Assembly (NCBI GenBank): GCA_945900455.1
Contig: CAMDJH010000006.1
Location: 1-52,434, forward strand
Source of the DNA: Akkermansia muciniphila
GTDB lineage: Bacteria; Verrucomicrobiota; Verrucomicrobiia; Limisphaerales; UBA9464
Length of the DNA: 52,434 nt
Direction of reading: 5' to 3'
Shown here: piece by piece, positions 1 to 52,434 of the stretch
How positions within the stretch are numbered: position 1 is the first letter of the stretch
Layout of the letters: each line of letters opens with the position of its first letter
The notes under the pieces: model-generated
The model's input: the letters and a program-made list of their open reading frames with translations, nothing else
What the model was told of the DNA's origin: nothing
The model's database searches: none
Made by a program: the position numbers and the translations under genes

Positions 1-2
1 GG

Positions 3-1022
3 CTGCGTGCGCAATTTGGCACCAAGCGGAAGGACTACGTCGCCACGTTTGTCGAACCGTGGTTTCTCGGTCGACGGCTCGAACTCACCACCGAACTATT
101 TCACCGGGAACTGAACTACTACTCGGATAATTATGAGCAAGTGGAAACCGGTGCCCGCCTCGCCCTCCGAAAGGCGTTGCCGCATCATTTCGAAATTGGC
201 GGGAGCTATACCCTCGAAACCGTCGATATTAACCTCTCCGACTCCTACCGAGCCGCCTACGGGCCTTTTACCACGAACAGCGCCGGCCAGATAATTCCGA
301 ACCCGAATCGATCCGAAATCGTTCTGGAGCAAGGTCAACGATTGGTGTCCAAGGTGGGCACGACCGTAGCCCACGACACGCGGAATAACTTCCTACTTCC
401 CTCGCGCGGTCATCGTGCCGAGGTCATCGGAGAAATCGCCGGCGGTCCTCTGGGCGGCGATACCGACTTCTACAAAGTAGAATTCCGCGGCGCCCAGTAC
501 TGGAGTCCGACGGAACAGTTCAAATTCACATCGGGCCTCGAAGATTTCTTCAAGGGACACGTGCTGGAACTATCCGGCCGCCTCGGCGTCGTCGAGGCCT
601 ATGGGGATGGGGACCGCGGTCGCAAGGATCGCGTGCCCATGTTCGATCGGCATTTTCTCGGCGGTGCCTATTCCCTCCGCGGATCCAAATACCGCGAGGT
701 TGGCCCCCGCGATCTCGTCAGCAATGAACCTCTCGGCGGAGGGACCTACTGGTACGGGTCCGCCGACTACAGCGTCCCGATCATCGATCGTCTCCGTTTT
801 GCCGTTTTCTATGATGTCGGCATGGTTTACACCGACGCCTACAGCTTTGATCCCAAGCAATACCCCACCGGTCTCTACAACGACAACTACGGTGTCGGAC
901 TGCGCCTCAATCTGCCGATCGGCCCACTTCGGCTCGATTACGGTATCCCGATTAGCCGCGCCGAGGGTGCATCCTCCGGCGGGCGCTTCCAGTTCACCGT
1001 TGGCTACAGTCGCGATTTCTGA
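3..1022 (+). CDS. bamA: BamA/Omp85 outer-membrane assembly factor, C-terminal part
   Basis: This is the last 339 residues of a BamA-type protein, which inserts beta-barrel proteins into the outer membrane. The frame is already open at base 3, so the POTRA repeats and start lie upstream of the window. What is visible is the barrel domain: alternating amphipathic strands, the motif GGAYSLRGSKYREVGPRD (the conserved RGF/GPRD region of the barrel interior) around residue 220, and a final strand ending in FTVGYSRDF, with the terminal aromatic residue typical of the beta-signal. The next gene is a Skp/OmpH-like chaperone, as in many Gram-negative genomes, which supports the call. A plain Omp85 paralogue (TamA-like) is a less likely alternative. 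Confidence 0.9.
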   Translation: MRAQFGTKRKDYVATFVEPWFLGRRLELTTELFHRELNYYSDNYEQVETGARLALRKALPHHFEIGGSYTLETVDINLSDSYRAAYGPFTTNSAGQIIPNPNRSEIVLEQGQRLVSKVGTTVAHDTRNNFLLPSRGHRAEVIGEIAGGPLGGDTDFYKVEFRGAQYWSPTEQFKFTSGLEDFFKGHVLELSGRLGVVEAYGDGDRGRKDRVPMFDRHFLGGAYSLRGSKYREVGPRDLVSNEPLGGGTYWYGSADYSVPIIDRLRFAVFYDVGMVYTDAYSFDPKQYPTGLYNDNYGVGLRLNLPIGPLRLDYGIPISRAEGASSGGRFQFTVGYSRDF

Positions 1023-1045
1023 AATACTACGTCCCCTTTGTTGAC

Positions 1046-1657
1046 ATGAGCATCTCAAGAAACTGGATTCGATCCACCCTCACCGCCCTCACCGCCCTTT
1101 GGCTGACCGCCGCCCAGGCGGAAACGAAGTTTGCCCTCGTAAACCTCCAAAAGGTTTTCGATGGGTACTACAAGACGAAGCAAGCCAATGAAAGAATGCA
1201 GGAATCGAAGGGTAATTTCGAAAAATCTCGCCGAACCCTCGAAGACGACTACACCAAATCAAACGACGAATACCGAAAGACCATTGAAGGAACGTCGGAT
1301 CCGGCCATTTCCGCCGAGGAAAAGGACAAACGTACCAAGGAAGCCCAGCGGAAGCTCACGGAGTTGCAGACGATTCAACGCAGTATTCGGGACTTCGACG
1401 AGACCAGCAACCGTTCTCTCGGCGAGCAGATGCGCCGCATGCGCGATGCCATCCTTCGGGAAATCCAGGATGTTGTGGCGGAGAAAGGCAAGGCGGGCAA
1501 TTTCACCGCCGTGCTCGATAGCGGTGCCATGTCGGCCAACGTTGCCCCTGTCTTCATCTATACCAACGGCGAGAATGACCTCACCGACGCCGTCCTCTCT
1601 CAAATGAATGCGTCGGCCCCCGCCGATGCCCTCAAACCAAGGGGGGAAAAGAAGTAG
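1046..1657 (+). CDS. skp: OmpH/Skp family periplasmic chaperone
   Basis: A 203-residue exported protein of the OmpH/Skp family, which holds unfolded outer-membrane proteins in the periplasm for BamA. It has a signal peptide ending around LTAAQA (residue 26), followed by KFALVNLQKVFDGYYKTKQA, the usual first strand of Skp-like proteins. A long, highly charged coiled-coil segment covers roughly residues 45-140, with many K, E and R, and a short beta-strand tail follows. The ATG lies 23 bases after the bamA stop, so the two are probably co-transcribed. A strong terminator directly follows the gene. It is somewhat longer than E. coli Skp because of a charged C-terminal extension. Confidence 0.88.
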   Translation: MSISRNWIRSTLTALTALWLTAAQAETKFALVNLQKVFDGYYKTKQANERMQESKGNFEKSRRTLEDDYTKSNDEYRKTIEGTSDPAISAEEKDKRTKEAQRKLTELQTIQRSIRDFDETSNRSLGEQMRRMRDAILREIQDVVAEKGKAGNFTAVLDSGAMSANVAPVFIYTNGENDLTDAVLSQMNASAPADALKPRGEKK

Positions 1658-1684
1658 GGAAGGGCCGTTTCGCGCAATTTTTCA

Positions 1685-1714
1685 AACGGCATCGGCCTAC
1701 CGGTGCCGTTTTTT
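1685..1714 (+). terminator. Rho-independent terminator after bamA-skp
   Basis: An 11-bp stem (AACGGCATCGG paired with CCGGTGCCGTT, one G-U pair) with a four-base loop CCTA runs directly into a run of six T. It sits 28 bases after the Skp stop codon and closes the bamA-skp transcript. It also rules out the GTG at 1703 as the start of the next gene, since that codon lies inside the 3' arm. Confidence 0.85.
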
Positions 1715-1732
1715 CATAAACCCAACCTCGAA

Positions 1733-2428
1733 ATGACCACCGCCATTCTCGTCGCCGCCGGGCGGGGAACCCGCATGGGGCCCGACGTGGATAAACTGTT
1801 CCTGGAGGTTGGTGGTACGCCCATCGTTGCCCATACATGGCGATGCCTCGACCGGTCTCCAGAAATCGACCACGTGGTGTTGGTCATACGACCCGACCTC
1901 GAATCATCCTTTCGCGATCTTGCCCGGGCACACGTACACCCTTCCAAACCGTGGAGTCTTACCGGCGGGGGTCCGGAGCGACAAGACTCGGTTGCCAACG
2001 GACTCGCAGCCGTCCCCTCCGGGACGACCCTGGTGGCCATCCAGGACGGAGCCCGCCCTTGCACCTCGTTGCTAACTCTCCAGCGTTGCCTCGATTCCGC
2101 GCAACGAAGCGGAGCCAGCGTTGCCGCGCAACGGGCCGTGGACACCATCAAAGAGTCCAACGGCGGTTCCACCATCGCTCGACATCTCGACCGGAGCCGA
2201 CTCTGGACCGTGCAAACACCGCAGTGCTTCCGCTTGGAAATCATCCGCCGAGCCCTGGCCGCGGTCCACGAGAAGGGTCTCCTGATAACCGACGACACCG
2301 CGGCCTGCGATCTCATCGGCCAACCGGTGGAACTCGTCGAATGCGCGGACCCTAACCCGAAGGTAACGACTCCCGGCGACCTCCCATGGATTGATCTCTT
2401 ACTTCACGGTGCCAACACCGCCCGGTGA
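1733..2428 (+). CDS. ispD: 2-C-methyl-D-erythritol 4-phosphate cytidylyltransferase
   Basis: IspD makes CDP-methylerythritol from MEP and CTP in the non-mevalonate isoprenoid pathway. The protein (231 residues, normal for the family) opens with TTAILVAAGRGTRMG, the nucleotide-binding loop, followed by the K of DKLFLEVGGTPI. Also visible are GGGPERQDSVANGL, IQDGARP, ITDDTAACD and the closing NPKVTTPGDL, all in family order. I chose the ATG at 1733 because it places the nucleotide-binding loop at the N-terminus as usual and because the upstream GTG is within a terminator. The gene stands alone, between the bamA-skp terminator and a convergent gene. No ispF is adjacent. Confidence 0.92.
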   Translation: MTTAILVAAGRGTRMGPDVDKLFLEVGGTPIVAHTWRCLDRSPEIDHVVLVIRPDLESSFRDLARAHVHPSKPWSLTGGGPERQDSVANGLAAVPSGTTLVAIQDGARPCTSLLTLQRCLDSAQRSGASVAAQRAVDTIKESNGGSTIARHLDRSRLWTVQTPQCFRLEIIRRALAAVHEKGLLITDDTAACDLIGQPVELVECADPNPKVTTPGDLPWIDLLLHGANTAR

Positions 2429-2534
2429 GAGTGAGGGGCCGAGTCTCCCAACTCCCGGCGAGTGTTCCCAGTAACCCCGCGCATACGGCTCGGGATTGAT
2501 CTCCGGTCCCGATCGATGCGGGTGTGTTCCCCAC

Positions 2535-3968
2535 TCAAAGCACTCTCACCAGATCGGCAATTGCCCATGAACTCGTCGAGACTGATAGTTCCTCTGCGGC
2601 GCGACCGTGCCGCCAGACCGCATAGCGGAGCACCTTTTCGACCCCCGACTGTAACGCCGGCTGGGCGAGAAGTCCGGCAATGAATCCCGCCAACACATCC
2701 CCGCTTCCACCCTGCGCAAGACCCGGGTCGCCGCTGCTATTGATGCTAATCGTCCCGGCCGATCGCCCCACCAACGTCTGGTGCCCCTTTAACACCACCC
2801 AGCAGTTTCCGAACCGTTGGGAAATACGGCGCAACGCGTCCGAACGGTTTTGCTCCACGGCATCCACGGAACATTTCAACAGACGCGCCGCCTCCCCCGG
2901 ATGCGGCGTCACAATCCGTGTCGTCGCCGACGCCATCGCGGTCTCCGGCAACCAATCGAGCGAACTGGCATCGACCACCACCGGAGCCGGCGCGGAGATC
3001 CACGCCGCAAGAAATTTCTTCTCGCAAAGGACTCGAGCCGCCCCCGACGCGAGACCCGGTCCAAAAAGCCAGGCTGTTGCTCTTGCAGGTTCGGGCAGTT
3101 CCCCACTTCCCACCACCACCGGGCGCACCATCACCTGCTGCATCTGCGACGCAACCGGACCGTACACCTCCGGAAGGGTCTCCAACGTGATTAAGCCAGG
3201 CCGTGCACGCAGCGCCCCCCAGCCCGCCAGAACGGCTGCCCCGTGATAGCCGAGCGAGCCGGCTAGGATTCGCAAGTGACCCAAGTCTCCCTTGTTCACG
3301 TCGACGTCGCGCGGCGAGGGGAAATCGGCGAAATCATCCGATTCGACCCAAACAAGTCGGTCGGTTGCCGGAACTCCAACGAGTCCCACGTCGCGAGCCA
3401 GTTCGAGGCGTCCGACAAGGGCGGACGCACCCGGAGTCAGGAGCCCGGCCTTCGGTGCCCCAATGGTTAGCGTTATTGCCGCCTTCACCACACTCCCAAG
3501 GGCCGTGCCCGTATTCGCATCCAATCCCGAGGGAATGTCGACGGCCAATACGGGCCGCCCGCTCGAATTAATCCGGTCGATCAGCCGATTCCAGGGCTCG
3601 CTCAATGCACGATTCAGTCCGATGCCAAACAGACCATCCACAATCCATGCCGGCCGTCGTCGCAGCGCATCGACAAGAGCCAACCCATCGGCCTCCGGCT
3701 CGGTCACGGACACGAGTTGCCAACTTCTTCCGGCACGTTCCTCGGTCGAAATCGAATCCAGAAAGCGAACTGCCGCCCGGGCGTCGTTGCCGTTGTTCCC
3801 GCGGCCTGCCAAGAATAAGATCCAAGAGCCCGGGGGAGCCAGGCCCAACACGCGATCGGCAATCCGACGGCCGACCTGGTCAATGACCGCTTGAGGCAGC
3901 ACGCCAGCGGACCACGTGGCCTCTTCCCACGTTCGCATTGCTTCGACAGTGACCACCGGAATCGCCAT
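2535..3968 (-). CDS. nnrD: Bifunctional NAD(P)H-hydrate epimerase / ADP-dependent dehydratase
   Basis: A 477-residue two-domain enzyme that repairs damaged, hydrated NAD(P)H. The N-terminal half is a YjeF-N epimerase: AGRGNNGNDARAAVRFL, where the usual second G of NNGGD is N, then VDGLFGIGLNRAL and AVDIPSGLDANTG. The C-terminal half (from about residue 225) is a ribokinase-like dehydratase with KGDLGHLRILAGSLGYHGAA, TPHPGEAARLL, VVLKGHQTLVG and the ADP-site motif GLAQGGSGDVLAGFIAGLL. The start MAIPVVTVEAMR matches the family N-terminus; the open frame continues upstream into the neighbouring gene but without family sequence. It lies 20 bases downstream of the sigma-54 regulator, so the two probably share a transcript. 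Confidence 0.92.
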   Translation of the reverse strand: MAIPVVTVEAMRTWEEATWSAGVLPQAVIDQVGRRIADRVLGLAPPGSWILFLAGRGNNGNDARAAVRFLDSISTEERAGRSWQLVSVTEPEADGLALVDALRRRPAWIVDGLFGIGLNRALSEPWNRLIDRINSSGRPVLAVDIPSGLDANTGTALGSVVKAAITLTIGAPKAGLLTPGASALVGRLELARDVGLVGVPATDRLVWVESDDFADFPSPRDVDVNKGDLGHLRILAGSLGYHGAAVLAGWGALRARPGLITLETLPEVYGPVASQMQQVMVRPVVVGSGELPEPARATAWLFGPGLASGAARVLCEKKFLAAWISAPAPVVVDASSLDWLPETAMASATTRIVTPHPGEAARLLKCSVDAVEQNRSDALRRISQRFGNCWVVLKGHQTLVGRSAGTISINSSGDPGLAQGGSGDVLAGFIAGLLAQPALQSGVEKVLRYAVWRHGRAAEELSVSTSSWAIADLVRVL

Positions 3969-3988
3969 GGGAACTTTCGTCTGAGTTT

Positions 3989-5434
3989 CTATCCAATATT
4001 GAGCTCCTGCCGAATCTCGAATTTCTCGATTCGCTTCCGAAGAGTGGCCCGCGTGATGCCCAACAGCTTCGACGCGTGCACCTGGTTTCCCCGCGTTTCT
4101 CGCAGCGCCTCGACCACCAAAACCCGTTCCACTGCGGGGATCAACTTGAGTTGGGGATCCACCCGTGCCTGTCGGAACATCGCGCGCGCGAGCGTCACCA
4201 GGCTCGGGACATCTTCCCGCGCCCCGCTCGCCCCCTGGGGCATCCCCGACTCCGTTGTCATCACCTCCGTTTTTCCAACGATTTCGGCGGGAAGATCCGC
4301 CGGAAGGAGCGTCGGGCCCTTCGACACCACCAACGCTCGCCGAATGACGTTTTCGAGTTCTCGCACATTGCCAGGCCACGGATAGGCCTCCAACCGCGTG
4401 AGGGTGTCGGAGCCCACAGCTTTCGGTGGGCCACTCCCGACCAATTTTCTCAGGAAATAGTCCACCAAAAGCCGGATGTCCTCCTTCCGTTCCCGCAAGG
4501 GTGGCAGTTGCAGGCGAACCACGTTCAGTCGATAAAATAGGTCCTCGCGGAACCGGTTTTCGGTAACCGCTTTCTCCAGAAGCTTGTTCGTCGCGGCAAT
4601 CACCCGGACATCCACTGTCACCGTCTGGTTACCACCCACCCGCTCAAAGGTACCCTCCTGCAGCACCCGAAGAATTCGCGTCTGTGTGGCCGGTGACATG
4701 TCGCCAATTTCATCCAAAAAAAGTGTTCCTCGATGGCATTGCTCGAATTTTCCAATTCGCTGGCTAGTGGCTCCGGTAAATGCGCCTTTCTCATGACCAA
4801 ACAATTCACTCTCCAGGAGATTCTCCGCGAGAGCCGCACAATTGATCGCTAGAAATGACTGCGCACTCCGACGGCTATGGTGATAGATCGCCCTCGCCAC
4901 CAGCTCTTTTCCCGTTCCACTTTCGCCCGTGATCAGTGCCGTGGCATCACTGCCCGCCAGTTGACCGATCAGCTTGAACACATTCTGCATCGCCTCGCTG
5001 CGTCCAACCACTCCAACTTCGTAATCCTCCCGTGAAAGGCTGGGCTGCAAGGTGACCGCCTCCCGCATATCGCGCGATGCCTTCAAGGCGGCAGCGATCA
5101 GCGCCTTGAGCTTCGGAATGTCAAAGGGCTTCAGAAGATAATCAAACGCCCCCAACTTCATCGCCTCGATCGCCGTCTGTGTCGTGCCATACGCGGTCAT
5201 TAGGATGACTGGCACCTTGGCATCGAGTTGGCGCAGTCGGCGCAAGGTTTCCAGGCCGTTGATTCCCGCCATTCGCACGTCCGAAACCACGATATCGGGC
5301 CGCACCTGTGCGAAAAGCTTCAGACCCTCTTCGCCACCGGAGGCCGTGTGAATCGCCAACTCGGTGGAGGCGAACAGCCTCCGAAACGAGTATTGCACGT
5401 CCGCTTCGTCATCGATCAGGAGCAGTTTTTCCAT
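3989..5434 (-). CDS. Sigma-54-dependent response regulator, NtrC family
   Basis: A 481-residue transcription activator with the full NtrC layout. The receiver domain (1-120) has LLLIDDEADVQYSF, the phospho-acceptor Asp in PDIVVSDVRMAG and the Lys in LLKPFDIPKLK. The AAA+ domain (about 145-390) has Walker A GESGTGKELVARAI, the sigma-54 contact loop GAFTGA and Walker B LFLDEIGDM. A Fis-type helix-turn-helix lies at the end (NQVHASKLLGITRATLRKR). The ATG at 5434 places the receiver at the N-terminus. No histidine kinase is present in the window, so it is an orphan here. It is divergent from cstA, with 149 bases between the starts, which makes cstA a possible target, but I found no -24/-12 promoter with correct spacing. 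Confidence 0.9.
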   Translation of the reverse strand: MEKLLLIDDEADVQYSFRRLFASTELAIHTASGGEEGLKLFAQVRPDIVVSDVRMAGINGLETLRRLRQLDAKVPVILMTAYGTTQTAIEAMKLGAFDYLLKPFDIPKLKALIAAALKASRDMREAVTLQPSLSREDYEVGVVGRSEAMQNVFKLIGQLAGSDATALITGESGTGKELVARAIYHHSRRSAQSFLAINCAALAENLLESELFGHEKGAFTGATSQRIGKFEQCHRGTLFLDEIGDMSPATQTRILRVLQEGTFERVGGNQTVTVDVRVIAATNKLLEKAVTENRFREDLFYRLNVVRLQLPPLRERKEDIRLLVDYFLRKLVGSGPPKAVGSDTLTRLEAYPWPGNVRELENVIRRALVVSKGPTLLPADLPAEIVGKTEVMTTESGMPQGASGAREDVPSLVTLARAMFRQARVDPQLKLIPAVERVLVVEALRETRGNQVHASKLLGITRATLRKRIEKFEIRQELNIG

Positions 5435-5583
5435 TTGTAGAGCGCCCAGTTCCACTCGGCCCCTCACCGGTACCACATTGCATCGATACCCACGAGGATT
5501 CATCGGGCAAAATGGCGGAAAATCCTGCAGAACTGGGTAGAGAAATGCTTGTATCTTCCCGGCCGGGCTGGAATCTCGCACGA

Positions 5584-7989
5584 ATGCGTCTCCTTATGAA
5601 GACCAGTCTCTGGTTGGTGATCGCCGGATTGGGAACGGCCGCCTACGCCAAAATCACCATGACCCGGGGCGAACCGCTCAATTCCGGGTACCTCGTGCTC
5701 GCGGCCCTGTGCACCTATGCCATCGGCTATCGGTTCTACTCCAAATGGATCGCGACCGCCGCCCTGGCGCTGGACGACCGCCGGGCAACCCCGTGTGAAG
5801 TCCATGAGGATGGACGAGATTTCGTCAAGACGCACCCGTGGATCGTCTTCGGGCATCACTTCGCGGCGATTTCCGGCCCGGGTCCGCTCGTCGGTCCTGT
5901 CCTGGCCGCTCAATTTGGGTATCTGCCAGGGACACTCTGGATCCTCATCGGTGTTGTTTTGGGCGGTGCGGTGCAGGATTTCATCATCCTGGCTGCGTCC
6001 ATCCGTAGGAATGGCCGCTCGCTCGGGCAAATGGTTCGCGACGAAATTGGGTCGCTCGCCGGTACCGTGGCTCTCGTCGCAATCTTGGCCATCATGGTTA
6101 TTCTCCTGGCGGTGCTTGGACTGGTGGTCGTAAAGACCCTGGCAGAAAGTCCGTGGGGAGTATTTACCGTGGGCGCAACAATCCCCGTCGCTTTCTTCCT
6201 CGGGTGTTATCTTCGCTGGTGGCGACCCGGGCAAACCCTCGAGGCATCGGTGATTGGTGTCTTGCTCCTCATCGCATCGGTTTGGGGCGGACAATACATT
6301 CATTCCCATGAAAATCTCGCCCGCCTTCTCACCTTCGGTCCGGAACCGCTTGCATGGGGAATCATTGCGTACGGCATCGCCGCGAGCATTCTGCCGGTCT
6401 GGCTGCTGCTCGCCCCCAGGGATTACCTGAGCACGTTCATGAAACTCGGTACGATCGTCGCCCTGGCGCTCGGTGTCCTCCTTGTCTTGCCCTCGATGAA
6501 GATGCCACCCGTTACGCGTTTCATCGATGGCTCCGGATTGGTGGTCGCCGGCAAATTGTTCCCCTTTTGCTTTATCACCATTGCCTGCGGGGCAATCAGC
6601 GGTTTTCACGCACTGATATCGAGCGGCATTACGCCGAAAATCATAACGCGGGAAGCGCACGCCCGTTCCGTTGGATACGGCGCAATGTGCCTGGAATCAC
6701 TCGTGGCCATCATGGCGATGATCTCGGCGTGCACTTTGGATCCAGGAATTTACCTGTCGATGAATGTGAAAGGCACCGGTGCGACCGCGGCTGCCGTCGC
6801 CGCCGATACGGTAGCCAAAGTGAATGCCACCGGATTTCTCGTCGACACGTCGACGATGGATTCACTCGCTCGTCAGATGGGCGAAAAGTCCCTGTACGGG
6901 CGCACGGGAGGCGCCGCCACTCTGGCGGTCGGGATGGCAGGCATCTTCTCCCAGGTCACCGGCGGGCGTGGGAGTGATTTATGGTATCACTTCGCGATCA
7001 TGTTCGAGGCTTTGTTTATTCTGACCACCCTCGATGCAGGGACGCGCGTTGGCCGATATCTGCTGCAGGATTTTCTCGGCCACCTTCGCCCGTCTCTCGG
7101 CAACACCCGATCACTCCCGGCCAATGCGCTCGCCAGTGCGCTGGTGGTCGGAGGTTGGGGATTCTTCCTGATTCAGGGAGTCCGCGACCCACTCGGAGGG
7201 ATAAATTCATTATGGCCGCTCTTTGGGATTGCCAATCAACTTCTCGCGGGCATCGCACTTTGTTTGGGAACCACGGTCCTTCTAAAAACCGCCCTCGGCC
7301 GACGCAACCGCCAACCCGCCAACCCCATCGGCATCACGAACTCACCGGCGCTCGCTTGCGTGACCTTGGTGCCCTTGTGCTGGCTCCTGGCGGTCACGTT
7401 TACGGCCGGTGTCCAAAAAATGTTTCACCCCTCCCCCCGGATCGGGTTCCTTGCTGCCGCGGATGTCCAGAAACCGATCATCGCCGAAGCTCAATCGCGG
7501 TTGACACAACTCGCCGGAGCGGCCGATTCCCCTCCGTCCGTCGCCGCACGCAACCAATTGCGCACAGCCAGCCGTCTTCGCTTTAACAACCACTTGGATT
7601 TCGTCGTCACGGGAATCTTCCTGGCACTCGCCGCCGCCATCGTCGGAATTTCGGCCCTCGAATGGCTCAAGCTCCTCAATGGAAGACGAGCCCCTACTCT
7701 CACAGAAACTGCCGCAGTCTGGCTTCCCGACTCCGCCCTCCGGCCCGCAAGCCCTTTGCCAGTGCTGGGTACCGCCACATTGGTGATGTCGCTCGCCCGG
7801 GAATTATCCGGCGAAACGGCCATCGACCGATTGCAGTCCCAGGCGTGCCAGCATGATGCGGCAAGAATCTCCACCCGTGTCGTTATTGACCTTCCCGAGG
7901 TCCGCGCCGCGGTCTATCGAGATTCACGCGCACATGCCTATGTCGCCGCTGCCGAACAACGCTTCGAAGGCATCAACCGCTGCTGCTGA
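5584..7989 (+). CDS. cstA: Carbon starvation protein CstA (peptide/pyruvate transporter family)
   Basis: A large integral membrane protein of the CstA family, whose characterised members import pyruvate or peptides when carbon is scarce. Many hydrophobic helices are visible, together with the family signatures DGRDFVKTHPWIVFGHHFAA, ISGPGPLVGPVLAAQFGYLP, GGAVQDFIILAASIRR and MFEALFILTTLDAGTRVGRY. The C-terminal part (after about residue 600) holds the additional hydrophobic segments and a soluble tail of about 110 residues. With the ATG at 5584 the protein has 801 residues; ATGs at 5545 and 5596 are also possible, as there is no clear ribosome-binding site. It is divergent from an NtrC-type regulator and 5 bases upstream of nadD. 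Confidence 0.9.
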   Translation: MRLLMKTSLWLVIAGLGTAAYAKITMTRGEPLNSGYLVLAALCTYAIGYRFYSKWIATAALALDDRRATPCEVHEDGRDFVKTHPWIVFGHHFAAISGPGPLVGPVLAAQFGYLPGTLWILIGVVLGGAVQDFIILAASIRRNGRSLGQMVRDEIGSLAGTVALVAILAIMVILLAVLGLVVVKTLAESPWGVFTVGATIPVAFFLGCYLRWWRPGQTLEASVIGVLLLIASVWGGQYIHSHENLARLLTFGPEPLAWGIIAYGIAASILPVWLLLAPRDYLSTFMKLGTIVALALGVLLVLPSMKMPPVTRFIDGSGLVVAGKLFPFCFITIACGAISGFHALISSGITPKIITREAHARSVGYGAMCLESLVAIMAMISACTLDPGIYLSMNVKGTGATAAAVAADTVAKVNATGFLVDTSTMDSLARQMGEKSLYGRTGGAATLAVGMAGIFSQVTGGRGSDLWYHFAIMFEALFILTTLDAGTRVGRYLLQDFLGHLRPSLGNTRSLPANALASALVVGGWGFFLIQGVRDPLGGINSLWPLFGIANQLLAGIALCLGTTVLLKTALGRRNRQPANPIGITNSPALACVTLVPLCWLLAVTFTAGVQKMFHPSPRIGFLAAADVQKPIIAEAQSRLTQLAGAADSPPSVAARNQLRTASRLRFNNHLDFVVTGIFLALAAAIVGISALEWLKLLNGRRAPTLTETAAVWLPDSALRPASPLPVLGTATLVMSLARELSGETAIDRLQSQACQHDAARISTRVVIDLPEVRAAVYRDSRAHAYVAAAEQRFEGINRCC

Positions 7990-7994
7990 ATCCA

Positions 7995-8585
7995 ATGCCA
8001 ACACTCGGATTATTCGGCGGCTCCTTCGATCCGCTGCATCTGGGCCACTTGCTGGTCGCCCAGGCAGCCCTCGAGGAGTTGTCTCTCGACCGCCTTGTTT
8101 TCCTTCCGGCGGCCCAATCCCCCTTCAAGCCGGGCACAACGCCCGCACCCGCCTCCGCCCGCCTCCGCATGCTCCGCCAATCGCTCGCGGGTCAGACTCG
8201 GATGGCCGTGGATGACATGGAAATCCGACGGGGCGGCGTCAGCTTTACCGCGGAATCCTGCCGTGAATTCTCGCGTCGTCATCCCGGTTCGCGACTGTTC
8301 TGGCTGATTGGGGCTGACCACGTCCCAACCTTACCCTTGTGGAGGGACGCGGAACAGCTCGCTCAAATCGTGGAATTCATTGTCATACCGCGCCCCGGCG
8401 AACCGTCGGCAGCATTACCGCTTCCCTACCGCCTCCATCCACTCTGCGGCTGGCCTCTCAAAGTTTCGTCATCAAAAATTCGGGATCGAATCAAATCGGG
8501 CCTGCCCATCCAACACCTCGTCCCCTCGGTCGTCGCAGAACAGATCGAACGCGAAGATCTGTATCGCTCAATATCACCGCGTTAA
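7995..8585 (+). CDS. nadD: Nicotinate-nucleotide adenylyltransferase
   Basis: NadD joins nicotinate mononucleotide and ATP to give deamido-NAD in NAD biosynthesis. The 196-residue protein has the nucleotidyl-transferase N-terminus LGLFGGSFDPLHLGHLLVA (HxGH motif HLGH), the mid-protein WLIGADHVPTLPLWRD and the C-terminal SSSKIRDRIKSG (SSTxIR class), followed by VPSVVAEQIEREDLY. Length and motif order are normal. Its start is only 5 bases after the cstA stop, so it is probably translated from the cstA transcript. Its stop overlaps the stop of the convergent small gene by four bases (a shared TTAA). Confidence 0.93.
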   Translation: MPTLGLFGGSFDPLHLGHLLVAQAALEELSLDRLVFLPAAQSPFKPGTTPAPASARLRMLRQSLAGQTRMAVDDMEIRRGGVSFTAESCREFSRRHPGSRLFWLIGADHVPTLPLWRDAEQLAQIVEFIVIPRPGEPSAALPLPYRLHPLCGWPLKVSSSKIRDRIKSGLPIQHLVPSVVAEQIEREDLYRSISPR

Positions 8586-8866
8586 CCCGTCGCATCTCCC
8601 CGCGCGCGCGCTTTCTTGGCATCGCGATCCATCTCCAATTTTTCCTTTTCCGCAGCAAATCCAGCGCGGATTTGCTGGACCTTTTCCCCGTCCCCGGCCG
8701 CTTGTGCCACCACCAGCTCGTCCTGCATTCGCAATTCCTTTTCAGCCGTCCGGGCCCGACAGATCGATTCGATCTCCGCGAGTTCCTTTTTTTGGGCAGC
8801 CGTCAATGTTTTCGTCGGCGCAGCCTTACTGAGCCGTTCCATCGCAAGTTCAAAAGCAGACTTCAT
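8582..8866 (-). CDS. Small conserved charged coiled-coil protein, function unknown
   Basis: A 94-residue soluble protein beginning MKSAFELAMERLSKAAPTKT and consisting largely of a charged helix (AQKKELAEIESICRARTAEK, then further E/K/R-rich heptads). It has no signal peptide, membrane segment or Cys-His cluster. Short proteins of this type, with the SAFELAMERL opening, are to my knowledge common in Verrucomicrobiota and Planctomycetota, but no function is known. I chose the internal ATG at 8866 because it gives the recognisable N-terminus; a longer frame starts at 8974 inside the neighbouring hairpin repeat and is not credible. It overlaps the nadD stop by four bases. Confidence 0.72.
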   Translation of the reverse strand: MKSAFELAMERLSKAAPTKTLTAAQKKELAEIESICRARTAEKELRMQDELVVAQAAGDGEKVQQIRAGFAAEKEKLEMDRDAKKARARGDATG

Positions 8867-8950
8867 GGGATGCAATGTGCCCCGATTCGGTCCCCGTATG
8901 AAGAACCAATTCTCCGGGCTCAGCTCAGGCGGTGCGTCCCGACGTTGTTG

Positions 8951-9060
8951 GTAGAGGTTGTCGCGCTGCGACAACCCCGCCCGCGTATAGCAGGCGGACA
9001 GAGCGCGGTTCGTGCCGCGCCTGAACGGCGCGGGGACGCCGCAGCGCGGCGTCCGCTACC
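8951..9060. repeat. Intergenic element with three consecutive GC-rich hairpins
   Basis: Three perfect hairpins lie in 100 bases: 8956-8976 (GGTTGTCGC, loop GCT), 9015-9033 (CCGCGCC, loop TGAAC) and 9034-9054 (GGACGCCG, loop CAGCG). The block is bounded by GGTAG at 8951 and its inverse CTACC at 9056. It lies between a small gene and an SGNH-hydrolase gene, both on the minus strand. The shape is that of a REP/MITE-like dispersed repeat. It could also act as a terminator-like or mRNA-stabilising structure. Only one copy is present in this window. Confidence 0.6.
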
Positions 9061-9090
9061 TTCTCCAACAACTTCGGGATGCACGGCAGC

Positions 9091-10410
9091 TCAGGGCGTC
9101 GCGGGCCGGACCTCGAAGTGGTGGGATCGCGGCTTCCGAGCCACGTCAATCTTCGCTTCGGCCGCCGCGATCGCGTCGTCGAGGCGCTTCACTTCGGACG
9201 CGCGGCGCGCTTCGACTTCGGGCCCGTTGGCCCAGACCGGAAACGAGTAGATCTGCACATTGCGCCAGCGGTTAAAGAAAAGGTCGTTCTTCTGGAAGAC
9301 CAACTGCAGGACTTCCCGCGCCTGCTTCGTGACCGGGCCGGGTGCGATCGACAAGTTATAGCCCTTGGCCAACACATCCGCACCGACTTTGGCCGCCACT
9401 TCTCCGTCGATGGTGATTTCATACGAGCCCTCGGGCAGATCCGTCACCTGGAGTTCATAGCGACTCAACTCATCCAGAATCGGGGTGATCCGGACGGCCG
9501 CCTCGGCACGCGAGTCGATCGGCATCGGCAGGGCGTCGTCGATACGGTCAAATTCAACCCGTCCGTCGGCCACGGTGACATGGTCCACCCGACACCCCTC
9601 TACCGTGACGAGTTTCGTTGCGGCATTGATGTCGGCCCGAGAGACCAGGGCCGGGGCACCGAGCCCTTTGAGCACCGCCCACGCCATGATCGTGTGCCCG
9701 GCCGGTCCCGGGTGGACCGCGTCACCTCCACCGATGAAAGCCTTCGGGTCCTTACCGCGCTCGGCCATCATTACCCCCATGTACGGGTCGAACTGGTCCA
9801 CAAAACTAGCGTTATTCGAGGCGGCGACGTCCTTCAGGCCATCTGAGAATGTTCGCAACGATTGATTCTTTATGTCCTGGTCGGGATCGGGGCGTTTTTC
9901 CTCGATGGGTTGCGGCGTCAGGAAGGTGACCCGGGTAGCCCCCCTCGCCAGCACCTTCGCGATCTCCGCCTGGCTCCGGGCGTAGGCCCGGTAGATATCC
10001 GGGCGGAATGCCTGGTACGCATGATCGTTCATCCCGAACTTCACCGTCAAAAATGTGGGTCGCAGCGGGAGCACATCCCGCGCTAGGCCGCGTCCGACGG
10101 AATCCTCGACCATTTTCTGCTGAGCGGTTCCGTCAGCGGCGAAGAGTTGACCTTCGTCCGGATGGGCCCGTTGGCGCAACCAAGCCGTATCCCCGCCCCA
10201 ACCGACGTTTCGGAAGGTCAGTTTCCAGTTGGGGTGCCGGGTGAGCGCGTAGGCCTCAATGTAAGTTGTGTAGAGGCGCTGTTCGGTAATGCTGTCGCCG
10301 AGAAAGACCACCCGATCGCCGTCCTGGATCGAGAACCCGGCAGCGAGCGAGAGGGTCCCTAGCGAAATGGCGACCGTGGCAACGAACCCGAAAAGACGAT
10401 GGGGAGGCAT
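9091..10410 (-). CDS. Secreted SGNH/GDSL-family hydrolase
   Basis: A 439-residue exported esterase or deacetylase of the SGNH superfamily. A signal peptide (residues 1-24, ending SLAAG) is followed by the catalytic Ser block VVFLGDSITEQR (about residue 38), the Gly block NVGWGGDTAW, the Asn block VKFGMNDHAYQ and the Asp/His block GGDAVHPGPAGHTIM. All four catalytic-site elements are therefore present. The C-terminal 200 residues form a second, beta-rich region ending in a charged helix. Proteins of this layout are common in Verrucomicrobiota and Planctomycetota and are thought to deacetylate polysaccharides or other carbohydrate esters. The substrate cannot be read from the sequence. It is monocistronic, with a hairpin repeat downstream. 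Confidence 0.86.
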   Translation of the reverse strand: MPPHRLFGFVATVAISLGTLSLAAGFSIQDGDRVVFLGDSITEQRLYTTYIEAYALTRHPNWKLTFRNVGWGGDTAWLRQRAHPDEGQLFAADGTAQQKMVEDSVGRGLARDVLPLRPTFLTVKFGMNDHAYQAFRPDIYRAYARSQAEIAKVLARGATRVTFLTPQPIEEKRPDPDQDIKNQSLRTFSDGLKDVAASNNASFVDQFDPYMGVMMAERGKDPKAFIGGGDAVHPGPAGHTIMAWAVLKGLGAPALVSRADINAATKLVTVEGCRVDHVTVADGRVEFDRIDDALPMPIDSRAEAAVRITPILDELSRYELQVTDLPEGSYEITIDGEVAAKVGADVLAKGYNLSIAPGPVTKQAREVLQLVFQKNDLFFNRWRNVQIYSFPVWANGPEVEARRASEVKRLDDAIAAAEAKIDVARKPRSHHFEVRPATP

Positions 10411-10602
10411 AACGATACGTCGAAGGAAACGCCGCGGGCCTGAAAATGCAAGGCCTCACTTGACCGAAAATCTGGCTCTCCCGACCGATAGGTCTATCCC
10501 AATCTACTTTTCCAAGGCGCCGTGCCTGTCTTCCGCCGACGGTGACAACAAGGCGCCTGCGCGTGTTGGACCGGGCCCAACGGGCATAGCCTCTTCGGTG
10601 TG

Positions 10603-11586
10603 ATGCACTCGTCCGGGCCGCAACCAATCTTTTGCCGTGGTGTTTCAGAACTTGTGAATTACTTTCGCCCCGTGACGTTTCTGTCTCACATCCGAGGCCG
10701 CCCGCCGGGCTCGACCGCCTCCCGGGGTGGCTTGCAACCCGCCGCTCGGCTGCGGTCTGCCGTTTTCGCGACGCTGCGGGTCATCGGCAGCCCAGTCCGC
10801 GACGCGTCGAGTGCCGTTTTATCGGTCGTTCCGTTTTCCGTTCTGTTGGCGAATCTTCTGACGACCCCGTTGTGTCGGGGGGAGATTGCAGAAAACCCGT
10901 ATCTGGGAATTCCCGAGCGGAATGCGTTCGGCATTAAACCACCGCCACCGCCGCCGCCAGAGCCCAAGGCGGTCGAAATTCCGAAACCCCCCGCCAACGT
11001 GACACTCACTGGGTTTTCGGAGTTCGACGACGGCAAGACCGTCTACCTCATGTTCAATCTTCCCGGTGCCAAATCACCGGAGTATAGCTCGCTTCACGAG
11101 GGCGACGCCCAGAATGGGGTTGAGATCCTCCAGATTGACTTGCCGAGCGAAACCGTTCGAATCCGGCAGAACGGAACGGAATCCACTCTGGACTACAAGT
11201 CCAACGGTAATAAGACAGCCCCTGGGCCGGGTGGGCCAGGGACGCCGGGAGTTCCCGGTCAAGCACCTGCTTTCGTTGCGCCGCGTGCGCCATCGGGGGG
11301 ACCCGTTGTTATCCGACGCGGCGGCGTCGCAGAAATGCAAGGATCCCCGGGCAACGCTCCCACATTCCAAGGAGGAGGAGGAAGCTTCGGGGCCTTTCCC
11401 GGAAGTCCAAACTCCAATCTGGCGACACCCATCTCCGGCCGCGCACAGGACCAGGGCACGGGTGGCGGACGGGTCATTCCTGCTCCTCCTCCCGAGATGA
11501 CTCCGCACCCGAGGAATCCAAATTTGCCCCCGATCCCCCTCCCTCCGGTCCCACCTTTGCCTGGAGGATTGCCGAATCCGCAATAG
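10603..11586 (+). CDS. Proline/glycine-rich exported protein, possibly GspC/PilP-like
   Basis: A 327-residue protein of unproven function. After a weakly hydrophobic stretch (VVPFSVLLANLL, about residues 75-86) comes PERNAFGIKPPPPPPPEPK. The NxFG-plus-proline pattern recalls the N-terminus of GspC/PilP-type secretion or pilus proteins. It is followed by a small beta domain (NVTLTGFSEFDDGKTVYLMF, GDAQNGVEILQIDLPSETVR) with the same strand pattern as the GspC homology region. The last 130 residues are low-complexity Pro/Gly. The start is uncertain: ATG 10603 is used, but a later GTG near 10672 is possible because the first 70 residues look non-conserved. It is followed by an O-antigen ligase-like gene. 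Confidence 0.6.
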   Translation: MHSSGPQPIFCRGVSELVNYFRPVTFLSHIRGRPPGSTASRGGLQPAARLRSAVFATLRVIGSPVRDASSAVLSVVPFSVLLANLLTTPLCRGEIAENPYLGIPERNAFGIKPPPPPPPEPKAVEIPKPPANVTLTGFSEFDDGKTVYLMFNLPGAKSPEYSSLHEGDAQNGVEILQIDLPSETVRIRQNGTESTLDYKSNGNKTAPGPGGPGTPGVPGQAPAFVAPRAPSGGPVVIRRGGVAEMQGSPGNAPTFQGGGGSFGAFPGSPNSNLATPISGRAQDQGTGGGRVIPAPPPEMTPHPRNPNLPPIPLPPVPPLPGGLPNPQ

Positions 11587-11601
11587 CGCTCCGCTACCAC
11601 G

Positions 11602-11620
11602 CTTCCTTCCTTCCTTCCTT
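11602..11620. repeat. Tetranucleotide simple repeat (CTTC, 4.75 copies)
   Basis: A perfect run of CTTC units in the short spacer between the proline-rich gene and the O-antigen ligase-like gene, ending 24 bases before that gene's ATG. Slippage in such a run could change the leader length of the downstream gene. Confidence 0.8.
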
Positions 11621-11644
11621 TGCTCCCTTTCCGCCTGCTCTGAC

Positions 11645-13090
11645 ATGATTACGCGGGTGTCCGTGCGAACAGAATCTCGGCAGTACAACTTCGGGAGCTT
11701 CTGGTTCCCGTTGATATTTGGCGTTTTCCTCGGTCTCTGTCTGATAAAGTTTGGGAATCCAGTAATCCTTGATCACCAAATCGATCCTCCCGCAACGTTC
11801 CAAGAGTGGTTGACTCAACCCTGGCCCGCTCGATGGGCTAGCCTTCTGTTGCTGGCCCTCGGTCTCTGCGGTGCGATTGCCGGCAAAGAAGCGGTGCTCC
11901 AGGGAATTGGCTCCCTGCCGCGATGGGTGTGGGTCGCGCCCGCCGCCTGGTTTGGGTGGCAGATGATTTCCGCGGGACACTCGGTCGACTCGGGGCTGAC
12001 CCGGCAGACGCTCCCGCAGTTCGCCGGTGTCATTGGCTGCTTTCTGCTGGGCGCCACGGTGCTGACCCACCGAGGCTGGCCACAATGGTTGTTCATCGGA
12101 CTCCTGGCCGGGTTTTGTTTCGTGCTGATCCGTGGCATGAATCAGCATTTTTTCGAGTTTCGACAGGACTACCAGACCCTGGTCGAAGGTGAAAAATCAG
12201 GTTGGAAAGATTTTCCAGCCGAAACACTGCGGCGGATGGAAGAAGAAGGACTGCTTGTGCCCTCTCCCAGCGGTCCGCACGTCCGCGAAGCCATTCTATT
12301 TAAACTGAAAAAAGGTCGAATCAACGGAACTCTCGTTTACCCCAATGCGCTCGCCGGCGTGATTCTTCTCCTTTTTCCGCTGGGATTGACCCTCGCGATT
12401 AGCCGAACCCGTGCCCTCCGACCCTTTCTTCGCGTACTGGTCGTCGCCCTGGTGAACTTCCTGGGATTGGGCTGCTTTTATTGGACCGGGTCCAAAGCCG
12501 GTTGGCTGATCGCTCTCGCGGTTGGAACCTTGTCGATCTGGAATCGGTTCCCCGGATCCAATCGCCGGAAGTTTTGCGCGGCGGGATTGCTGGTCGCCGC
12601 GGGTTTGCTCGTGTTTGCATTTCGGTTTCAGAGCTACTTCCAGCAGGGAGCGACCAGCACCGGTGCCCGCCTTGACTATTGGCGCGCAGCCATCGAAACA
12701 ACTCGGGATCACCCATGGGTAGGGACCGGCCCCGGGACGTTCCAAAGGCCCTACGCGGCTCGCAAACGTCCAGAGTCGGAGATGGCACGCCTTGCCCACA
12801 ACGATTACCTCCAGCAAGCGTCGGACTCCGGGCTCCCCGGTGCACTTGCATTCCTCGGATGGATTGGACTCGTTCTGCACCGGATTTGGAGCCGACATCC
12901 CAAGGAACTTCCGGGAGCCATCGCTCTGGGAGTGACGGGATGGTTCCTTCAAGGGATCGTCGAGTTCGGACTGTATCTTCCAGCGCTGGCGTGGACGGGG
13001 TTCACGTTGGCCGGTGTGCTGGTTGGCCTAACCCGGGAAATCCCTTCGACTTCCCGGGGACAACTGGATAAGGCTTCCTCTGCAGCATGA
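11645..13090 (+). CDS. O-antigen ligase / Wzy family integral membrane protein
   Basis: A 481-residue membrane protein with about ten hydrophobic segments and one large loop, the layout of O-antigen ligases and polymerases, which attach or polymerise surface glycans on the periplasmic side. The loop contains [20 protein letters not shown] followed by [12 protein letters not shown] and [20 protein letters not shown]. The R-W-x-x-A, H-P-x-x-G-x-G and H-N-x-x-L-Q elements are the signature of the Wzy_C domain. A simple repeat lies just upstream of the start, and the stop overlaps the aroQ start (ATGA). No glycosyltransferases are adjacent, so the substrate is unknown; the family also includes protein O-glycosylation ligases. 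Confidence 0.85.
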
Positions 13091-13527
13091 ACGTCTTGTT
13101 CCTAAATGGCCCGAATTTGAATCTGCTCGGTCAGCGGCAGCCGGAGGTGTATGGAAAAGCGACTCTGGCAGACATTGAAACGCAGGTCCGCGATAGGGCT
13201 GTGGTCTTGGGGGTCTCCGTCGAATTTCGCCAAACCAACCATGAAGGCCAACTTGTCGACTGGATTCAGCAATCGAAAGGTTACGCAAACGTTATCGTCA
13301 TCAATGCGGCCGCCTACACTCATACCAGCATTGCTCTGAGGGACGCCCTTGTTGCGGTCGGAATTCCCGCCATCGAGATCCATCTTTCCAATATTCATGC
13401 TCGCGAAGAATTTCGCCACCGATCCCTCATTGCCCCGGTTTGCCACGGACAAATCTGCGGTTTTGGCTCGTTTTCATACATATTGGGCTTGGAAGCAGCC
13501 GTTAACGTTAGAAATATCCGCGTATAG
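13087..13527 (+). CDS. aroQ: Type II 3-dehydroquinate dehydratase
   Basis: This enzyme converts 3-dehydroquinate to 3-dehydroshikimate in aromatic amino acid synthesis. At 146 residues it is the usual length. It begins [20 protein letters not shown] with the catalytic Tyr in EVYGKATL, then [31 protein letters not shown] (the usual NPGAYTH-like loop with AA in place of PG), [17 protein letters not shown] and CHGQICGFG. The start codon overlaps the previous stop (ATGA), indicating translational coupling with the O-antigen ligase-like gene. In many bacteria aroQ precedes accB and accC, as here, although efp, often found between them, is absent. Confidence 0.94.
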
Positions 13528-13579
13528 CCAATTTAACCTATCGATTGACGCAGAAATTTCAAAAAAACGGATCGTGTGC

Positions 13580-13720
13580 TTGACGAAATTTTGAGGTTTA
13601 CCTACGGTCTGCCTCCGTTACGCAACCGCTAACGGAGGATCAAGTGTGGTTTGTCTGGTTTAGTTTTCGCTTGGTTTTGTTTACTTGAGTTCCGGCGAGT
13701 TGCCTTTGTTACCTTTGTTA
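13580..13720 (+). promoter_or_regulatory. Putative promoter and repeated CCTYYGTTA boxes before accB
   Basis: The 282-base gap between aroQ and accB is AT-richer than its surroundings. TTGACG at 13580 and TACGGT at 13603, 17 bases apart, form a weak sigma-70-like promoter. Directly after it lies a perfect inverted repeat, CCTCCGTTA (13612-13620) and TAACGGAGG (13630-13638). Two tandem copies of the related CCTTTGTTA follow at 13703-13711 and 13712-13720. Four copies of one 9-mer pattern, the first pair at the expected transcription start, look like operator sites. The binding protein is unknown. Confidence 0.4.
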
Positions 13721-13809
13721 CGAGCCACGATCGTCCGTATCCGCTTTAGACCCGCCGCTTGCTCTAGTCCGGTGTATTCATGCACTGGAAGATATTAAAC
13801 GACTGCAAA

Positions 13810-14301
13810 ATGGACCTGAAAGATATCAAGGCAATCATTGACCTGATGAAGAAGAACTCTCTCACGGAGTTCGAAATGGAGAAGCAAGACTTCAAGATCA
13901 AGCTAAAGCGTGCCGGCTCTGGCGGCGTCTTCGATGACGGAGAAATGGCGGCATACACCCTGGGCCGCTCCGCCGGGCCGATTCAGGCGATCGGCTCCGC
14001 CGCCATCTCTTCTGCACCCGCCTCCGCACCCGCCGCCCTCCCCCTGGCACCCGTAAACGGCGATGCCGAGATTAAGTCGCCAATGATCGGCACTTTTTAC
14101 CTGTCTCCCTCGCCCGATTCAGCGCCCTACTCCGAAATCGGTGCTGAAGTCGGCCCTGACACCGTTGTCTGTATCATCGAGGCGATGAAGGTGATGAATG
14201 AAATCAAGGCGGAGGCCCGGGGGATTATCACGTCAATCATCGCTGAAAACGGCAAACCAGTAGAGTTTGGGCAGCCGCTCTTCAAGATCCGGCCGCTCTG
14301 A
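13810..14301 (+). CDS. accB: Biotin carboxyl carrier protein of acetyl-CoA carboxylase
   Basis: AccB carries the biotin that shuttles CO2 within acetyl-CoA carboxylase, the first step of fatty acid synthesis. The 163-residue protein starts MDLKDIKAIIDLMKKNSLTE, the standard AccB N-terminus, then has an Ala/Pro linker (residues 58-85) and a biotinyl domain with SPMIGTFYLSPSPDSAPY and the biotinylation motif EAMKVMNEI, whose Lys is near residue 127. The V after AMK is a common variant of M. The ATG at 13810 is preferred over one at 13780 because it yields the family N-terminus. accC follows after 103 bases. Confidence 0.94.
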   Translation: MDLKDIKAIIDLMKKNSLTEFEMEKQDFKIKLKRAGSGGVFDDGEMAAYTLGRSAGPIQAIGSAAISSAPASAPAALPLAPVNGDAEIKSPMIGTFYLSPSPDSAPYSEIGAEVGPDTVVCIIEAMKVMNEIKAEARGIITSIIAENGKPVEFGQPLFKIRPL

Positions 14302-14404
14302 AGCGGTTTCCGCAAGCGTCATTCTTTAAACCTCTGCAACGGCCCCGTCTCGCTGGAATCGGAATCGGTCCGCTCCTCCCGATGCACTCCATCCGCTCCG
14401 AACT

Positions 14405-15787
14405 ATGTTTGAGAAAATCCTAATTGCAAATCGTGGCGAGATCGCCATCCGGATCATCCGGGCCTGCCGGGAGCTCAATATTCGAACTGTCGCAATCTAC
14501 TCGAAGGCCGATGCCAATTCGATGCATGTCCAGGTGGCCGACGAAGCCATCTGTATCGGAGAAGGTCCGAGCAACGATAGCTACCTGCGGATTGATCGGA
14601 TCATCAGTGCGGCGGAAATCGCCGATGTCGATGCAATTCATCCGGGGTATGGATTTCTCAGTGAGAATGCCCACTTCGCCGACGTTTGCGAGAGCTGCAA
14701 CATCCGGTTCATCGGGCCGCGTTCGGCGGCTATGAACGCACTGCATGATAAGGCGGTCAGCCGCAACCTCGCGAAAAAGGCCGGCGTCCCGACGCCGCCC
14801 GGCTCCGAAGGGCTCGTAGAAAACGAGCAGGACGCCAAGGAGGTTACCAAAAAGATTGGGTATCCGGTCATGATCAAGGCGATTGCCGGAGGCGGTGGAC
14901 GCGGCATGCGCGTGGCGCACAACGACGTTTCGTTGGTGAAGGGGTATCACACCGCCCGCAGCGAAGCGGAGAAAGCCTTTGGCAACAGTGGAGTCTACAT
15001 TGAAAAATTTATCGAAAACCCGCATCACATTGAATTCCAAATTCTGGGGGATACGCGGGGCAACATCATTCACCTGGGCGAGCGGGATTGCTCCATCCAA
15101 CGACGCCACCAGAAACTGATCGAGGAGACCCCCTCTCCGCTCCTCGAGACCCGATTCAAGGGACTGCGTAAGACGATGGGCAAGGCGGCATTGCGCATCG
15201 CCGAGATGTGCAACTATTCCAACGCGGGCACCGTCGAGTTTATCGCGGATGAACAGGGGAATTTTTACTTCCTGGAGGTTAATAAACGTATCCAAGTCGA
15301 GCATCCCATCACCGAGGAAGTCACCGGCGTCGATCTGGTGAAACAACAGATCCTCATTGCCGCCGGAGAAAAACTTTCCATCAGTCAGAGCGACGTCGTA
15401 TTCAAAGGGCATGCCATCGAATGCCGCATTAATGCCGAAGATCCCTTCGATGACTTCCGCCCCAGTCCGGGCCGGATTGAAATGTACTACGCTCCCGGCG
15501 GCGGCGGCATCCGGATCGACTCCCACGCCTACGCCGGCTACACCATTCCTCCGTATTATGATTCGTTGATCGGCAAGTTGATTGCCTTCGGAAAGAATCG
15601 AGCGGATGCCATGGACAAGATGAACCGTGCTCTGAGTGAGTACATGATCACGGGAGTGAAAACCACCATCCCGTTCCAGCTCGCCATCCTTCAGGACCCG
15701 GACTTTCGGCGCGGCAGTTATACCACGACCTTCGTTGAGCGACTCCTTAGTGGAGCCCGACGCGAGTTGATTCAGGAGAAGGCCTAG
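14405..15787 (+). CDS. accC: Biotin carboxylase subunit of acetyl-CoA carboxylase
   Basis: AccC uses ATP and bicarbonate to carboxylate the biotin on AccB. At 460 residues it matches the family length. It begins [20 protein letters not shown]. Visible are the [18 protein letters not shown] stretch, the ATP-grasp glycine loop [32 protein letters not shown], the metal- and catalysis-related [18 protein letters not shown] (K replaces the usual T), and the C-terminal domain with [11 protein letters not shown] and [13 protein letters not shown]. It lies downstream of accB in the normal order. The carboxyltransferase genes accA and accD are not in the window. Confidence 0.95.
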
Positions 15788-15979
15788 CCCGCCTTAAAGC
15801 GGCTCCCAGTTGCCCCCTCCGCGACCCATCGTCCGTGTGAGTGAGGGCCCCGGTCCGATTTTCGGATTGGACTCCTCAATCCCGGGCAGACACAACCGGT
15901 GAGTGGGTGTTCCGTCGCGCGGGTCATCTCGGCAACGGTGTTGCGTGATCGCCCGCCCGCATGCTACCTTAACCTCACT

Positions 15980-16558
15980 ATGAAATCCCACATCTCCCTG
16001 CTCACCGCCTTGGCCTTGGCTCTCGCCCTGCCGGCATTCGCTGCGGAACCGGCTAAGGAACAGATCAATACCGTCTGCCCCATCAGTGGCAAACCCGTGG
16101 ACCCGAACATCACCGTCGTCTACGAGGGTAAGACATTTGCCTTCGCCGCCGAGGCCTGCCGGACAAAGTTTAACGAAGTCCGTGCGAACAGCCTTTATCA
16201 GAAGCTTGGGGGCAAGGGTGCCATCGATGCCGCCGTGGAACTGTTCTACAAGAAGGTGCTCGCCGATGCTCGAGTGAAGCACTACTTCGATGACATCAAT
16301 ATGAATAAACAGCGTCGAAAGCAGAGGGAGTTCCTCTCCGCCGCTCTCGGCAGCCCGATTCCATGGACTGGCAAGGACATGCGCACCGCGCACGCTAATA
16401 TCCCAGGCCTCAATGAAACGCATTTCACTGCGATCGCCGAAAATCTGAAATCCACGCTGCAAGAATTGAAGATCAGCAAAGATCTGATCAATCAAGTGCT
16501 CGCCCTCGTCGGGACGCTGCATGACGACGTTTTGAACCTCCCCAAGCCGGCGAAATGA
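15980..16558 (+). CDS. Secreted YHS-like / group I truncated hemoglobin fusion
   Basis: A 192-residue protein with a signal peptide (MKSHISLLTALALALALPAF, cleavage near residue 23), a short YHS-type metal-site segment (NTVCPISGKPVDPNITVVYE, then EGKTFAFAAEACRTKFNEV, about residues 32-68) and a group I truncated globin (residues 72-190). Globin features are SLYQKLGGKGAIDAAVELFY, ADARVKHYFDDINM, GKDMRTAHANIPGLNETHF (the His after MRTA is the probable proximal heme ligand) and a C-terminal helix. Truncated globins are usually cytoplasmic, so export is notable. The ATG at 15980 is chosen because it begins the signal peptide. The gene appears monocistronic. A role in periplasmic O2, NO or metal chemistry is inference only. 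Confidence 0.8.
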   Translation: MKSHISLLTALALALALPAFAAEPAKEQINTVCPISGKPVDPNITVVYEGKTFAFAAEACRTKFNEVRANSLYQKLGGKGAIDAAVELFYKKVLADARVKHYFDDINMNKQRRKQREFLSAALGSPIPWTGKDMRTAHANIPGLNETHFTAIAENLKSTLQELKISKDLINQVLALVGTLHDDVLNLPKPAK

Positions 16559-16679
16559 AACGGGGAAGCCGGTGAATCCGCAAAGAGAATGGCTTCGTGA
16601 ACCTTAAGAAGCAAATTCCTCCAACTGCAGAGCTCGAAGCACGATCCGGATTTCCCGGGCCTCCTTGAGCTTTGAAGGA

Positions 16680-18683
16680 ATGAAGACATTTGTCTGCATC
16701 GGGCTCGCGTTGGCGCTTCTGGGGCCGGAGGCACGCTCTGCCGAGGCACCGCTCGTCCAGAAGGCAAAAACTTGGTGGGCATTTCAACCGTTGAAACGCC
16801 CACCCGTGTCCGGTCTTGGCGCGGAGGTCCCGATCGACGTCCTCTTAGACGAGAAGATTGCCGCCGCCGGTCTGAAGAAGGCGCCACCGGCCGACCGCGC
16901 CACGTTGCTTCGCCGCGCCACATTTGACCTCACGGGTCTGCCGCCGACGCCCGATGAAGTCCGAAGCTTTCTCGAAGACGCCGCTCCGGGCGCCTTCGCG
17001 CGCGTTGTCGATCGGCTCCTGGCGTCGCCGAGCTACGGACAGCGTTGGGCACGCCATTGGCTGGACGTCGTCCGTTACGCGGACTATCACGACGCCGATC
17101 CCAAGGCGCGCACGGCCAGTTGCGAACCTCTCGAAGCCTGGCGTTATCGCGACTGGGTGGTTGACTCACTCAACCGCGACCTGCCTTTCGATCAGTTCCT
17201 CATGCATCAGATCGCCGGCGATTTGCTGACGAATTATGCGAATGGAACAAATGACCCGGCGGGCTTGATTGCGACGGGGTTTCTGCTGAATGGCACGTGG
17301 GACCGGGGCGATGCCGACAAGGAAAAATTGGTCAGCGACATGATCGATGACCAGATCGAGACCGTGGGCAAGGCATTCCTGGGACTAACCTTGGGTTGCG
17401 CCCGTTGCCACGATCATAAGTTCGATCCTATTTCAAACCACGACTACTACGCGCTCGCTGGCATTTTCTATAGTACCCACTTCATGGAAAACTTGGGGAC
17501 GAAAGGGGGGGAGATTACGCTGAAACGAGTGCCGCTAGTCTCTCGCTCGGTCGCCGCGCTTCGGGACGGCCTGGTGCTTCAACTCGAATCGATCAAGGCG
17601 AAGCTCGCAGCTCTCGAAAAGCAGTCACCCCGCGTCGCCGCGGATCATCCCGAACGGCACATGCTCGAAAAGGATCGCGACGCCCTGCAGGCGGACTTGC
17701 CGCCGCCCTACCCGGCCGCGCTCACGGTGCAGGAGGGTGGAATGCCGGGCGGACTCTTCCCCAATATTCAGGACGTGCCCGTTCACATCCGCGGCAGCTA
17801 TACGCGGCTCGGACCCGTAATCCCCCGTCGCATGCCTGCTTTCTTCGCCGGCGAATCTCAACCACCGATCACCCAGGGCAGCGGACGACGCGAATTGGCT
17901 GCGTGGATCGCCTCCAAGACGAATCCGCTCACCGCGCGCGTTATCGTCAATCGCGTCTGGCAATGGCACTTTGGCGAGGGGCTCGTCCGCACCCCCAGCA
18001 ACTTCGGTCTGACCTCGGAACCCCCCAGTCATCCCGCCTTGCTCGACGGACTCGCCGCGCACTTGATTGAGGAAGGTTGGTCGCTGAAGGAACTCCACCG
18101 GCGAATCATGCTTTCCGCCGCATACCAGCGAAGCAGCGCGGTTCTGCGGGATCCAACTGCTCGAGACCCCGAAAATCGCTGGCTCGCCCGATTCTCCGCC
18201 CGCCGCTTAGAGGCGGAAGCTTTCCGCGATGCCATGCTCTTCGTGTCCGGCCAACTCGATGTAACTCTGGGGGGCCCTGCCGGGGCGGACGTCGGCACCA
18301 ACCGACGCTCGCTGTATGTCCAAACGGCACGTTGGGATCGGAGCAATTTTGCAACTCTCTTTGACGCAGCCAATCCCGATGCGTCCGTGGAAAAGAGAAC
18401 AATATCTACCGTGGCTCCTCAAGCCCTCTTCATGATTAATCACGATTTTGTGAAGGCCCAAGCGTCCCATTTTGCGAAACGCCTGCTTGGCAGGCCGGGC
18501 GACGACCCGGCGGCGCGTATCCAGTGGGCCTATCAGTTGCTTTTTGGCAGGCCTGCGCAGCCGGAGGAAATCCAAATCGCCCAACACTTACTCGCTCAAT
18601 CCGGCGGCTCCGGTTTAGAAAGCGCGTGGTGCGACTTCGCCCACGTGCTTCTATGCAGTAATGAATTTATTTATGTGGACTGA
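16680..18683 (+). CDS. Secreted PSD1-type protein (DUF1549 + DUF1553)
   Basis: A 667-residue exported protein of the Planctomycete/Verrucomicrobium PSD1 family, function unknown. Signal peptide residues 1-22 (ending EARSA). DUF1549 (about 50-265) has LLRRATFDLTGLPPTPDEVR, WARHWLDVVRYAD and EAWRYRDWVVDSLNRDLPFD. A CxxCH motif (GCARCHDHKFDPISNHDYY) ends it; this is a standard feature of the family and not proof of a heme. A coiled-coil linker follows, then DUF1553 (about 400-655) with LAAWIASKTNPLTARVIVNR, LHRRIMLSAAYQRSSA and TVAPQALFMINHDFV. No PSCyt1 cytochrome domain and no LamG insert are present. The DUF1501 partner follows after 32 bases. Confidence 0.9.
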   Translation: MKTFVCIGLALALLGPEARSAEAPLVQKAKTWWAFQPLKRPPVSGLGAEVPIDVLLDEKIAAAGLKKAPPADRATLLRRATFDLTGLPPTPDEVRSFLEDAAPGAFARVVDRLLASPSYGQRWARHWLDVVRYADYHDADPKARTASCEPLEAWRYRDWVVDSLNRDLPFDQFLMHQIAGDLLTNYANGTNDPAGLIATGFLLNGTWDRGDADKEKLVSDMIDDQIETVGKAFLGLTLGCARCHDHKFDPISNHDYYALAGIFYSTHFMENLGTKGGEITLKRVPLVSRSVAALRDGLVLQLESIKAKLAALEKQSPRVAADHPERHMLEKDRDALQADLPPPYPAALTVQEGGMPGGLFPNIQDVPVHIRGSYTRLGPVIPRRMPAFFAGESQPPITQGSGRRELAAWIASKTNPLTARVIVNRVWQWHFGEGLVRTPSNFGLTSEPPSHPALLDGLAAHLIEEGWSLKELHRRIMLSAAYQRSSAVLRDPTARDPENRWLARFSARRLEAEAFRDAMLFVSGQLDVTLGGPAGADVGTNRRSLYVQTARWDRSNFATLFDAANPDASVEKRTISTVAPQALFMINHDFVKAQASHFAKRLLGRPGDDPAARIQWAYQLLFGRPAQPEEIQIAQHLLAQSGGSGLESAWCDFAHVLLCSNEFIYVD

Positions 18684-18715
18684 TCCCTCCACGGTCCGCT
18701 ACGCCGCCACCTCCA

Positions 18716-20140
18716 ATGAATGACCCCCGGATTCCCCACCCATGTTCGCGGCGCGAATGGCTCGCGCATGCGGGCGCAGGATTCGGTCTCTTGGCGCTGA
18801 CTGATTTGCTCGCCGCCGCATCGCAGGATCCAGTTTCAGAAGTGATGGCTCCCCTCACGCGCCCCATCGTTGGCGGCCTGCCCCATCACTTGGCGCGCGC
18901 GAAACGTGTCATTTTTCTCTACATGCCAGGCGGTCCTTCCCATGTGGATTTGTTCGATCCCAAGCCGCGCCTGTTGCAGGACAACGGCAAGCCGTTCCCG
19001 CTCGAAAAGCCCAAGCTCGAACGCACCCGGACCGGTAATTTGCTTGCGTCGCCCTGGACCTTTTCCCCGCACGGGCAGTCCGGCACGGCCGTGAGCGAAT
19101 TGTTACCGTGCATCGCTGCATGCATCGACGACATCTGTGTCATTCGTTCGATGGTCGCTGATAACATCAACCACTCCGGGGCAGCACTCCAGATGTGTAC
19201 CGGCGAGCAAGCCTTCTCCCGCCCAAGCATGGGCTCTTGGCTGACCTATGGCTTGGGAACCGAAAACCAGGACCTGCCCGGATTCGTCGTAGTCAGTCCC
19301 GCCGCTGTTTTCCAAGGCGCTCAACTTTGGGCCTCGAGCTTTCTTCCCAGCTCCTATCAGGGAACGTTGATTCGCGATTTGAATCACCCCATCGCCAACC
19401 TGCACGACCCATCCGGCAACCTTGGCCGGCAGCGAAACAAGCTCGATACGCTCCGACAGCTGAACGACCTCCACAAGCGCGGCCGCGTAATCGACAGCGA
19501 ACTCGACGCGCGAATTTCCTCGTTCGAACTCGCGTTCCGCATGCAGCAGGAGGCCCCCGAAGCGTTCGATCTTTCACGCGAAACCAAGGCCACCCACCGG
19601 CTCTACGGCACCGATCATCCCATCACAGAACTGTTCGGCCGACAATGCCTGCTGGCACGGCGACTGGCCGAACGCGGCGTTCGGTTCATTCAACTTTTTG
19701 ATGCACCCAAGAATAACGTCTGGGACCAACACAGTGGCCTGCGGGAAGAACTCCCCAAACGGTGCGCTGCGGTGGATCAACCCATCGCCGCGCTCCTGGT
19801 GGATCTCAAAGCCCGCGGTCTCCTCGAAGACACCTTGGTTCTTTGGGGAGGCGAATTTGGACGCACGCCGACCGCCGAAGGGACCAATGGCCGCGAACAT
19901 CACCCGTTCGGATTCACCATGTGGATGGCGGGGGGCGGCATTCGGGGAGGTCATGTTCATGGTGCCACGGATGAATTTGGCTGGTATGCCACCCAGGACA
20001 TCGTCCATGTCCATGACCTGCATGCGACGATTCTCCACCTCATGGGGCTCGATCACACGCGGCTAACTTATCGGTTCGCCGGCCGCGACTATCGCCTGAC
20101 CGATGTCTACGGCAACGTTGTGCAGGGCCTCCTCGCGTGA
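18716..20140 (+). CDS. DUF1501 (sulfatase-like) exported protein
   Basis: A 474-residue DUF1501 protein, a family with an alkaline-phosphatase/sulfatase-like fold but no established reaction. The N-terminus SRREWLAHAGAGFGLLALTD is a twin-arginine-type signal, implying export in folded form. Family motifs are VIFLYMPGGPSHVDLFDPKP, GNLLASPWTFSPHGQSGTAV, DICVIRSMVADNINHSGAAL, LWGGEFGRTPTAEGTNGREH and HVHDLHATILHLMGLDH. The Asp and His clusters in these motifs are the likely metal ligands. It is paired with the PSD1 gene just upstream, a near-universal arrangement in these phyla, which suggests the two act together outside the cytoplasm. It is homologous to the protein encoded at 39063. Confidence 0.92.
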   Translation: MNDPRIPHPCSRREWLAHAGAGFGLLALTDLLAAASQDPVSEVMAPLTRPIVGGLPHHLARAKRVIFLYMPGGPSHVDLFDPKPRLLQDNGKPFPLEKPKLERTRTGNLLASPWTFSPHGQSGTAVSELLPCIAACIDDICVIRSMVADNINHSGAALQMCTGEQAFSRPSMGSWLTYGLGTENQDLPGFVVVSPAAVFQGAQLWASSFLPSSYQGTLIRDLNHPIANLHDPSGNLGRQRNKLDTLRQLNDLHKRGRVIDSELDARISSFELAFRMQQEAPEAFDLSRETKATHRLYGTDHPITELFGRQCLLARRLAERGVRFIQLFDAPKNNVWDQHSGLREELPKRCAAVDQPIAALLVDLKARGLLEDTLVLWGGEFGRTPTAEGTNGREHHPFGFTMWMAGGGIRGGHVHGATDEFGWYATQDIVHVHDLHATILHLMGLDHTRLTYRFAGRDYRLTDVYGNVVQGLLA

Positions 20141-20280
20141 ACCCCCAAACGGCTGCGCCACGTTTTGATAGCCGGTGCCGCCAAGCCCCCCTCACCGACG
20201 CCCCCTCCGACCCGTTCGAACGGCCGATCCCCGGAACCGTCCGTGCCGTCGAACTTTTCCGGATTCGACTGCGATAAGGG

Positions 20281-21270
20281 TTACTTGGGAAGCAAATCAA
20301 TCACCAGGGCGCGTTCCTCTTTCAGTTCCGATTCGGTCGCCGTCATCCTGGTCCGGCTAAAATCGTTCACAGCAACACCGTGGATGATTTCCCATTTCGT
20401 CCCGTCACTCCGGGTTGGGTGCGAATAAATCAGCCCCTTTTCGATCCCGTAAGCGCCATCAGAACAGACAGCAACACTAAAGCAATCATCCGGGTGAGTC
20501 GCACGCGTCAGCGATCGCACGGTATCGACCACAGCATTGGCAGCACTGGCAGCGCTGGAAAGCCCCCGAGCCTTGATGATCGCCGCCCCCCGCTGCTGGA
20601 CCGTGGGAATAAATGTGTCCCGGAACCAGCCCTCATCCGAAATCACGGATGTCGCTGGCCGGCCACCGATGCGGGTGTTGTAAAAATCCGGATACATGGT
20701 CGAACTATGGTTGCCCCAGATCGCCATGTTGGACACTTGATCGACCGTCACCCCAGCCTTGAGTGCCAATTGGCTCTTGGCCCGGTTCTCGTCGAGACGC
20801 GTCATGGCAAACCACCGTTCGCGCGCAACATCCCTCGCGTTATTCATCGCAATCAGGCAGTTCGTATTGCAGGGATTACCAACCACGAGGACACGGACAT
20901 CGCTGGCCGCATTCTTTTGAATCGCCTGCCCTTGCCCAATAAAGATTCGCCCGTTGATATTCAGCAGATCCTTCCGTTCCATGCCCTGCTTCCGCGGAAC
21001 GCTGCCAACCAGCAGAGCCCAGTTCACCCCACGAAACCCTTCGTCCAGATTCGCCGTCGGAACGATTCCCTTCAGCAGCGGGAAAGCGCAATCCTCGAGC
21101 TCCATCACGACCCCTTGCAGGGCGGGTAAGGCTGGTTCGATTTCGATCAAATGCAACACGACGGGTTGCGATGGCCCGAACATCGCACCCGAAGCAATGC
21201 GAAATAGCAGGGAGTAACCAATCTGACCGGCGGCACCGGTCACGGCGACGTGAAGAGGAGAAGCACTCAT
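20281..21270 (-). CDS. mdh: Malate dehydrogenase
   Basis: NAD-dependent malate dehydrogenase of the citric acid cycle, 329 residues, of the long cytosolic/plant-like type. Motifs: the dinucleotide loop [35 protein letters not shown] (substrate-binding mobile loop), [31 protein letters not shown] (catalytic Asp region) and the catalytic His in [13 protein letters not shown]. The ATG at 21270, preceded by GAAG-type purines in the reverse strand, gives the standard N-terminus; a longer frame to 21363 adds only unrelated sequence. It is convergent with the DUF1501 gene and downstream of the small membrane-protein cluster on the same strand. Confidence 0.94.
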
Positions 21271-21410
21271 GCGATAATTTAGAATACGTGCCCAAGTATG
21301 CGGAACCCGCAATGCGAGGCAAGTCCCGGCGCGCCGCCCCATTCGATCCGGGTCGGGCCACACCGACGGATGCCGGGACGCGCACCTCTCACAACCCGTC
21401 GGGCCGTTCT

Positions 21411-21722
21411 CTACTTGCCAGCCACCGTCGGCTTGTTGAGTTGGATCTTAAATTCGTTGATGATCTTCACGGCCTCGGCGCTCGTGGAGGACATGGCCAC
21501 CAACTCGCGACCCACGGCGTCCGTGGTCCGGTTGATGGTCATCGCCTGAGCCATCATGGGCTGGAGTTGGATGCGTGCGGCCTTCAGTTGAGATCGCTGG
21601 CTAAAGTCGCCGATCACCGACGAGACCTGCAGCAAAATCAGCGTCGTGAAAACGGAAAGGATCGCCCAAAAAGGCGAGTACGCCTCGGTAGCGTGAACGG
21701 CTTTGGTCTCCGGGTAGCTCAT
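21411..21722 (-). CDS. Small single-span membrane protein A1, function unknown
   Basis: A 103-residue protein with a short cytoplasmic lead, one membrane helix (about 17-40, with [18 protein letters not shown]) and a helical, mostly soluble tail containing [12 protein letters not shown] and [15 protein letters not shown]. It is clearly homologous to the protein encoded at 22088-22399: both share YSPFWA, a VF-TL-LQ helix, DFS-RSQ and INR-T---G--L. It is the last gene of a four-gene row in the order B2-A2-B1-A1 on the minus strand. I recognise no named family. The single helix and heptad-like tail would suit an oligomeric or partner-bound membrane protein. Confidence 0.75.
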
Positions 21723-21750
21723 AGAGTCAGTTTTTGAGACGAGAATGATC

Positions 21751-22035
21751 TCACGGATAGTTCTTCTTCTTTCCGTCTACCTCGAGGGTTACGTTCATTC
21801 CGTATTTGATGAGGATGTTCTTGAGCGTGGGGTCGGTGTCCGAGCCCTTGGCAATGCGCTTGGCCAAATTGTCTAGTACTGGTTCGAGTTGCTGGGCGCT
21901 GTTGATGAGAGCGCGATCGCGCCCGAGCGCTTCGCCGAGCCCGTTGACATGTCGCGCGAAAAAGAAATGGCCAATCAGCAGGGTAACCAGCAGCAGCCCG
22001 GCGGTGTTGAGCGTCCAGAATTGGAGCTTGTTCAT
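21751..22035 (-). CDS. Small single-span membrane protein B1, function unknown
   Basis: A 94-residue protein with an N-terminal membrane helix (about 9-27, LNTAGLLLVTLLIGHFFFAR) and a helical tail with LGRDRALINSAQQLEPVLDN and RIAKGSDTDPTLKNILIKYG. The homologue at 22431-22712 shares LN-A--LV-L-I-HFF-AR, the R-A-I-SA-Q-E stretch and RIAKG--TDP-L, so the two arose by duplication. It lies 53 bases after A2 and 28 bases before A1. No enzymatic motif is visible. The pairing of each B with an A protein suggests that they form a membrane complex. Confidence 0.75.
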   Translation of the reverse strand: MNKLQFWTLNTAGLLLVTLLIGHFFFARHVNGLGEALGRDRALINSAQQLEPVLDNLAKRIAKGSDTDPTLKNILIKYGMNVTLEVDGKKKNYP

Positions 22036-22087
22036 AAGAAGTACGACCGGGAGCTAGAGGGACCCACTTCGCAAAACAGTCAATGCC

Positions 22088-22399
22088 TCATTTCGGCCGT
22101 GGCACTGTTACGGGCGTATTGACCTTGATCTGCATTTCGGCCGCGATTTTTTTGGCTTCACCACTTCCCGCGTTTGCCAAGTCGAGGAGCCCTTTCCCCA
22201 TCGATTCCGTCGCACGATTGATCTTTTCCACTTCCGGCATCAGTTTGTCTACATCACGTTTGGATGCCATCACTTGAGATCGTTCCGAAAAATCGTTAAC
22301 CAGGTAGGTGGCTTGCAGTGCGCTCAAGGTAGCAAAGACCACCCAAAGCGCCCAAAATGGCGAATATGTGCCGGAAGGAGAGGCGGTTGAAGTCGTCAT
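22088..22399 (-). CDS. Small single-span membrane protein A2, paralogue of A1
   Basis: A 103-residue paralogue of A1, starting MTTSTASPSGTYSPFWAL, with a membrane helix at about 13-35 and a tail containing VNDFSERSQVMASKRDV, EVEKINRATESMGKGLLDL and a short Val/Pro/Arg end. The open frame extends to 22684, but that extension runs antiparallel through B2 and is not credible; the ATG at 22399 matches the A1 start. It is 31 bases downstream of B2 and 52 bases upstream of B1. Confidence 0.74.
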   Translation of the reverse strand: MTTSTASPSGTYSPFWALWVVFATLSALQATYLVNDFSERSQVMASKRDVDKLMPEVEKINRATESMGKGLLDLANAGSGEAKKIAAEMQIKVNTPVTVPRPK

Positions 22400-22430
22400 T
22401 GAAGTGGACGAGAGAGAACAGAGGTCAACG

Positions 22431-22712
22431 CTACTTACGGGGTGGGCTCGCCGGCGGGGGATGGGCTGCCGGAGACGCGGGTTTCGGCAGCAGGGCTGTG
22501 AGCCGTGGATCGGTTTCGGCGCCTTTGGCGATTCGTTGGGTGAGTTGCTGGAGGATTGTTTCGACTTGACGCGCGCTGACGATGGCATTGCGTTGGCGGG
22601 CGAGGTCCGCGCCCAAGCGGTGGGTCGCGCGTGCCGCAAAAAAATGAGCAATGAACAGGGCGACCAGGATCGCCGCAGTTGCATTGAGAATCTGATGTTG
22701 CAGACGAGTCAT
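22431..22712 (-). CDS. Small single-span membrane protein B2, paralogue of B1
   Basis: A 93-residue paralogue of B1 and the first gene of the row. Its membrane helix (about 9-27, LNATAAILVALFIAHFFAAR) is followed by LARQRNAIVSARQVETILQQ and RIAKGAETDPRLTALLPKP. It ends in a Pro/Ala-rich tail (PASPAAHPPPASPPRK) that replaces the charged end of B1. The region upstream (22713-23021) is the only gap large enough for a promoter of all four genes. Confidence 0.74.
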   Translation of the reverse strand: MTRLQHQILNATAAILVALFIAHFFAARATHRLGADLARQRNAIVSARQVETILQQLTQRIAKGAETDPRLTALLPKPASPAAHPPPASPPRK

Positions 22713-23021
22713 TGACGCGGCGTTGCTAGGCTAAGTGAAACGTGCCTCAAGTCAACGAGGTCAGGAACCCGAGCGGGCGCTAAGGCTGCTTTGGACGGCC
22801 AGATTCGGGTACCGGTTTCACCGGGGCGAGTCGTTTGATACGCATTGAATTCAAATCGAACCACGCACTGCCCGCGGACCCGCGAAATTCAGGCACTTCA
22901 TCGAGCGGTTAATCGAGCGGCATAGTGACGCAGACCGATGACGGAAATTCTTGCGCACAGCAATTTCCCCAACAGAATGTTCGAGGATAAAATCCAACAC
23001 CGGCCGATGACGGGGATCGCC
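22713..23021. other. Intergenic region, 309 bases, no gene seen
   Basis: This gap separates the start of the B2-A2-B1-A1 row from the end of the pseudopilin gene, both on the minus strand. I see no convincing coding frame or terminator. A direct repeat TCGAGCGG occurs at 22901 and 22913. It presumably contains the promoter for the four membrane-protein genes, but no -35/-10 pair is clear. Confidence 0.4.
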
Positions 23022-23828
23022 TCAGTAATAGAACTTTGTATCGGGGCTCGGCCCACCCATGGCGCGAGCCCGCATGACGGCTTTGCGCCGAATCACCAAA
23101 CTCCCATCCGCCTGTCCCACCAACTGATCCGCCGCAATGCTCCATTGCCACAACGGCTTGGTTACAGAACCCCCATCAAAGCGGCCCAAGTGCCCCACAT
23201 CCCAAAGCTTCGTGCCCGGCGTATCGCTGATCCGGTGAGTGATAAAGGCCCGACGGCTGTCCATTTCTGTTCCGTTCGCCGGCCACGCAGGCTCGTTGTC
23301 CTCCGGATTGGCGCTCACCTTGCCATCCGGAGCCAGGAATTTCATGACCGGTGTAAAATTGGCGAGCCACATGTACGGAGTATAGACATTCGCCGCGTCG
23401 GTATCCCAACCACCGTAATCCTTTGTTGTCTTATCGGCATAGTTCTTCATGCTCGCATAGTTGAGCCAAAGGTTGCCGAACGATTTAGCAGTGATCGGAC
23501 AAATGAGTACCGCCCGGTTGGGCACATAATTCGTCTTCATCGAGTCGACAATACTGTCCTTGCGTCCCCCCGTGCGATGATAGTCAGGGCTCGCATCCGC
23601 ATGCGGCGGGAACTTGTCTTTGAAATCGCCGACGTAGATCGCCTGAGAAAGGTACTGCTGCCGGATGTTGTTGATGCAGGCCGAACGCATCCCGGCATAC
23701 TTCGCACGCGCCAATGCCGGCAATAACATGCCTGCCAGGATCGCGATGATCGCGATAACGACGAGAAGCTCGATCAAGGTGAAGGCCCCTGCCGTGGCCC
23801 GGGGTCCAGAAATTCGGGAAGGTCTCAT
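23022..23828 (-). CDS. Type II secretion-like pseudopilin (prepilin N-terminus)
   Basis: A 268-residue protein with a prepilin leader and methylation motif, [19 protein letters not shown] then [10 protein letters not shown], with Ala instead of the usual Gly before the cleaved FTLIE. The remaining 230 residues form a globular extracytoplasmic domain with several Trp and Gly, ending in SPDTKFYY. Verrucomicrobiota encode dozens of such pseudopilins, often scattered and not linked to a secretion operon, as here. The ATG at 23828 gives a leader of normal length (17 residues before the cleavage site). Its role (minor pilin, surface assembly or secretion cargo selection) is unknown. A related, truncated gene is at the right edge of the window. 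Confidence 0.85.
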
Positions 23829-23880
23829 AGCTGTCAACTCTGAAAAAGAGCCCACGCTGTCGGGATGTCAAGAGACAAAG

Positions 23881-25104
23881 CTAGGATATAGGAACCGGTC
23901 TGACCCGAATATTACCCAGGAGTGCGTGCACACATGCCTCGGCAAATACCGGGTCATTGATTTCACAGTCCAGAACGAGAAAGGGAATATCGGCCCGTAA
24001 ATGCGATTTCCAGGAGGTCAAGAGAGCCAGGTCCGCCACCGGGTCGTGAAATGGCTGGCCGGGCGCACTGATGACGCTGAGTGACTTCGTCGGGAAGAGC
24101 ACTGTGACCGGCCCTGTCGACAGATTGATCTTTTCGGCGAGGATTCGTCCGAGTTCGGCACATTCCTCCGGAGTCGTTCGCATTAAGGTGACTTTCGGAT
24201 TGTGCTGATAAAATCGCCGCCCTCGAAACTTATCCGGGACGCTGGCCGGCTCCTGAAAATTTACCATGTCGAGGCAACCAGGGGTTACGATTGCGGGAAT
24301 TCCATGCCGGGCAGCGGCCTCGCATCGTTTCGGTCCGGCCCCCAACATTCCGCCCACTAGTTCATCGGCCCACTCGGTTGTGGTGACGTCGAGAACACCC
24401 GAAACAAGGCCGGTTTCCACCAGCGATTCCATGGTTCGACCGCCGGTGCCCGTGGCATGGAATACGAGGACCTCGTAGCCCTCGTTCTCCAACAGACTCC
24501 GGGCATGCTGAACGCATTGAGTGGTGTTGCCAAACATGCTCGCAACAATCACCGGCTTGTCGGTACCGGTTGGAACGGGCTGTTCGACCATGCCACAGAT
24601 CGCCCCCGCCGCCCGACTGAGAATTGCCCGGGAAATTCGATTGATACCGGACACGTCGACGATGCTGGGGATCATGACGATGTCTTTCACTCCGACGTAA
24701 GGAGCCACGTTACCGCTCGCCAAGGTGGACACCATTACTTTGGGAAATCCAAGCGGCAAACTCTGCATCCCAGCCGTCGCAATGGACGTGCCACCGCCGC
24801 CTCCCAGTGAGATCACCCCGGAAATGCGGCCCGCCGCCTGCAATTCCGTTAGAATTGCCACCGCCCCCAAGGCCATGGCGGCGACCGCTTCCCCGCGGTC
24901 CCGGCGGGAGGCGATCCGTAGCAAATCAACACCCGCTGCCCGGGCAACGACCTCTCTTGATATATCGTGCGGGATGGTCGGAGCGTCGAGCGTACCAACA
25001 TCGATCAGGAGCGCCGAATGGCCGCGCGCGCGGATAACGTCCGCGACAAAGGCATGTTCAAGGCCTTTGGTGTCGAACGTTCCAAGGACAGCAATGCAAG
25101 GCAT
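23881..25104 (-). CDS. Tm-1-like ATP-binding / UPF0261 family protein
   Basis: A 407-residue cytoplasmic protein of the Tm-1-like (UPF0261) family, first known from a tomato virus-resistance protein. Many bacterial members have no confirmed reaction, though some are found with sugar or lignin catabolism genes. Features: PCIAVLGTFDTKGLEHAFVA at the start, ISLGGGGGTSIATAGMQSLP (nucleotide-binding Gly loop), DIVMIPSIVDVSGINRISR and HATGTGGRTMESLVETGLV. The length is typical. It lies downstream of the M20 peptidase on the same strand with a 78-base gap, so it may be co-transcribed. Confidence 0.88.
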   Translation of the reverse strand: MPCIAVLGTFDTKGLEHAFVADVIRARGHSALLIDVGTLDAPTIPHDISREVVARAAGVDLLRIASRRDRGEAVAAMALGAVAILTELQAAGRISGVISLGGGGGTSIATAGMQSLPLGFPKVMVSTLASGNVAPYVGVKDIVMIPSIVDVSGINRISRAILSRAAGAICGMVEQPVPTGTDKPVIVASMFGNTTQCVQHARSLLENEGYEVLVFHATGTGGRTMESLVETGLVSGVLDVTTTEWADELVGGMLGAGPKRCEAAARHGIPAIVTPGCLDMVNFQEPASVPDKFRGRRFYQHNPKVTLMRTTPEECAELGRILAEKINLSTGPVTVLFPTKSLSVISAPGQPFHDPVADLALLTSWKSHLRADIPFLVLDCEINDPVFAEACVHALLGNIRVRPVPIS

Positions 25105-25182
25105 GGGAGTGGGCCGGGGCTACATCGTGTGGGAATTGGAATTAGAGGGACGGTAATGAGAGGAACCTTTGAAGTCACAGCT

Positions 25183-26550
25183 TCAAATCGCGGCCAATTC
25201 CCTCCAAAGATGAGCCCCCATCCGCATACCCGCCGTGAAAGCGTCCAAGCTGAATTTTTCGTTGGGCGAGTGGGCATTGTCATCGGGCAATGCCATCCCG
25301 AGCAGCAGCGTGTCCACGCCGAGCACCTTTTTGAATTGATTCACGATGGGAATGGAGCCGCCTTCGCGCATGAGGAGTGCCTCGTATCCGAAGCCCGCTC
25401 GCAGGGCGCGCAGAGCCGCTTGGGCACGGGGAGTCGTCGGCGAGACAATGTAAGGTTCACCCCCGTGACCGTGTGTCACGGTGAGACGCACGGTCGGAGG
25501 ACAATGCTTCCGCAAATACTCGGTCACAGCCTTGACGATTTGTCGCGGCTTCTGATTGGGCACCAGCCGGATTGTGATCTTGGCGGACGCCCAGGACGGT
25601 ACGATGGTCTTGCTGCCCGCGCCCTGGTAGCCGCTGGTTAGGCCATTGATTTCAAATGTGGGGCGGGAAGTCTTCTGCTCTTCGGGCGTAAATCCGGATT
25701 CTCCGAACAGCTTCGGGACGCCCAGAAACTTGCGATACGCTTCGCTGCGAAATGGCAGTTTGGCCATCTGCCGCCGCTCATACGCGGAAAGAGGTGCCAC
25801 ATTCTCGTAAAAGCCAGGCACGCTAATTTTTCCGCGCTCATCCCGCATCTTCGCCAGCAACTGGCAGAGGGCCATGGCCGGATTTTCCAGTGAACCACCG
25901 AACAGGCCCGAGTGGAGATCGCGTGATGGACCGTCAATCCGCACTCCGATCGCCGCGATGCCCCGCAGCGCGTAGGTGAGTGCCGGGTGTTTGAGGCTCG
26001 GAATGCCATTGTCGGAAATGACGACTCCATCACAGGCTAATTTGCCGCGCTGCTTCTGAAGAAACTGTCCCAAATGATCACTGCCAACTTCCTCCTCGCC
26101 CTCGATCAGAAAGATGAGATTGCAGGGTACTCGGGTCCCGGTGCGGACATGTGCCTCGACGACGTTAAGGTGCGCGAGATGCTGGCCCTTGTTGTCGCTG
26201 ATTCCCCGGGCGAAAATGCTGCGGCCTTCAATGCGCGGCTCAAAAGGGGGCGTCTTCCACAATTCGAATGGCTCCGGCGGCTGGACATCGTAGTGACCAT
26301 ACACCAGGTAGGTCGGACGGCGGGAGTCCACCGGAGTTGTCCGCGCCACGACGATGGGGTTGCCGGCGGTCCGATGCACCATGGTGGTCAAGCCCAGCCC
26401 ACGGCAATGGTTGGCGATCCAGGCGGCGGCCCGCAACATGTCCGGGGCATGCTGGGGTTGAGCACTCACACTCGGAATGCGCGCGTAGGCGCAAAGTTCC
26501 TCGACGAAACGGGCCTCGTGAGTTTGGAGATAGTCGAGTAAGGCTTTCAT
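25183..26550 (-). CDS. M20/M28-type dipeptidase (metallopeptidase)
   Basis: A 455-residue zinc peptidase of the M20 dipeptidase family (PepV/carnosinase-like), hydrolysing dipeptides or acyl-amino acids in the cytoplasm. Motifs: ARIPSVSAQPQHAPDM near the N-terminus, YLVYGHYDVQPPEPFELWK with the first metal His and Asp, FLIEGEEEVGSDHLGQFLQK with the general-base Glu pair, ISDNGIPSLKHPALTYALRG with the third metal Asp, and MREGGSIPIVNQFKKVLG. The ATG at 26550 gives the usual N-terminus; the frame runs on to 26670 without family sequence. It is divergent from a small membrane-protein gene. No signal peptide. Confidence 0.9.
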   Translation of the reverse strand: MKALLDYLQTHEARFVEELCAYARIPSVSAQPQHAPDMLRAAAWIANHCRGLGLTTMVHRTAGNPIVVARTTPVDSRRPTYLVYGHYDVQPPEPFELWKTPPFEPRIEGRSIFARGISDNKGQHLAHLNVVEAHVRTGTRVPCNLIFLIEGEEEVGSDHLGQFLQKQRGKLACDGVVISDNGIPSLKHPALTYALRGIAAIGVRIDGPSRDLHSGLFGGSLENPAMALCQLLAKMRDERGKISVPGFYENVAPLSAYERRQMAKLPFRSEAYRKFLGVPKLFGESGFTPEEQKTSRPTFEINGLTSGYQGAGSKTIVPSWASAKITIRLVPNQKPRQIVKAVTEYLRKHCPPTVRLTVTHGHGGEPYIVSPTTPRAQAALRALRAGFGYEALLMREGGSIPIVNQFKKVLGVDTLLLGMALPDDNAHSPNEKFSLDAFTAGMRMGAHLWRELAAI

Positions 26551-26685
26551 GTTAACGGAGGCACCTTGCCGGCGCGATGGCCGCGGGTCGAGCGGAAGTG
26601 GAAGTAAATTTGGAACCTGAGGACTCTTGCAAAGGATTCGCGCAGAAGACGTCGCCTTTTCGACGTTCAATGCTAAGTTGATCGC

Positions 26686-26901
26686 ATGAATTTCAGCCTG
26701 CCAAACCTGATTGGCGGATTTATTTTCGGTACGTTCGGCTTTGCGGCCTGGCGTTACGGCAAGGGTGCCCAGGAATGGCGACCCATGCTCATTGGAATGG
26801 CCTTGATGATTTTTCCGTACTTCATTGACAACGTCTGGCTGCTCTATGGAATCGGAACTTTCCTGACCGCGTCCCTTTTCCTCTTTCGCGAACCGGGTTG
26901 A
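26686..26901 (+). CDS. Small integral membrane protein, function unknown
   Basis: A 71-residue protein with three hydrophobic segments: NLIGGFIFGTFGFAAWRYGK, MLIGMALMIFPYFIDNVWLL and GIGTFLTASLFLF. The pattern, with G-A-Q-E-W in the loop, resembles a small conserved family of bacterial amino-acid-transport-like membrane proteins of unknown role. It stands alone between two minus-strand genes. The first 26 bases upstream are AT-rich (ATGCTAAGTTGATCGC), but no confident promoter can be named. Confidence 0.75.
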   Translation: MNFSLPNLIGGFIFGTFGFAAWRYGKGAQEWRPMLIGMALMIFPYFIDNVWLLYGIGTFLTASLFLFREPG

Positions 26902-26983
26902 GGTGACCGCTCACCAAGTGCCAGTTTGTTCGTAGGATCCTGCCGCGATTGCCATCGGTCGAGGGGATAACCGCATTTTTAAC

Positions 26984-27469
26984 TCAGTGCGGCGGCGGCA
27001 GAATCTCGATGCCGTACTTGGGCGCGACGGTGAGGAGTTTCTGAATGTCCGCGGGCATTACCGGCAATGGTGGCGATTGGAAGGAAGGCAGGGGTTGCGC
27101 AATCTCAGCCATGAATTTTTCGAAGCCGGGCGGCGTGACGAGAATCAACATCCGCGCAGGCTCGTTGCTTTCATTCCTGAAAGCGTGCGGAATGTCACGC
27201 GGCCCCTGGATGAACGAGCCTGGCTTCGCCACGACCCGTTTGTCACCCAGAGTGAAAGTGATTTCGCCTTCGAGCACGAAGAACGCCTCGTCCTCGCGGT
27301 GATGGATGTGCGGCGGCGGCCCACCGCCGGGGAGCACTCTCGCCTCGCACAAGACGAAGGCGCAGCCGGTCTGTTCGCCAGTAGCGAGGAAACGATAGAC
27401 ATCGCCGACGGCCGAGAAAGATGGGCCTTCGCCTGGGCCGAGTTGAATGAGTTGAGCGGGAGTAATCAT
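26984..27469 (-). CDS. Cupin-domain protein
   Basis: A 161-residue single-domain cupin. Both conserved metal motifs are present: GPPPHIHHREDEAFFVLEGE (G-x5-HxH-x4-E-x6-G) and PGSFIQGPRDIPHAFRN (the PxG-x-x-H-x3-N motif), which together bind one metal with three His and a Glu. Cupins of this type include dioxygenases (such as quercetinase-like enzymes) and isomerases; the reaction here is unknown. The C-terminus has a Pro-rich tail of about 30 residues. The leader of this gene contains A-rich repeats (27480-27502). Confidence 0.88.
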   Translation of the reverse strand: MITPAQLIQLGPGEGPSFSAVGDVYRFLATGEQTGCAFVLCEARVLPGGGPPPHIHHREDEAFFVLEGEITFTLGDKRVVAKPGSFIQGPRDIPHAFRNESNEPARMLILVTPPGFEKFMAEIAQPLPSFQSPPLPVMPADIQKLLTVAPKYGIEILPPPH

Positions 27470-27733
27470 AATTCAGTTTTTCTATTTTTTCTATTTTTTC
27501 TCTACCGCGCCGGTGGCCACGACTTACCTGCGATAAAGAAAAAGATAAAGTGACGGTTTACTTTCGGCTTATTTTAAGAGTAATTTCGCCGTATAGAACT
27601 GCAAGTAATAAAATCCTGCATCCGCCAAAGGATTGCTCCCCCAATTCGGACGACGAAGAATGCCCTCGAGTTCTGGAGCGGACCTCGTGAACCGGCTTTG
27701 ATTCTGGGTGGCAATCCGATGGGTTCTCCACCG
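27470..27733. other. AT-rich leader of the cupin gene
   Basis: A 264-base gap, markedly AT-rich compared with its surroundings, especially 27470-27620. A tandem repeat CTATTTTTT occurs at 27482 and 27491; in the cupin transcript it reads as A-rich units just upstream of the start. It may be a promoter UP element or ribosome-standby region. The open frame of 71 codons at 27558-27773 in this stretch is biased and looks non-coding. Confidence 0.4.
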
Positions 27734-28114
27734 TCATCCAATCGCGTCCACTCGCAGATCCCGCATCACGCATATCCCCGGTAACGGTACGCCCCGAATT
27801 GGACGGGCTCCGTCTTTTCGACGCGTACTGAATCGGTCCCGATGTCGGGTGAACATCTCATTTACAAAATCCTTCGAACCCAGAACCACTCCATCCGTCA
27901 TATGTCGCACTCGCAAACGCAATACCTGGCCTAAACTCAAGTCTCCCCCTCGGGCCAATTCCGCCCGGATGGTCTGTGAATCCAACACCGCTTTGTCGCT
28001 TCGGTTGGCCGAACCCGCCGCCATGAACAAGATCATCCGATATTGCGCCGCCGCCTTTCCCCAATCCGCCGGTTCTAAAAAGCTCATAAAGCCCCGCTCG
28101 AATCGTTGTCGCAC
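27734..28114 (-). pseudogene. Remnant of an IS200/REP-associated (RAYT-like) transposase, C-terminal part
   Basis: A 126-codon fragment on the minus strand. From about residue 9 it reads like the C-terminus of RAYT-type tyrosine transposases common in Verrucomicrobiota: W-GKAAAQYRMILFMAAG, LSLGQVLRLRVRHMTDGVVL, GSKDFVNEMFTRHRDRF, RKDGARPIRG and VMRDLRVDAIG. The N-terminal catalytic half (HUH and Tyr) is missing: an in-frame TAA sits two codons before the GTG used as start. It therefore cannot encode an active transposase. Recognition is from memory of the family, so the family name is less certain than the fact that it is a fragment. Confidence 0.55.
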
Positions 28115-28133
28115 CCGTTAACGCCGCTGCTTT

Positions 28134-28811
28134 ATGTTGCAGCCTTGCTTCGGGTACCCGATTCGCTGTAACCGTGTCCCTTACCGGGAGTCAGTCATCT
28201 CGGAAAATGTGGAAGCGACGCCTTGTACTGATTCCCCGAACTTGGACGTTCCTGCCTGCCTCGATCGAGTGCGGGCACGGGACGAAGCGGCCGCGCGGGA
28301 TTTGGTTCAACATCTTCACCCACTGATTGTTAAGATCGTCCGGGCCCACCTTCCCCGCCAAACTGCTGAAGAGGATCTCGTGCAAATGGTACTGACAAAA
28401 ATCTTCACCCGCCTGGATCAATTCAGGGGGGCCGTGCCCTTCGAGCACTGGGTTTCGCGGGTTGCGGTCAATACCTGCCTCTCGGAACTCAACCGGCAGC
28501 GGACACGCCCGGAATGGCGCTGGTCCGACCTAAGTGAAGACGAGGAACGAGTGGTGCAGAATCTTGCAGCACAAGAGGCGGAACTGGATGAGAGTGACGC
28601 CCAGGGCGCGCGAGAACTGGTTCAGCGGGTCCTGAATCAGTTGGAGCCGGCTGACCGACTTGTGATCACCTTGCTGCACCTGGAAGGTAAATCGGTGGAC
28701 GAAATCCGGGCTATCACCGGCTGGAGCCGTCCGCTCGTTAAAGTGCGGGCCTTTCGGGCCCGGCAAAAGATGAAACGCCAATTGGATCGGCTTGCGAAGG
28801 AACGAAAGTGA
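28134..28811 (+). CDS. ECF-type RNA polymerase sigma factor
   Basis: A 225-residue sigma-70-family factor of the extracytoplasmic-function class. Region 2 is visible as DLVQMVLTKIFTRLDQFRG and FEHWVSRVAVNTCLSELNRQ; region 4 as ELVQRVLNQLEPADRLVITL, then the recognition helix DEIRAITGWSRPLVKVRAFR. The first 25 residues are not conserved, so the true start may be a later GTG; ATG 28134 is shown. It directly precedes a one-span membrane protein gene with a one-base overlap (TGATG), the common place for a cognate anti-sigma factor, then a Spy-like protein and a CotH protein. Confidence 0.88.
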   Translation: MLQPCFGYPIRCNRVPYRESVISENVEATPCTDSPNLDVPACLDRVRARDEAAARDLVQHLHPLIVKIVRAHLPRQTAEEDLVQMVLTKIFTRLDQFRGAVPFEHWVSRVAVNTCLSELNRQRTRPEWRWSDLSEDEERVVQNLAAQEAELDESDAQGARELVQRVLNQLEPADRLVITLLHLEGKSVDEIRAITGWSRPLVKVRAFRARQKMKRQLDRLAKERK

Positions 28812-29107
28812 TGAAGATTGATGATCAACAACTGGACCGCCTCCTGCGTGCGGCCGCCAAAGCGCCGGCATCTGCGATCGCCCCGCCGACCGCCGCCGTG
28901 GAGTACCGGACACTGGCGTCCTGGCGATCCGCCAGGACGGTGGATACGTTTGTCGGCATGCTTCCTTGGCTACGACGAGGTTTATTCCTTTCGGGCGCCG
29001 CCGCCGCGTGTGCCCTGACACTGACCCTTGTCGCCGATCGGTCCGGAACGGTCGACGACGAGATTGAAACCCCCGACGCCGTGTTCACTCTGGCACTTTC
29101 CCGGTAA
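28811..29107 (+). CDS. Small membrane protein, candidate anti-sigma factor
   Basis: A 98-residue protein with a charged N-terminal part (MKIDDQQLDRLLRAAAKAPA, then SARTVDTFVGMLPWLRR), one membrane helix (about 56-75, GLFLSGAAAACALTLTLVA) and a short acidic tail. There is no zinc motif of the RsgI or ZAS type. Position decides the call: its ATG overlaps the sigma factor stop, so translation is coupled and the proteins probably meet. The membrane topology (N-in) would put the charged part next to the sigma factor. Homology to a known anti-sigma family is not evident, so the function is inference. Confidence 0.6.
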   Translation: MKIDDQQLDRLLRAAAKAPASAIAPPTAAVEYRTLASWRSARTVDTFVGMLPWLRRGLFLSGAAAACALTLTLVADRSGTVDDEIETPDAVFTLALSR

Positions 29108-29121
29108 TCCGACCGCACTCA

Positions 29122-29577
29122 ATGATCTCCGCCGCCCGCAAAGCCGCCATTGCGTATCTCGTCGCCACGTTCCTCGCCGGAGCGGTAGTCGGGGCTGCAC
29201 TCGGCTACTTCCGGGGCCGGCAGCCCGTTTTCCGCCCCCCGAGCCCGGACGCCATGTTGGAAAAATCACGCACCCGGTTGATCACCGACTTGGCTCTCAC
29301 CCCGGAGCAGTTGCAAAAAGTGGATCCGATCTTGAAGGAGCGGGCGGCGGCTCTCAAGAAAGCGCGGGACGAATCGATGCAGAAATTCCGCACTCTGATG
29401 GACCAATACCATCAGCGGGTTGCCGCCCTCCTGACTCCGGATCAACAGGTGAAGTACGAAGCGCGGCGGCAGGAGCGGGAAAAGAAATGGCACCACGATG
29501 GCTCTGGGGATCGCAATCCAGGAGACCGAAACGTCCCTGAAAAACCTAATGACCGGCTACCGGCACCACGGAAGTAG
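29122..29577 (+). CDS. Spy/CpxP-like periplasmic protein
   Basis: A 151-residue protein anchored or exported by an N-terminal helix (residues 8-28, AIAYLVATFLAGAVVGAAL), followed by a helical domain with two LTP-Q motifs: LALTPEQLQKVDPILKERAA and ALLTPDQQVKYEARRQERE. Two such motifs define the Spy/CpxP/CnrX group of periplasmic chaperones and metal sensors. The end is Pro/Asn/Asp-rich. It is 14 bases after the anti-sigma candidate, so the three genes form an operon; it may act as an envelope signal sensor for the sigma factor or be its target. Metal-binding residues are not clear. Confidence 0.78.
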   Translation: MISAARKAAIAYLVATFLAGAVVGAALGYFRGRQPVFRPPSPDAMLEKSRTRLITDLALTPEQLQKVDPILKERAAALKKARDESMQKFRTLMDQYHQRVAALLTPDQQVKYEARRQEREKKWHHDGSGDRNPGDRNVPEKPNDRLPAPRK

Positions 29578-29615
29578 CCTCTTCAACTCAGACACTATCC
29601 ATGAACCGACCGTTG

Positions 29616-29671
29616 CTCTACCCTTTCCGCCACTCCGAGTGGGGGAGAGGGTGCCCGAAGGGCGGATGAGG
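29616..29671. repeat. Imperfect palindromic repeat between sigma operon and cotH
   Basis: A stem of CCCTTTCCGCCAC with GTGGGGGAGAGGG (one G-U pair and one mismatch) around a five-base loop, followed by a GC-rich tail CCCGAAGGGCGG. It resembles the pyrimidine/purine-rich intergenic palindromes scattered in many Gram-negative genomes. It may also act as a weak terminator for the sigma operon. Only one copy is present here. Confidence 0.4.
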
Positions 29672-29774
29672 TGGTGCTTGGGTTCATGGCATCATGGCGC
29701 GCACTTTAATTTCGGCGGGTTCTCTCCCCGCACCGATTTCCACTTCTTAAGGCTTCAAACTGCCATTCATTCCA

Positions 29775-31811
29775 ATGACTCGTTTTGCACCGGCTCTCGC
29801 GACTATTTCCATAGCCGCCGCCCTTATTTTCGCCGCTGCCCGGGCGGATTCATCCGTCCCGCACCTTTCGGCAAATCTGTTTCGCCAAAGCAAAATCTGG
29901 GAAATCCATTTAAAGCTGGCTCCGGATCAATGGCTCGCCTTGCAACCCGAAGAGTCTGAAGGGGGTGGCCCCCCCGGAGGCGGCGGTCGGGGTTTCAACC
30001 CTACAATGTTCATCGCCCCGGCGTTCATGGGTGCCCTGGATCAGGATAATAACGGCGAGCTCTCGCGCACCGAATTCATTGAGGGATTTGATCGGTGGTT
30101 CGAAGCCTGGAATACCAACCGGTCGGGCCGGCTTACGCTGGACCAATTGCGCGCGGGTTTAAACCAAAGCTTATCCCCCGGTCCCGGCGGCCCCGGAGGC
30201 GGACGAAGCGGTCCCGGCGGCCCCGGGGGTGGAAGCTTCTTGCAAGGCCGAAACGGCAGCCGAAACGGGCTCTCGGCCGCCCGCGGCATCGATTTCAAAT
30301 TCGCGCATGCCGATCTCAAATTCGCCGGAAGCACTTTCAAAGACGTCGGAGTTCGCTACAAAGGCAATGGAACGTTCATGCAGTCGCGCGGGTCGGAGAA
30401 AAAGTCATTTAAGATCGACCTCGATCATTACGTTAAGGGTCAAACAATTGCCGAATCCTCGAAACTCAACCTCCATAATTGCGTCACCGACGCCAGTTGG
30501 ATGAATGAGGTGCTCGCCTACCAACTCTATCGGGATGCCGGTGTCGCTGCGCCGCGAACCGCTTATGCACGGCTCCGTGTCACCGTGCCAGGCGGGCACG
30601 ACAACAAGTATTTTGGCCTCTATTCGTTGGTGGAAAATGAAGACGCTCGCTTCCTGGAGGAAAACTATGGGTCGAAAAAGGGAGCTCTCTTCAAACCGGT
30701 CACCCCGCGGCTGTTCGATGACCTCGGTGACGACTGGTCGAAGTACCTTCAGATCTACGATCCGAAAACAGCTGTCTCAGAGAAAGAAGCTCAACGCGTC
30801 ATCGAGTTCGCCCGCCTTGTCACCCGGGCGGAGGATACGGAGTTTTCTGCCAAGGTCGGTGATTTCCTGGACTTGGAACAATTCTCCCGGTTCATGGCGG
30901 TGACAACCTGGTTGTCGACGCTGGATAGCATTCTGGGCATGGGCCAGAATTTCGTGGTCTACCTGCATCCAAAAACTCACAAATTCCACTTCATGCCCTG
31001 GGATCTGGACCATTCATTTGGACAATTCGGAATGATGGGGAGCCAAGAGGATCGAGAGACCCTCAGTATACAACAACCTTGGCAGGGCAACGTCCGGTTT
31101 CTGGAACGTGTCTACAAAGTGGATGCCTTTCAAAAACTGTACCGCGCACGTCTGGACGAGTTTAGCAAATCGATCTTCAAGCCGGAACGATTCTTACAAC
31201 AGGTCGACAGCCTGGCACCGATACTGCGACCGGCGATCGCTGAAGAGTCACCCGAGAAACTTGCGCGCTTTGACAAAGTTGTCGCCGGAGAAATGGTCGA
31301 GCCAGCCCCCTTCGGTGGGCTGGGTGGGCCCGGGGGACGTGGCGGTCCGGCTCCCAATGGGGCCGGGAATGTGATCGTCCCTCTGGAGGGGCGCCCACCC
31401 CCAGGCTTCGGGGGCCCCCGCCCTCCCGGTGGACCGGCGGGACCCGGCGGACCCGGCGGAATGTTTCAACCGGCTCACCCCATCAAGACATTTGTCGCCG
31501 CACGCAACCAGGCAGTCCGCGACCAACTCGAAGGCCGCTCCGAGGGTAAAAGGCTCGAGGGCATGAACCGTCGAATGGGTCCTGGCATGTTCCTCGCCCA
31601 GCCCATCCTGGAAAAGGCCGACGCGGACAAAGACGGGACGATCAGTGCACCTGAGCTTCATCGTCTCGCGGAAAAGTGGTTTGGTGAATGGGACCGGGAG
31701 AAGACCGGCAAACTCAACTCGGACCAATTGCGCGGCGGGATCAGCATGGCGTTTCCGCCACCGCCTGGTTTTGGCCCGCCCGGCGGCGGACCACGGCCTC
31801 CAACTCGATAG
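29775..31811 (+). CDS. Secreted CotH-family protein flanked by EF-hand pairs
   Basis: A 678-residue exported protein. Signal peptide 1-25 (ending FAAARA). An EF-hand pair lies at about 87-132 (loops DQDNNGELSRTE and NTNRSGRLTLDQ), then a Gly/Pro-rich linker, the CotH domain (about 175-510), a second Gly/Pro-rich linker and a second EF-hand pair at about 614-660 (DADKDGTISAPE and DREKTGKLNSDQ). In each pair the first loop is canonical and the second degenerate. CotH marks: YKGNGTFMQSRGSEKKSFK, YFGLYSLVENEDARFLEE and MPWDLDHSFGQF, the candidate metal/kinase site. CotH proteins include Bacillus spore-coat kinases. The target of this one is unknown. The ATG at 29775 follows an AT-rich leader. Confidence 0.85.
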   Translation: MTRFAPALATISIAAALIFAAARADSSVPHLSANLFRQSKIWEIHLKLAPDQWLALQPEESEGGGPPGGGGRGFNPTMFIAPAFMGALDQDNNGELSRTEFIEGFDRWFEAWNTNRSGRLTLDQLRAGLNQSLSPGPGGPGGGRSGPGGPGGGSFLQGRNGSRNGLSAARGIDFKFAHADLKFAGSTFKDVGVRYKGNGTFMQSRGSEKKSFKIDLDHYVKGQTIAESSKLNLHNCVTDASWMNEVLAYQLYRDAGVAAPRTAYARLRVTVPGGHDNKYFGLYSLVENEDARFLEENYGSKKGALFKPVTPRLFDDLGDDWSKYLQIYDPKTAVSEKEAQRVIEFARLVTRAEDTEFSAKVGDFLDLEQFSRFMAVTTWLSTLDSILGMGQNFVVYLHPKTHKFHFMPWDLDHSFGQFGMMGSQEDRETLSIQQPWQGNVRFLERVYKVDAFQKLYRARLDEFSKSIFKPERFLQQVDSLAPILRPAIAEESPEKLARFDKVVAGEMVEPAPFGGLGGPGGRGGPAPNGAGNVIVPLEGRPPPGFGGPRPPGGPAGPGGPGGMFQPAHPIKTFVAARNQAVRDQLEGRSEGKRLEGMNRRMGPGMFLAQPILEKADADKDGTISAPELHRLAEKWFGEWDREKTGKLNSDQLRGGISMAFPPPPGFGPPGGGPRPPTR

Positions 31812-31820
31812 GCCGACCCG

Positions 31821-33167
31821 TTACCCCGCCGCCCGCTGCAGTCGGGCGATTACCCGGACCCGTCCGAGCACTTCCATCAAGTGATACAAACTCGGCCCAA
31901 CCATCCGGCCCGTACACGCCACGCGGCAGGGTTGTACCAGCGCACCCGCCTTCACTCCAAGTTCGCCGGCCAATTGCTTGAGAGTTATCTCCAGTTCAGC
32001 CGCCTTGAAGAGTGCAACCTCCTGGAACTGCACTGCGAGTCGTTGCAAAAGTGCTCGCGATTCCGGTGTCAACGCCTTGGCTCGCGCCTCCACCTCGATC
32101 TCTAAATTTTCGTCGGGACGAAAATAAAAATCCACAAAGGATCCGAGATCCTTGAACAGTTTCCCTTTTTCCTGCGCTGTTGCCAGGGTCGCCGCGATGT
32201 ATTCCGGCGGATGACCTGCCAGCGAGATTCCCGCCCGGCCGAGGGCGTCCGTCCCGAGTTGAACAAAGCGCGAAAGCGGCATTCGACGGGTGTGTTCGGC
32301 ATGGAAATGCTCGAGTTTCTTCATGTCAAAGCGCGCATTGCTGCGGTGGACGTCCCCCAACTCAAACCGCTGCGCCGCCTCGTCTGCAGAAAACACGTCG
32401 CTCGCGTCCCGCGGAGTCCAACCCAGCAGACAGAGGTAATTCAGCACCGCCTCAGGAGCGAAACCGTCGTCGATATAGGTTTGAACACTAGCTCCCTGAT
32501 CTCGTTTGCTCATTTTTGAACCGTCCTGGTTCAGAATAAGCGGGATGTGGGCATAGACCGGCGGCTCGGCGCCGAAGGCCTGGAAAAGGGCAATATGCTT
32601 GGCCGTATTGCTGAGGTGATCCTCCCCCCGAATGACATCCGTGATGCCCATCTCCAAATCATCCACCACATTGACAAAATGGAAGACGGGCTGGCCGTCA
32701 CTGCGGATCAGCACGAAGTCCGGATCCTGCTCCTCCCGATCGGTCAAAGCCCGGACAACATCGCCCACGATCCGGTCGCGAATCGTCACCGGTGCGCGTG
32801 GCATCCGAAAAAGAATGGCCCCGTCTTTGTCATACGCGTGTCCCGCCGCCTTGAGTTGCTCCACTCGCCGGCGATACACGGCGTGGCGGCAACTCTGGAA
32901 ATAAGGCCCGCAATCGCCCTGAGAAGGACCGTTGGCATCCCCCGTGAGCGGGCCTTCATCCCAGTTCAGTCCAAGCCACCGCAAACCGCGGAGGATGACA
33001 TCCACCGCTTCCTGCGAATTGCGATTCTGGTCGGTATCTTCAATCCTCAGAATGAAAGTGCCGCCGGTGTGGCGGGCGTAAAGCCAGTTGAATAGGGCCG
33101 TCCGAGCGCCCCCGATATGGAGGTAGCCGGTTGGCGATGGCGCGAAACGAACCCGAACCTTTTTCAT
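31821..33167 (-). CDS. gltX: Glutamyl-tRNA synthetase
   Basis: Charges tRNA-Glu (and possibly tRNA-Gln) in protein synthesis. The 448-residue protein starts MKKVRVRFAPSPTGYLHIGG (HIGH-like motif HIGG), has RIEDTDQNRNSQEAVD, VNVVDDLEMGITDVIRGEDH and the KMSKR motif in NQDGSKMSKRDQG, and a helical anticodon-binding C-terminus. It is shorter than the usual 465-490 residues: between KAAGHAYDKDGAILFRMP and the preceding helix the segment normally carrying a zinc site or its replacement is missing by about 30 residues. The reading frame is intact. No gatCAB genes are visible in the window. The start at 33167 is preferred to 33227 because it gives the family N-terminus. Confidence 0.92.
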   Translation of the reverse strand: MKKVRVRFAPSPTGYLHIGGARTALFNWLYARHTGGTFILRIEDTDQNRNSQEAVDVILRGLRWLGLNWDEGPLTGDANGPSQGDCGPYFQSCRHAVYRRRVEQLKAAGHAYDKDGAILFRMPRAPVTIRDRIVGDVVRALTDREEQDPDFVLIRSDGQPVFHFVNVVDDLEMGITDVIRGEDHLSNTAKHIALFQAFGAEPPVYAHIPLILNQDGSKMSKRDQGASVQTYIDDGFAPEAVLNYLCLLGWTPRDASDVFSADEAAQRFELGDVHRSNARFDMKKLEHFHAEHTRRMPLSRFVQLGTDALGRAGISLAGHPPEYIAATLATAQEKGKLFKDLGSFVDFYFRPDENLEIEVEARAKALTPESRALLQRLAVQFQEVALFKAAELEITLKQLAGELGVKAGALVQPCRVACTGRMVGPSLYHLMEVLGRVRVIARLQRAAG

Positions 33168-33378
33168 GGGCCGCGAGGCTAGGCAACGGGTGGCGGTTCC
33201 ACAAGGGATCGGATGTCGACCGGTCAAAACCTCAAATCAATCAGTACGATGTAGCGGCAGCGGTACCCGCCATCGATTAACGGCGCGGCGAAGGTGGAGG
33301 TCGCAGGCGGTGCGATTTGACCGTACGAAAGACGTCAGCAGTGCCGTGAGCAAGATGCGTTTCACTTAAAGTAGGTGA

Positions 33379-34824
33379 CTATGGCTTGGCGGCGGCGGCA
33401 ACGGTTTCCGCCTCCTTGAACAAATCGGCCAGCATCCGCAGCGCGCTGGTCACCAGCATTTCACCGGAGCCTTCGGCGACGCGGGCGCTCTCGACTTCGT
33501 AGTTACCTTCAGGATATGCGGACATGTTCGGGATGTAGCCTACGGTGCCATTGGCCAGCTCGACGTTGTATGTGTTCGGGAACGTAGAACCAGCCTTCAC
33601 GCTGAGCCCCAGTTCGACGAACATTTCGCCCGGCCAGGCCACCCAAGCGACGTCGCGCCCCAGCGTGATGACCTGCATTTCGACCTCCTGCGGTTTGCCT
33701 TCGCGCGCTGCGTTGTCGAGGATGCGGTGCGCCCGCACCAACTTCATGAAACCATCACGGGTGCTGTCCTTCGCAGTGAGCACGTCGAAGCGCGCCTGCT
33801 TCAGTTGTTCCGGCGTGAATCGCGGCAGCGGCAGCGACACGATTTCACTCCGGACACGCAGCGGACTCGTATTACCGAGTGGTTGCAAACGGGCGTAAGC
33901 TTTGAAGACCGCGGCGGCCAACACCGTGCCAAGGCGCGTCGCCTCCTGCGGGCTGGTTTGGCCGCCGGCCCAACGCACGTCCGTGTGGTTAATGTTGCCG
34001 CAGGTGCCGTTGGCGAAAATGGTCAACATCTCGGGCCCTTTGTAGAGCGCGAGCGTTCGTGACAACGCGCCGGGATAGTCCGCCGAGATGCGCGTGCCTC
34101 CAGTGGTATCCGGGTGCATCGCGTAGTTCACGAACGTTAGCAACGGTGCAGATTTGGCCGCTACGGACTCGGCGTAAAACACGCCGACTTCAGGATCGAT
34201 CGGACCGGCGGCGCGGACGATGTTTGCATTCATCTTGCCGGGATTCCAACCGACCGAGCCGTCGCGCATCCAGAAGCGGCGGTTTCGCGCCAGCTCGAGC
34301 TCTTGCTGCTTCGCCACGGACACCCGAACAGGCTGCCGTTTCTCGTTGGCTGCAACCACGGCGTCGGCGATCAACCTGGGCAAGCCCTGGCTGTAGTTCT
34401 TCGAGGCGTCCTTCCCACCACCGTCGGTTTCGTCCCGGCTCCATTCGCGATATAACACCGGAGCCGTATGGGTATGAGTGGCGGCAAGCATCACGTTCGC
34501 GCCTGGAATTCCAGTGCGTTCCTCCACCCGCTGGCGCGCCTCGGTGACGATCCATTTAGGCATCGCAATGAGATCGCAAACGACAATGACCGCGCGAGTC
34601 TGGCCATCATCGAGCACGGTGGCCTTGGCAAAGATGTCATCCATCACACCCTCGTTGCCGCGCTCGTGATAATAGCCGGCCAGCCCGATGCCGGCCGGCG
34701 GATTGATCGGAACGGCCGCAGTGCCGAGGCGAAGTTCTGCGGCGAATGCACCGCCCGCCTCAAACAACAACACCAGGATCAGGCTCGTCCAATGAGATAG
34801 GCGACAGTTGTTGACTGGTTTCAT
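33379..34824 (-). CDS. Secreted neutral/alkaline ceramidase-like protein
   Basis: A 481-residue exported protein of the neutral ceramidase N-terminal domain family. Signal peptide 1-28 (ending GGAFA). Motifs: ELRLGTAAVPINPPAGIGLA, GNEGVMDDIFAKATVLDDG, ANVMLAATHTHTAPVL with the two His metal ligands, RRFWMRDGSVGWNPG and FVNYAMHPDTTGGTRISADY. In Verrucomicrobiota and Planctomycetota such proteins are numerous, and most probably act on substrates other than ceramide; some are annotated as alkaline hydrolases. No partner gene is adjacent, as gltX ends 211 bases away on the same strand. The substrate is unknown. Confidence 0.85.
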   Translation of the reverse strand: MKPVNNCRLSHWTSLILVLLFEAGGAFAAELRLGTAAVPINPPAGIGLAGYYHERGNEGVMDDIFAKATVLDDGQTRAVIVVCDLIAMPKWIVTEARQRVEERTGIPGANVMLAATHTHTAPVLYREWSRDETDGGGKDASKNYSQGLPRLIADAVVAANEKRQPVRVSVAKQQELELARNRRFWMRDGSVGWNPGKMNANIVRAAGPIDPEVGVFYAESVAAKSAPLLTFVNYAMHPDTTGGTRISADYPGALSRTLALYKGPEMLTIFANGTCGNINHTDVRWAGGQTSPQEATRLGTVLAAAVFKAYARLQPLGNTSPLRVRSEIVSLPLPRFTPEQLKQARFDVLTAKDSTRDGFMKLVRAHRILDNAAREGKPQEVEMQVITLGRDVAWVAWPGEMFVELGLSVKAGSTFPNTYNVELANGTVGYIPNMSAYPEGNYEVESARVAEGSGEMLVTSALRMLADLFKEAETVAAAAKP

Positions 34825-35142
34825 TTGAGGAAAGGTAGCAGTCTATTCCGTCCTGAGCTACCCGCTTCATTTCTTCAGATCTCGGTGGAATCTCGCCCTG
34901 GAAATCGCTGCAAATTGGTAGATTCAAGTTTTTGACCATCCGAGTTGGATCGCGGGCGCAAAACATTGCGCTTGATCCATCCCGATCTCGACACCAAGTT
35001 TGCATCGGAAATTTCACGTTTTTGGATCAGACCCACATCGTCCATCCGGTTAGCATTGGGTTCGTCCGATGTGGCGGATCTAACCGTGCATCCGGCTCAA
35101 GAACGGAATACGTTTCCTTGGAATGCAATCTGAATAAGCCCG
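34825..35142. promoter_or_regulatory. 318-base divergent spacer with two palindromes
   Basis: This gap separates the divergent ceramidase-like and PSD1-LamG genes and must hold both promoters. One hairpin spans 34947-34978 (GCGCAA, loop AACA, TTGCGC, framed by GGATC and GATCC). A second inverted repeat, CCACATCG at 35033 and CGATGTGG at 35067, is separated by 26 bases. No coding frame is convincing. The palindromes may be regulator sites for the PSD1 gene, but no consensus promoter is clear. Confidence 0.4.
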
Positions 35143-38100
35143 ATGTCGCGTATGCCTATTGGCCGTTTCTTCTCGCCGAGCTTTCCGACGAAGGTTGGCT
35201 GCCTCTACTGGATCATTCTGGCGATCGCCCTGCCAGCCCGCGCCGGGGACATCGCACCGTCGATTCAGCGCGGAACGCCCAATCCGCGAAGCGAAACCGG
35301 TACTGGATCCCAGATCCCTTTACCCGGTTCGGATCACTGGGCATTCCAGCCCGTCCACTGCCCGGTCGTTCCGCGGGTGCAGAACGGGGGCGAAGTTCAG
35401 ACCCCGGTTGACGCCTTCATCCTTGCCGCGCTGGAAGCCAAGAAACTCTTGCCGGCACCCCCTGCGGATCGGCGCACGCTCATTCGCCGCGCATTTTACG
35501 ATCTGATCGGCCTGCCACCGACGCCTGAAGAAATCGAGGCGTTTGTGCAGGATCGCTCCCCCAGCGCGTTCGCATCGGTCGTGGATCGCTTGCTGGCGTC
35601 GCCCGCCTACGGCGAGCGCTGGGGTCGACATTGGCTGGATGTTGTCCGTTATGCGGATGCCCGAGATTTGATTCAACTGCCCGTTGAAAGTGACTTCCGA
35701 GAAGCGTGGCGTTACCGCGACTGGGTGGTCGACGCCCACAACCGCGACCTGCCCTATTCGGAATTTATCCGCCACCAGATCGCCGGGGATCTGCTCCAGC
35801 CAAAAGACCGGGAGCAGATCGATATCGACGCGCTTGTCGCTACCGGGCTGCTCGCGATTGCAGATTTCGTTCCAGGCGATGTCGATAAGGAGCAGATGAT
35901 TGCAGATTACGTGAACGACCAGATCGATGTGGTCGGTCGTGCCTTTCTCGGACTGACCTTAGGCTGCGCGCGGTGTCACGATCACAAATTCGACCCGATC
36001 TCGATTCACGATTATTATGCGCTGGCGGGAATCTTTTTCAGCACACGCCTGATCCCGAGTCCGGTCCTCGGAAATACTCCGCTCGTTCGGGTCTCGCTCC
36101 TGCCCAAAGCGGAACTCGAACGAATCGAAACCCGGAAAAAGCACGCGGCGGATCTCGAAAAGCAAACCCGCCAGCTGAAGATCGAAGCGGACTTGGAATA
36201 CATGACCCACCTCGAGCGGCTCGCGACCGAGCAGACGGCGCGGTACCTCCTGGCAAGCCGGAAATTCAAGAACCAAATGGGAACTCCGGTCGCGATGGGG
36301 CTGACCGAGTTCGCCGAGTCCAATACGGTGCATCCTAGAATCCTAACGCAGTGGTTAGATTACTTCGGCCTGCGGAATTACCCACCCTGCGCGTCTCTTT
36401 CCCGCAACGAGGACGAAATCAAGGGCCTTCACCGGTGGAGCAGCGGCACCAATCATCCCCCAGCCATCCGTGTGAATGCCGGCGACGAGCCGGTCGAGCG
36501 CAAGGGGGTAACATTTCCCGCGCGCAGCCTCAGCCTGACTCCGTCAAAAACGAGCGGAAGCGTCATCGGTTGGACAAGTCCTTTCAGCGGGACGGTGCAA
36601 TTGAGGGGCCGCGTTACGAATGGAAAGCCCGCCGACAGCAAGGGATTCGTGGCGGCCCTGGACCTGCGGACCCAGGCGGGACGAAGGGAGATCGCTTCCT
36701 TCAATGTCACCGGCGGGAGGGCGGTTGAACTGGACGCCCCTTCCAATCCGCATCGCCTCGGCAATGTCGCAGTCCACCAGGGCGATCGCATCGAATTCAT
36801 TGTGCTACCTCAAGCCGATTCGACACCCACCGCGGTGCTCGACTGGACGATCGTCGAAGTGGGCGGAGACCGGGTCTGGAGCGCAACGCGAGACTTGGCC
36901 CGAGAGCCAGAAACGGACGACCCGGGCAATGCGCGTGCGGACGCTAACCGTAATCGCGATGTGTGGCATTTCCTCGAGACGGGTGAGGTTCGACGACCGA
37001 CGAGCGAGGCGGCCGGTTGGAGTGACGCTTGGGCTGCCTGGAGGCGGGCACTGGGAGAAGGCGACGGGAAACCGCCGGATTCGGCCTTGGTCGAAAGTGC
37101 GGCGCGCCAAGTGGAAAAGGAGCTCGTCACGATACGCCGGCAACAAGCCATCGAAGCGGATGCGCCCCCGTCCGGAGAACCCTCGCAACTCAGGGTCGAA
37201 ACGCTGAAACTGCAGGCAACCGACACACGCTTGCTAACGTCGAGTGACGGGCGAGTGACGTTCTGGCCAAACCGTGCCCGTTCAGGGTCGAGATTTGCCA
37301 CGGTTGCGCCGACCGCGACCGGGCCGCTCAGAACCAACGTCACGATCGGAGGCCGCAGCCGACCGGTGTTACACTTCGCGGGCAATGAACTGCTGGAGAT
37401 CCCGCAGACGGTGCCATCCGCCGGCAGTCTGTTCCTGGTCTTTCGGGTCGCAGACACGTCCGCCGCGGGGCAACGGTTGATCGGTTGGGAGGATGCGAGC
37501 GGAGGTCGCCACGGGATTGGCCTCATGGCAACTGCCGGGGGCGGTTTGCATGCCATCCTGCGAAAGGATGGTGCCAACGGGGATATCATTGCTGCACCCG
37601 TGACGAACAAAGACTTCGAGATCGTGAGCCTCACCTGGGGCAGCCAAGGCGCGACACTCTACCGCCAGGGTGTCTCCGTGGGCAAATCCAGCGGCATCGA
37701 TGGCGTCTCGTCCGATCCGGAAATCAAGAACTTGCGCCTCGGCGGCCCGGGATCGGGTGGCAGCGAAAAATTCCGGGGTGATCTGGCAGAGCTCCGAGTC
37801 TATGCGCAGCCGCTCGATGACGCGAGTCGTGGGAAAGTGGAGAAGGAGTTGTTCGACGCGTGGTTGAATCCCGACGGACCGAAAGTGACCCCGCTGAGCG
37901 CGATGGCACTCGTGTATGATGAACTCTGTTCGCCTCGCGGCCCATTCTGGCTCGACGACGGCGAGCGCGCGGGTGTGATCACCTCCAAATTCACGCCACG
38001 CATTCGCCAAATTCAGGTGGAGCTCGAGGCCCTGTACCCGTCAATCCCAACCAACGTCCCGCAAGCGGTCGTGGTCCTGGATGGGGGCCCCGTGAGTACG

Positions 38101-39027
38101 AAACACGAGGGGTTTAAGGACGCGCCGATCTATCTTCGGGGCAACCCTGCGAACCCCGGTGCCATCGTGCCGCGCGGCTTCCCGAAAATCTTGGCTGGGG
38201 ACCGCCAAGCGGCGATCACGGAGGGCAGCGGTCGCCTGCGCCTGGCAGACTGGATCGCCAGCACGAACAACCCGCTGACCGCCCGCGTCGCGGTCAATCG
38301 GATTTGGCAACATCATTTCGGCCAGGGGATCGTGCGCACTTCAACCAACTTCGGCCGACGCGGCGAGCGGCCCACGCATCCCGAACTGCTAGACTACCTA
38401 GCCTTCCGTTTCCTTGAATCCGGTGGGTCGCTCAAGGCAATGCACCGACTCATGATGCTCTCCGGAGTTTACCAACGGCAAAGTGGCGCTTCGTCCGAAG
38501 CGCTCGCCGCCGATCCGGAGAATTTGCTCTTGAGCCGCATGAACCGAATCAGTCTGGACGCGGAATCGTTCCGCGACAGTATGCTGGTTGTGGCGGGCCG
38601 ATTGGACAAAGTCCGCGGTGGCGTTGGCTTCCAGGATGTCACGCTGCCGCGGCGCTCGCTTTACTTGATGTCGGTTCGCACGGGCACCAAGTCCGGATTC
38701 GCGTCGGTCTTTGACGGCCCGGACAGCAGCGCGATTGTCGAAAAAAGAAACGTCTCCACGGTGGCACCGCAGGCGCTCTTTTTGTTGAACGACCCATTTA
38801 CCATTGACCAAGCAAGGTTGCTGGCTCGACGTGTGACCCAGGAATCGGCATCTTCCGATCCTTCCGAGCAGATTCGCGGGGTGTATCGCCTTTTATTTGG
38901 CCGCCTCCCGACGAGCGAAGAAGACGCCATTGGGCGATCGCTACTCGGGGGAGCGGGCCCGGCGGATCCGTTGGAACGTTTTTGTCAGATGCTGCTTTGT
39001 TCGAACGAGTTTTTTTACGTGGACTGA
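35143..39027 (+). CDS. Giant secreted PSD1 protein with LamG-like insert
   Basis: A 1294-residue exported protein. A hydrophobic signal segment lies at about residues 20-34 (WIILAIALPARAG). DUF1549 spans about 90-305 (IRRAFYDLIGLPPTPEEIEA, GRHWLDVVRYADARD), ending in the family CxxCH (GCARCHDHKFDPISIHDYY). A coiled-coil (about 320-360) and a Gly/Ser-rich beta region (about 425-640) follow. A LamG/concanavalin-like domain lies at about 705-905 (SAGSLFLVFRVADTSAAGQR, LRLGGPGSGGSEKFRGDLAE) and DUF1553 at about 1025-1280 (LADWIASTNNPLTARVAVNR). The LamG insert suggests carbohydrate binding. The DUF1501 partner follows after 35 bases. Confidence 0.88.
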   Translation: MSRMPIGRFFSPSFPTKVGCLYWIILAIALPARAGDIAPSIQRGTPNPRSETGTGSQIPLPGSDHWAFQPVHCPVVPRVQNGGEVQTPVDAFILAALEAKKLLPAPPADRRTLIRRAFYDLIGLPPTPEEIEAFVQDRSPSAFASVVDRLLASPAYGERWGRHWLDVVRYADARDLIQLPVESDFREAWRYRDWVVDAHNRDLPYSEFIRHQIAGDLLQPKDREQIDIDALVATGLLAIADFVPGDVDKEQMIADYVNDQIDVVGRAFLGLTLGCARCHDHKFDPISIHDYYALAGIFFSTRLIPSPVLGNTPLVRVSLLPKAELERIETRKKHAADLEKQTRQLKIEADLEYMTHLERLATEQTARYLLASRKFKNQMGTPVAMGLTEFAESNTVHPRILTQWLDYFGLRNYPPCASLSRNEDEIKGLHRWSSGTNHPPAIRVNAGDEPVERKGVTFPARSLSLTPSKTSGSVIGWTSPFSGTVQLRGRVTNGKPADSKGFVAALDLRTQAGRREIASFNVTGGRAVELDAPSNPHRLGNVAVHQGDRIEFIVLPQADSTPTAVLDWTIVEVGGDRVWSATRDLAREPETDDPGNARADANRNRDVWHFLETGEVRRPTSEAAGWSDAWAAWRRALGEGDGKPPDSALVESAARQVEKELVTIRRQQAIEADAPPSGEPSQLRVETLKLQATDTRLLTSSDGRVTFWPNRARSGSRFATVAPTATGPLRTNVTIGGRSRPVLHFAGNELLEIPQTVPSAGSLFLVFRVADTSAAGQRLIGWEDASGGRHGIGLMATAGGGLHAILRKDGANGDIIAAPVTNKDFEIVSLTWGSQGATLYRQGVSVGKSSGIDGVSSDPEIKNLRLGGPGSGGSEKFRGDLAELRVYAQPLDDASRGKVEKELFDAWLNPDGPKVTPLSAMALVYDELCSPRGPFWLDDGERAGVITSKFTPRIRQIQVELEALYPSIPTNVPQAVVVLDGGPVSTKHEGFKDAPIYLRGNPANPGAIVPRGFPKILAGDRQAAITEGSGRLRLADWIASTNNPLTARVAVNRIWQHHFGQGIVRTSTNFGRRGERPTHPELLDYLAFRFLESGGSLKAMHRLMMLSGVYQRQSGASSEALAADPENLLLSRMNRISLDAESFRDSMLVVAGRLDKVRGGVGFQDVTLPRRSLYLMSVRTGTKSGFASVFDGPDSSAIVEKRNVSTVAPQALFLLNDPFTIDQARLLARRVTQESASSDPSEQIRGVYRLLFGRLPTSEEDAIGRSLLGGAGPADPLERFCQMLLCSNEFFYVD

Positions 39028-39062
39028 CACCGAGCACGCCCTGTCGGGCACCGAGGAACATC

Positions 39063-40505
39063 ATGAATCAGCCAGAACCGAATTCTCCCTATTCCGCGCC
39101 GCTCAGCCGCCGCGAGATGCTACGCCAAACCGGCGGCGGCTTTGGTTACCTCGCTCTGGCGAGTCTCTTGGGCGAAGCCGCCGTCACCGCCGCCGACTCG
39201 GGTGCAGTCTCTCCGCGGATCCGAGTCTCGACAAATCCGCTCGCGCCGAGGCCCTCGCATTTTGCCGGGCGGGCGAAGCGGGTCATCTTCCTGTTCATGC
39301 CGGGCGGGCCTTCCCAGGTCGACACGTTTGACCCGAAACCGCGTCTGACGCGGGACAACGGAAAACCCTCACCAAAGCTCTACCTCGGGCAGCAAAGAAA
39401 TCTTTTGGCCTCACCCTGGAAGTTCCAGAAGTACGGGCAGTCCGGCATTGAAGTCAGCGAGTTGTTTCCGCAGACCGCCCGGTGCATTGACGATATTTGC
39501 GTGATTCGCTCGATGGTCGCAGACGACACCAATCATCCCGGCGGTTGCCTGCAGATGAACACCGGCGAACGCGTCTCCTCGAGGCCCAGCATGGGAGCGT
39601 GGGTGACCTACGGCCTGGGTACCGAAAATCAGAATCTTCCGGGTTTTCTCGCGATCGGACCCGGACCCCTCATCGAAGGCGCGCGCCAATACGGGGCCAG
39701 TTTTCTGCCCGCGTCGTACCAGGGCACTTTTGTTTCCGACCTGGATAACCCGATTCGCAATTTAAAAAATCCGACGGTCGCCTCCGCGCAACACCGGCAG
39801 GAACTCGACGCCCTCAAGCGACTCAATGAACTTCACGCCGAGCAACGATCCGGCGACGGTCGCCTCGCCGCGCGAATCGACTCCTTCGAGCTCGCCTACC
39901 GCATGCAATCGGAAGCACCGGAGGCCTTCGACTTGACGAAGGAATCCGAAGTGACCAAAAAGCTCTACGGCATAGATCAGACACACACCGCGATCTTCGG
40001 AAAACAGTGCCTGCTGGCGCGGCGATTGATCGAACGAGGGGTGCGTTTCGTCCAGCTCTATCATACCACCGGTGGATTCCAGCCCTGGGACCAGCATGGC
40101 GATCTCAAGGCGGGCCACGCGAAGAATGCCGCGGCGACGGATCTGCCGATTGCGGGACTGCTGCACGACCTCAAATCGCGTGGACTGCTGGAGGATACGC
40201 TGGTGATTTGGGGAGGCGAATTCGGGCGCACACCCGCCGCACAAGGTACCGATGGCCGTGATCATCATCCCTACGGATTCAGCATGTGGCTGGCCGGTGG
40301 CGGCGTGCGTGGCGGTATGACTCACGGCGCAACGGACGAGTTAGGCTGGGACGCAGTGGAAAATCCGGTTCACGTGCACGATCTCCACGCGACGATCCTG
40401 CATCTGCTTGGAATCAACCACGAGTTGCTGACGTATCGGTACGCGGGGCGCGACTTTCGACTGACCGATGTATCGGGGCACGTGGTACACAGAATTCTCG
40501 CCTGA
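39063..40505 (+). CDS. DUF1501 (sulfatase-like) exported protein, partner of PSD1-LamG
   Basis: A 480-residue DUF1501 protein with a twin-arginine-type signal SRREMLRQTGGGFGYLALAS. Motifs VIFLFMPGGPSQVDTFDPKP, IRSMVADDTNHPGG, IWGGEFGRTPAAQGTDGRDH and HVHDLHATILHLLGINH parallel those of the gene at 18716, and the two proteins align over their whole length. The ATG at 39063 is chosen because the frame upstream overlaps the PSD1 coding region. It is 35 bases after the PSD1 stop. The gene sits at the 5' edge of the sugar locus that begins at 40603. Confidence 0.9.
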   Translation: MNQPEPNSPYSAPLSRREMLRQTGGGFGYLALASLLGEAAVTAADSGAVSPRIRVSTNPLAPRPSHFAGRAKRVIFLFMPGGPSQVDTFDPKPRLTRDNGKPSPKLYLGQQRNLLASPWKFQKYGQSGIEVSELFPQTARCIDDICVIRSMVADDTNHPGGCLQMNTGERVSSRPSMGAWVTYGLGTENQNLPGFLAIGPGPLIEGARQYGASFLPASYQGTFVSDLDNPIRNLKNPTVASAQHRQELDALKRLNELHAEQRSGDGRLAARIDSFELAYRMQSEAPEAFDLTKESEVTKKLYGIDQTHTAIFGKQCLLARRLIERGVRFVQLYHTTGGFQPWDQHGDLKAGHAKNAAATDLPIAGLLHDLKSRGLLEDTLVIWGGEFGRTPAAQGTDGRDHHPYGFSMWLAGGGVRGGMTHGATDELGWDAVENPVHVHDLHATILHLLGINHELLTYRYAGRDFRLTDVSGHVVHRILA

Positions 40506-40511
40506 GCCGGC

Positions 40512-40597
40512 TCGGAACCATTCGGAAAATTCCGATGCCCAATCGACGTATGACTCACGGTGCTTTACGTAATCCCAACCAACCTGGATTCTTCCGA
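40512..40597. promoter_or_regulatory. Four TCGGAA/TTCCGA half-sites before the sugar locus
   Basis: The 97-base spacer between the DUF1501 stop and the MFS start carries TCGGAA at 40512 and 40522, TTCCGA at 40530 and TTCCGA at 40592. The middle pair forms an inverted repeat with a two-base centre (TCGGAA-AA-TTCCGA). Four copies of one hexamer in under 90 bases is well above expectation by chance. It looks like an operator for a regulator not found in the window. No clear -35/-10 pair was found. Confidence 0.45.
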
Positions 40598-40602
40598 GCG
40601 AC

Positions 40603-42015
40603 ATGACCTCCCCCCAGCGTAGTATGGCATCACCCGACGATTCGACTCGCTCGCAACGAGTGGCGACCGCCTACGCTTTTCGCATCGCGATCGTGGCGGC
40701 GCTTGGCGGATTCTTGTTTGGTTACGACATCGCCATCATTTCGGGCGCACTGATTTTTCTTAAGTCAGCGTTCAATCTCGACCCGTACCAGCAAGGATTC
40801 GCGGTGAGCAGCGCCGCCATCGGTTGCATCGTCGGTCCCCTCGTGGCGGTTGCGCTCAGTGATGCGATTGGCCGCAGGAGAACTTTGGTAGCCGCCGCAC
40901 TGCTGCTGGGTGTCTCTGCCATTGGCACCGCCCTGCCCAGGGATATGCTCCAGTTTAATCTGCTGCGGATTGTCGGCGGAATCGGAGTCGGGCTGGCCTC
41001 CGTGGTTTCGCCTATGTACATCGCGGAGATGGCCCCGGCGCGGCTGCGAGGACGCTTGGTTTCGGTGAATCAACTGGCGATCGTCACGGGGTTGTTCGCT
41101 GCGAGTGTGGTTTCATACGCCCTATCATTCAGCGGAAGCTGGCGCTGGATGTTTGCCACCACCGCGGTTCCCGTCGTTTTTTGGCTGGTTGGGTTAACTG
41201 CGCTTCCGGAAAGCCCTCGCTGGCTTGCGGCCAAGGGGCGGGACGCGGAGGCGCTCAAGCTGCTCGCCAAGAGCGAAGGCTCGACTCAGTCCGAAGCGGC
41301 GTTGAACGAAATCAAGGCGTCGATCGCCGAGGAAACCGGCGGGATATCCGAACTTTTCCAACCCGGCATGCGCATCGCCCTCCTGGTGGCGGTCATGCTG
41401 GCAATCCTCCAACAGATGACCGGTGTGAGCATCCTCTTGGTCTATGCGCCGACAATTTTTAAGAGCGCCGGGTTTTCGGCCGCTTCCGATGCGATCTGGC
41501 AGGCAATCCCACTCAATGTCTGGAACATCCTCTGTACCGCGGTCGCCTTCTGGCTGGTGGACCGACTCGGGCGACGCCCCCTCCTCTTGATCGGCACGAC
41601 CGGAATGGCCGTGGGCCTCATCATTATGGGGTTCTGCTTTCATTTTGGCTGGTCGGGTTACCCCGTCGTCGTCGTGATGTTCTTGTGTGTGGGCGCCTAT
41701 GTCAGCAGCCTCGCACCCCTGGCCTGGTTAATCATGGCGGAGATTTTCCCAACAAGAATTCGCGGGCGAGCCATGTCCATCGCCGGAGTGGCCCTCTGGC
41801 TGGCGTTCTTCATCGGAAGCCAGATTTTTCCCCCGTTGTGCAGTTTTTTCGAAACCAAGTACGGTTCACCGGCCGGCGTTTTCTGGCTGTTTGCCGCCGT
41901 CTGTGTCTTTGCGTTTTGGTTCTGTTGGCGCTTGGTTCCCGAAACCAAGGGCCGAACACTGGAAGCGATTGCCGCTTCCTGGAAGAAACGCGGCCAAGTC
42001 GGAATCACGGAATGA
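40603..42015 (+). CDS. Sugar-porter family MFS transporter
   Basis: A 470-residue, 12-helix transporter of the sugar porter branch of the major facilitator superfamily, moving a sugar with H+. Signatures: GGFLFGYDIAIISGALIFLK in helix 1, DAIGRRRTLVAAA and DRLGRRPLLLIGTTG at the 2-3 and 8-9 loops, ALPESPRWLAAKGRD at the central loop and VPETKGRTLEAIAAS at the end. The ATG at 40603 is used; one at 40624 is also possible. It is the first gene of a long co-directional group. An ABC importer is present further downstream, so the locus has two uptake routes. Confidence 0.9.
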   Translation: MTSPQRSMASPDDSTRSQRVATAYAFRIAIVAALGGFLFGYDIAIISGALIFLKSAFNLDPYQQGFAVSSAAIGCIVGPLVAVALSDAIGRRRTLVAAALLLGVSAIGTALPRDMLQFNLLRIVGGIGVGLASVVSPMYIAEMAPARLRGRLVSVNQLAIVTGLFAASVVSYALSFSGSWRWMFATTAVPVVFWLVGLTALPESPRWLAAKGRDAEALKLLAKSEGSTQSEAALNEIKASIAEETGGISELFQPGMRIALLVAVMLAILQQMTGVSILLVYAPTIFKSAGFSAASDAIWQAIPLNVWNILCTAVAFWLVDRLGRRPLLLIGTTGMAVGLIIMGFCFHFGWSGYPVVVVMFLCVGAYVSSLAPLAWLIMAEIFPTRIRGRAMSIAGVALWLAFFIGSQIFPPLCSFFETKYGSPAGVFWLFAAVCVFAFWFCWRLVPETKGRTLEAIAASWKKRGQVGITE

Positions 42016-42048
42016 GATGTGGATCCCGTTCGGATGGATTCTTTGCCA

Positions 42049-42834
42049 ATGAAGATGCCTACTAATCAAAAAACGGTCCTGGTCACCGGAGCCGCCCAGG
42101 GATTGGGTCGCGAAATCTGCCTGCAGCTGGCGGCGAAGAACTGGCGGACCGTTGTCGCCGACCTGAACCGCGACGCAGGAGAACAGTGTGCGGCCGAATG
42201 CCGCCAGAAGGGTCCTGATTCCTTCTTTCTCCTGGCGGACGTGGGGACCGCGGAAGGGCCGGCGCAGATGGTCGAGGCCGCGGTGCGTCATTTGGGTCAA
42301 TTGGACGTGCTGATCAACTGCGCCGCCTACGCCACCGCCGAAGCCTTCATCGAAATGAGCGCCCACTCCTGGGAGCTATCGATGCTCGTCAATGTGCGTG
42401 GCATCGCGTTAGCCACCGCAGCGGCCGCGCGTCAGATGATCCCACAAGGGGGCGGGCGGATCATCAATATCACCTCGCCCGCCTCACGGATGGCGCTGCC
42501 GAATTATGCCGCCTACGCCGCCAGTAAAGCCGCGGTCGACTCCTTGACGCGCTCGTCGGCCGTCGCATTGGCTGGGAAGAATATTCAGGTTAACAGCGTC
42601 GCACCCGGGATGATGGACACTCCCATGCAGGCGAAGACCGAAGCTGCGCTTGCCGTACTCGAGGGCCAAACGGACCTGAATGCGTTCCTGGCCGCGCGCA
42701 CCGCGCGCATCCCAACCGGCCGCCGCACGACGTGCGAAGAAGTTGCCGAAGTGATCGTCTGGCTTGCCGCTGAGGCACCCGACTATGTGACCGCAGAACG
42801 CATGAACATCTCCGGCGGTCTCGATAAGGACTGA
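42049..42834 (+). CDS. Short-chain dehydrogenase/reductase (first)
   Basis: A 261-residue NAD(P)-dependent SDR. It has the glycine-rich loop VLVTGAAQGLGREICLQLAA, ADL at the end of strand 2 (NAD or NADP preference not certain), the NxA-type INCAAYA region, catalytic Ser in INITSPASRM and Tyr/Lys in YAAYAASKAAVD, and the C-terminal VTAERMNISGG. It probably oxidises a sugar or polyol, or reduces a keto-sugar, in the pathway of this locus. The start is uncertain among ATGs at 42034, 42049 and 42055. It is two bases before the first transketolase subunit and 33 bases after the transporter. Confidence 0.88.
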   Translation: MKMPTNQKTVLVTGAAQGLGREICLQLAAKNWRTVVADLNRDAGEQCAAECRQKGPDSFFLLADVGTAEGPAQMVEAAVRHLGQLDVLINCAAYATAEAFIEMSAHSWELSMLVNVRGIALATAAAARQMIPQGGGRIINITSPASRMALPNYAAYAASKAAVDSLTRSSAVALAGKNIQVNSVAPGMMDTPMQAKTEAALAVLEGQTDLNAFLAARTARIPTGRRTTCEEVAEVIVWLAAEAPDYVTAERMNISGGLDKD

Positions 42835-42836
42835 AC

Positions 42837-43685
42837 ATGATTGAAACTCATCCGTGTCACCCAGCGTTGCCGTTGGATATTCCTCACTTGCAGCGCGTCG
42901 CTCAGAGGCTGCGGCGCCATATGCTCACAATGGCTGCCGGAAAGGGACAGGGCTACATCGGCCAAGGGCTTGGGGTCGCGGACATCATGGCCGCGCTCTA
43001 CTTTCATGAGATGAAATACGATCCGCAAAACCCTGCCTGGGAGGATCGGGATCGCTTTATCCTTTCGACGGGACATTACTCGATTGCTCTCTGGGCCGCC
43101 TTGGTTGAAATCGGCGTGCTGCCCGAGGACGAACTCACGCAATACGGCGCCGACGGGAGTCGCTTGGAAATGAGCACGCTCGACTCCACACCGGGTGTCG
43201 AAATGACTGGCGGCTCACTTGGCCACGGGCTCGGACAGGGCGTCGGAATGGCGTTGGGCTTGCGCTTGGCCAAGAAAACGAGCCGTGTCTTCGTCGAACT
43301 GTCTGACGGCGAACTCCAGGAAGGCTCGACCTGGGAGGCCGCGATGGCTGCGGCGCATTTCAAACTCGACTCACTCGTCGCCATTATCGATTGCAACGGA
43401 ATCCAGGCGGATGGCCCGATGGTCTTGAACATGGAACCGGTCGCGGAAAAATGGAGAGCCTTCGGTTGGAGGACGACCGAAATTGATGGCAATGACATCA
43501 CTCAGATCGTCGGAGCGCTTCACGCGGCGCGCTCGGCATCGGGCCAGCCAAACGCCATCGTTGCACGAACTGTGCCCGGAAAGGGCGTGCCCTGCATTGA
43601 GCGATGTGAAAAGGCGCATTTCCTCAACTTGACTCACATCGATTGGAATGTCGCCCGGCGTGAACTGGAGGCTCAACATGGATAA
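42837..43685 (+). CDS. Transketolase-like enzyme, N-terminal (TPP-binding) subunit
   Basis: A 282-residue protein equivalent to the pyrophosphate-binding half of transketolase. Motifs: LRRHMLTMAAGKGQGYIGQG, ILSTGHYSIALWAALVEIG, TGGSLGHGLGQGVGMALGL and LSDGELQEGSTWEAAMAAAH then IIDCNGIQADG. The GDG TPP-site motif has Ser in place of the first Gly. Split transketolases of this kind occur in several sugar pathways, including apiose and sulfoquinovose breakdown, as well as in pentose-phosphate variants; I cannot assign this one. The stop overlaps the second subunit start by eight bases, indicating a coupled 1:1 complex. Confidence 0.88.
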   Translation: MIETHPCHPALPLDIPHLQRVAQRLRRHMLTMAAGKGQGYIGQGLGVADIMAALYFHEMKYDPQNPAWEDRDRFILSTGHYSIALWAALVEIGVLPEDELTQYGADGSRLEMSTLDSTPGVEMTGGSLGHGLGQGVGMALGLRLAKKTSRVFVELSDGELQEGSTWEAAMAAAHFKLDSLVAIIDCNGIQADGPMVLNMEPVAEKWRAFGWRTTEIDGNDITQIVGALHAARSASGQPNAIVARTVPGKGVPCIERCEKAHFLNLTHIDWNVARRELEAQHG

Positions 43686-44688
43686 GCGTGGACAAACAAC
43701 TGCGATGGGGGTGTCCGAACTCGTCGAGGGGTATCCCGTGGTCTCGGCACCCTTTGGCCAGGCGCTCGTGACTGCCGGCCAGCGCAACGAGAAAATCCTC
43801 GGGCTGACCGCTGATCTAGGGAAGTACACGGACATCCTGCCATTTGCCGAGGTGTTCCCGGAGCGATTTTTTAACGTGGGTATGGCGGAACAGAACCTGA
43901 TCGGAATCGCCGCGGGTCTGGCGCGGACTGGATTCATTCCATTCTGCACAACCTACTGCGTTTTTGCCACCCGCCGGGCTTACGACTTCATCGCCATCGG
44001 GTGCGCCTTAAGTCGAACCAACGTCAAGATTATCGCGGGCTTGCCCGGCCTGACCACCGGGTACGGCGGCACACATCAGGGAATTGAAGACCTCGCCCTG
44101 ATGCGGGCGATCCCCAACCTGACGGTGATTGATCCGTGCGATGCAACCGAAATTGCCCAAGCCACCGCCGCCATCGCCGAATACGACGGACCGGTCTATA
44201 TGCGCCTGCTGCGCGCTCGCGTGCCGGTGGTGCTCGATCCGGCCACGTATCGTTTCAAGATCGGCAAGGCACGCCTCCTGCGCGACGGAACGGAAGTCGT
44301 GCTGTTGAGCACGGGCCTGATGACGCAACGAACCCTGGAAGCCGCGGTTGAACTCGCCCGCCAGGGCTTGAGCGCGGCCGTGCTGCATGTGAGTACCCTC
44401 AAACCGTTCGACCGCGAAACGGTCCTGTCGGTCCTCGAAAGAGTGCCCTGCGTTGTCGTCGCTGAGAATCACGCCACGACCGGCGGCTTGGCCAGCGCCG
44501 TCGCCGACGCGGCCATTGACGCGGGACTGCCGCTCCGCATGAAGAGGATCGGCATCCCGGATGAGTTCTGCGAGTGCGGTTCGCTTCCTCACCTGGCTCA
44601 ACGTTACAAGATGGACACCCCCAGCATCGTCGCGGCGGTGCACGCCGTGTTGGCAGGAAAGCCCTTTTCGCCCGCGCCTGTCACGTGA
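43678..44688 (+). CDS. Transketolase-like enzyme, C-terminal subunit
   Basis: A 336-residue protein corresponding to the pyrimidine-binding and C-terminal domains of transketolase/DXS. It contains RFFNVGMAEQNLIGIAAGLA with the catalytic Glu in MAEQN, then FCTTYCVFATRRAYDFI, LPGLTTGYGGTHQGIEDLAL (the His-containing substrate loop) and a C-terminal Rossmann-like domain with AVLHVSTLKPFDRETV and VVAENHATTGGLASAV. The ATG at 43678 overlaps the end of the N-terminal subunit. It forms the active enzyme with that subunit. The donor and acceptor sugars are unknown. The next gene starts 6 bases after the stop. Confidence 0.88.
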   Translation: MDKRGQTTAMGVSELVEGYPVVSAPFGQALVTAGQRNEKILGLTADLGKYTDILPFAEVFPERFFNVGMAEQNLIGIAAGLARTGFIPFCTTYCVFATRRAYDFIAIGCALSRTNVKIIAGLPGLTTGYGGTHQGIEDLALMRAIPNLTVIDPCDATEIAQATAAIAEYDGPVYMRLLRARVPVVLDPATYRFKIGKARLLRDGTEVVLLSTGLMTQRTLEAAVELARQGLSAAVLHVSTLKPFDRETVLSVLERVPCVVVAENHATTGGLASAVADAAIDAGLPLRMKRIGIPDEFCECGSLPHLAQRYKMDTPSIVAAVHAVLAGKPFSPAPVT

Positions 44689-44694
44689 GAGTCT

Positions 44695-45882
44695 ATGCGC
44701 ATTTCAAAAATCGAAACGATCCGATTGCCGGATCACCCCAATGCACTTTGGGTCCAGGTCCACACCACCGATGGTCTGATCGGGCTGGGGGAGACCTACT
44801 ACATTCCGGGCGCGGTCGAGGCGGTGATTCATGATTTTGCAGCGCCGTTGCTCTTGGGAAAATCCGTGTATGACCGCGAGCGGCATTGGCAAAATCTGTT
44901 CTGCTCCGCAAATTTTTTCGGCTATGCGGGGGCCGAGATGCGCGCGGTGTCCGCCCTCGACATCGCACTCTGGGACCTCCTCGGGCAGTCGACCGGCCAG
45001 CCCATCTATAATCTCATCGGTGGACAATATCGCGAGTCCATCCCCGTCTATAACACCTGCGTCAACACGCCCAAGTATCACGATCAGGATGGATTCTTGG
45101 AATGCCCCGGTGAGCTCGCCCAATCGCTAGTCGCCGAAGGGTACACGCAGATGAAGGTGTGGCCCTGGGACCGGTTTGCACCGCAAATCATGGCGGCCGC
45201 GTCCACCGGGCCCGCGGGGTGGTCGGCGATGGGGCCCGTCGGGCATATCCTTTCCCCGGCGGACCTCAAGAAAGGCCTCTGGACCGTGCAGGAAATCCGC
45301 AAAGCCGTGGGCGACCGGATCGAGATTGCGATCGAAGGACATTCACGCTGGGATGTGAATTGCGCGATCCGACTCGCCCGAGCCCTCGAACCTTATGACG
45401 TCATTTGGATGGAAGACATTATCCAACCCGACAGCGTTGTAGATCTCCGGCGTTTGGTCGAGGAAACGCGCGTGCCCCAGTGCGTCAGTGAGCGTTTATT
45501 CACGAAGTACGCCTTCCGCGAGGTTCTCGAACGCCAGGCCGCGCACATCGTCATGATCGACTTGATCTGGACGGGAGGACTCACAGAAGCCATCAAAATC
45601 GCCACCCTGGCGGACGCACACCACCTGGCATTCGCGCCTCACGACTGCACGGGGCCGGTCAACGTGTTCGCGGCATTACATCTCTGTGCCGCACAGCCCA
45701 ACGCCATGATTATGGAGGTTGTGCGTGGTTTTTGCGATGGTTACTACCGCGACTTGGTGGATACCGCGGTGCCGATTCGGGAAGGTCAGGCTTGGCTCAC
45801 ATTTGGACCTGGGTTAGGCGTGAAACTGAGGCCGGAAGTGCGGGCACGCCGGGACATCAACCTGAGGGTTTCGAAGGTTTGA
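44695..45882 (+). CDS. Enolase-superfamily (mandelate racemase/MLE) sugar-acid dehydratase
   Basis: A 395-residue enolase-superfamily enzyme, most likely dehydrating an aldonic acid to a 2-keto-3-deoxy acid. The capping domain is followed by a barrel with AEGYTQMKVWPWD (Lys at the end of strand 2), metal ligands in AIEGHSRWD, DVIWMEDIIQPD and VSERLFTKYAF, and the His/Asp of FAPHDCTGPVNVF. The MKVWPWD pattern with an Ala/Gly-rich insert (AAASTGPAGW) is found in an uncharacterised group of the superfamily. It is immediately downstream of the transketolase subunits and two bases upstream of the MBL hydrolase. Confidence 0.86.
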   Translation: MRISKIETIRLPDHPNALWVQVHTTDGLIGLGETYYIPGAVEAVIHDFAAPLLLGKSVYDRERHWQNLFCSANFFGYAGAEMRAVSALDIALWDLLGQSTGQPIYNLIGGQYRESIPVYNTCVNTPKYHDQDGFLECPGELAQSLVAEGYTQMKVWPWDRFAPQIMAAASTGPAGWSAMGPVGHILSPADLKKGLWTVQEIRKAVGDRIEIAIEGHSRWDVNCAIRLARALEPYDVIWMEDIIQPDSVVDLRRLVEETRVPQCVSERLFTKYAFREVLERQAAHIVMIDLIWTGGLTEAIKIATLADAHHLAFAPHDCTGPVNVFAALHLCAAQPNAMIMEVVRGFCDGYYRDLVDTAVPIREGQAWLTFGPGLGVKLRPEVRARRDINLRVSKV

Positions 45883-45884
45883 CC

Positions 45885-46781
45885 ATGCAATTCACGAATC
45901 CTCTCCCGCCCGTGTCGCCGTCGGAAGGGTTACCGGAGCGTATCCGCCAGCGCACCGTGCCACCGGGTCAAGTGGTCGCGTGGTGGCTGGGCGGCGCCGG
46001 CTTTGTCTTCAAGACATCGCAAGGCACTCAGCTTTATGCAGACCCTTACCTGTCCGATGTCGTTAACGACATTTTCGGCCAGCAGCGTGCCTTCCCCCCC
46101 CCGCTCACGGCAGATCAAGCGTGCCCGGACGTGCTGATTTGCACCCATTGGCATGAGGATCATTTGGATCCCGGTTCGATTCCCATCATCGCCCGGAACA
46201 ACCCGACTGCGCTTCTACTGATGCCGCCGAGCGCACTGGCGCGGGCCGTCAGTTGGGGCGTGCCGCGCCGTCAAATCACGACGCTGAAAGCCGGGCAAAC
46301 TCTCGGCATAAAGGACATCACAATCTCGGCCGTCGCCGCTCGCCATAACGCGGGCGTGGAGGGTTGGGAAGTCTCGGATGGCGTCTGCCTCATTCTCGAG
46401 ATTGACGGGATGAAGATCTTTTTCTCGGGGGACACCGAGTATGACACGAGCCTTCGAAATCTCAGGAAGCTCGATTTTGACAGTGCGTTTCTCTCGATCA
46501 ACGGTGTTGGAGGAAACATGAACGCTCACGAAGCCGCGCTCCTGGCGTGGCATTGGGGCGTTGGAACCGTTGTGCCGATGCACCACTATTTGTGGAAAAA
46601 TCCCGCTGCATGCGCTGAAGCGACATTGGACCCACGCCTGCTTGAGAGCACTTATTTGAAGTTAGGCGGTATCGGCCAAGTAATCGCACCGATTGTGGGC
46701 GAAGAGATCGTCCTGGGCCAGATCTCCAGTGGGCGCAGAGGGCACCGCTTCATTTCGAATGCTGGCACCACGCAAAAATGA
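45885..46781 (+). CDS. UlaG-like metallo-beta-lactamase-fold hydrolase
   Basis: A 298-residue MBL-fold protein. It has the metal motif ICTHWHEDHLDPGS (HxHxDH), the late metal residues in ARHNAG, FFSGDTEYDTS and PMHHYLW, and no signal peptide. UlaG of this type opens L-ascorbate-6-phosphate lactone, so a sugar-lactone hydrolase role is plausible, fitting the dehydrogenases around it. The ATG at 45885 lies two bases after the dehydratase stop. Its own stop overlaps the SDR start (ATGA). The extended open frame back to 45732 is a shadow of the dehydratase gene. Confidence 0.85.
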   Translation: MQFTNPLPPVSPSEGLPERIRQRTVPPGQVVAWWLGGAGFVFKTSQGTQLYADPYLSDVVNDIFGQQRAFPPPLTADQACPDVLICTHWHEDHLDPGSIPIIARNNPTALLLMPPSALARAVSWGVPRRQITTLKAGQTLGIKDITISAVAARHNAGVEGWEVSDGVCLILEIDGMKIFFSGDTEYDTSLRNLRKLDFDSAFLSINGVGGNMNAHEAALLAWHWGVGTVVPMHHYLWKNPAACAEATLDPRLLESTYLKLGGIGQVIAPIVGEEIVLGQISSGRRGHRFISNAGTTQK

Positions 46782-47560
46782 AGGGTCTCGAAAATAAACG
46801 GGTTTTCATTTCCGGGGGTTGTGGCGACATCGGTCGCGCCGTCGCCGCACGTTTCCTCGCCGCGGACGCGAAGGTGATCCTGGGAGATCTCCTGAAATCT
46901 GAAGACGGTTGGAACCGAGCGAAATCTCTCCATTCATCGCACGCCCTCTATGTTCCCTGCGATGTCACCTCCGCGGCGTCGATCGAAGCCGCATGTTCCT
47001 TCACCGAACGAGAGTTGAAGGGGATCGATGTCGCAATTTGCTGCGCAGGCATGGTCGCAAATGAGCCGTTTGTCCAAATCACAGAAGAGAATTGGATGCG
47101 CACCCTCGACGTCAATCTGACCGGCAGCCTGCGAGTGGCGCAGGCGGCTGCGCGATTGATGATGAAGAATCCCCGAGATGAGGGTAAACGCCGCGGGGTT
47201 GTGATTTTTACCGGGAGCTGGGTCCAGGCGATGCCTTGGCCGGAAGGAGGCAGCTATTGCGCCAGCAAAGCCGGCCAGGAAATGCTCATGAAGGTAATGG
47301 CGCAGGAATTGGCACCCCATGGGATCACCTGCAACATCGTCGCGCCCGGCATCGTTTATGCCGGGCTGAGTCGTTCGATTTATGACCGCGACGCCCTGTT
47401 TCGTCAGCGCGCCGATCAGACGATCCCCCTCGGGCGGCTTTGCTCGGCCGAAGAAGTTGCCGGCGCTTTCTTGTACCTGGCAAGTCTCGACGGTGCCTAC
47501 GTAACCGGGTCGAGCATTGTGATCGATGGCGGCGCATCGTTGGTCAAACGCAACACCTAA
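46778..47560 (+). CDS. Short-chain dehydrogenase/reductase (second)
   Basis: A 260-residue SDR: VFISGGCGDIGRAVAARFLA is the nucleotide loop (GGCGDIG), followed by GDLL after strand 2, the NAG-type ICCAGMV, catalytic Ser in FTGSWVQAM, Tyr/Lys in GGSYCASKAGQEM, and a C-terminal VTGSSIVIDGGASL. It differs clearly from the first SDR in this locus, so the two probably catalyse different steps. Its start overlaps the MBL stop by four bases. The next gene begins 17 bases later. Confidence 0.88.
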   Translation: MKGLENKRVFISGGCGDIGRAVAARFLAADAKVILGDLLKSEDGWNRAKSLHSSHALYVPCDVTSAASIEAACSFTERELKGIDVAICCAGMVANEPFVQITEENWMRTLDVNLTGSLRVAQAAARLMMKNPRDEGKRRGVVIFTGSWVQAMPWPEGGSYCASKAGQEMLMKVMAQELAPHGITCNIVAPGIVYAGLSRSIYDRDALFRQRADQTIPLGRLCSAEEVAGAFLYLASLDGAYVTGSSIVIDGGASLVKRNT

Positions 47561-47577
47561 CGTTGGAAAACCGGGCA

Positions 47578-48696
47578 ATGAAATTCAATAACTCCAGAAG
47601 CAACCCGAGCACGAATCGACGTGAGTTCGTCAAATTCGCAGGACTGGCCGCCAGTGGCGTGGTCCTGACCGAACTGACGGGATGTTCACGCGAAGCCAAC
47701 CCGACGTCCCAAACCACCCCAGGGATCGGTCCACTCAAGAACAAGCGCGTGGCCATCTCCAGTCCGCACAAGGTTGAAATCCTCAATGAACTATACGAGG
47801 ACATGAAGCGCGAGGCGCGCCGACCGGAAAACCAGCTCGAAGTTGTGGTCGTGGACGGCGCCAATGACGCAGTGAAGCAGCTTGCGGACATCGAAGCATT
47901 CATGGCGCAAAACTACGATGGAATCTTCTTTATCGCCTTGCCATCGGGAGGATTGGAGCGGCTTGTCGCGAATGCCCGCGCGAAGGGTATTTTCATGTTC
48001 AACCACGGTGCATCTCCGATCACCGGGGCGACCCAGAACGTGGTGCTCGACCAACCGTTTACCGGTGCTCAAATTGGGAAGTTCGCCGCTCAGTGGATCA
48101 ACGAGAAATACGGCGGCCGGACGGAGGTCGGCATACTCGGGAACTCGAGCGACCCGTGGCTGGCAATCCGTACACAAGGCATGAAGGATGGTCTCCGCGA
48201 GCACGCGCCGGGGGCGAAGATCGTCGGTGAAGTGCATGGTCACTCAATCGAGTTGGGTGCGGCAGGTGCCGCCAATCTGTTGCAGGCACATCCCGGTATC
48301 CGAGTCCTCCTGGCGCACGCCGACGATCCCGGCTTCGGCTGTTTCACCGCGGCGATGGAAGCGGGCCGGCGTGACCGGAATCAATTTTTGGTCGCGAGTT
48401 GTGACGGCACCCGGCTGGTGATGGATAAAGTGGCCGAGGGCGGCATCTATCAAGCCACCTGGAGTTATCTATTTCCCTTCAGCGCCACGGCGTGGATGCG
48501 AGACATGATCCGATGCCTGCGCGGCCAGAATGTTGCTCCGACCCGCACGCAAGTCGGGCGCTTGGTCACCCAGGCAAACGTTGAGGAGATTCGTACCATG
48601 ACCCGCGATCCCCTCGCCCCCAATGTCCAAAAGTACTACGACGATCCGACGGTGATGCGGTACGGCAATGAACAGCTCAAGACACCCAGGACCTGA
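47578..48696 (+). CDS. Tat-exported lipoprotein, sugar-binding protein of an ABC importer
   Basis: A 372-residue type-1 periplasmic binding protein. The N-terminus NRREFVKFAGLAASGVVLTE ends in ELTGC, combining a twin-arginine motif with a lipobox, so it should be exported folded and lipid-anchored. The rest is RbsB-like: KNKRVAISSPHKVEILNELY, DIEAFMAQNYDGIFFIALPS, GILGNSSDPWLAIRTQGMKD and LLAHADDPGFGCFTAAMEAG. Its ligand is probably the sugar or sugar acid handled by the locus. It is followed directly by an ATPase and a permease. Confidence 0.9.
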   Translation: MKFNNSRSNPSTNRREFVKFAGLAASGVVLTELTGCSREANPTSQTTPGIGPLKNKRVAISSPHKVEILNELYEDMKREARRPENQLEVVVVDGANDAVKQLADIEAFMAQNYDGIFFIALPSGGLERLVANARAKGIFMFNHGASPITGATQNVVLDQPFTGAQIGKFAAQWINEKYGGRTEVGILGNSSDPWLAIRTQGMKDGLREHAPGAKIVGEVHGHSIELGAAGAANLLQAHPGIRVLLAHADDPGFGCFTAAMEAGRRDRNQFLVASCDGTRLVMDKVAEGGIYQATWSYLFPFSATAWMRDMIRCLRGQNVAPTRTQVGRLVTQANVEEIRTMTRDPLAPNVQKYYDDPTVMRYGNEQLKTPRT

Positions 48697-48713
48697 GAGG
48701 GAGGGATTTCCCG

Positions 48714-49517
48714 ATGAAATCGATGGCAACTGACCCAGCCATCTCGATTCCCGCGCCGACTCGCGCCGCCCTCATGCGCTGTGTTGGCATCAGCAAGTTC
48801 TTCGGCGGCGTGCGGGCGCTACATCGCGTGTCGCTCGATCTTTTCCCGGGCGAAATTGTCGCGCTCGTCGGTGACAACGGAGCGGGCAAAAGTACTCTGG
48901 TCAAAATCCTGAGCGGTATTTGCCAGCCCGATGAAGGCGATCTGTGGTTCGGAGAAGAACGGCCCCAACGACTTACCGCTCGTCAGGCCCGCAAGTTCGG
49001 CGTTGAGACCGTCTATCAACATCTCTCGTTGTGCGACAACCTCGGCGCTGCCGCCAACGTCATGCTCGGCCAGGAACCCGTCCGGTGGCAGCTTGGCCCA
49101 CTGCGAATTCTCGACGAGCCGCGCGCCCGGCTCGAGGCAGTGCGACGCATCGGCGAGGTCGGTGTCGTCTTGGAGGATCTCAACACGCCGGTCCGACGGC
49201 TCTCCGGCGGGCAACGCCAGGCCGTCGCCATCGCCCGCGCCATGGTCAACGCCCATCGCCTCGTGATGTTCGACGAACCCACCGCCGCACTGGGCTTAAG
49301 ACAAACGCACGCCACACTCGAACTTATCCGCCGCGTTGCCAGACAAGGAATTGCCGTCGTGCTCATCAGTCACAACCTGGACGATGTCTTCGCGGTGGCG
49401 ATGCGGATCGTTGCGTTGCGGCACGGTCAGGTGTGCCTGAACGCACTCACGGAAAAGACCTCGCGAGCGACGGTCGTGGCGGCAATGACGGGCGTGGCCC
49501 TGGAGGGAAGAGAATAG
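48714..49517 (+). CDS. ABC sugar importer ATP-binding protein
   Basis: A 267-residue ABC ATPase of the ribose/monosaccharide type, but with one nucleotide-binding domain rather than the two fused ones of RbsA. Walker A is GDNGAGKSTLVKIL, Q-loop VETVYQHLSL, signature RRLSGGQRQAVAIARAM, Walker B RLVMFDEPTAAL and switch His in VLISHNLDD. It must therefore work as a homodimer. A good ribosome-binding site (GGGAGGG) precedes the ATG. The permease starts two bases after the stop. Confidence 0.92.
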   Translation: MKSMATDPAISIPAPTRAALMRCVGISKFFGGVRALHRVSLDLFPGEIVALVGDNGAGKSTLVKILSGICQPDEGDLWFGEERPQRLTARQARKFGVETVYQHLSLCDNLGAAANVMLGQEPVRWQLGPLRILDEPRARLEAVRRIGEVGVVLEDLNTPVRRLSGGQRQAVAIARAMVNAHRLVMFDEPTAALGLRQTHATLELIRRVARQGIAVVLISHNLDDVFAVAMRIVALRHGQVCLNALTEKTSRATVVAAMTGVALEGRE

Positions 49518-49519
49518 CT

Positions 49520-50521
49520 ATGGCTAGCAACGTGATCGTGCCGCTCTGGAAACGGTGGCTGAAGGACAACGGCCGCAATCTTGGCCTGGCGCTAGCTCTC
49601 GGCTTTTCCTTGTTGGTGCTCGCCCTCCTCAGTCCGAAGTATATGACCTTCGACAATCTAGTTGTCGTCGCGCTGCAAATGGCATTCATCGGCATTGCAG
49701 CCTTGGGCACGGCGCACCTCGTGATCGGAGGGAACATCGACCTGTCCATCGGCTCGCTGTTTGCCCTGACAGCCGTATGCTCCGCGATGCTGGCAAAGGT
49801 GGCGCCTCCATTTGTCGCAATACTCGGCGCCATTCTGCTCGGGAGTGCCATTGGGCTACTGAATGGTGCGCTGATCTGGCGGGTGAAACTATCACCCATC
49901 ATCATCACGCTGGGCAGCTTGGCGATCCTGCGCGGCGTGGTTTTATTGCTGACCGGAGGTTATTCCGTGCGGGGGGTGCCGACCCATTTTGGCGAGATCG
50001 GCCAATGGCGCCTTTTCGGCCTGCCCCTGCCCGTCTGTACCCTTCTCGGACTGGCGGCGATCGCTCACTTTATTTTGACGCATACGACCCTCGGCCGACA
50101 CCTCTTCGCGATTGGCGGGAATCGGGAAGCGTGCGAAGCGGCCGGTATTCCTGTCCGCCGGCTGGTACTGGGATCGTTCCTGACGAATGGCGGCATTATC
50201 GGACTCTCGGGCGCGCTCGCCGCCAGCCGCTTCGGGTCGGCCAGTCCTTCCTTCGGAATCGCGCTGGAGTTGGATGCCATTACCGCGGTCCTTCTCGGTG
50301 GCGTCGCGTTCACCGGCGGCGAAGGCAACGTGCTCGGTGTGATGCTGGCCGTCGCTTTGTTGGGTGTGATCAATAGTGGAATCGTCTCGCTGGGAATTGA
50401 TCCCAACTACGCCGAAGTCGTGAAGGGCGCGACGCTCATCGCCGCGGTCACGCTAAACCAACTCTCCCACGAGGCGCGCGAACAGCATCGAAAGCGATCC
50501 GCAATGCGGGAATTGCTCTGA
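49520..50521 (+). CDS. ABC sugar importer permease (RbsC-like)
   Basis: A 333-residue permease with about 9 hydrophobic helices, of the RbsC/BPD_transp_2 family. Key motifs: AHLVIGGNIDLSIGSLFALT, SPIIITLGSLAILRGVVLLL, the cytoplasmic ATPase-contact loop AIGGNREACEAAGIPVRRLV, and ITAVLLGGVAFTGGEGNVLG. The ATG at 49520 is supported by the helical N-terminus and by close spacing to the ATPase stop. The same frame is open back to 49031 but only as a shadow of the ATPase gene. It completes a one-of-each ABC importer with the two preceding genes. Confidence 0.92.
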   Translation: MASNVIVPLWKRWLKDNGRNLGLALALGFSLLVLALLSPKYMTFDNLVVVALQMAFIGIAALGTAHLVIGGNIDLSIGSLFALTAVCSAMLAKVAPPFVAILGAILLGSAIGLLNGALIWRVKLSPIIITLGSLAILRGVVLLLTGGYSVRGVPTHFGEIGQWRLFGLPLPVCTLLGLAAIAHFILTHTTLGRHLFAIGGNREACEAAGIPVRRLVLGSFLTNGGIIGLSGALAASRFGSASPSFGIALELDAITAVLLGGVAFTGGEGNVLGVMLAVALLGVINSGIVSLGIDPNYAEVVKGATLIAAVTLNQLSHEAREQHRKRSAMRELL

Positions 50522-50635
50522 GCCGTTCCAGCGCCCCGGGCCGTAGACGTTCGAGCGAACTTCGGTTCGCCTGCGATTTTTTCGCGCCGAGAGCAGAATT
50601 GACGAATGCCCCGCGTGCCGGGAGGCTCTAACCCC

Positions 50636-51721
50636 ATGAAATCCTTCCACCTCGTCGCAGCGCTGCTTTGGACCCTCGCTACGGTGGCTCAGGCCGCCGA
50701 TGGAGCGATCCATCGCTACTTATACCTCGCCACACCCGACGGAGCGCAGGCGGAAAGCGCTTCGGGTAACGGCCTCCTCGTCTTCGACATCGATGACGGG
50801 TTCAAGTTCGTGCGGCGTATCGCGAACAAGGGCGAGAATTTTTCCGCTGGATTGCGCGGCCTGACAGGTTGCCTGGCCACGCATTCCCTCTACTATTCTG
50901 CCACCGCAAGGCGTCTGGGGCGCTTCGACCTCGAGACGGAACAGGTGGTGTGGGAACGCCAATACAGCGGCGGCTGTGATCGTTCCTCGGTGACGTTGGA
51001 TGGCAGCAAGGTCTTCGCACCGACGGGTTGGTGGGAAAGCTCGGACAACGGTGGCTTCGTCGTGATCGACGGCGCCACGGGCGCGGAGTTACGGCGCATT
51101 AAGGTCGGCACGGGGGCGCACAACAGTATCCTGAGCTTAGACGGGAAGCGCCTTTACCTCGGCACAACCACGCGCTTAACAATCTTCGACCCGACCGATG
51201 AGCGCGTCATCAAGTCGATCCCCGATGTCGGCGAATATGGTGTCTTTCCCTATACCATCGACCACCGGCAGCGTTACGCCTTCGTCTGCCTTGGCAAGCA
51301 TGTCGGCTTCGATGTCGTGGACTTGGCGGAGGGGAAAGCCATCCACCGCGTGCTCGCCGGGGACGCACCCATCGCTCATCGCACGCATGGCGCGGCGCTT
51401 ACGCCGGATGAGAGCGAACTTTGGATCAGCGATCAGGACGGCAAGAAGCTATTCATCTTCGATGCCACTCACATGCCACCGACGCCGAAGGGAAGCGTCG
51501 AATTGAGCGTGGGCGGTCACGGGTGGGTGAACTTCAGTCTCGATGGGAAGTTCGCCTGGTGTCACACGCCGGACGTTTTCGACGCGCACACAAAAAAACA
51601 AGTGGCGACCCTGCGCGACGAGAACGGCAAGCGGGTCGGCAGCTCCAAGCTCATCGAAGTCCACATGCAGAACCAGAAGGTTGTGCGCATGAGCAGCGAG
51701 TTCGGGTTAGGGCGGAAGTGA
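50636..51721 (+). CDS. Secreted beta-propeller (YVTN/WD40-like) protein
   Basis: A 361-residue exported protein with a signal peptide (residues 1-22, ending TVAQA) and several blades recognisable from repeats of the kind SGNGLLVFDIDD, GGFVVIDGATGAELRRIKVG, ILSLDGKRLYLGTTTRLTI and HGAALTPDESELWISDQDGK. No catalytic triad or CxxCH is visible. A strong ribosome-binding site (GGAGG, 10 bases before the ATG) supports the start at 50636. It lies 114 bases after the permease gene and may belong to the same locus, as a lactonase-like or ligand-binding propeller. Direct function unknown. Confidence 0.82.
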   Translation: MKSFHLVAALLWTLATVAQAADGAIHRYLYLATPDGAQAESASGNGLLVFDIDDGFKFVRRIANKGENFSAGLRGLTGCLATHSLYYSATARRLGRFDLETEQVVWERQYSGGCDRSSVTLDGSKVFAPTGWWESSDNGGFVVIDGATGAELRRIKVGTGAHNSILSLDGKRLYLGTTTRLTIFDPTDERVIKSIPDVGEYGVFPYTIDHRQRYAFVCLGKHVGFDVVDLAEGKAIHRVLAGDAPIAHRTHGAALTPDESELWISDQDGKKLFIFDATHMPPTPKGSVELSVGGHGWVNFSLDGKFAWCHTPDVFDAHTKKQVATLRDENGKRVGSSKLIEVHMQNQKVVRMSSEFGLGRK

Positions 51722-51770
51722 CAGGAAGCGCGAGATCTGGACGTGCTCACCACCAGGTAAATGAGGGATT

Positions 51771-52434
51771 TCAGTCACTGCGGAGCTGCCAACCGACATA
51801 CTCCTTCGGAAAGACGAAGTTCTGCACATGACCATCACCGAATTGCATGTTGTAGGAACGGCGGCCCTTGTAGTTGTGCCAGACACTCTTCTTGTCGTTC
51901 ACGTCACGCGAGCCGTTCCAATGCCAGTCGCCCTGGATGATCTTGTTGGCGGCCGATAAGGCCACTTCGCTGGACTTAATGGACCGTCCCTCGGCCCTGG
52001 AGGGGTCGGCCCGAGAATCGCCGGTGACGTGTTTGACGCGGTACCAGTCAACCGTCCACATGTTGAGATAGCTGTTGCCCCAGCCGTCCCAACAGGTCTT
52101 GGCCTGGGGCCAGTATGAATCACCCTTGTCTGCCGGGCAGTGGAAGACATCGCTGGCGGGGGCGTAGTTATTCAGCGGACGGTTGGTTTCGGGGACTGCC
52201 TTGATGTCGGCAAAGCGCCACGGCCAGGGTCCTGGATTACCCTTGATGCGTCCGCCGACCGACGCCCAGTCATCGTGCAGCGGGTAGGAATCCTTGCTGT
52301 CGTCGGCATACATTTGGTACGCCACGGCGATCTGGTGCTGGTTGCTGGCGCACTTGATCCGGTTGGCTTCCGCCTTGGTTCGTGCCAGGGCGGGCAGGAG
52401 CATCCCGGCGAGCACGGCGATGATGGCGATGACG
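51771..52434 (-). CDS. Type II secretion-like pseudopilin, 5' end outside the window
   Basis: At least 221 codons of a second pseudopilin. The visible N-terminal part reads [20 protein letters not shown], the second half of a prepilin helix, followed by a globular domain with CASNQHQIAVAYQMYADDS, DVFHCPADKGDSYWPQAK and the ending FGDGHVQNFVFPKEYVGWQL. The H/DG-x-V-x motif near the C-terminus (FGDGHVQNF) is typical of the large Verrucomicrobia/Planctomycete pseudopilin group. The leader and cleavage site lie beyond base 52434. It is convergent with the beta-propeller gene. Confidence 0.85.
   Translation of the reverse strand, partial: VIAIIAVLAGMLLPALARTKAEANRIKCASNQHQIAVAYQMYADDSKDSYPLHDDWASVGGRIKGNPGPWPWRFADIKAVPETNRPLNNYAPASDVFHCPADKGDSYWPQAKTCWDGWGNSYLNMWTVDWYRVKHVTGDSRADPSRAEGRSIKSSEVALSAANKIIQGDWHWNGSRDVNDKKSVWHNYKGRRSYNMQFGDGHVQNFVFPKEYVGWQLRSD

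Follow-up and report, generated by a model that had tools for sequence, protein, structure and literature searches.

An exported-type truncated globin with an N-terminal YHS segment in Verrucomicrobiota and its probable role in nitric oxide scavenging

What might a bacterium do with a truncated globin that carries a signal peptide and, ahead of the globin, a segment resembling a YHS domain? The question is raised by a gene on the forward strand, at positions 15980..16558, of the window, the whole 52,434-nucleotide stretch of DNA analyzed here, from a 6.43-Mb draft genome (G000; 420 contigs, 90% complete) whose relatives are Verrucomicrobiota. The open reading frame starts with ATG at 15980, ends with a stop codon at 16556-16558 and encodes a 192 aa protein with a layout common to 26 compared sequences. 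The reading frame, Pfam searches and structure matches confirmed the order proposed in the initial annotation, namely a signal peptide, a YHS-like segment and a group I truncated globin, and the AlphaFold model of the 192 aa protein (mean pLDDT 82.4) has a YHS hairpin and helix followed by the globin. No neighbors suggestive of a function were seen within the window: upstream of the gene are what we take to be accB/accC-like genes, and downstream there is presumably a DUF1549/DUF1553-type plus DUF1501-type pair.

A Sec-type signal peptide is predicted at about residues 1-21 (15980..16042, forward strand), read by eye as MKSHISLLTALALALALPAFA-A with an AxA motif before the expected cut, and the model has pLDDT values below 50 over residues 1-24. 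By a simple heuristic, 24 of the 29 exported-type proteins, among them that of the window, have a signal peptide, as against 0 of 13 cytosolic-type relatives; these two sets are split in the globin tree with a support of 100/98. The predicted export, already suggested at the outset, is well supported at the level of sequence.

The globin domain spans residues 71-186 (16190..16537). Pfam Bac_globin (PF01152) matches residues 71-185 with 55 bits (cut-off 21), among solved structures the closest are group I truncated hemoglobins (2ksc, E 8.5e-30; 1dly, E 1.6e-29; also 1idr), and the model superposes on 1dly with a Z of 19.0 and an rmsd of 2.1 over 119 residues. Its predicted identity as a group I truncated globin is near certain. 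Alignment to 1dly/1uvx places Tyr90 (16247..16249) at distal position B10, Gln111, Lys114 and Gln115 (16310..16324) at E7, E10 and E11, and His138 (16391..16393) at F8 as the proximal heme ligand, these helix-position names being our assignment. Tyr90, Phe103, Gln111, Gln115 and His138, the last already reported as retained, are found in 29 of 29 exported relatives, and Lys114 in 26 of 29; on the basis of this invariant pocket, the protein is expected to bind heme. The fold, Tyr B10, Gln E7, Gln E11 and the proximal His are shared with group I (N) truncated hemoglobins such as Chlamydomonas eugametos LI637 (1dly), the cyanoglobins and THB1, and LI637 also has Lys at the same aligned E10 position; unlike these proteins, that of the window has a signal peptide and an N-terminal YHS segment. 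A cyanoglobin-like covalent heme attachment was rejected because the His near the C-terminus (GTLHDDVLN), which we take as the cyanoglobin-type histidine for such attachment, is not conserved in the exported YHS-globin family. The window genome also encodes a second globin of 133 aa (G000:C141:7850-8101), in which no signal peptide is apparent by eye, next to a presumably alaS-like gene.

Judged by the pocket, the closest characterized relatives include algal THB1. In Mycobacterium tuberculosis HbN, the B10/E11 pair reportedly serves NO dioxygenation. For Chlamydomonas reinhardtii THB1, the section of the source used here describes a distal lysine as heme ligand and NO dioxygenase activity of the recombinant form (PMC4304232), and a survey, in the portion drawn on, connects most proteins of the Nd subgroup with NO detoxification (PMC4720485). 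The same pocket bears on two other functions. A small, exported protein with a heme fold could be a heme carrier, a hemophore-like protein scavenging or delivering heme outside the cell, but this is very improbable given an invariant distal pocket (Tyr B10, Gln E7, Gln E11) expected of a ligand-reactive globin, and no heme-uptake genes were recognized among the neighbors printed or scanned. An exported O2-handling globin, acting as a periplasmic O2 sensor, store or oxygen-reducing electron acceptor, would accord with the joint stabilization of ligand by B10, E7 and E11 stated for truncated hemoglobins in excerpts of the survey (PMC4720485), and has a precedent in the lPHCtX cytochromes of cable bacteria, whose truncated hemoglobin domains likewise lie outside the cytoplasm, in the periplasm, and are proposed to act as oxidases (PMC11976967). 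Unlike the window globin, however, those are fused to a pentaheme cytochrome for the proposed O2 reduction, with no YHS in the sections of that source used here (PMC11976967). There is no fused multiheme cytochrome in the window protein, nor was one recognized among the neighbors printed or scanned, and we regard the O2-handling globin as unlikely.

The segment ahead of the globin, residues 30-69 (16067..16186), is modeled as a beta hairpin (41-55) and a helix (58-69). Pfam YHS (PF04945) matches residues 37-66 with 20.3 bits, under the cut-off of 30.3, whereas a profile-profile comparison (hhalign) with canonical secreted YHS modules of related genomes gave a probability of 99.1% over 43 columns, and because of this result we consider the homology real despite the sub-threshold score. 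The window spacing N30-x2-C33-x22-A56-x3-C60 equals D178-x2-C181-x22-C204-x3-C208 of the Mycobacterium phlei adenylyl cyclase, whose YHS ligands are given as D178, C181, C204 and C208 in the extract used of PMC4626032. By this spacing, Asn30 (16067..16069) stands at the ligand Asp position and Ala56 (16145..16147) replaces the second cysteine, while Cys33 (16076..16078) and Cys60 (16157..16159) correspond to the first and third. The segment thus resembles YHS/TRASH domains, both that of the cyclase and the secreted ones of Verrucomicrobiota, in profile, ligand spacing and predicted hairpin plus helix, and differs from them in its Pfam score and in having two of the four positions (Asp or Cys, plus three Cys) replaced. 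Many secreted canonical YHS proteins occur in Verrucomicrobiota (L010, L011, L053-L065), some within larger membrane-type proteins, and L011 has repeated YHS copies.

Among the 26 fusion sequences, the cysteine complement runs from three to none. All three cysteines are present in two (L081 and L082, the only ones with Cys at position 56), the first and third without the middle one in 19, including the window protein, Cys33 alone in three (L067, L079, L080), and none in two, both lipoprotein-like; Cys33 is kept in 24 and Cys60 in 21. Three further proteins (L085, L086, L087) consist of a signal peptide or lipobox plus the globin without YHS, and group in the globin tree with the three-cysteine L081 (support 92/84); the inner order of the tree is mostly weakly supported, so no number of YHS losses is claimed. 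With ligand positions replaced and a variable cysteine complement, neither the extra metal-site segment nor the metal carrier suggested by the initial annotation finds support in the window protein: a working YHS metal site is unlikely there, and the metal carrier was dropped as a main reading.

The segment is not simply drifting. Its dN/dS was 0.09-0.37 in nine of 13 pairs, those with finite dS (dS was saturated in the other four), and that of the globin 0.04-0.11 over all 13 pairs, so both halves of the fusion are under purifying selection, the YHS segment being somewhat less constrained in most pairs, and a plain relic without selection is unsupported. This selection, the pairing of Cys33 and Cys60 in the 19 sequences without the middle cysteine and in the two with it, and the response to Cu of the M. 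phlei cyclase YHS domain described in the material used from PMC4626032 would all suit a metal-responsive globin, in which YHS, binding Cu(I) or Zn through these two cysteines, would modulate or supply the heme. Against it stand the two lost ligand positions of the window protein and the relatives with Cys33 only (three), without YHS cysteines (two) or without YHS (three), and we consider it rather improbable. The model of YHS alone (mean pLDDT 65.5) had no significant match in Foldseek (best E 1.5); a match to toluene/o-xylene monooxygenase hydroxylase (rmsd 0.7 over 22 columns, E 1.9) was discarded as not significant, a YHS domain being mentioned for the related toluene-4-hydroxylase in the excerpt used of PMC4626032. 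With the full model, globins filled the list and no YHS structure appeared among the matches.

The same signal-YHS-globin order was found, in the database survey that had been proposed as a check, in the 26 compared sequences, all from Verrucomicrobiota, and conservation of this layout across families of the order excludes a chance fusion. The systematic survey covered the window's order and a sample of the phylum. A search of 320 genomes of the order gave matches in 88, many of them YHS proteins or globins alone, with at least 22 fusion carriers when broken and remnant copies are counted (G001, frame-broken; G002, split over two contigs; G691 and G692, with only a YHS remnant left) and a further frame-broken candidate in G475 is left out. 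The gene of G001 (L024 / L008), a genus-mate, is broken by frame changes that could reflect either a decaying gene or an assembly error. A 387-genome sample of the phylum added two carriers outside the order, G291 and G256. A pattern-limited scan of contigs returned 22 loci, ten of which (L015-L024) have YHS-globin genes, whole or broken, all titled as Verrucomicrobiota or members of that phylum, some being halves of one gene or from the same genomes as the order search; the other 12 loci hold globins that lack YHS, from Pseudomonadota, Planctomycetota, Bdellovibrionota, Chloroflexota and others. Five of these contigs (L016, L018, L019, L022, L023) are labeled Akkermansia muciniphila, and most equal order-mates of the window (G459, G477, G002), so the labels look wrong. 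Fusions of truncated globins to PAS domains were also seen in L041 and L093 (Verrucomicrobiota) and in L025 and L033 (titled Micavibrio and Alphaproteobacteria), with the globin N-terminal in L033, L041 and L093 and C-terminal in L025, and with chemotaxis (MCP) domains in L025, L033 and L093, L041 being covered in part.

Clustering of the neighbors in 25 regions revealed a recurrent Rrf2-family regulator. In a neighbor check of 31 entries, 28 of them fusion carriers, a divergent NsrR-like gene lies upstream of the globin in 14 of the 28 carriers (G459, G458, G552, G568, G704, G476, G563, G564, G031, G615, G691, G692, G291 and the L019 record), its product being 62-100% identical to the regulator of L095; in G291, an HPP gene intervenes. 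An adjacent NsrR ortholog is absent in 13 carriers, the window included (for G614, over 585 upstream bases only), and the contig of G477 ends 225 bases upstream; the Rrf2-type neighbors of L020 (no tblastn match) and G256 (36% identity), which are not NsrR orthologs, were left uncounted. Close to their N-terminus the NsrR-like regulators carry an SDYSLR-type motif, and they have three Cys, Asp8 being described as a cluster ligand of Streptomyces coelicolor NsrR in the part of PMC9338935 consulted. Five regulators, including the 36%-identical one of G256, which is outside the 14, were scanned against NCBIfam: NsrR was the best model for four and RirA for one, with 103-125 bits, over the Rrf2 superfamily cut-off and below the equivalog cut-offs (182 bits for NsrR). 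Across the order, NsrR-like genes occur in 13 of 22 fusion carriers vs 35 of 298 other genomes (p 7.5e-7, uncorrected for kinship).

A palindrome near AAGATGCATTNNNAATGCATCTT was found between the globin and regulator genes. The published NsrR consensus, gATGyAT-N5-ATrCATc in the excerpt of PMC1274295 used, was adopted so as to avoid fitting a motif of our own, and 27 upstream regions were scored over 14 positions against 500 shuffles that keep base composition only. Ten loci reached 12 or more of 14 (L094, L095, L099, L100, L101, L103, L105, L107, the globin of L111, and L019, which scored 14/14); all are NsrR-linked, and for each no more than 2 of the 500 shuffles did as well. A score of 11 was obtained for L104, L021 and the no-YHS L113, and scores of 8 to 10 for the remaining 14 regions; site-to-start distances are approximate for L096, L102, L103, L107 and L109. 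On the other hand, the region upstream of the window gene (15680..15979) had a best score of 8/14, equaled by 487 of 500 shuffles, and the seven matches at up to three mismatches in the window (4.04 expected) were dismissed, none lying upstream of the gene. Control in keeping with NsrR-regulated NO detoxification was found at the orthologous genes and not at that of the window.

The neighbor was assigned to NsrR because of the operator, of the SDYSLR motif with its three Cys, and of what such genes adjoin elsewhere. In G523, an NsrR-like gene precedes a cytochrome c gene and one whose product matches solved NorB (E 2.6e-110), and in G508 and G637 its vicinity includes Fe-S repair genes that pass the NCBIfam cut-off; the three regions also have NsrR-type sites of 12 or 13 out of 14. 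In several of ten NsrR-like regions elsewhere in the order, no NO-linked gene was recognized. The globin has an HPP-family gene (PF04982) as its direct neighbor in L111 and L021, and one about 1 kb downstream in L112; a plant HPP protein is described as a nitrite transporter in the passages used of PMC4137279. In L112 (G256), a second weak truncated globin gene (6378-6851, 23.6 bits) is located between the Rrf2-type regulator and the YHS-globin gene. Of the initial suggestion of a detoxifier of O2 or NO, the NO part gains support from the NsrR-like neighbors, operators and HPP neighbors of the relatives; NsrR-type control points to NO and not to O2, which further counts against an O2-handling globin.

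No NsrR ortholog was found at E 1e-20 in the window genome (90% complete) or two genus-mates, the best Rrf2 proteins of the former being 26-32% identical. The window genome does encode a copper nitrite reductase, NirK, over the cut-off (366 bits) and with a C-terminal cytochrome c domain, and in this incomplete genome neither cNorB (E 1e-40) nor qNor (E 1e-30) was found. The nirK cluster (L127, G000:C50:10500-26500; 7124-8656 and 3127-7083, minus strand) includes FGE-like, SCO1 and NnrS genes. These findings bring up a joint scheme in which an NsrR-controlled exported globin removes NO made by NirK in cells without a recognizable NO reductase, the YHS being a two-cysteine redox or Cu(I) element, to which we give little weight; that the converted YHS might serve as docking or reduction partner for the ferric heme, a part of this scheme, is likewise doubtful. 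Coupling to NirK was rejected, for NirK is present in the window genome but not enriched in carriers (4 of 22 vs 37 of 298 others). Elsewhere, cNorB was found in eight of the 320 order genomes, G523 being the sole fusion carrier among them; a qNor query of 24 carriers gave only a cross-match to the cNorB of G523; and NnrS occurs in 11 of 24 carriers, with the copy of G569 less than 3 kb from the globin.

We consider it probable that the protein is an exported NO-scavenging globin whose YHS segment is a folded cap or docking element, and that it is NsrR-controlled in many relatives. NO removal outside the cytoplasm is probable because the gene stands beside an NO-sensing switch in about half of the relatives. 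The globin would be exported unfolded through Sec, bind heme b outside the cytoplasmic membrane and scavenge NO there; the most likely chemistry is NO dioxygenation as in group I truncated hemoglobins, in which oxy-heme and NO would yield nitrate and ferric heme, the latter being re-reduced by some partner. Such turnover would need a reductant outside the cytoplasm. In many relatives, NO would release the NsrR-like repressor from the operator between the two genes and so induce the globin. The YHS domain would descend from a small metal-binding module; in the window protein, where half of the canonical ligand positions are gone, its likelier function is that of a folded cap or docking element. 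A Cys33-Cys60 disulfide might hold it in shape; the lone Cys33 of L067, L079 and L080 fits poorly with such a bond being conserved. Counting against the NO reading are the missing NsrR ortholog and operator in the case of the window, the 13 of 28 carriers without an adjacent NsrR ortholog, and the lack of NirK enrichment in carriers; NO scavenging is nonetheless the best-supported role for the family, and we infer that the window copy shares the function of its NsrR-linked relatives.

With its NsrR-like regulator and gATGyAT-N5-ATrCATc sites in relatives, the family resembles the globins of NsrR regulons, such as the Hmp flavohemoglobin and others. Hmp is cytoplasmic and has its own reductase domain, whereas the window globin is predicted to be exported and lacks one. 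Work on globins of NO defense has mostly concerned cytoplasmic enzymes that have a reductase. Searches with most subscription journals and preprints outside their scope found no literature joining a truncated hemoglobin with a YHS domain, or a truncated hemoglobin, NsrR and the periplasm; none was found by title or abstract start on a globin-YHS/TRASH fusion, or, among the matches listed, on truncated globins with a signal peptide or in Verrucomicrobia. If the proposed role is true, an exported, NsrR-controlled truncated globin would bring NO removal to the place where nitrite reductase produces it, and would make the source of electrons for heme re-reduction on that side of the membrane an immediate question. 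Within this one family, YHS sites run from intact to absent, which is a natural experiment in how a metal domain changes its use or disappears next to an unchanged fusion partner.

Follow-up and report, generated by a model that had tools for sequence, protein, structure and literature searches.

How a sugar might be broken down by a gene set that joins oxidoreductases, a sugar-acid dehydratase and a split transketolase (TK), with neither a kinase nor an aldolase among them, is the question raised by a locus in the window analysed here, a 52,434-nucleotide stretch of Akkermansia muciniphila DNA. The first-pass annotation of this stretch had described ten packed plus-strand genes, and domain matches and measured spacers bear out both the tight packing (positions 40603-50521) and every gene family that it had named:

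40603..42015, plus strand: MFS sugar porter (SP family, XylE-like), the first uptake system; Pfam Sugar_tr 1.8e-109, NCBIfam TIGR00879 365 bits, above cut-off
42049..42834, plus strand: SDR1, transketolase-adjacent dehydrogenase; Pfam adh_short 1.8e-55
42837..43685, plus strand: TKN, thiamine-diphosphate half of the split transketolase; Pfam Transketolase_N 1.5e-43
43678..44688, plus strand: TKC, pyrimidine/C-terminal half of the split transketolase; Pfam Transket_pyr 1e-34
44695..45882, plus strand: ENO1, sugar-acid dehydratase of the mandelate-racemase subgroup; Pfam MR_MLE_C 9e-52
45885..46781, plus strand: MBL, UlaG-fold metal hydrolase, proposed lactonase; HxHxDH motif, profile match to UlaG 1.5e-24
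46778..47560, plus strand: SDR2, proposed sugar 1-dehydrogenase; Pfam adh_short_C2 2.7e-52
47578..48696, plus strand: periplasmic sugar-binding protein; Pfam Peripla_BP_4 2.4e-25, PDB matches are ribose-binding proteins
48714..49517, plus strand: half-size ABC ATPase of the importer; 267 residues, one ABC_tran domain
49520..50521, plus strand: importer permease, ribose/arabinose type; Pfam BPD_transp_2 7.3e-42, NCBIfam AraH 184 bits, below cut-off

The spacers between successive genes are 33 and 2 bases, an overlap, 6 and 2 bases, a second overlap, and 17, 17 and about 2 bases, with the ATG start codons of TKC and the permease read from the sequence at 43678 and 49520, respectively. No kinase, aldolase or regulator lies within the window locus, as had been remarked earlier; the loci of relatives, unlike the window, carry GntR, AraC or LysR genes. 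A beta-propeller-like gene, in which no Pfam domain was found, does start 114 bases past the ten genes. It had been described together with the set, but it is missing from the congeneric locus L016 and from the other loci, and we rejected it as a part of the pathway.

The set SDR1-TKN-TKC-dehydratase-MBL-SDR2 is a genuine unit. Locus comparison recovered it in both Verrucomicrobiota and Acidobacteriota, in many cases accompanied by a second dehydratase, and since this linkage spans two phyla the arrangement is not due to chance; the genes are conserved together in related genomes, a point on which the first-pass annotation had made its reading of a sugar or sugar-acid catabolic locus depend, and that reading is supported. 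In L016 the gene order from porter to permease is preserved with the exception of SDR2, which is absent there. In L023, L025, L070 and the Verrucomicrobiota loci SDR1 adjoins the TK genes; in L028-L031 it lies nearby on the opposite strand. The module SDR1s form one clade and the SDR2s across the loci another, each with support of 100/99.

Two uptake systems had also been described, and both are present locally, but they do not belong to the core of the pathway: since the importer is linked to the module in the window's genus only (its binding protein in the window and L016 only), the pair is a local feature. A linked ortholog of the MFS porter occurs in L016, L017 and L022. The importer, earlier called a complete ribose-type system, does have the components of that class (CUT2: Peripla_BP_4, BPD_transp_2 and an ABC ATPase), but its ATPase is half-size, with a single ABC domain in 267 residues as opposed to the tandem domains of the ∼500-residue ATPases RbsA and AraG, and is 39% identical to the ATPase adjoining a rhizobial ENO1 homologue. 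The N-terminus of the binding protein is Tat/lipobox-like (RREFVKFAG...LTGC).

What had been overlooked is the subfamily to which the TK belongs, one that, by alignment to Escherichia coli TktA, is stripped of sugar-phosphate-binding residues. The thiamine diphosphate (ThDP) core is intact in all 33 members: TKN keeps H66, GxL, D155, N185 and H261 (TktA numbering; H66 and H261 across the TKN rows aligned) and TKC keeps D381, E411, H473 and R520 in all 33, so that the canonical TktA-type core (E411, H66, H261, H473 and the D155/N185 metal site) is complete. The canonical head group (R358, S385, F434, H461 and R520) is not, with R520 alone retained; the window enzyme has S385Y, F434Y and H461L, no conserved arginine occupies the position of R358 in the subfamily, and all 33 members replace F434 by Y, H461 by L or M, D469 by Y or A and S385 by Y (F in one). 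In TKN, H26 is changed to Y and H100 is lost. The controls retain canonical residues: TktA throughout, L084, a split TK from Fusobacterium, at H26, H100, S385 and H461, and L050, a full-length TK, at H26, H100 and H461. The best PDB match of TKC is a split TK (PDB code 6yaj). Because donor- and phosphate-binding residues are replaced although the ThDP core is intact, the locus TK is predicted not to be an ordinary one, and because H100, which contacts the C1 hydroxyl of normal donors in the yeast and E. coli enzymes, is lost, the group transferred may not be glycolaldehyde.

The TKC tree unites the module TKs and a group of proteobacterial TKs in a single clade (support 98/92). The proteobacterial enzymes, 50-57% identical, are encoded in mini-operons (L044-L051, L072, L073 and L075-L079) that comprise a LysR gene, the TK halves, an SDR or an L-threonate-dehydrogenase-like enzyme and an MFS or TRAP porter, mostly without a kinase. 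They contain no dehydratase; in contrast to the window, the TK is accompanied by a dehydrogenase and a porter only. Their SDR is of another lineage in the tree, and SDR1 was accordingly rejected as its orthologue. A locus in which a TK occurs with RpiB, DhaK and DhaL (L071) was dropped as evidence for an erythrulose product because its TK keeps His26, the GHP motif at 100 and Ser385 and falls outside the clade. No usable paper was found on split transketolases, apulose or TRAP/TK operons.

The metal ligands, E-x-H motif and D/H dyad of ENO1 align with those of E. coli DgoD, and the third-strand histidine of the DgoD-like mandelate-racemase subgroup is likewise present. Its score against the D-galactonate dehydratase equivalog NF010624 (195.8 bits) lies under the cut-off of 311, and its PDB matches (2pod, 4dx3 and 3dip) carry record names without a specific function. 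The model of MBL (pLDDT 83) has UlaG structures as its top Foldseek matches (2wyl and 2wym, TM ∼0.75), and the fold together with the HxHxDH site places it in the UlaG group; against the L-ascorbate-6-P lactonase UlaG profile NF008688 it scores 64.2 bits, under the cut-off of 306. By profile and fold MBL is closest to the lactonase UlaG, and a lactonase role is proposed for it. Sequence similarity revealed no substrate for the SDRs. The oxidation, lactone opening, dehydration and C2 transfer suggested at first pass are supported as enzyme classes.

We propose, with belief and doubt evenly balanced, that the locus encodes an oxidative, non-phosphorylative route for sugar breakdown, with a modified TK in place of the usual aldolase; the order of the steps, the roles of the two SDRs, the substrate and the acceptor are those that we infer. 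A free aldose would be taken up via the MFS porter or the ABC importer and oxidized by SDR2 to a lactone, the ring of which would be opened by the UlaG-type enzyme. The resulting aldonate would be dehydrated by ENO1 to a 2-keto-3-deoxy acid, and SDR1 would then oxidize the penultimate hydroxyl to give a carboxylate-bearing ketol (CH2OH-CO-CHOH-R or a shorter equivalent). The split TK would cleave beside the ketone, holding a two-carbon ketol on ThDP, and would pass this unit to a small unphosphorylated aldehyde, while the shorter aldehyde acid would be freed for central metabolism.

As a low-confidence best guess, the substrate, probably a plant sugar, may be L-arabinose or a relative, which is suggested because GH127-like glycosidases accompany the loci of relatives. 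Such a neighbour, with NETC and GCC motifs, occurs in L017, L022 and L025 (its structure model, of low confidence at pLDDT 62, was used for fold class only). These hints come from relatives only, since the window genome yielded no GH127-like homologue in a search run without a positive control and no close ENO2.

Some observations count against the proposed pathway. Should dehydration by ENO1 precede oxidation by SDR1, the TK would be presented with a 3-deoxy compound, and a normal ketol remains for C6 acids (2,5-diketo-3-deoxy) but not for C5 acids; with a pentose as substrate, dehydration and C2 transfer may lie on separate branches. R520, which is altered in engineered TktA, is retained in the locus TK, and the loss of H100 and the separate lineages of SDR1 and the proteobacterial SDRs also weigh against the scheme. 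The aldonate might instead pass through a 2-keto-3-deoxy and a 2,4-diketo-3-deoxy acid to pyruvate and glycolate (or lactate), as in the L-rhamnose and L-arabinose pathways, with the TK merely salvaging the C2 by-product. An SDR and a dehydratase are compatible with this, and L070 joins SDR1, TK and ENO2 with a 2,4-didehydro-3-deoxy-L-rhamnonate hydrolase-like enzyme (422 bits against a cut-off of 500) and the glycolate oxidase GlcDEF. Of the module loci, however, only L070 showed an FAH-family hydrolase and none was found in the window locus, whereas TK is present in nearly all of them, and the proteobacterial TK occurs without an operon dehydratase; we regard this route as unlikely. The dehydratase-free pairing of dehydrogenase and TK in the proteobacterial mini-operons would fit a scheme in which SDR1 acts on the undehydrated aldonate, the TK cleaves the resulting 5-keto or 4-keto aldonate and ENO1 serves another acid or a later intermediate, and engineered TktA does cleave 5-ketogluconate (PMC12016104). 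Yet every locus of the subfamily examined in Verrucomicrobiota and Acidobacteriota links the TK to a dehydratase, either ENO1 or ENO2, which leaves this scheme with a low probability.

A more conventional reading, in which an ordinary TK, using pentose phosphates, raises the capacity of the pentose phosphate pathway for a sugar whose kinase gene lies elsewhere, would accord with a TK-superfamily member that has a full ThDP core and with the existence of split TKs linked to FGGY kinases (L086). It is very improbable given the phosphate and donor residues missing throughout the subfamily, a module without a kinase and a host genome that contains further TK-like genes. Inositol carriers occur among both SP-family porters and ribose-type importers, and in the Thermotoga inositol pathway, for which no paper was found, a COG2220 enzyme is said to open a diketo ring. 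The SDRs might oxidize a cyclitol taken up by inositol-type carriers, with MBL, given its UlaG-type fold, opening the diketo ring; but the DgoD-type dehydratases, an aldose 1-epimerase found with the rhizobial ENO1 homologue and the GH127-, GH36- and GH38-like glycosidases point to aldoses, and we hold the cyclitol route the least probable of these readings.

The oxidative pathway with a modified TK has no gene-for-gene match among the characterized pathways compared, in line with the earlier remark that no named pathway with this exact set is known. The Weimberg, Dahms and L-rhamnose diketo-hydrolase routes are non-phosphorylative aldonate pathways, and in the apiose/apulose transketolase pathway a sugar kinase stands beside the split TK. 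The window locus has no kinase, and the kinase-linked split TK of L086 lies outside the clade. The three aldonate routes and sulfo-ED (PMC12890257) share with the locus a sugar dehydrogenase, a lactonase and a sugar-acid dehydratase, but the window locus lacks a KDG-type aldolase, an aldehyde dehydrogenase and a diketo hydrolase, and a TK is linked instead. Rhizobial loci of Shinella (L052) and S. meliloti (L053) resemble it in an ENO1 homologue (42-43% identical), a ribose-type importer with a half-size ATPase and an SDR; they differ in having an SMP-30 lactonase in place of MBL, no TK and an aldose 1-epimerase.

Closer parallels to the TK itself are found in two systems. Head-group residues reading RSFHR or RAFDR have been linked to phosphate or sulfonate recognition (PMC11659671), and the sulfoglycolytic SqwGH pathway (PMC11659671, PMC12890257) likewise has a two-gene TK with a modified head group (RAFDR) that acts on a phosphate-free sugar. 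The locus TK reads x-Y-Y-L-R, keeping only the last arginine of the five positions, and has SDRs, a lactonase-like enzyme and a dehydratase beside it; the sulfo-TK partners SqvD (SQ isomerase) and SqwI were not found in the locus, to which the search was confined. The TktA variant R358I/H461S/R520Q has enhanced activity on unphosphorylated 5-ketogluconate, giving tartaric semialdehyde, with glycolaldehyde in the assay (PMC12016104). The proposed pathway would likewise use an unphosphorylated keto acid supplied by a dehydrogenase as ketol donor, and head-group residues are changed in both enzymes. That route, however, relies on a laboratory variant or a slow side activity, whereas the locus TK represents a split-TK subfamily found in nature, which has replacements of its own and keeps R520, and its operon also encodes a dehydratase and a lactonase-like enzyme.

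Somewhat more tentatively than the pathway itself, we suggest that the subfamily may be a new natural class of TK acting on sugar-acid ketols that carry no phosphate and are produced by a partner dehydrogenase. In Proteobacteria it would serve by itself as an acid-degrading module; combined with the lactonase and dehydratase steps, it would form a complete sugar pathway, free of kinase and aldolase, that has moved between Verrucomicrobiota and Acidobacteriota. If true, sugar acids would be cleaved naturally by thiamine chemistry without phosphorylation, and natural enzymes would be at hand for tartaric-semialdehyde-type biocatalysis. A function would also be assigned to the subfamily, which occurs on ∼190 plasmid records (Pantoea, Rhizobium, Acinetobacter, Burkholderia and others), where, in the records read, it is annotated simply as 'transketolase family protein'.

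Ten plus-strand genes, all of them reported in the first-pass annotation, overlap or stand at most 33 bases from their neighbours.

40603-42015, plus: MFS porter
42049-42834, plus: dehydrogenase SDR1
42837-43685, plus: TKN, one half of a split transketolase (TK)
43678-44688, plus: TKC, the other half
44695-45882, plus: ENO1, a mandelate-racemase-type dehydratase
45885-46781, plus: MBL, a UlaG-fold metal hydrolase
46778-47560, plus: dehydrogenase SDR2
47578-48696, plus: binding protein
48714-49517, plus: half-size ATPase
49520-50521, plus: permease
50636-51721: beta-propeller-like gene, 114 bases after the permease

The last gene lies where the annotation had placed a beta-propeller, but a Pfam search gave no domain for it and it is absent from the nearest relative, the congeneric locus L016. 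There, the pseudopilin-like protein that the window end truncates (51771-52433, minus strand) closes the locus at 14083-14814. PSCyt2/PSD1 (DUF1549/DUF1553) proteins occur at 35143-39027, 39063-40505 and 16665-18683; a DUF1553-DUF1501 pair immediately 5' of the MFS gene is retained in L016 and in none of the other module loci. A CotH kinase protein with EF-hand repeats lies at 29775-31811.

SDR1, TKN, TKC and ENO1, together with MBL and SDR2, form one unit. Among relatives gathered by one ENO1 scan and by phylum searches with ENO1 and TKC, this module recurs in Verrucomicrobiota (L016, L017, L020, L021, L022, L024, L057, L068 and L069) and Acidobacteriota (L023, L025, L028-L031 and L033), with single genes missing or past the contig end in some loci; L016 lacks SDR2 and L022 both MBL and SDR2. 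The earlier reading of a catabolic locus with two uptake systems is supported in part and sharpened. Linkage to the ABC importer is confined to the window and L016. The TK subfamily was detected in seven of 388 sampled genomes of the phylum (E <= 1e-80; one, L071, outside the clade) and ENO1 in four of 289, so rare that their linkage is not background. Most other verrucomicrobial and acidobacterial loci carry a second dehydratase, ENO2; no close ENO2 was found in the window genome (best match 34% identity). Acidobacteriota such as L029 show reshuffled order with unchanged content and add GntR regulators, RhaT-like permeases and TonB receptors. In the TKC tree acidobacterial L023 pairs with verrucomicrobial L024 (support 97/89), which suggests transfer between phyla. 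The metagenome bins of L016 and L022 are labelled Akkermansia muciniphila, doubtfully, being near a Pedosphaera record.

The enzyme families are individually ordinary; their combination and the altered TK set the locus apart. Alignment to Escherichia coli TktA (TktA numbering) shows an intact thiamine-diphosphate core, whereas residues that hold the sugar and phosphate are replaced (H26 by Tyr, S385 by Tyr, F434 by Tyr, H461 by Leu and D469 by Tyr). R520 is retained and H100 is lost. H100 touches the C1 hydroxyl of the donor in known TKs, so the group transferred may differ from the usual one. Across 33 subfamily members, position 434 is Tyr and 520 Arg in all, 461 is Leu in 32 (Met in one) and 469 Tyr in 32 (Ala in one); no conserved Arg was found at the R358 site of the aligned subfamily. 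Controls keep the ordinary residues: the Fusobacterium split TK L084 has His26, GHP at 100, Ser385 and His461, the full-length TK L050 has His26, His100 and His461, and L086, a split TK linked to a kinase, has His26 and, at 100, GHP. A further split TK, near an FGGY kinase (L085, 4074-6017), combines Tyr26 and Ser385 with LPG at 461; its motifs are intermediate, and it is possibly an evolutionary intermediate. The head-group motif reads x-Y-Y-L-R; ordinary TKs have RSFHR, and the TK that acts on sulfosugars has RAFDR (PMC11659671). TktA altered at R358, H461 and R520 is more active on 5-ketogluconate, an unphosphorylated substrate, and yields tartaric semialdehyde in an assay with glycolaldehyde (PMC12016104). 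Two of these three sites are naturally changed in the window TK, which by analogy supports action on an unphosphorylated keto acid.

The same TK is found on plasmids: a search at E <= 1e-60 gave 190 records. Identities in plasmid records break off at about 50% and resume at 42%. The loci examined are mostly mini-operons of LysR, TK halves, one dehydrogenase and an MFS or TRAP porter (L044-L051, L072, L073, L075-L079), widespread in Pantoea, Rhizobium, Acinetobacter, Burkholderia and others; no described function for this arrangement was found. Most lack kinase and aldolase, L047 being an exception with a dihydroxyacetone kinase downstream. L044 and L045 have an L-threonate-dehydrogenase-like enzyme as their dehydrogenase, the others an SDR. 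SDR1 and SDR2 of the module and the proteobacterial SDR fall into three separate clades, so that different dehydrogenases are paired with the same TK, as would be expected if the dehydrogenase makes the ketol that TK uses.

ENO1 retains the metal ligands, third-strand histidine and Asp/His dyad of D-galactonate dehydratase but scores below every curated equivalog cut-off. MBL carries an HxHxDH site, with UlaG as best match by profile and fold; since its score is far below the UlaG cut-off, a role as putative lactonase is reasonable but unproven. We infer a pathway, including its step order, substrate and acceptor, in which SDR2 would convert an aldose to a lactone, MBL the lactone to an aldonate, ENO1 the aldonate to a 2-keto-3-deoxy acid and SDR1 this acid to a ketol keto acid, whose two-carbon unit TK would pass to a small aldehyde.

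Substrate hints come solely from neighbouring genes in other genomes. L070 combines SDR1-TK-ENO2 with a divergent set (12093-16830) that encodes glycolate oxidase (complete GlcDEF) and an enzyme resembling 2,4-didehydro-3-deoxy-rhamnonate hydrolase. This gene content would suit degradation of a pentose to pyruvate plus glycolate and is possibly a pentose variant of the pathway. Beside the module, L017, L022 and L025 encode a six-hairpin protein that bears the motifs NETC and GCC, whose residues correspond to the zinc-cysteine site known from GH127. GH127 ranks first by sequence profile, and 18 of the first 19 Foldseek matches of a low-confidence model are GH127/GH146 beta-L-arabinofuranosidases; the family falls below the Pfam GH127 cut-off, L022 sharing about 30% identity with the rest. 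No homologue was found in the window genome. GH36-like proteins occur in L025 and L029 and a GH38-like protein in L057. On these glycosidases and the L070 enzymes, L-arabinose or a similar furanose is a tentative, on balance improbable, first guess. The GH127-like genes (L017, 316-2259; L022, 3003-4790; L025, 7091-8731; L026, 5597-7441; L027, 6356-8146), which have NETC/GCC-type motifs, adjoin ENO1 or the module. In the Paenibacillus loci L026 and L027, where TK is absent from the examined stretch, two ENO1-like dehydratases flank GH127-like and GH36-like glycosidases, and a DUF6786 gene adjoins.
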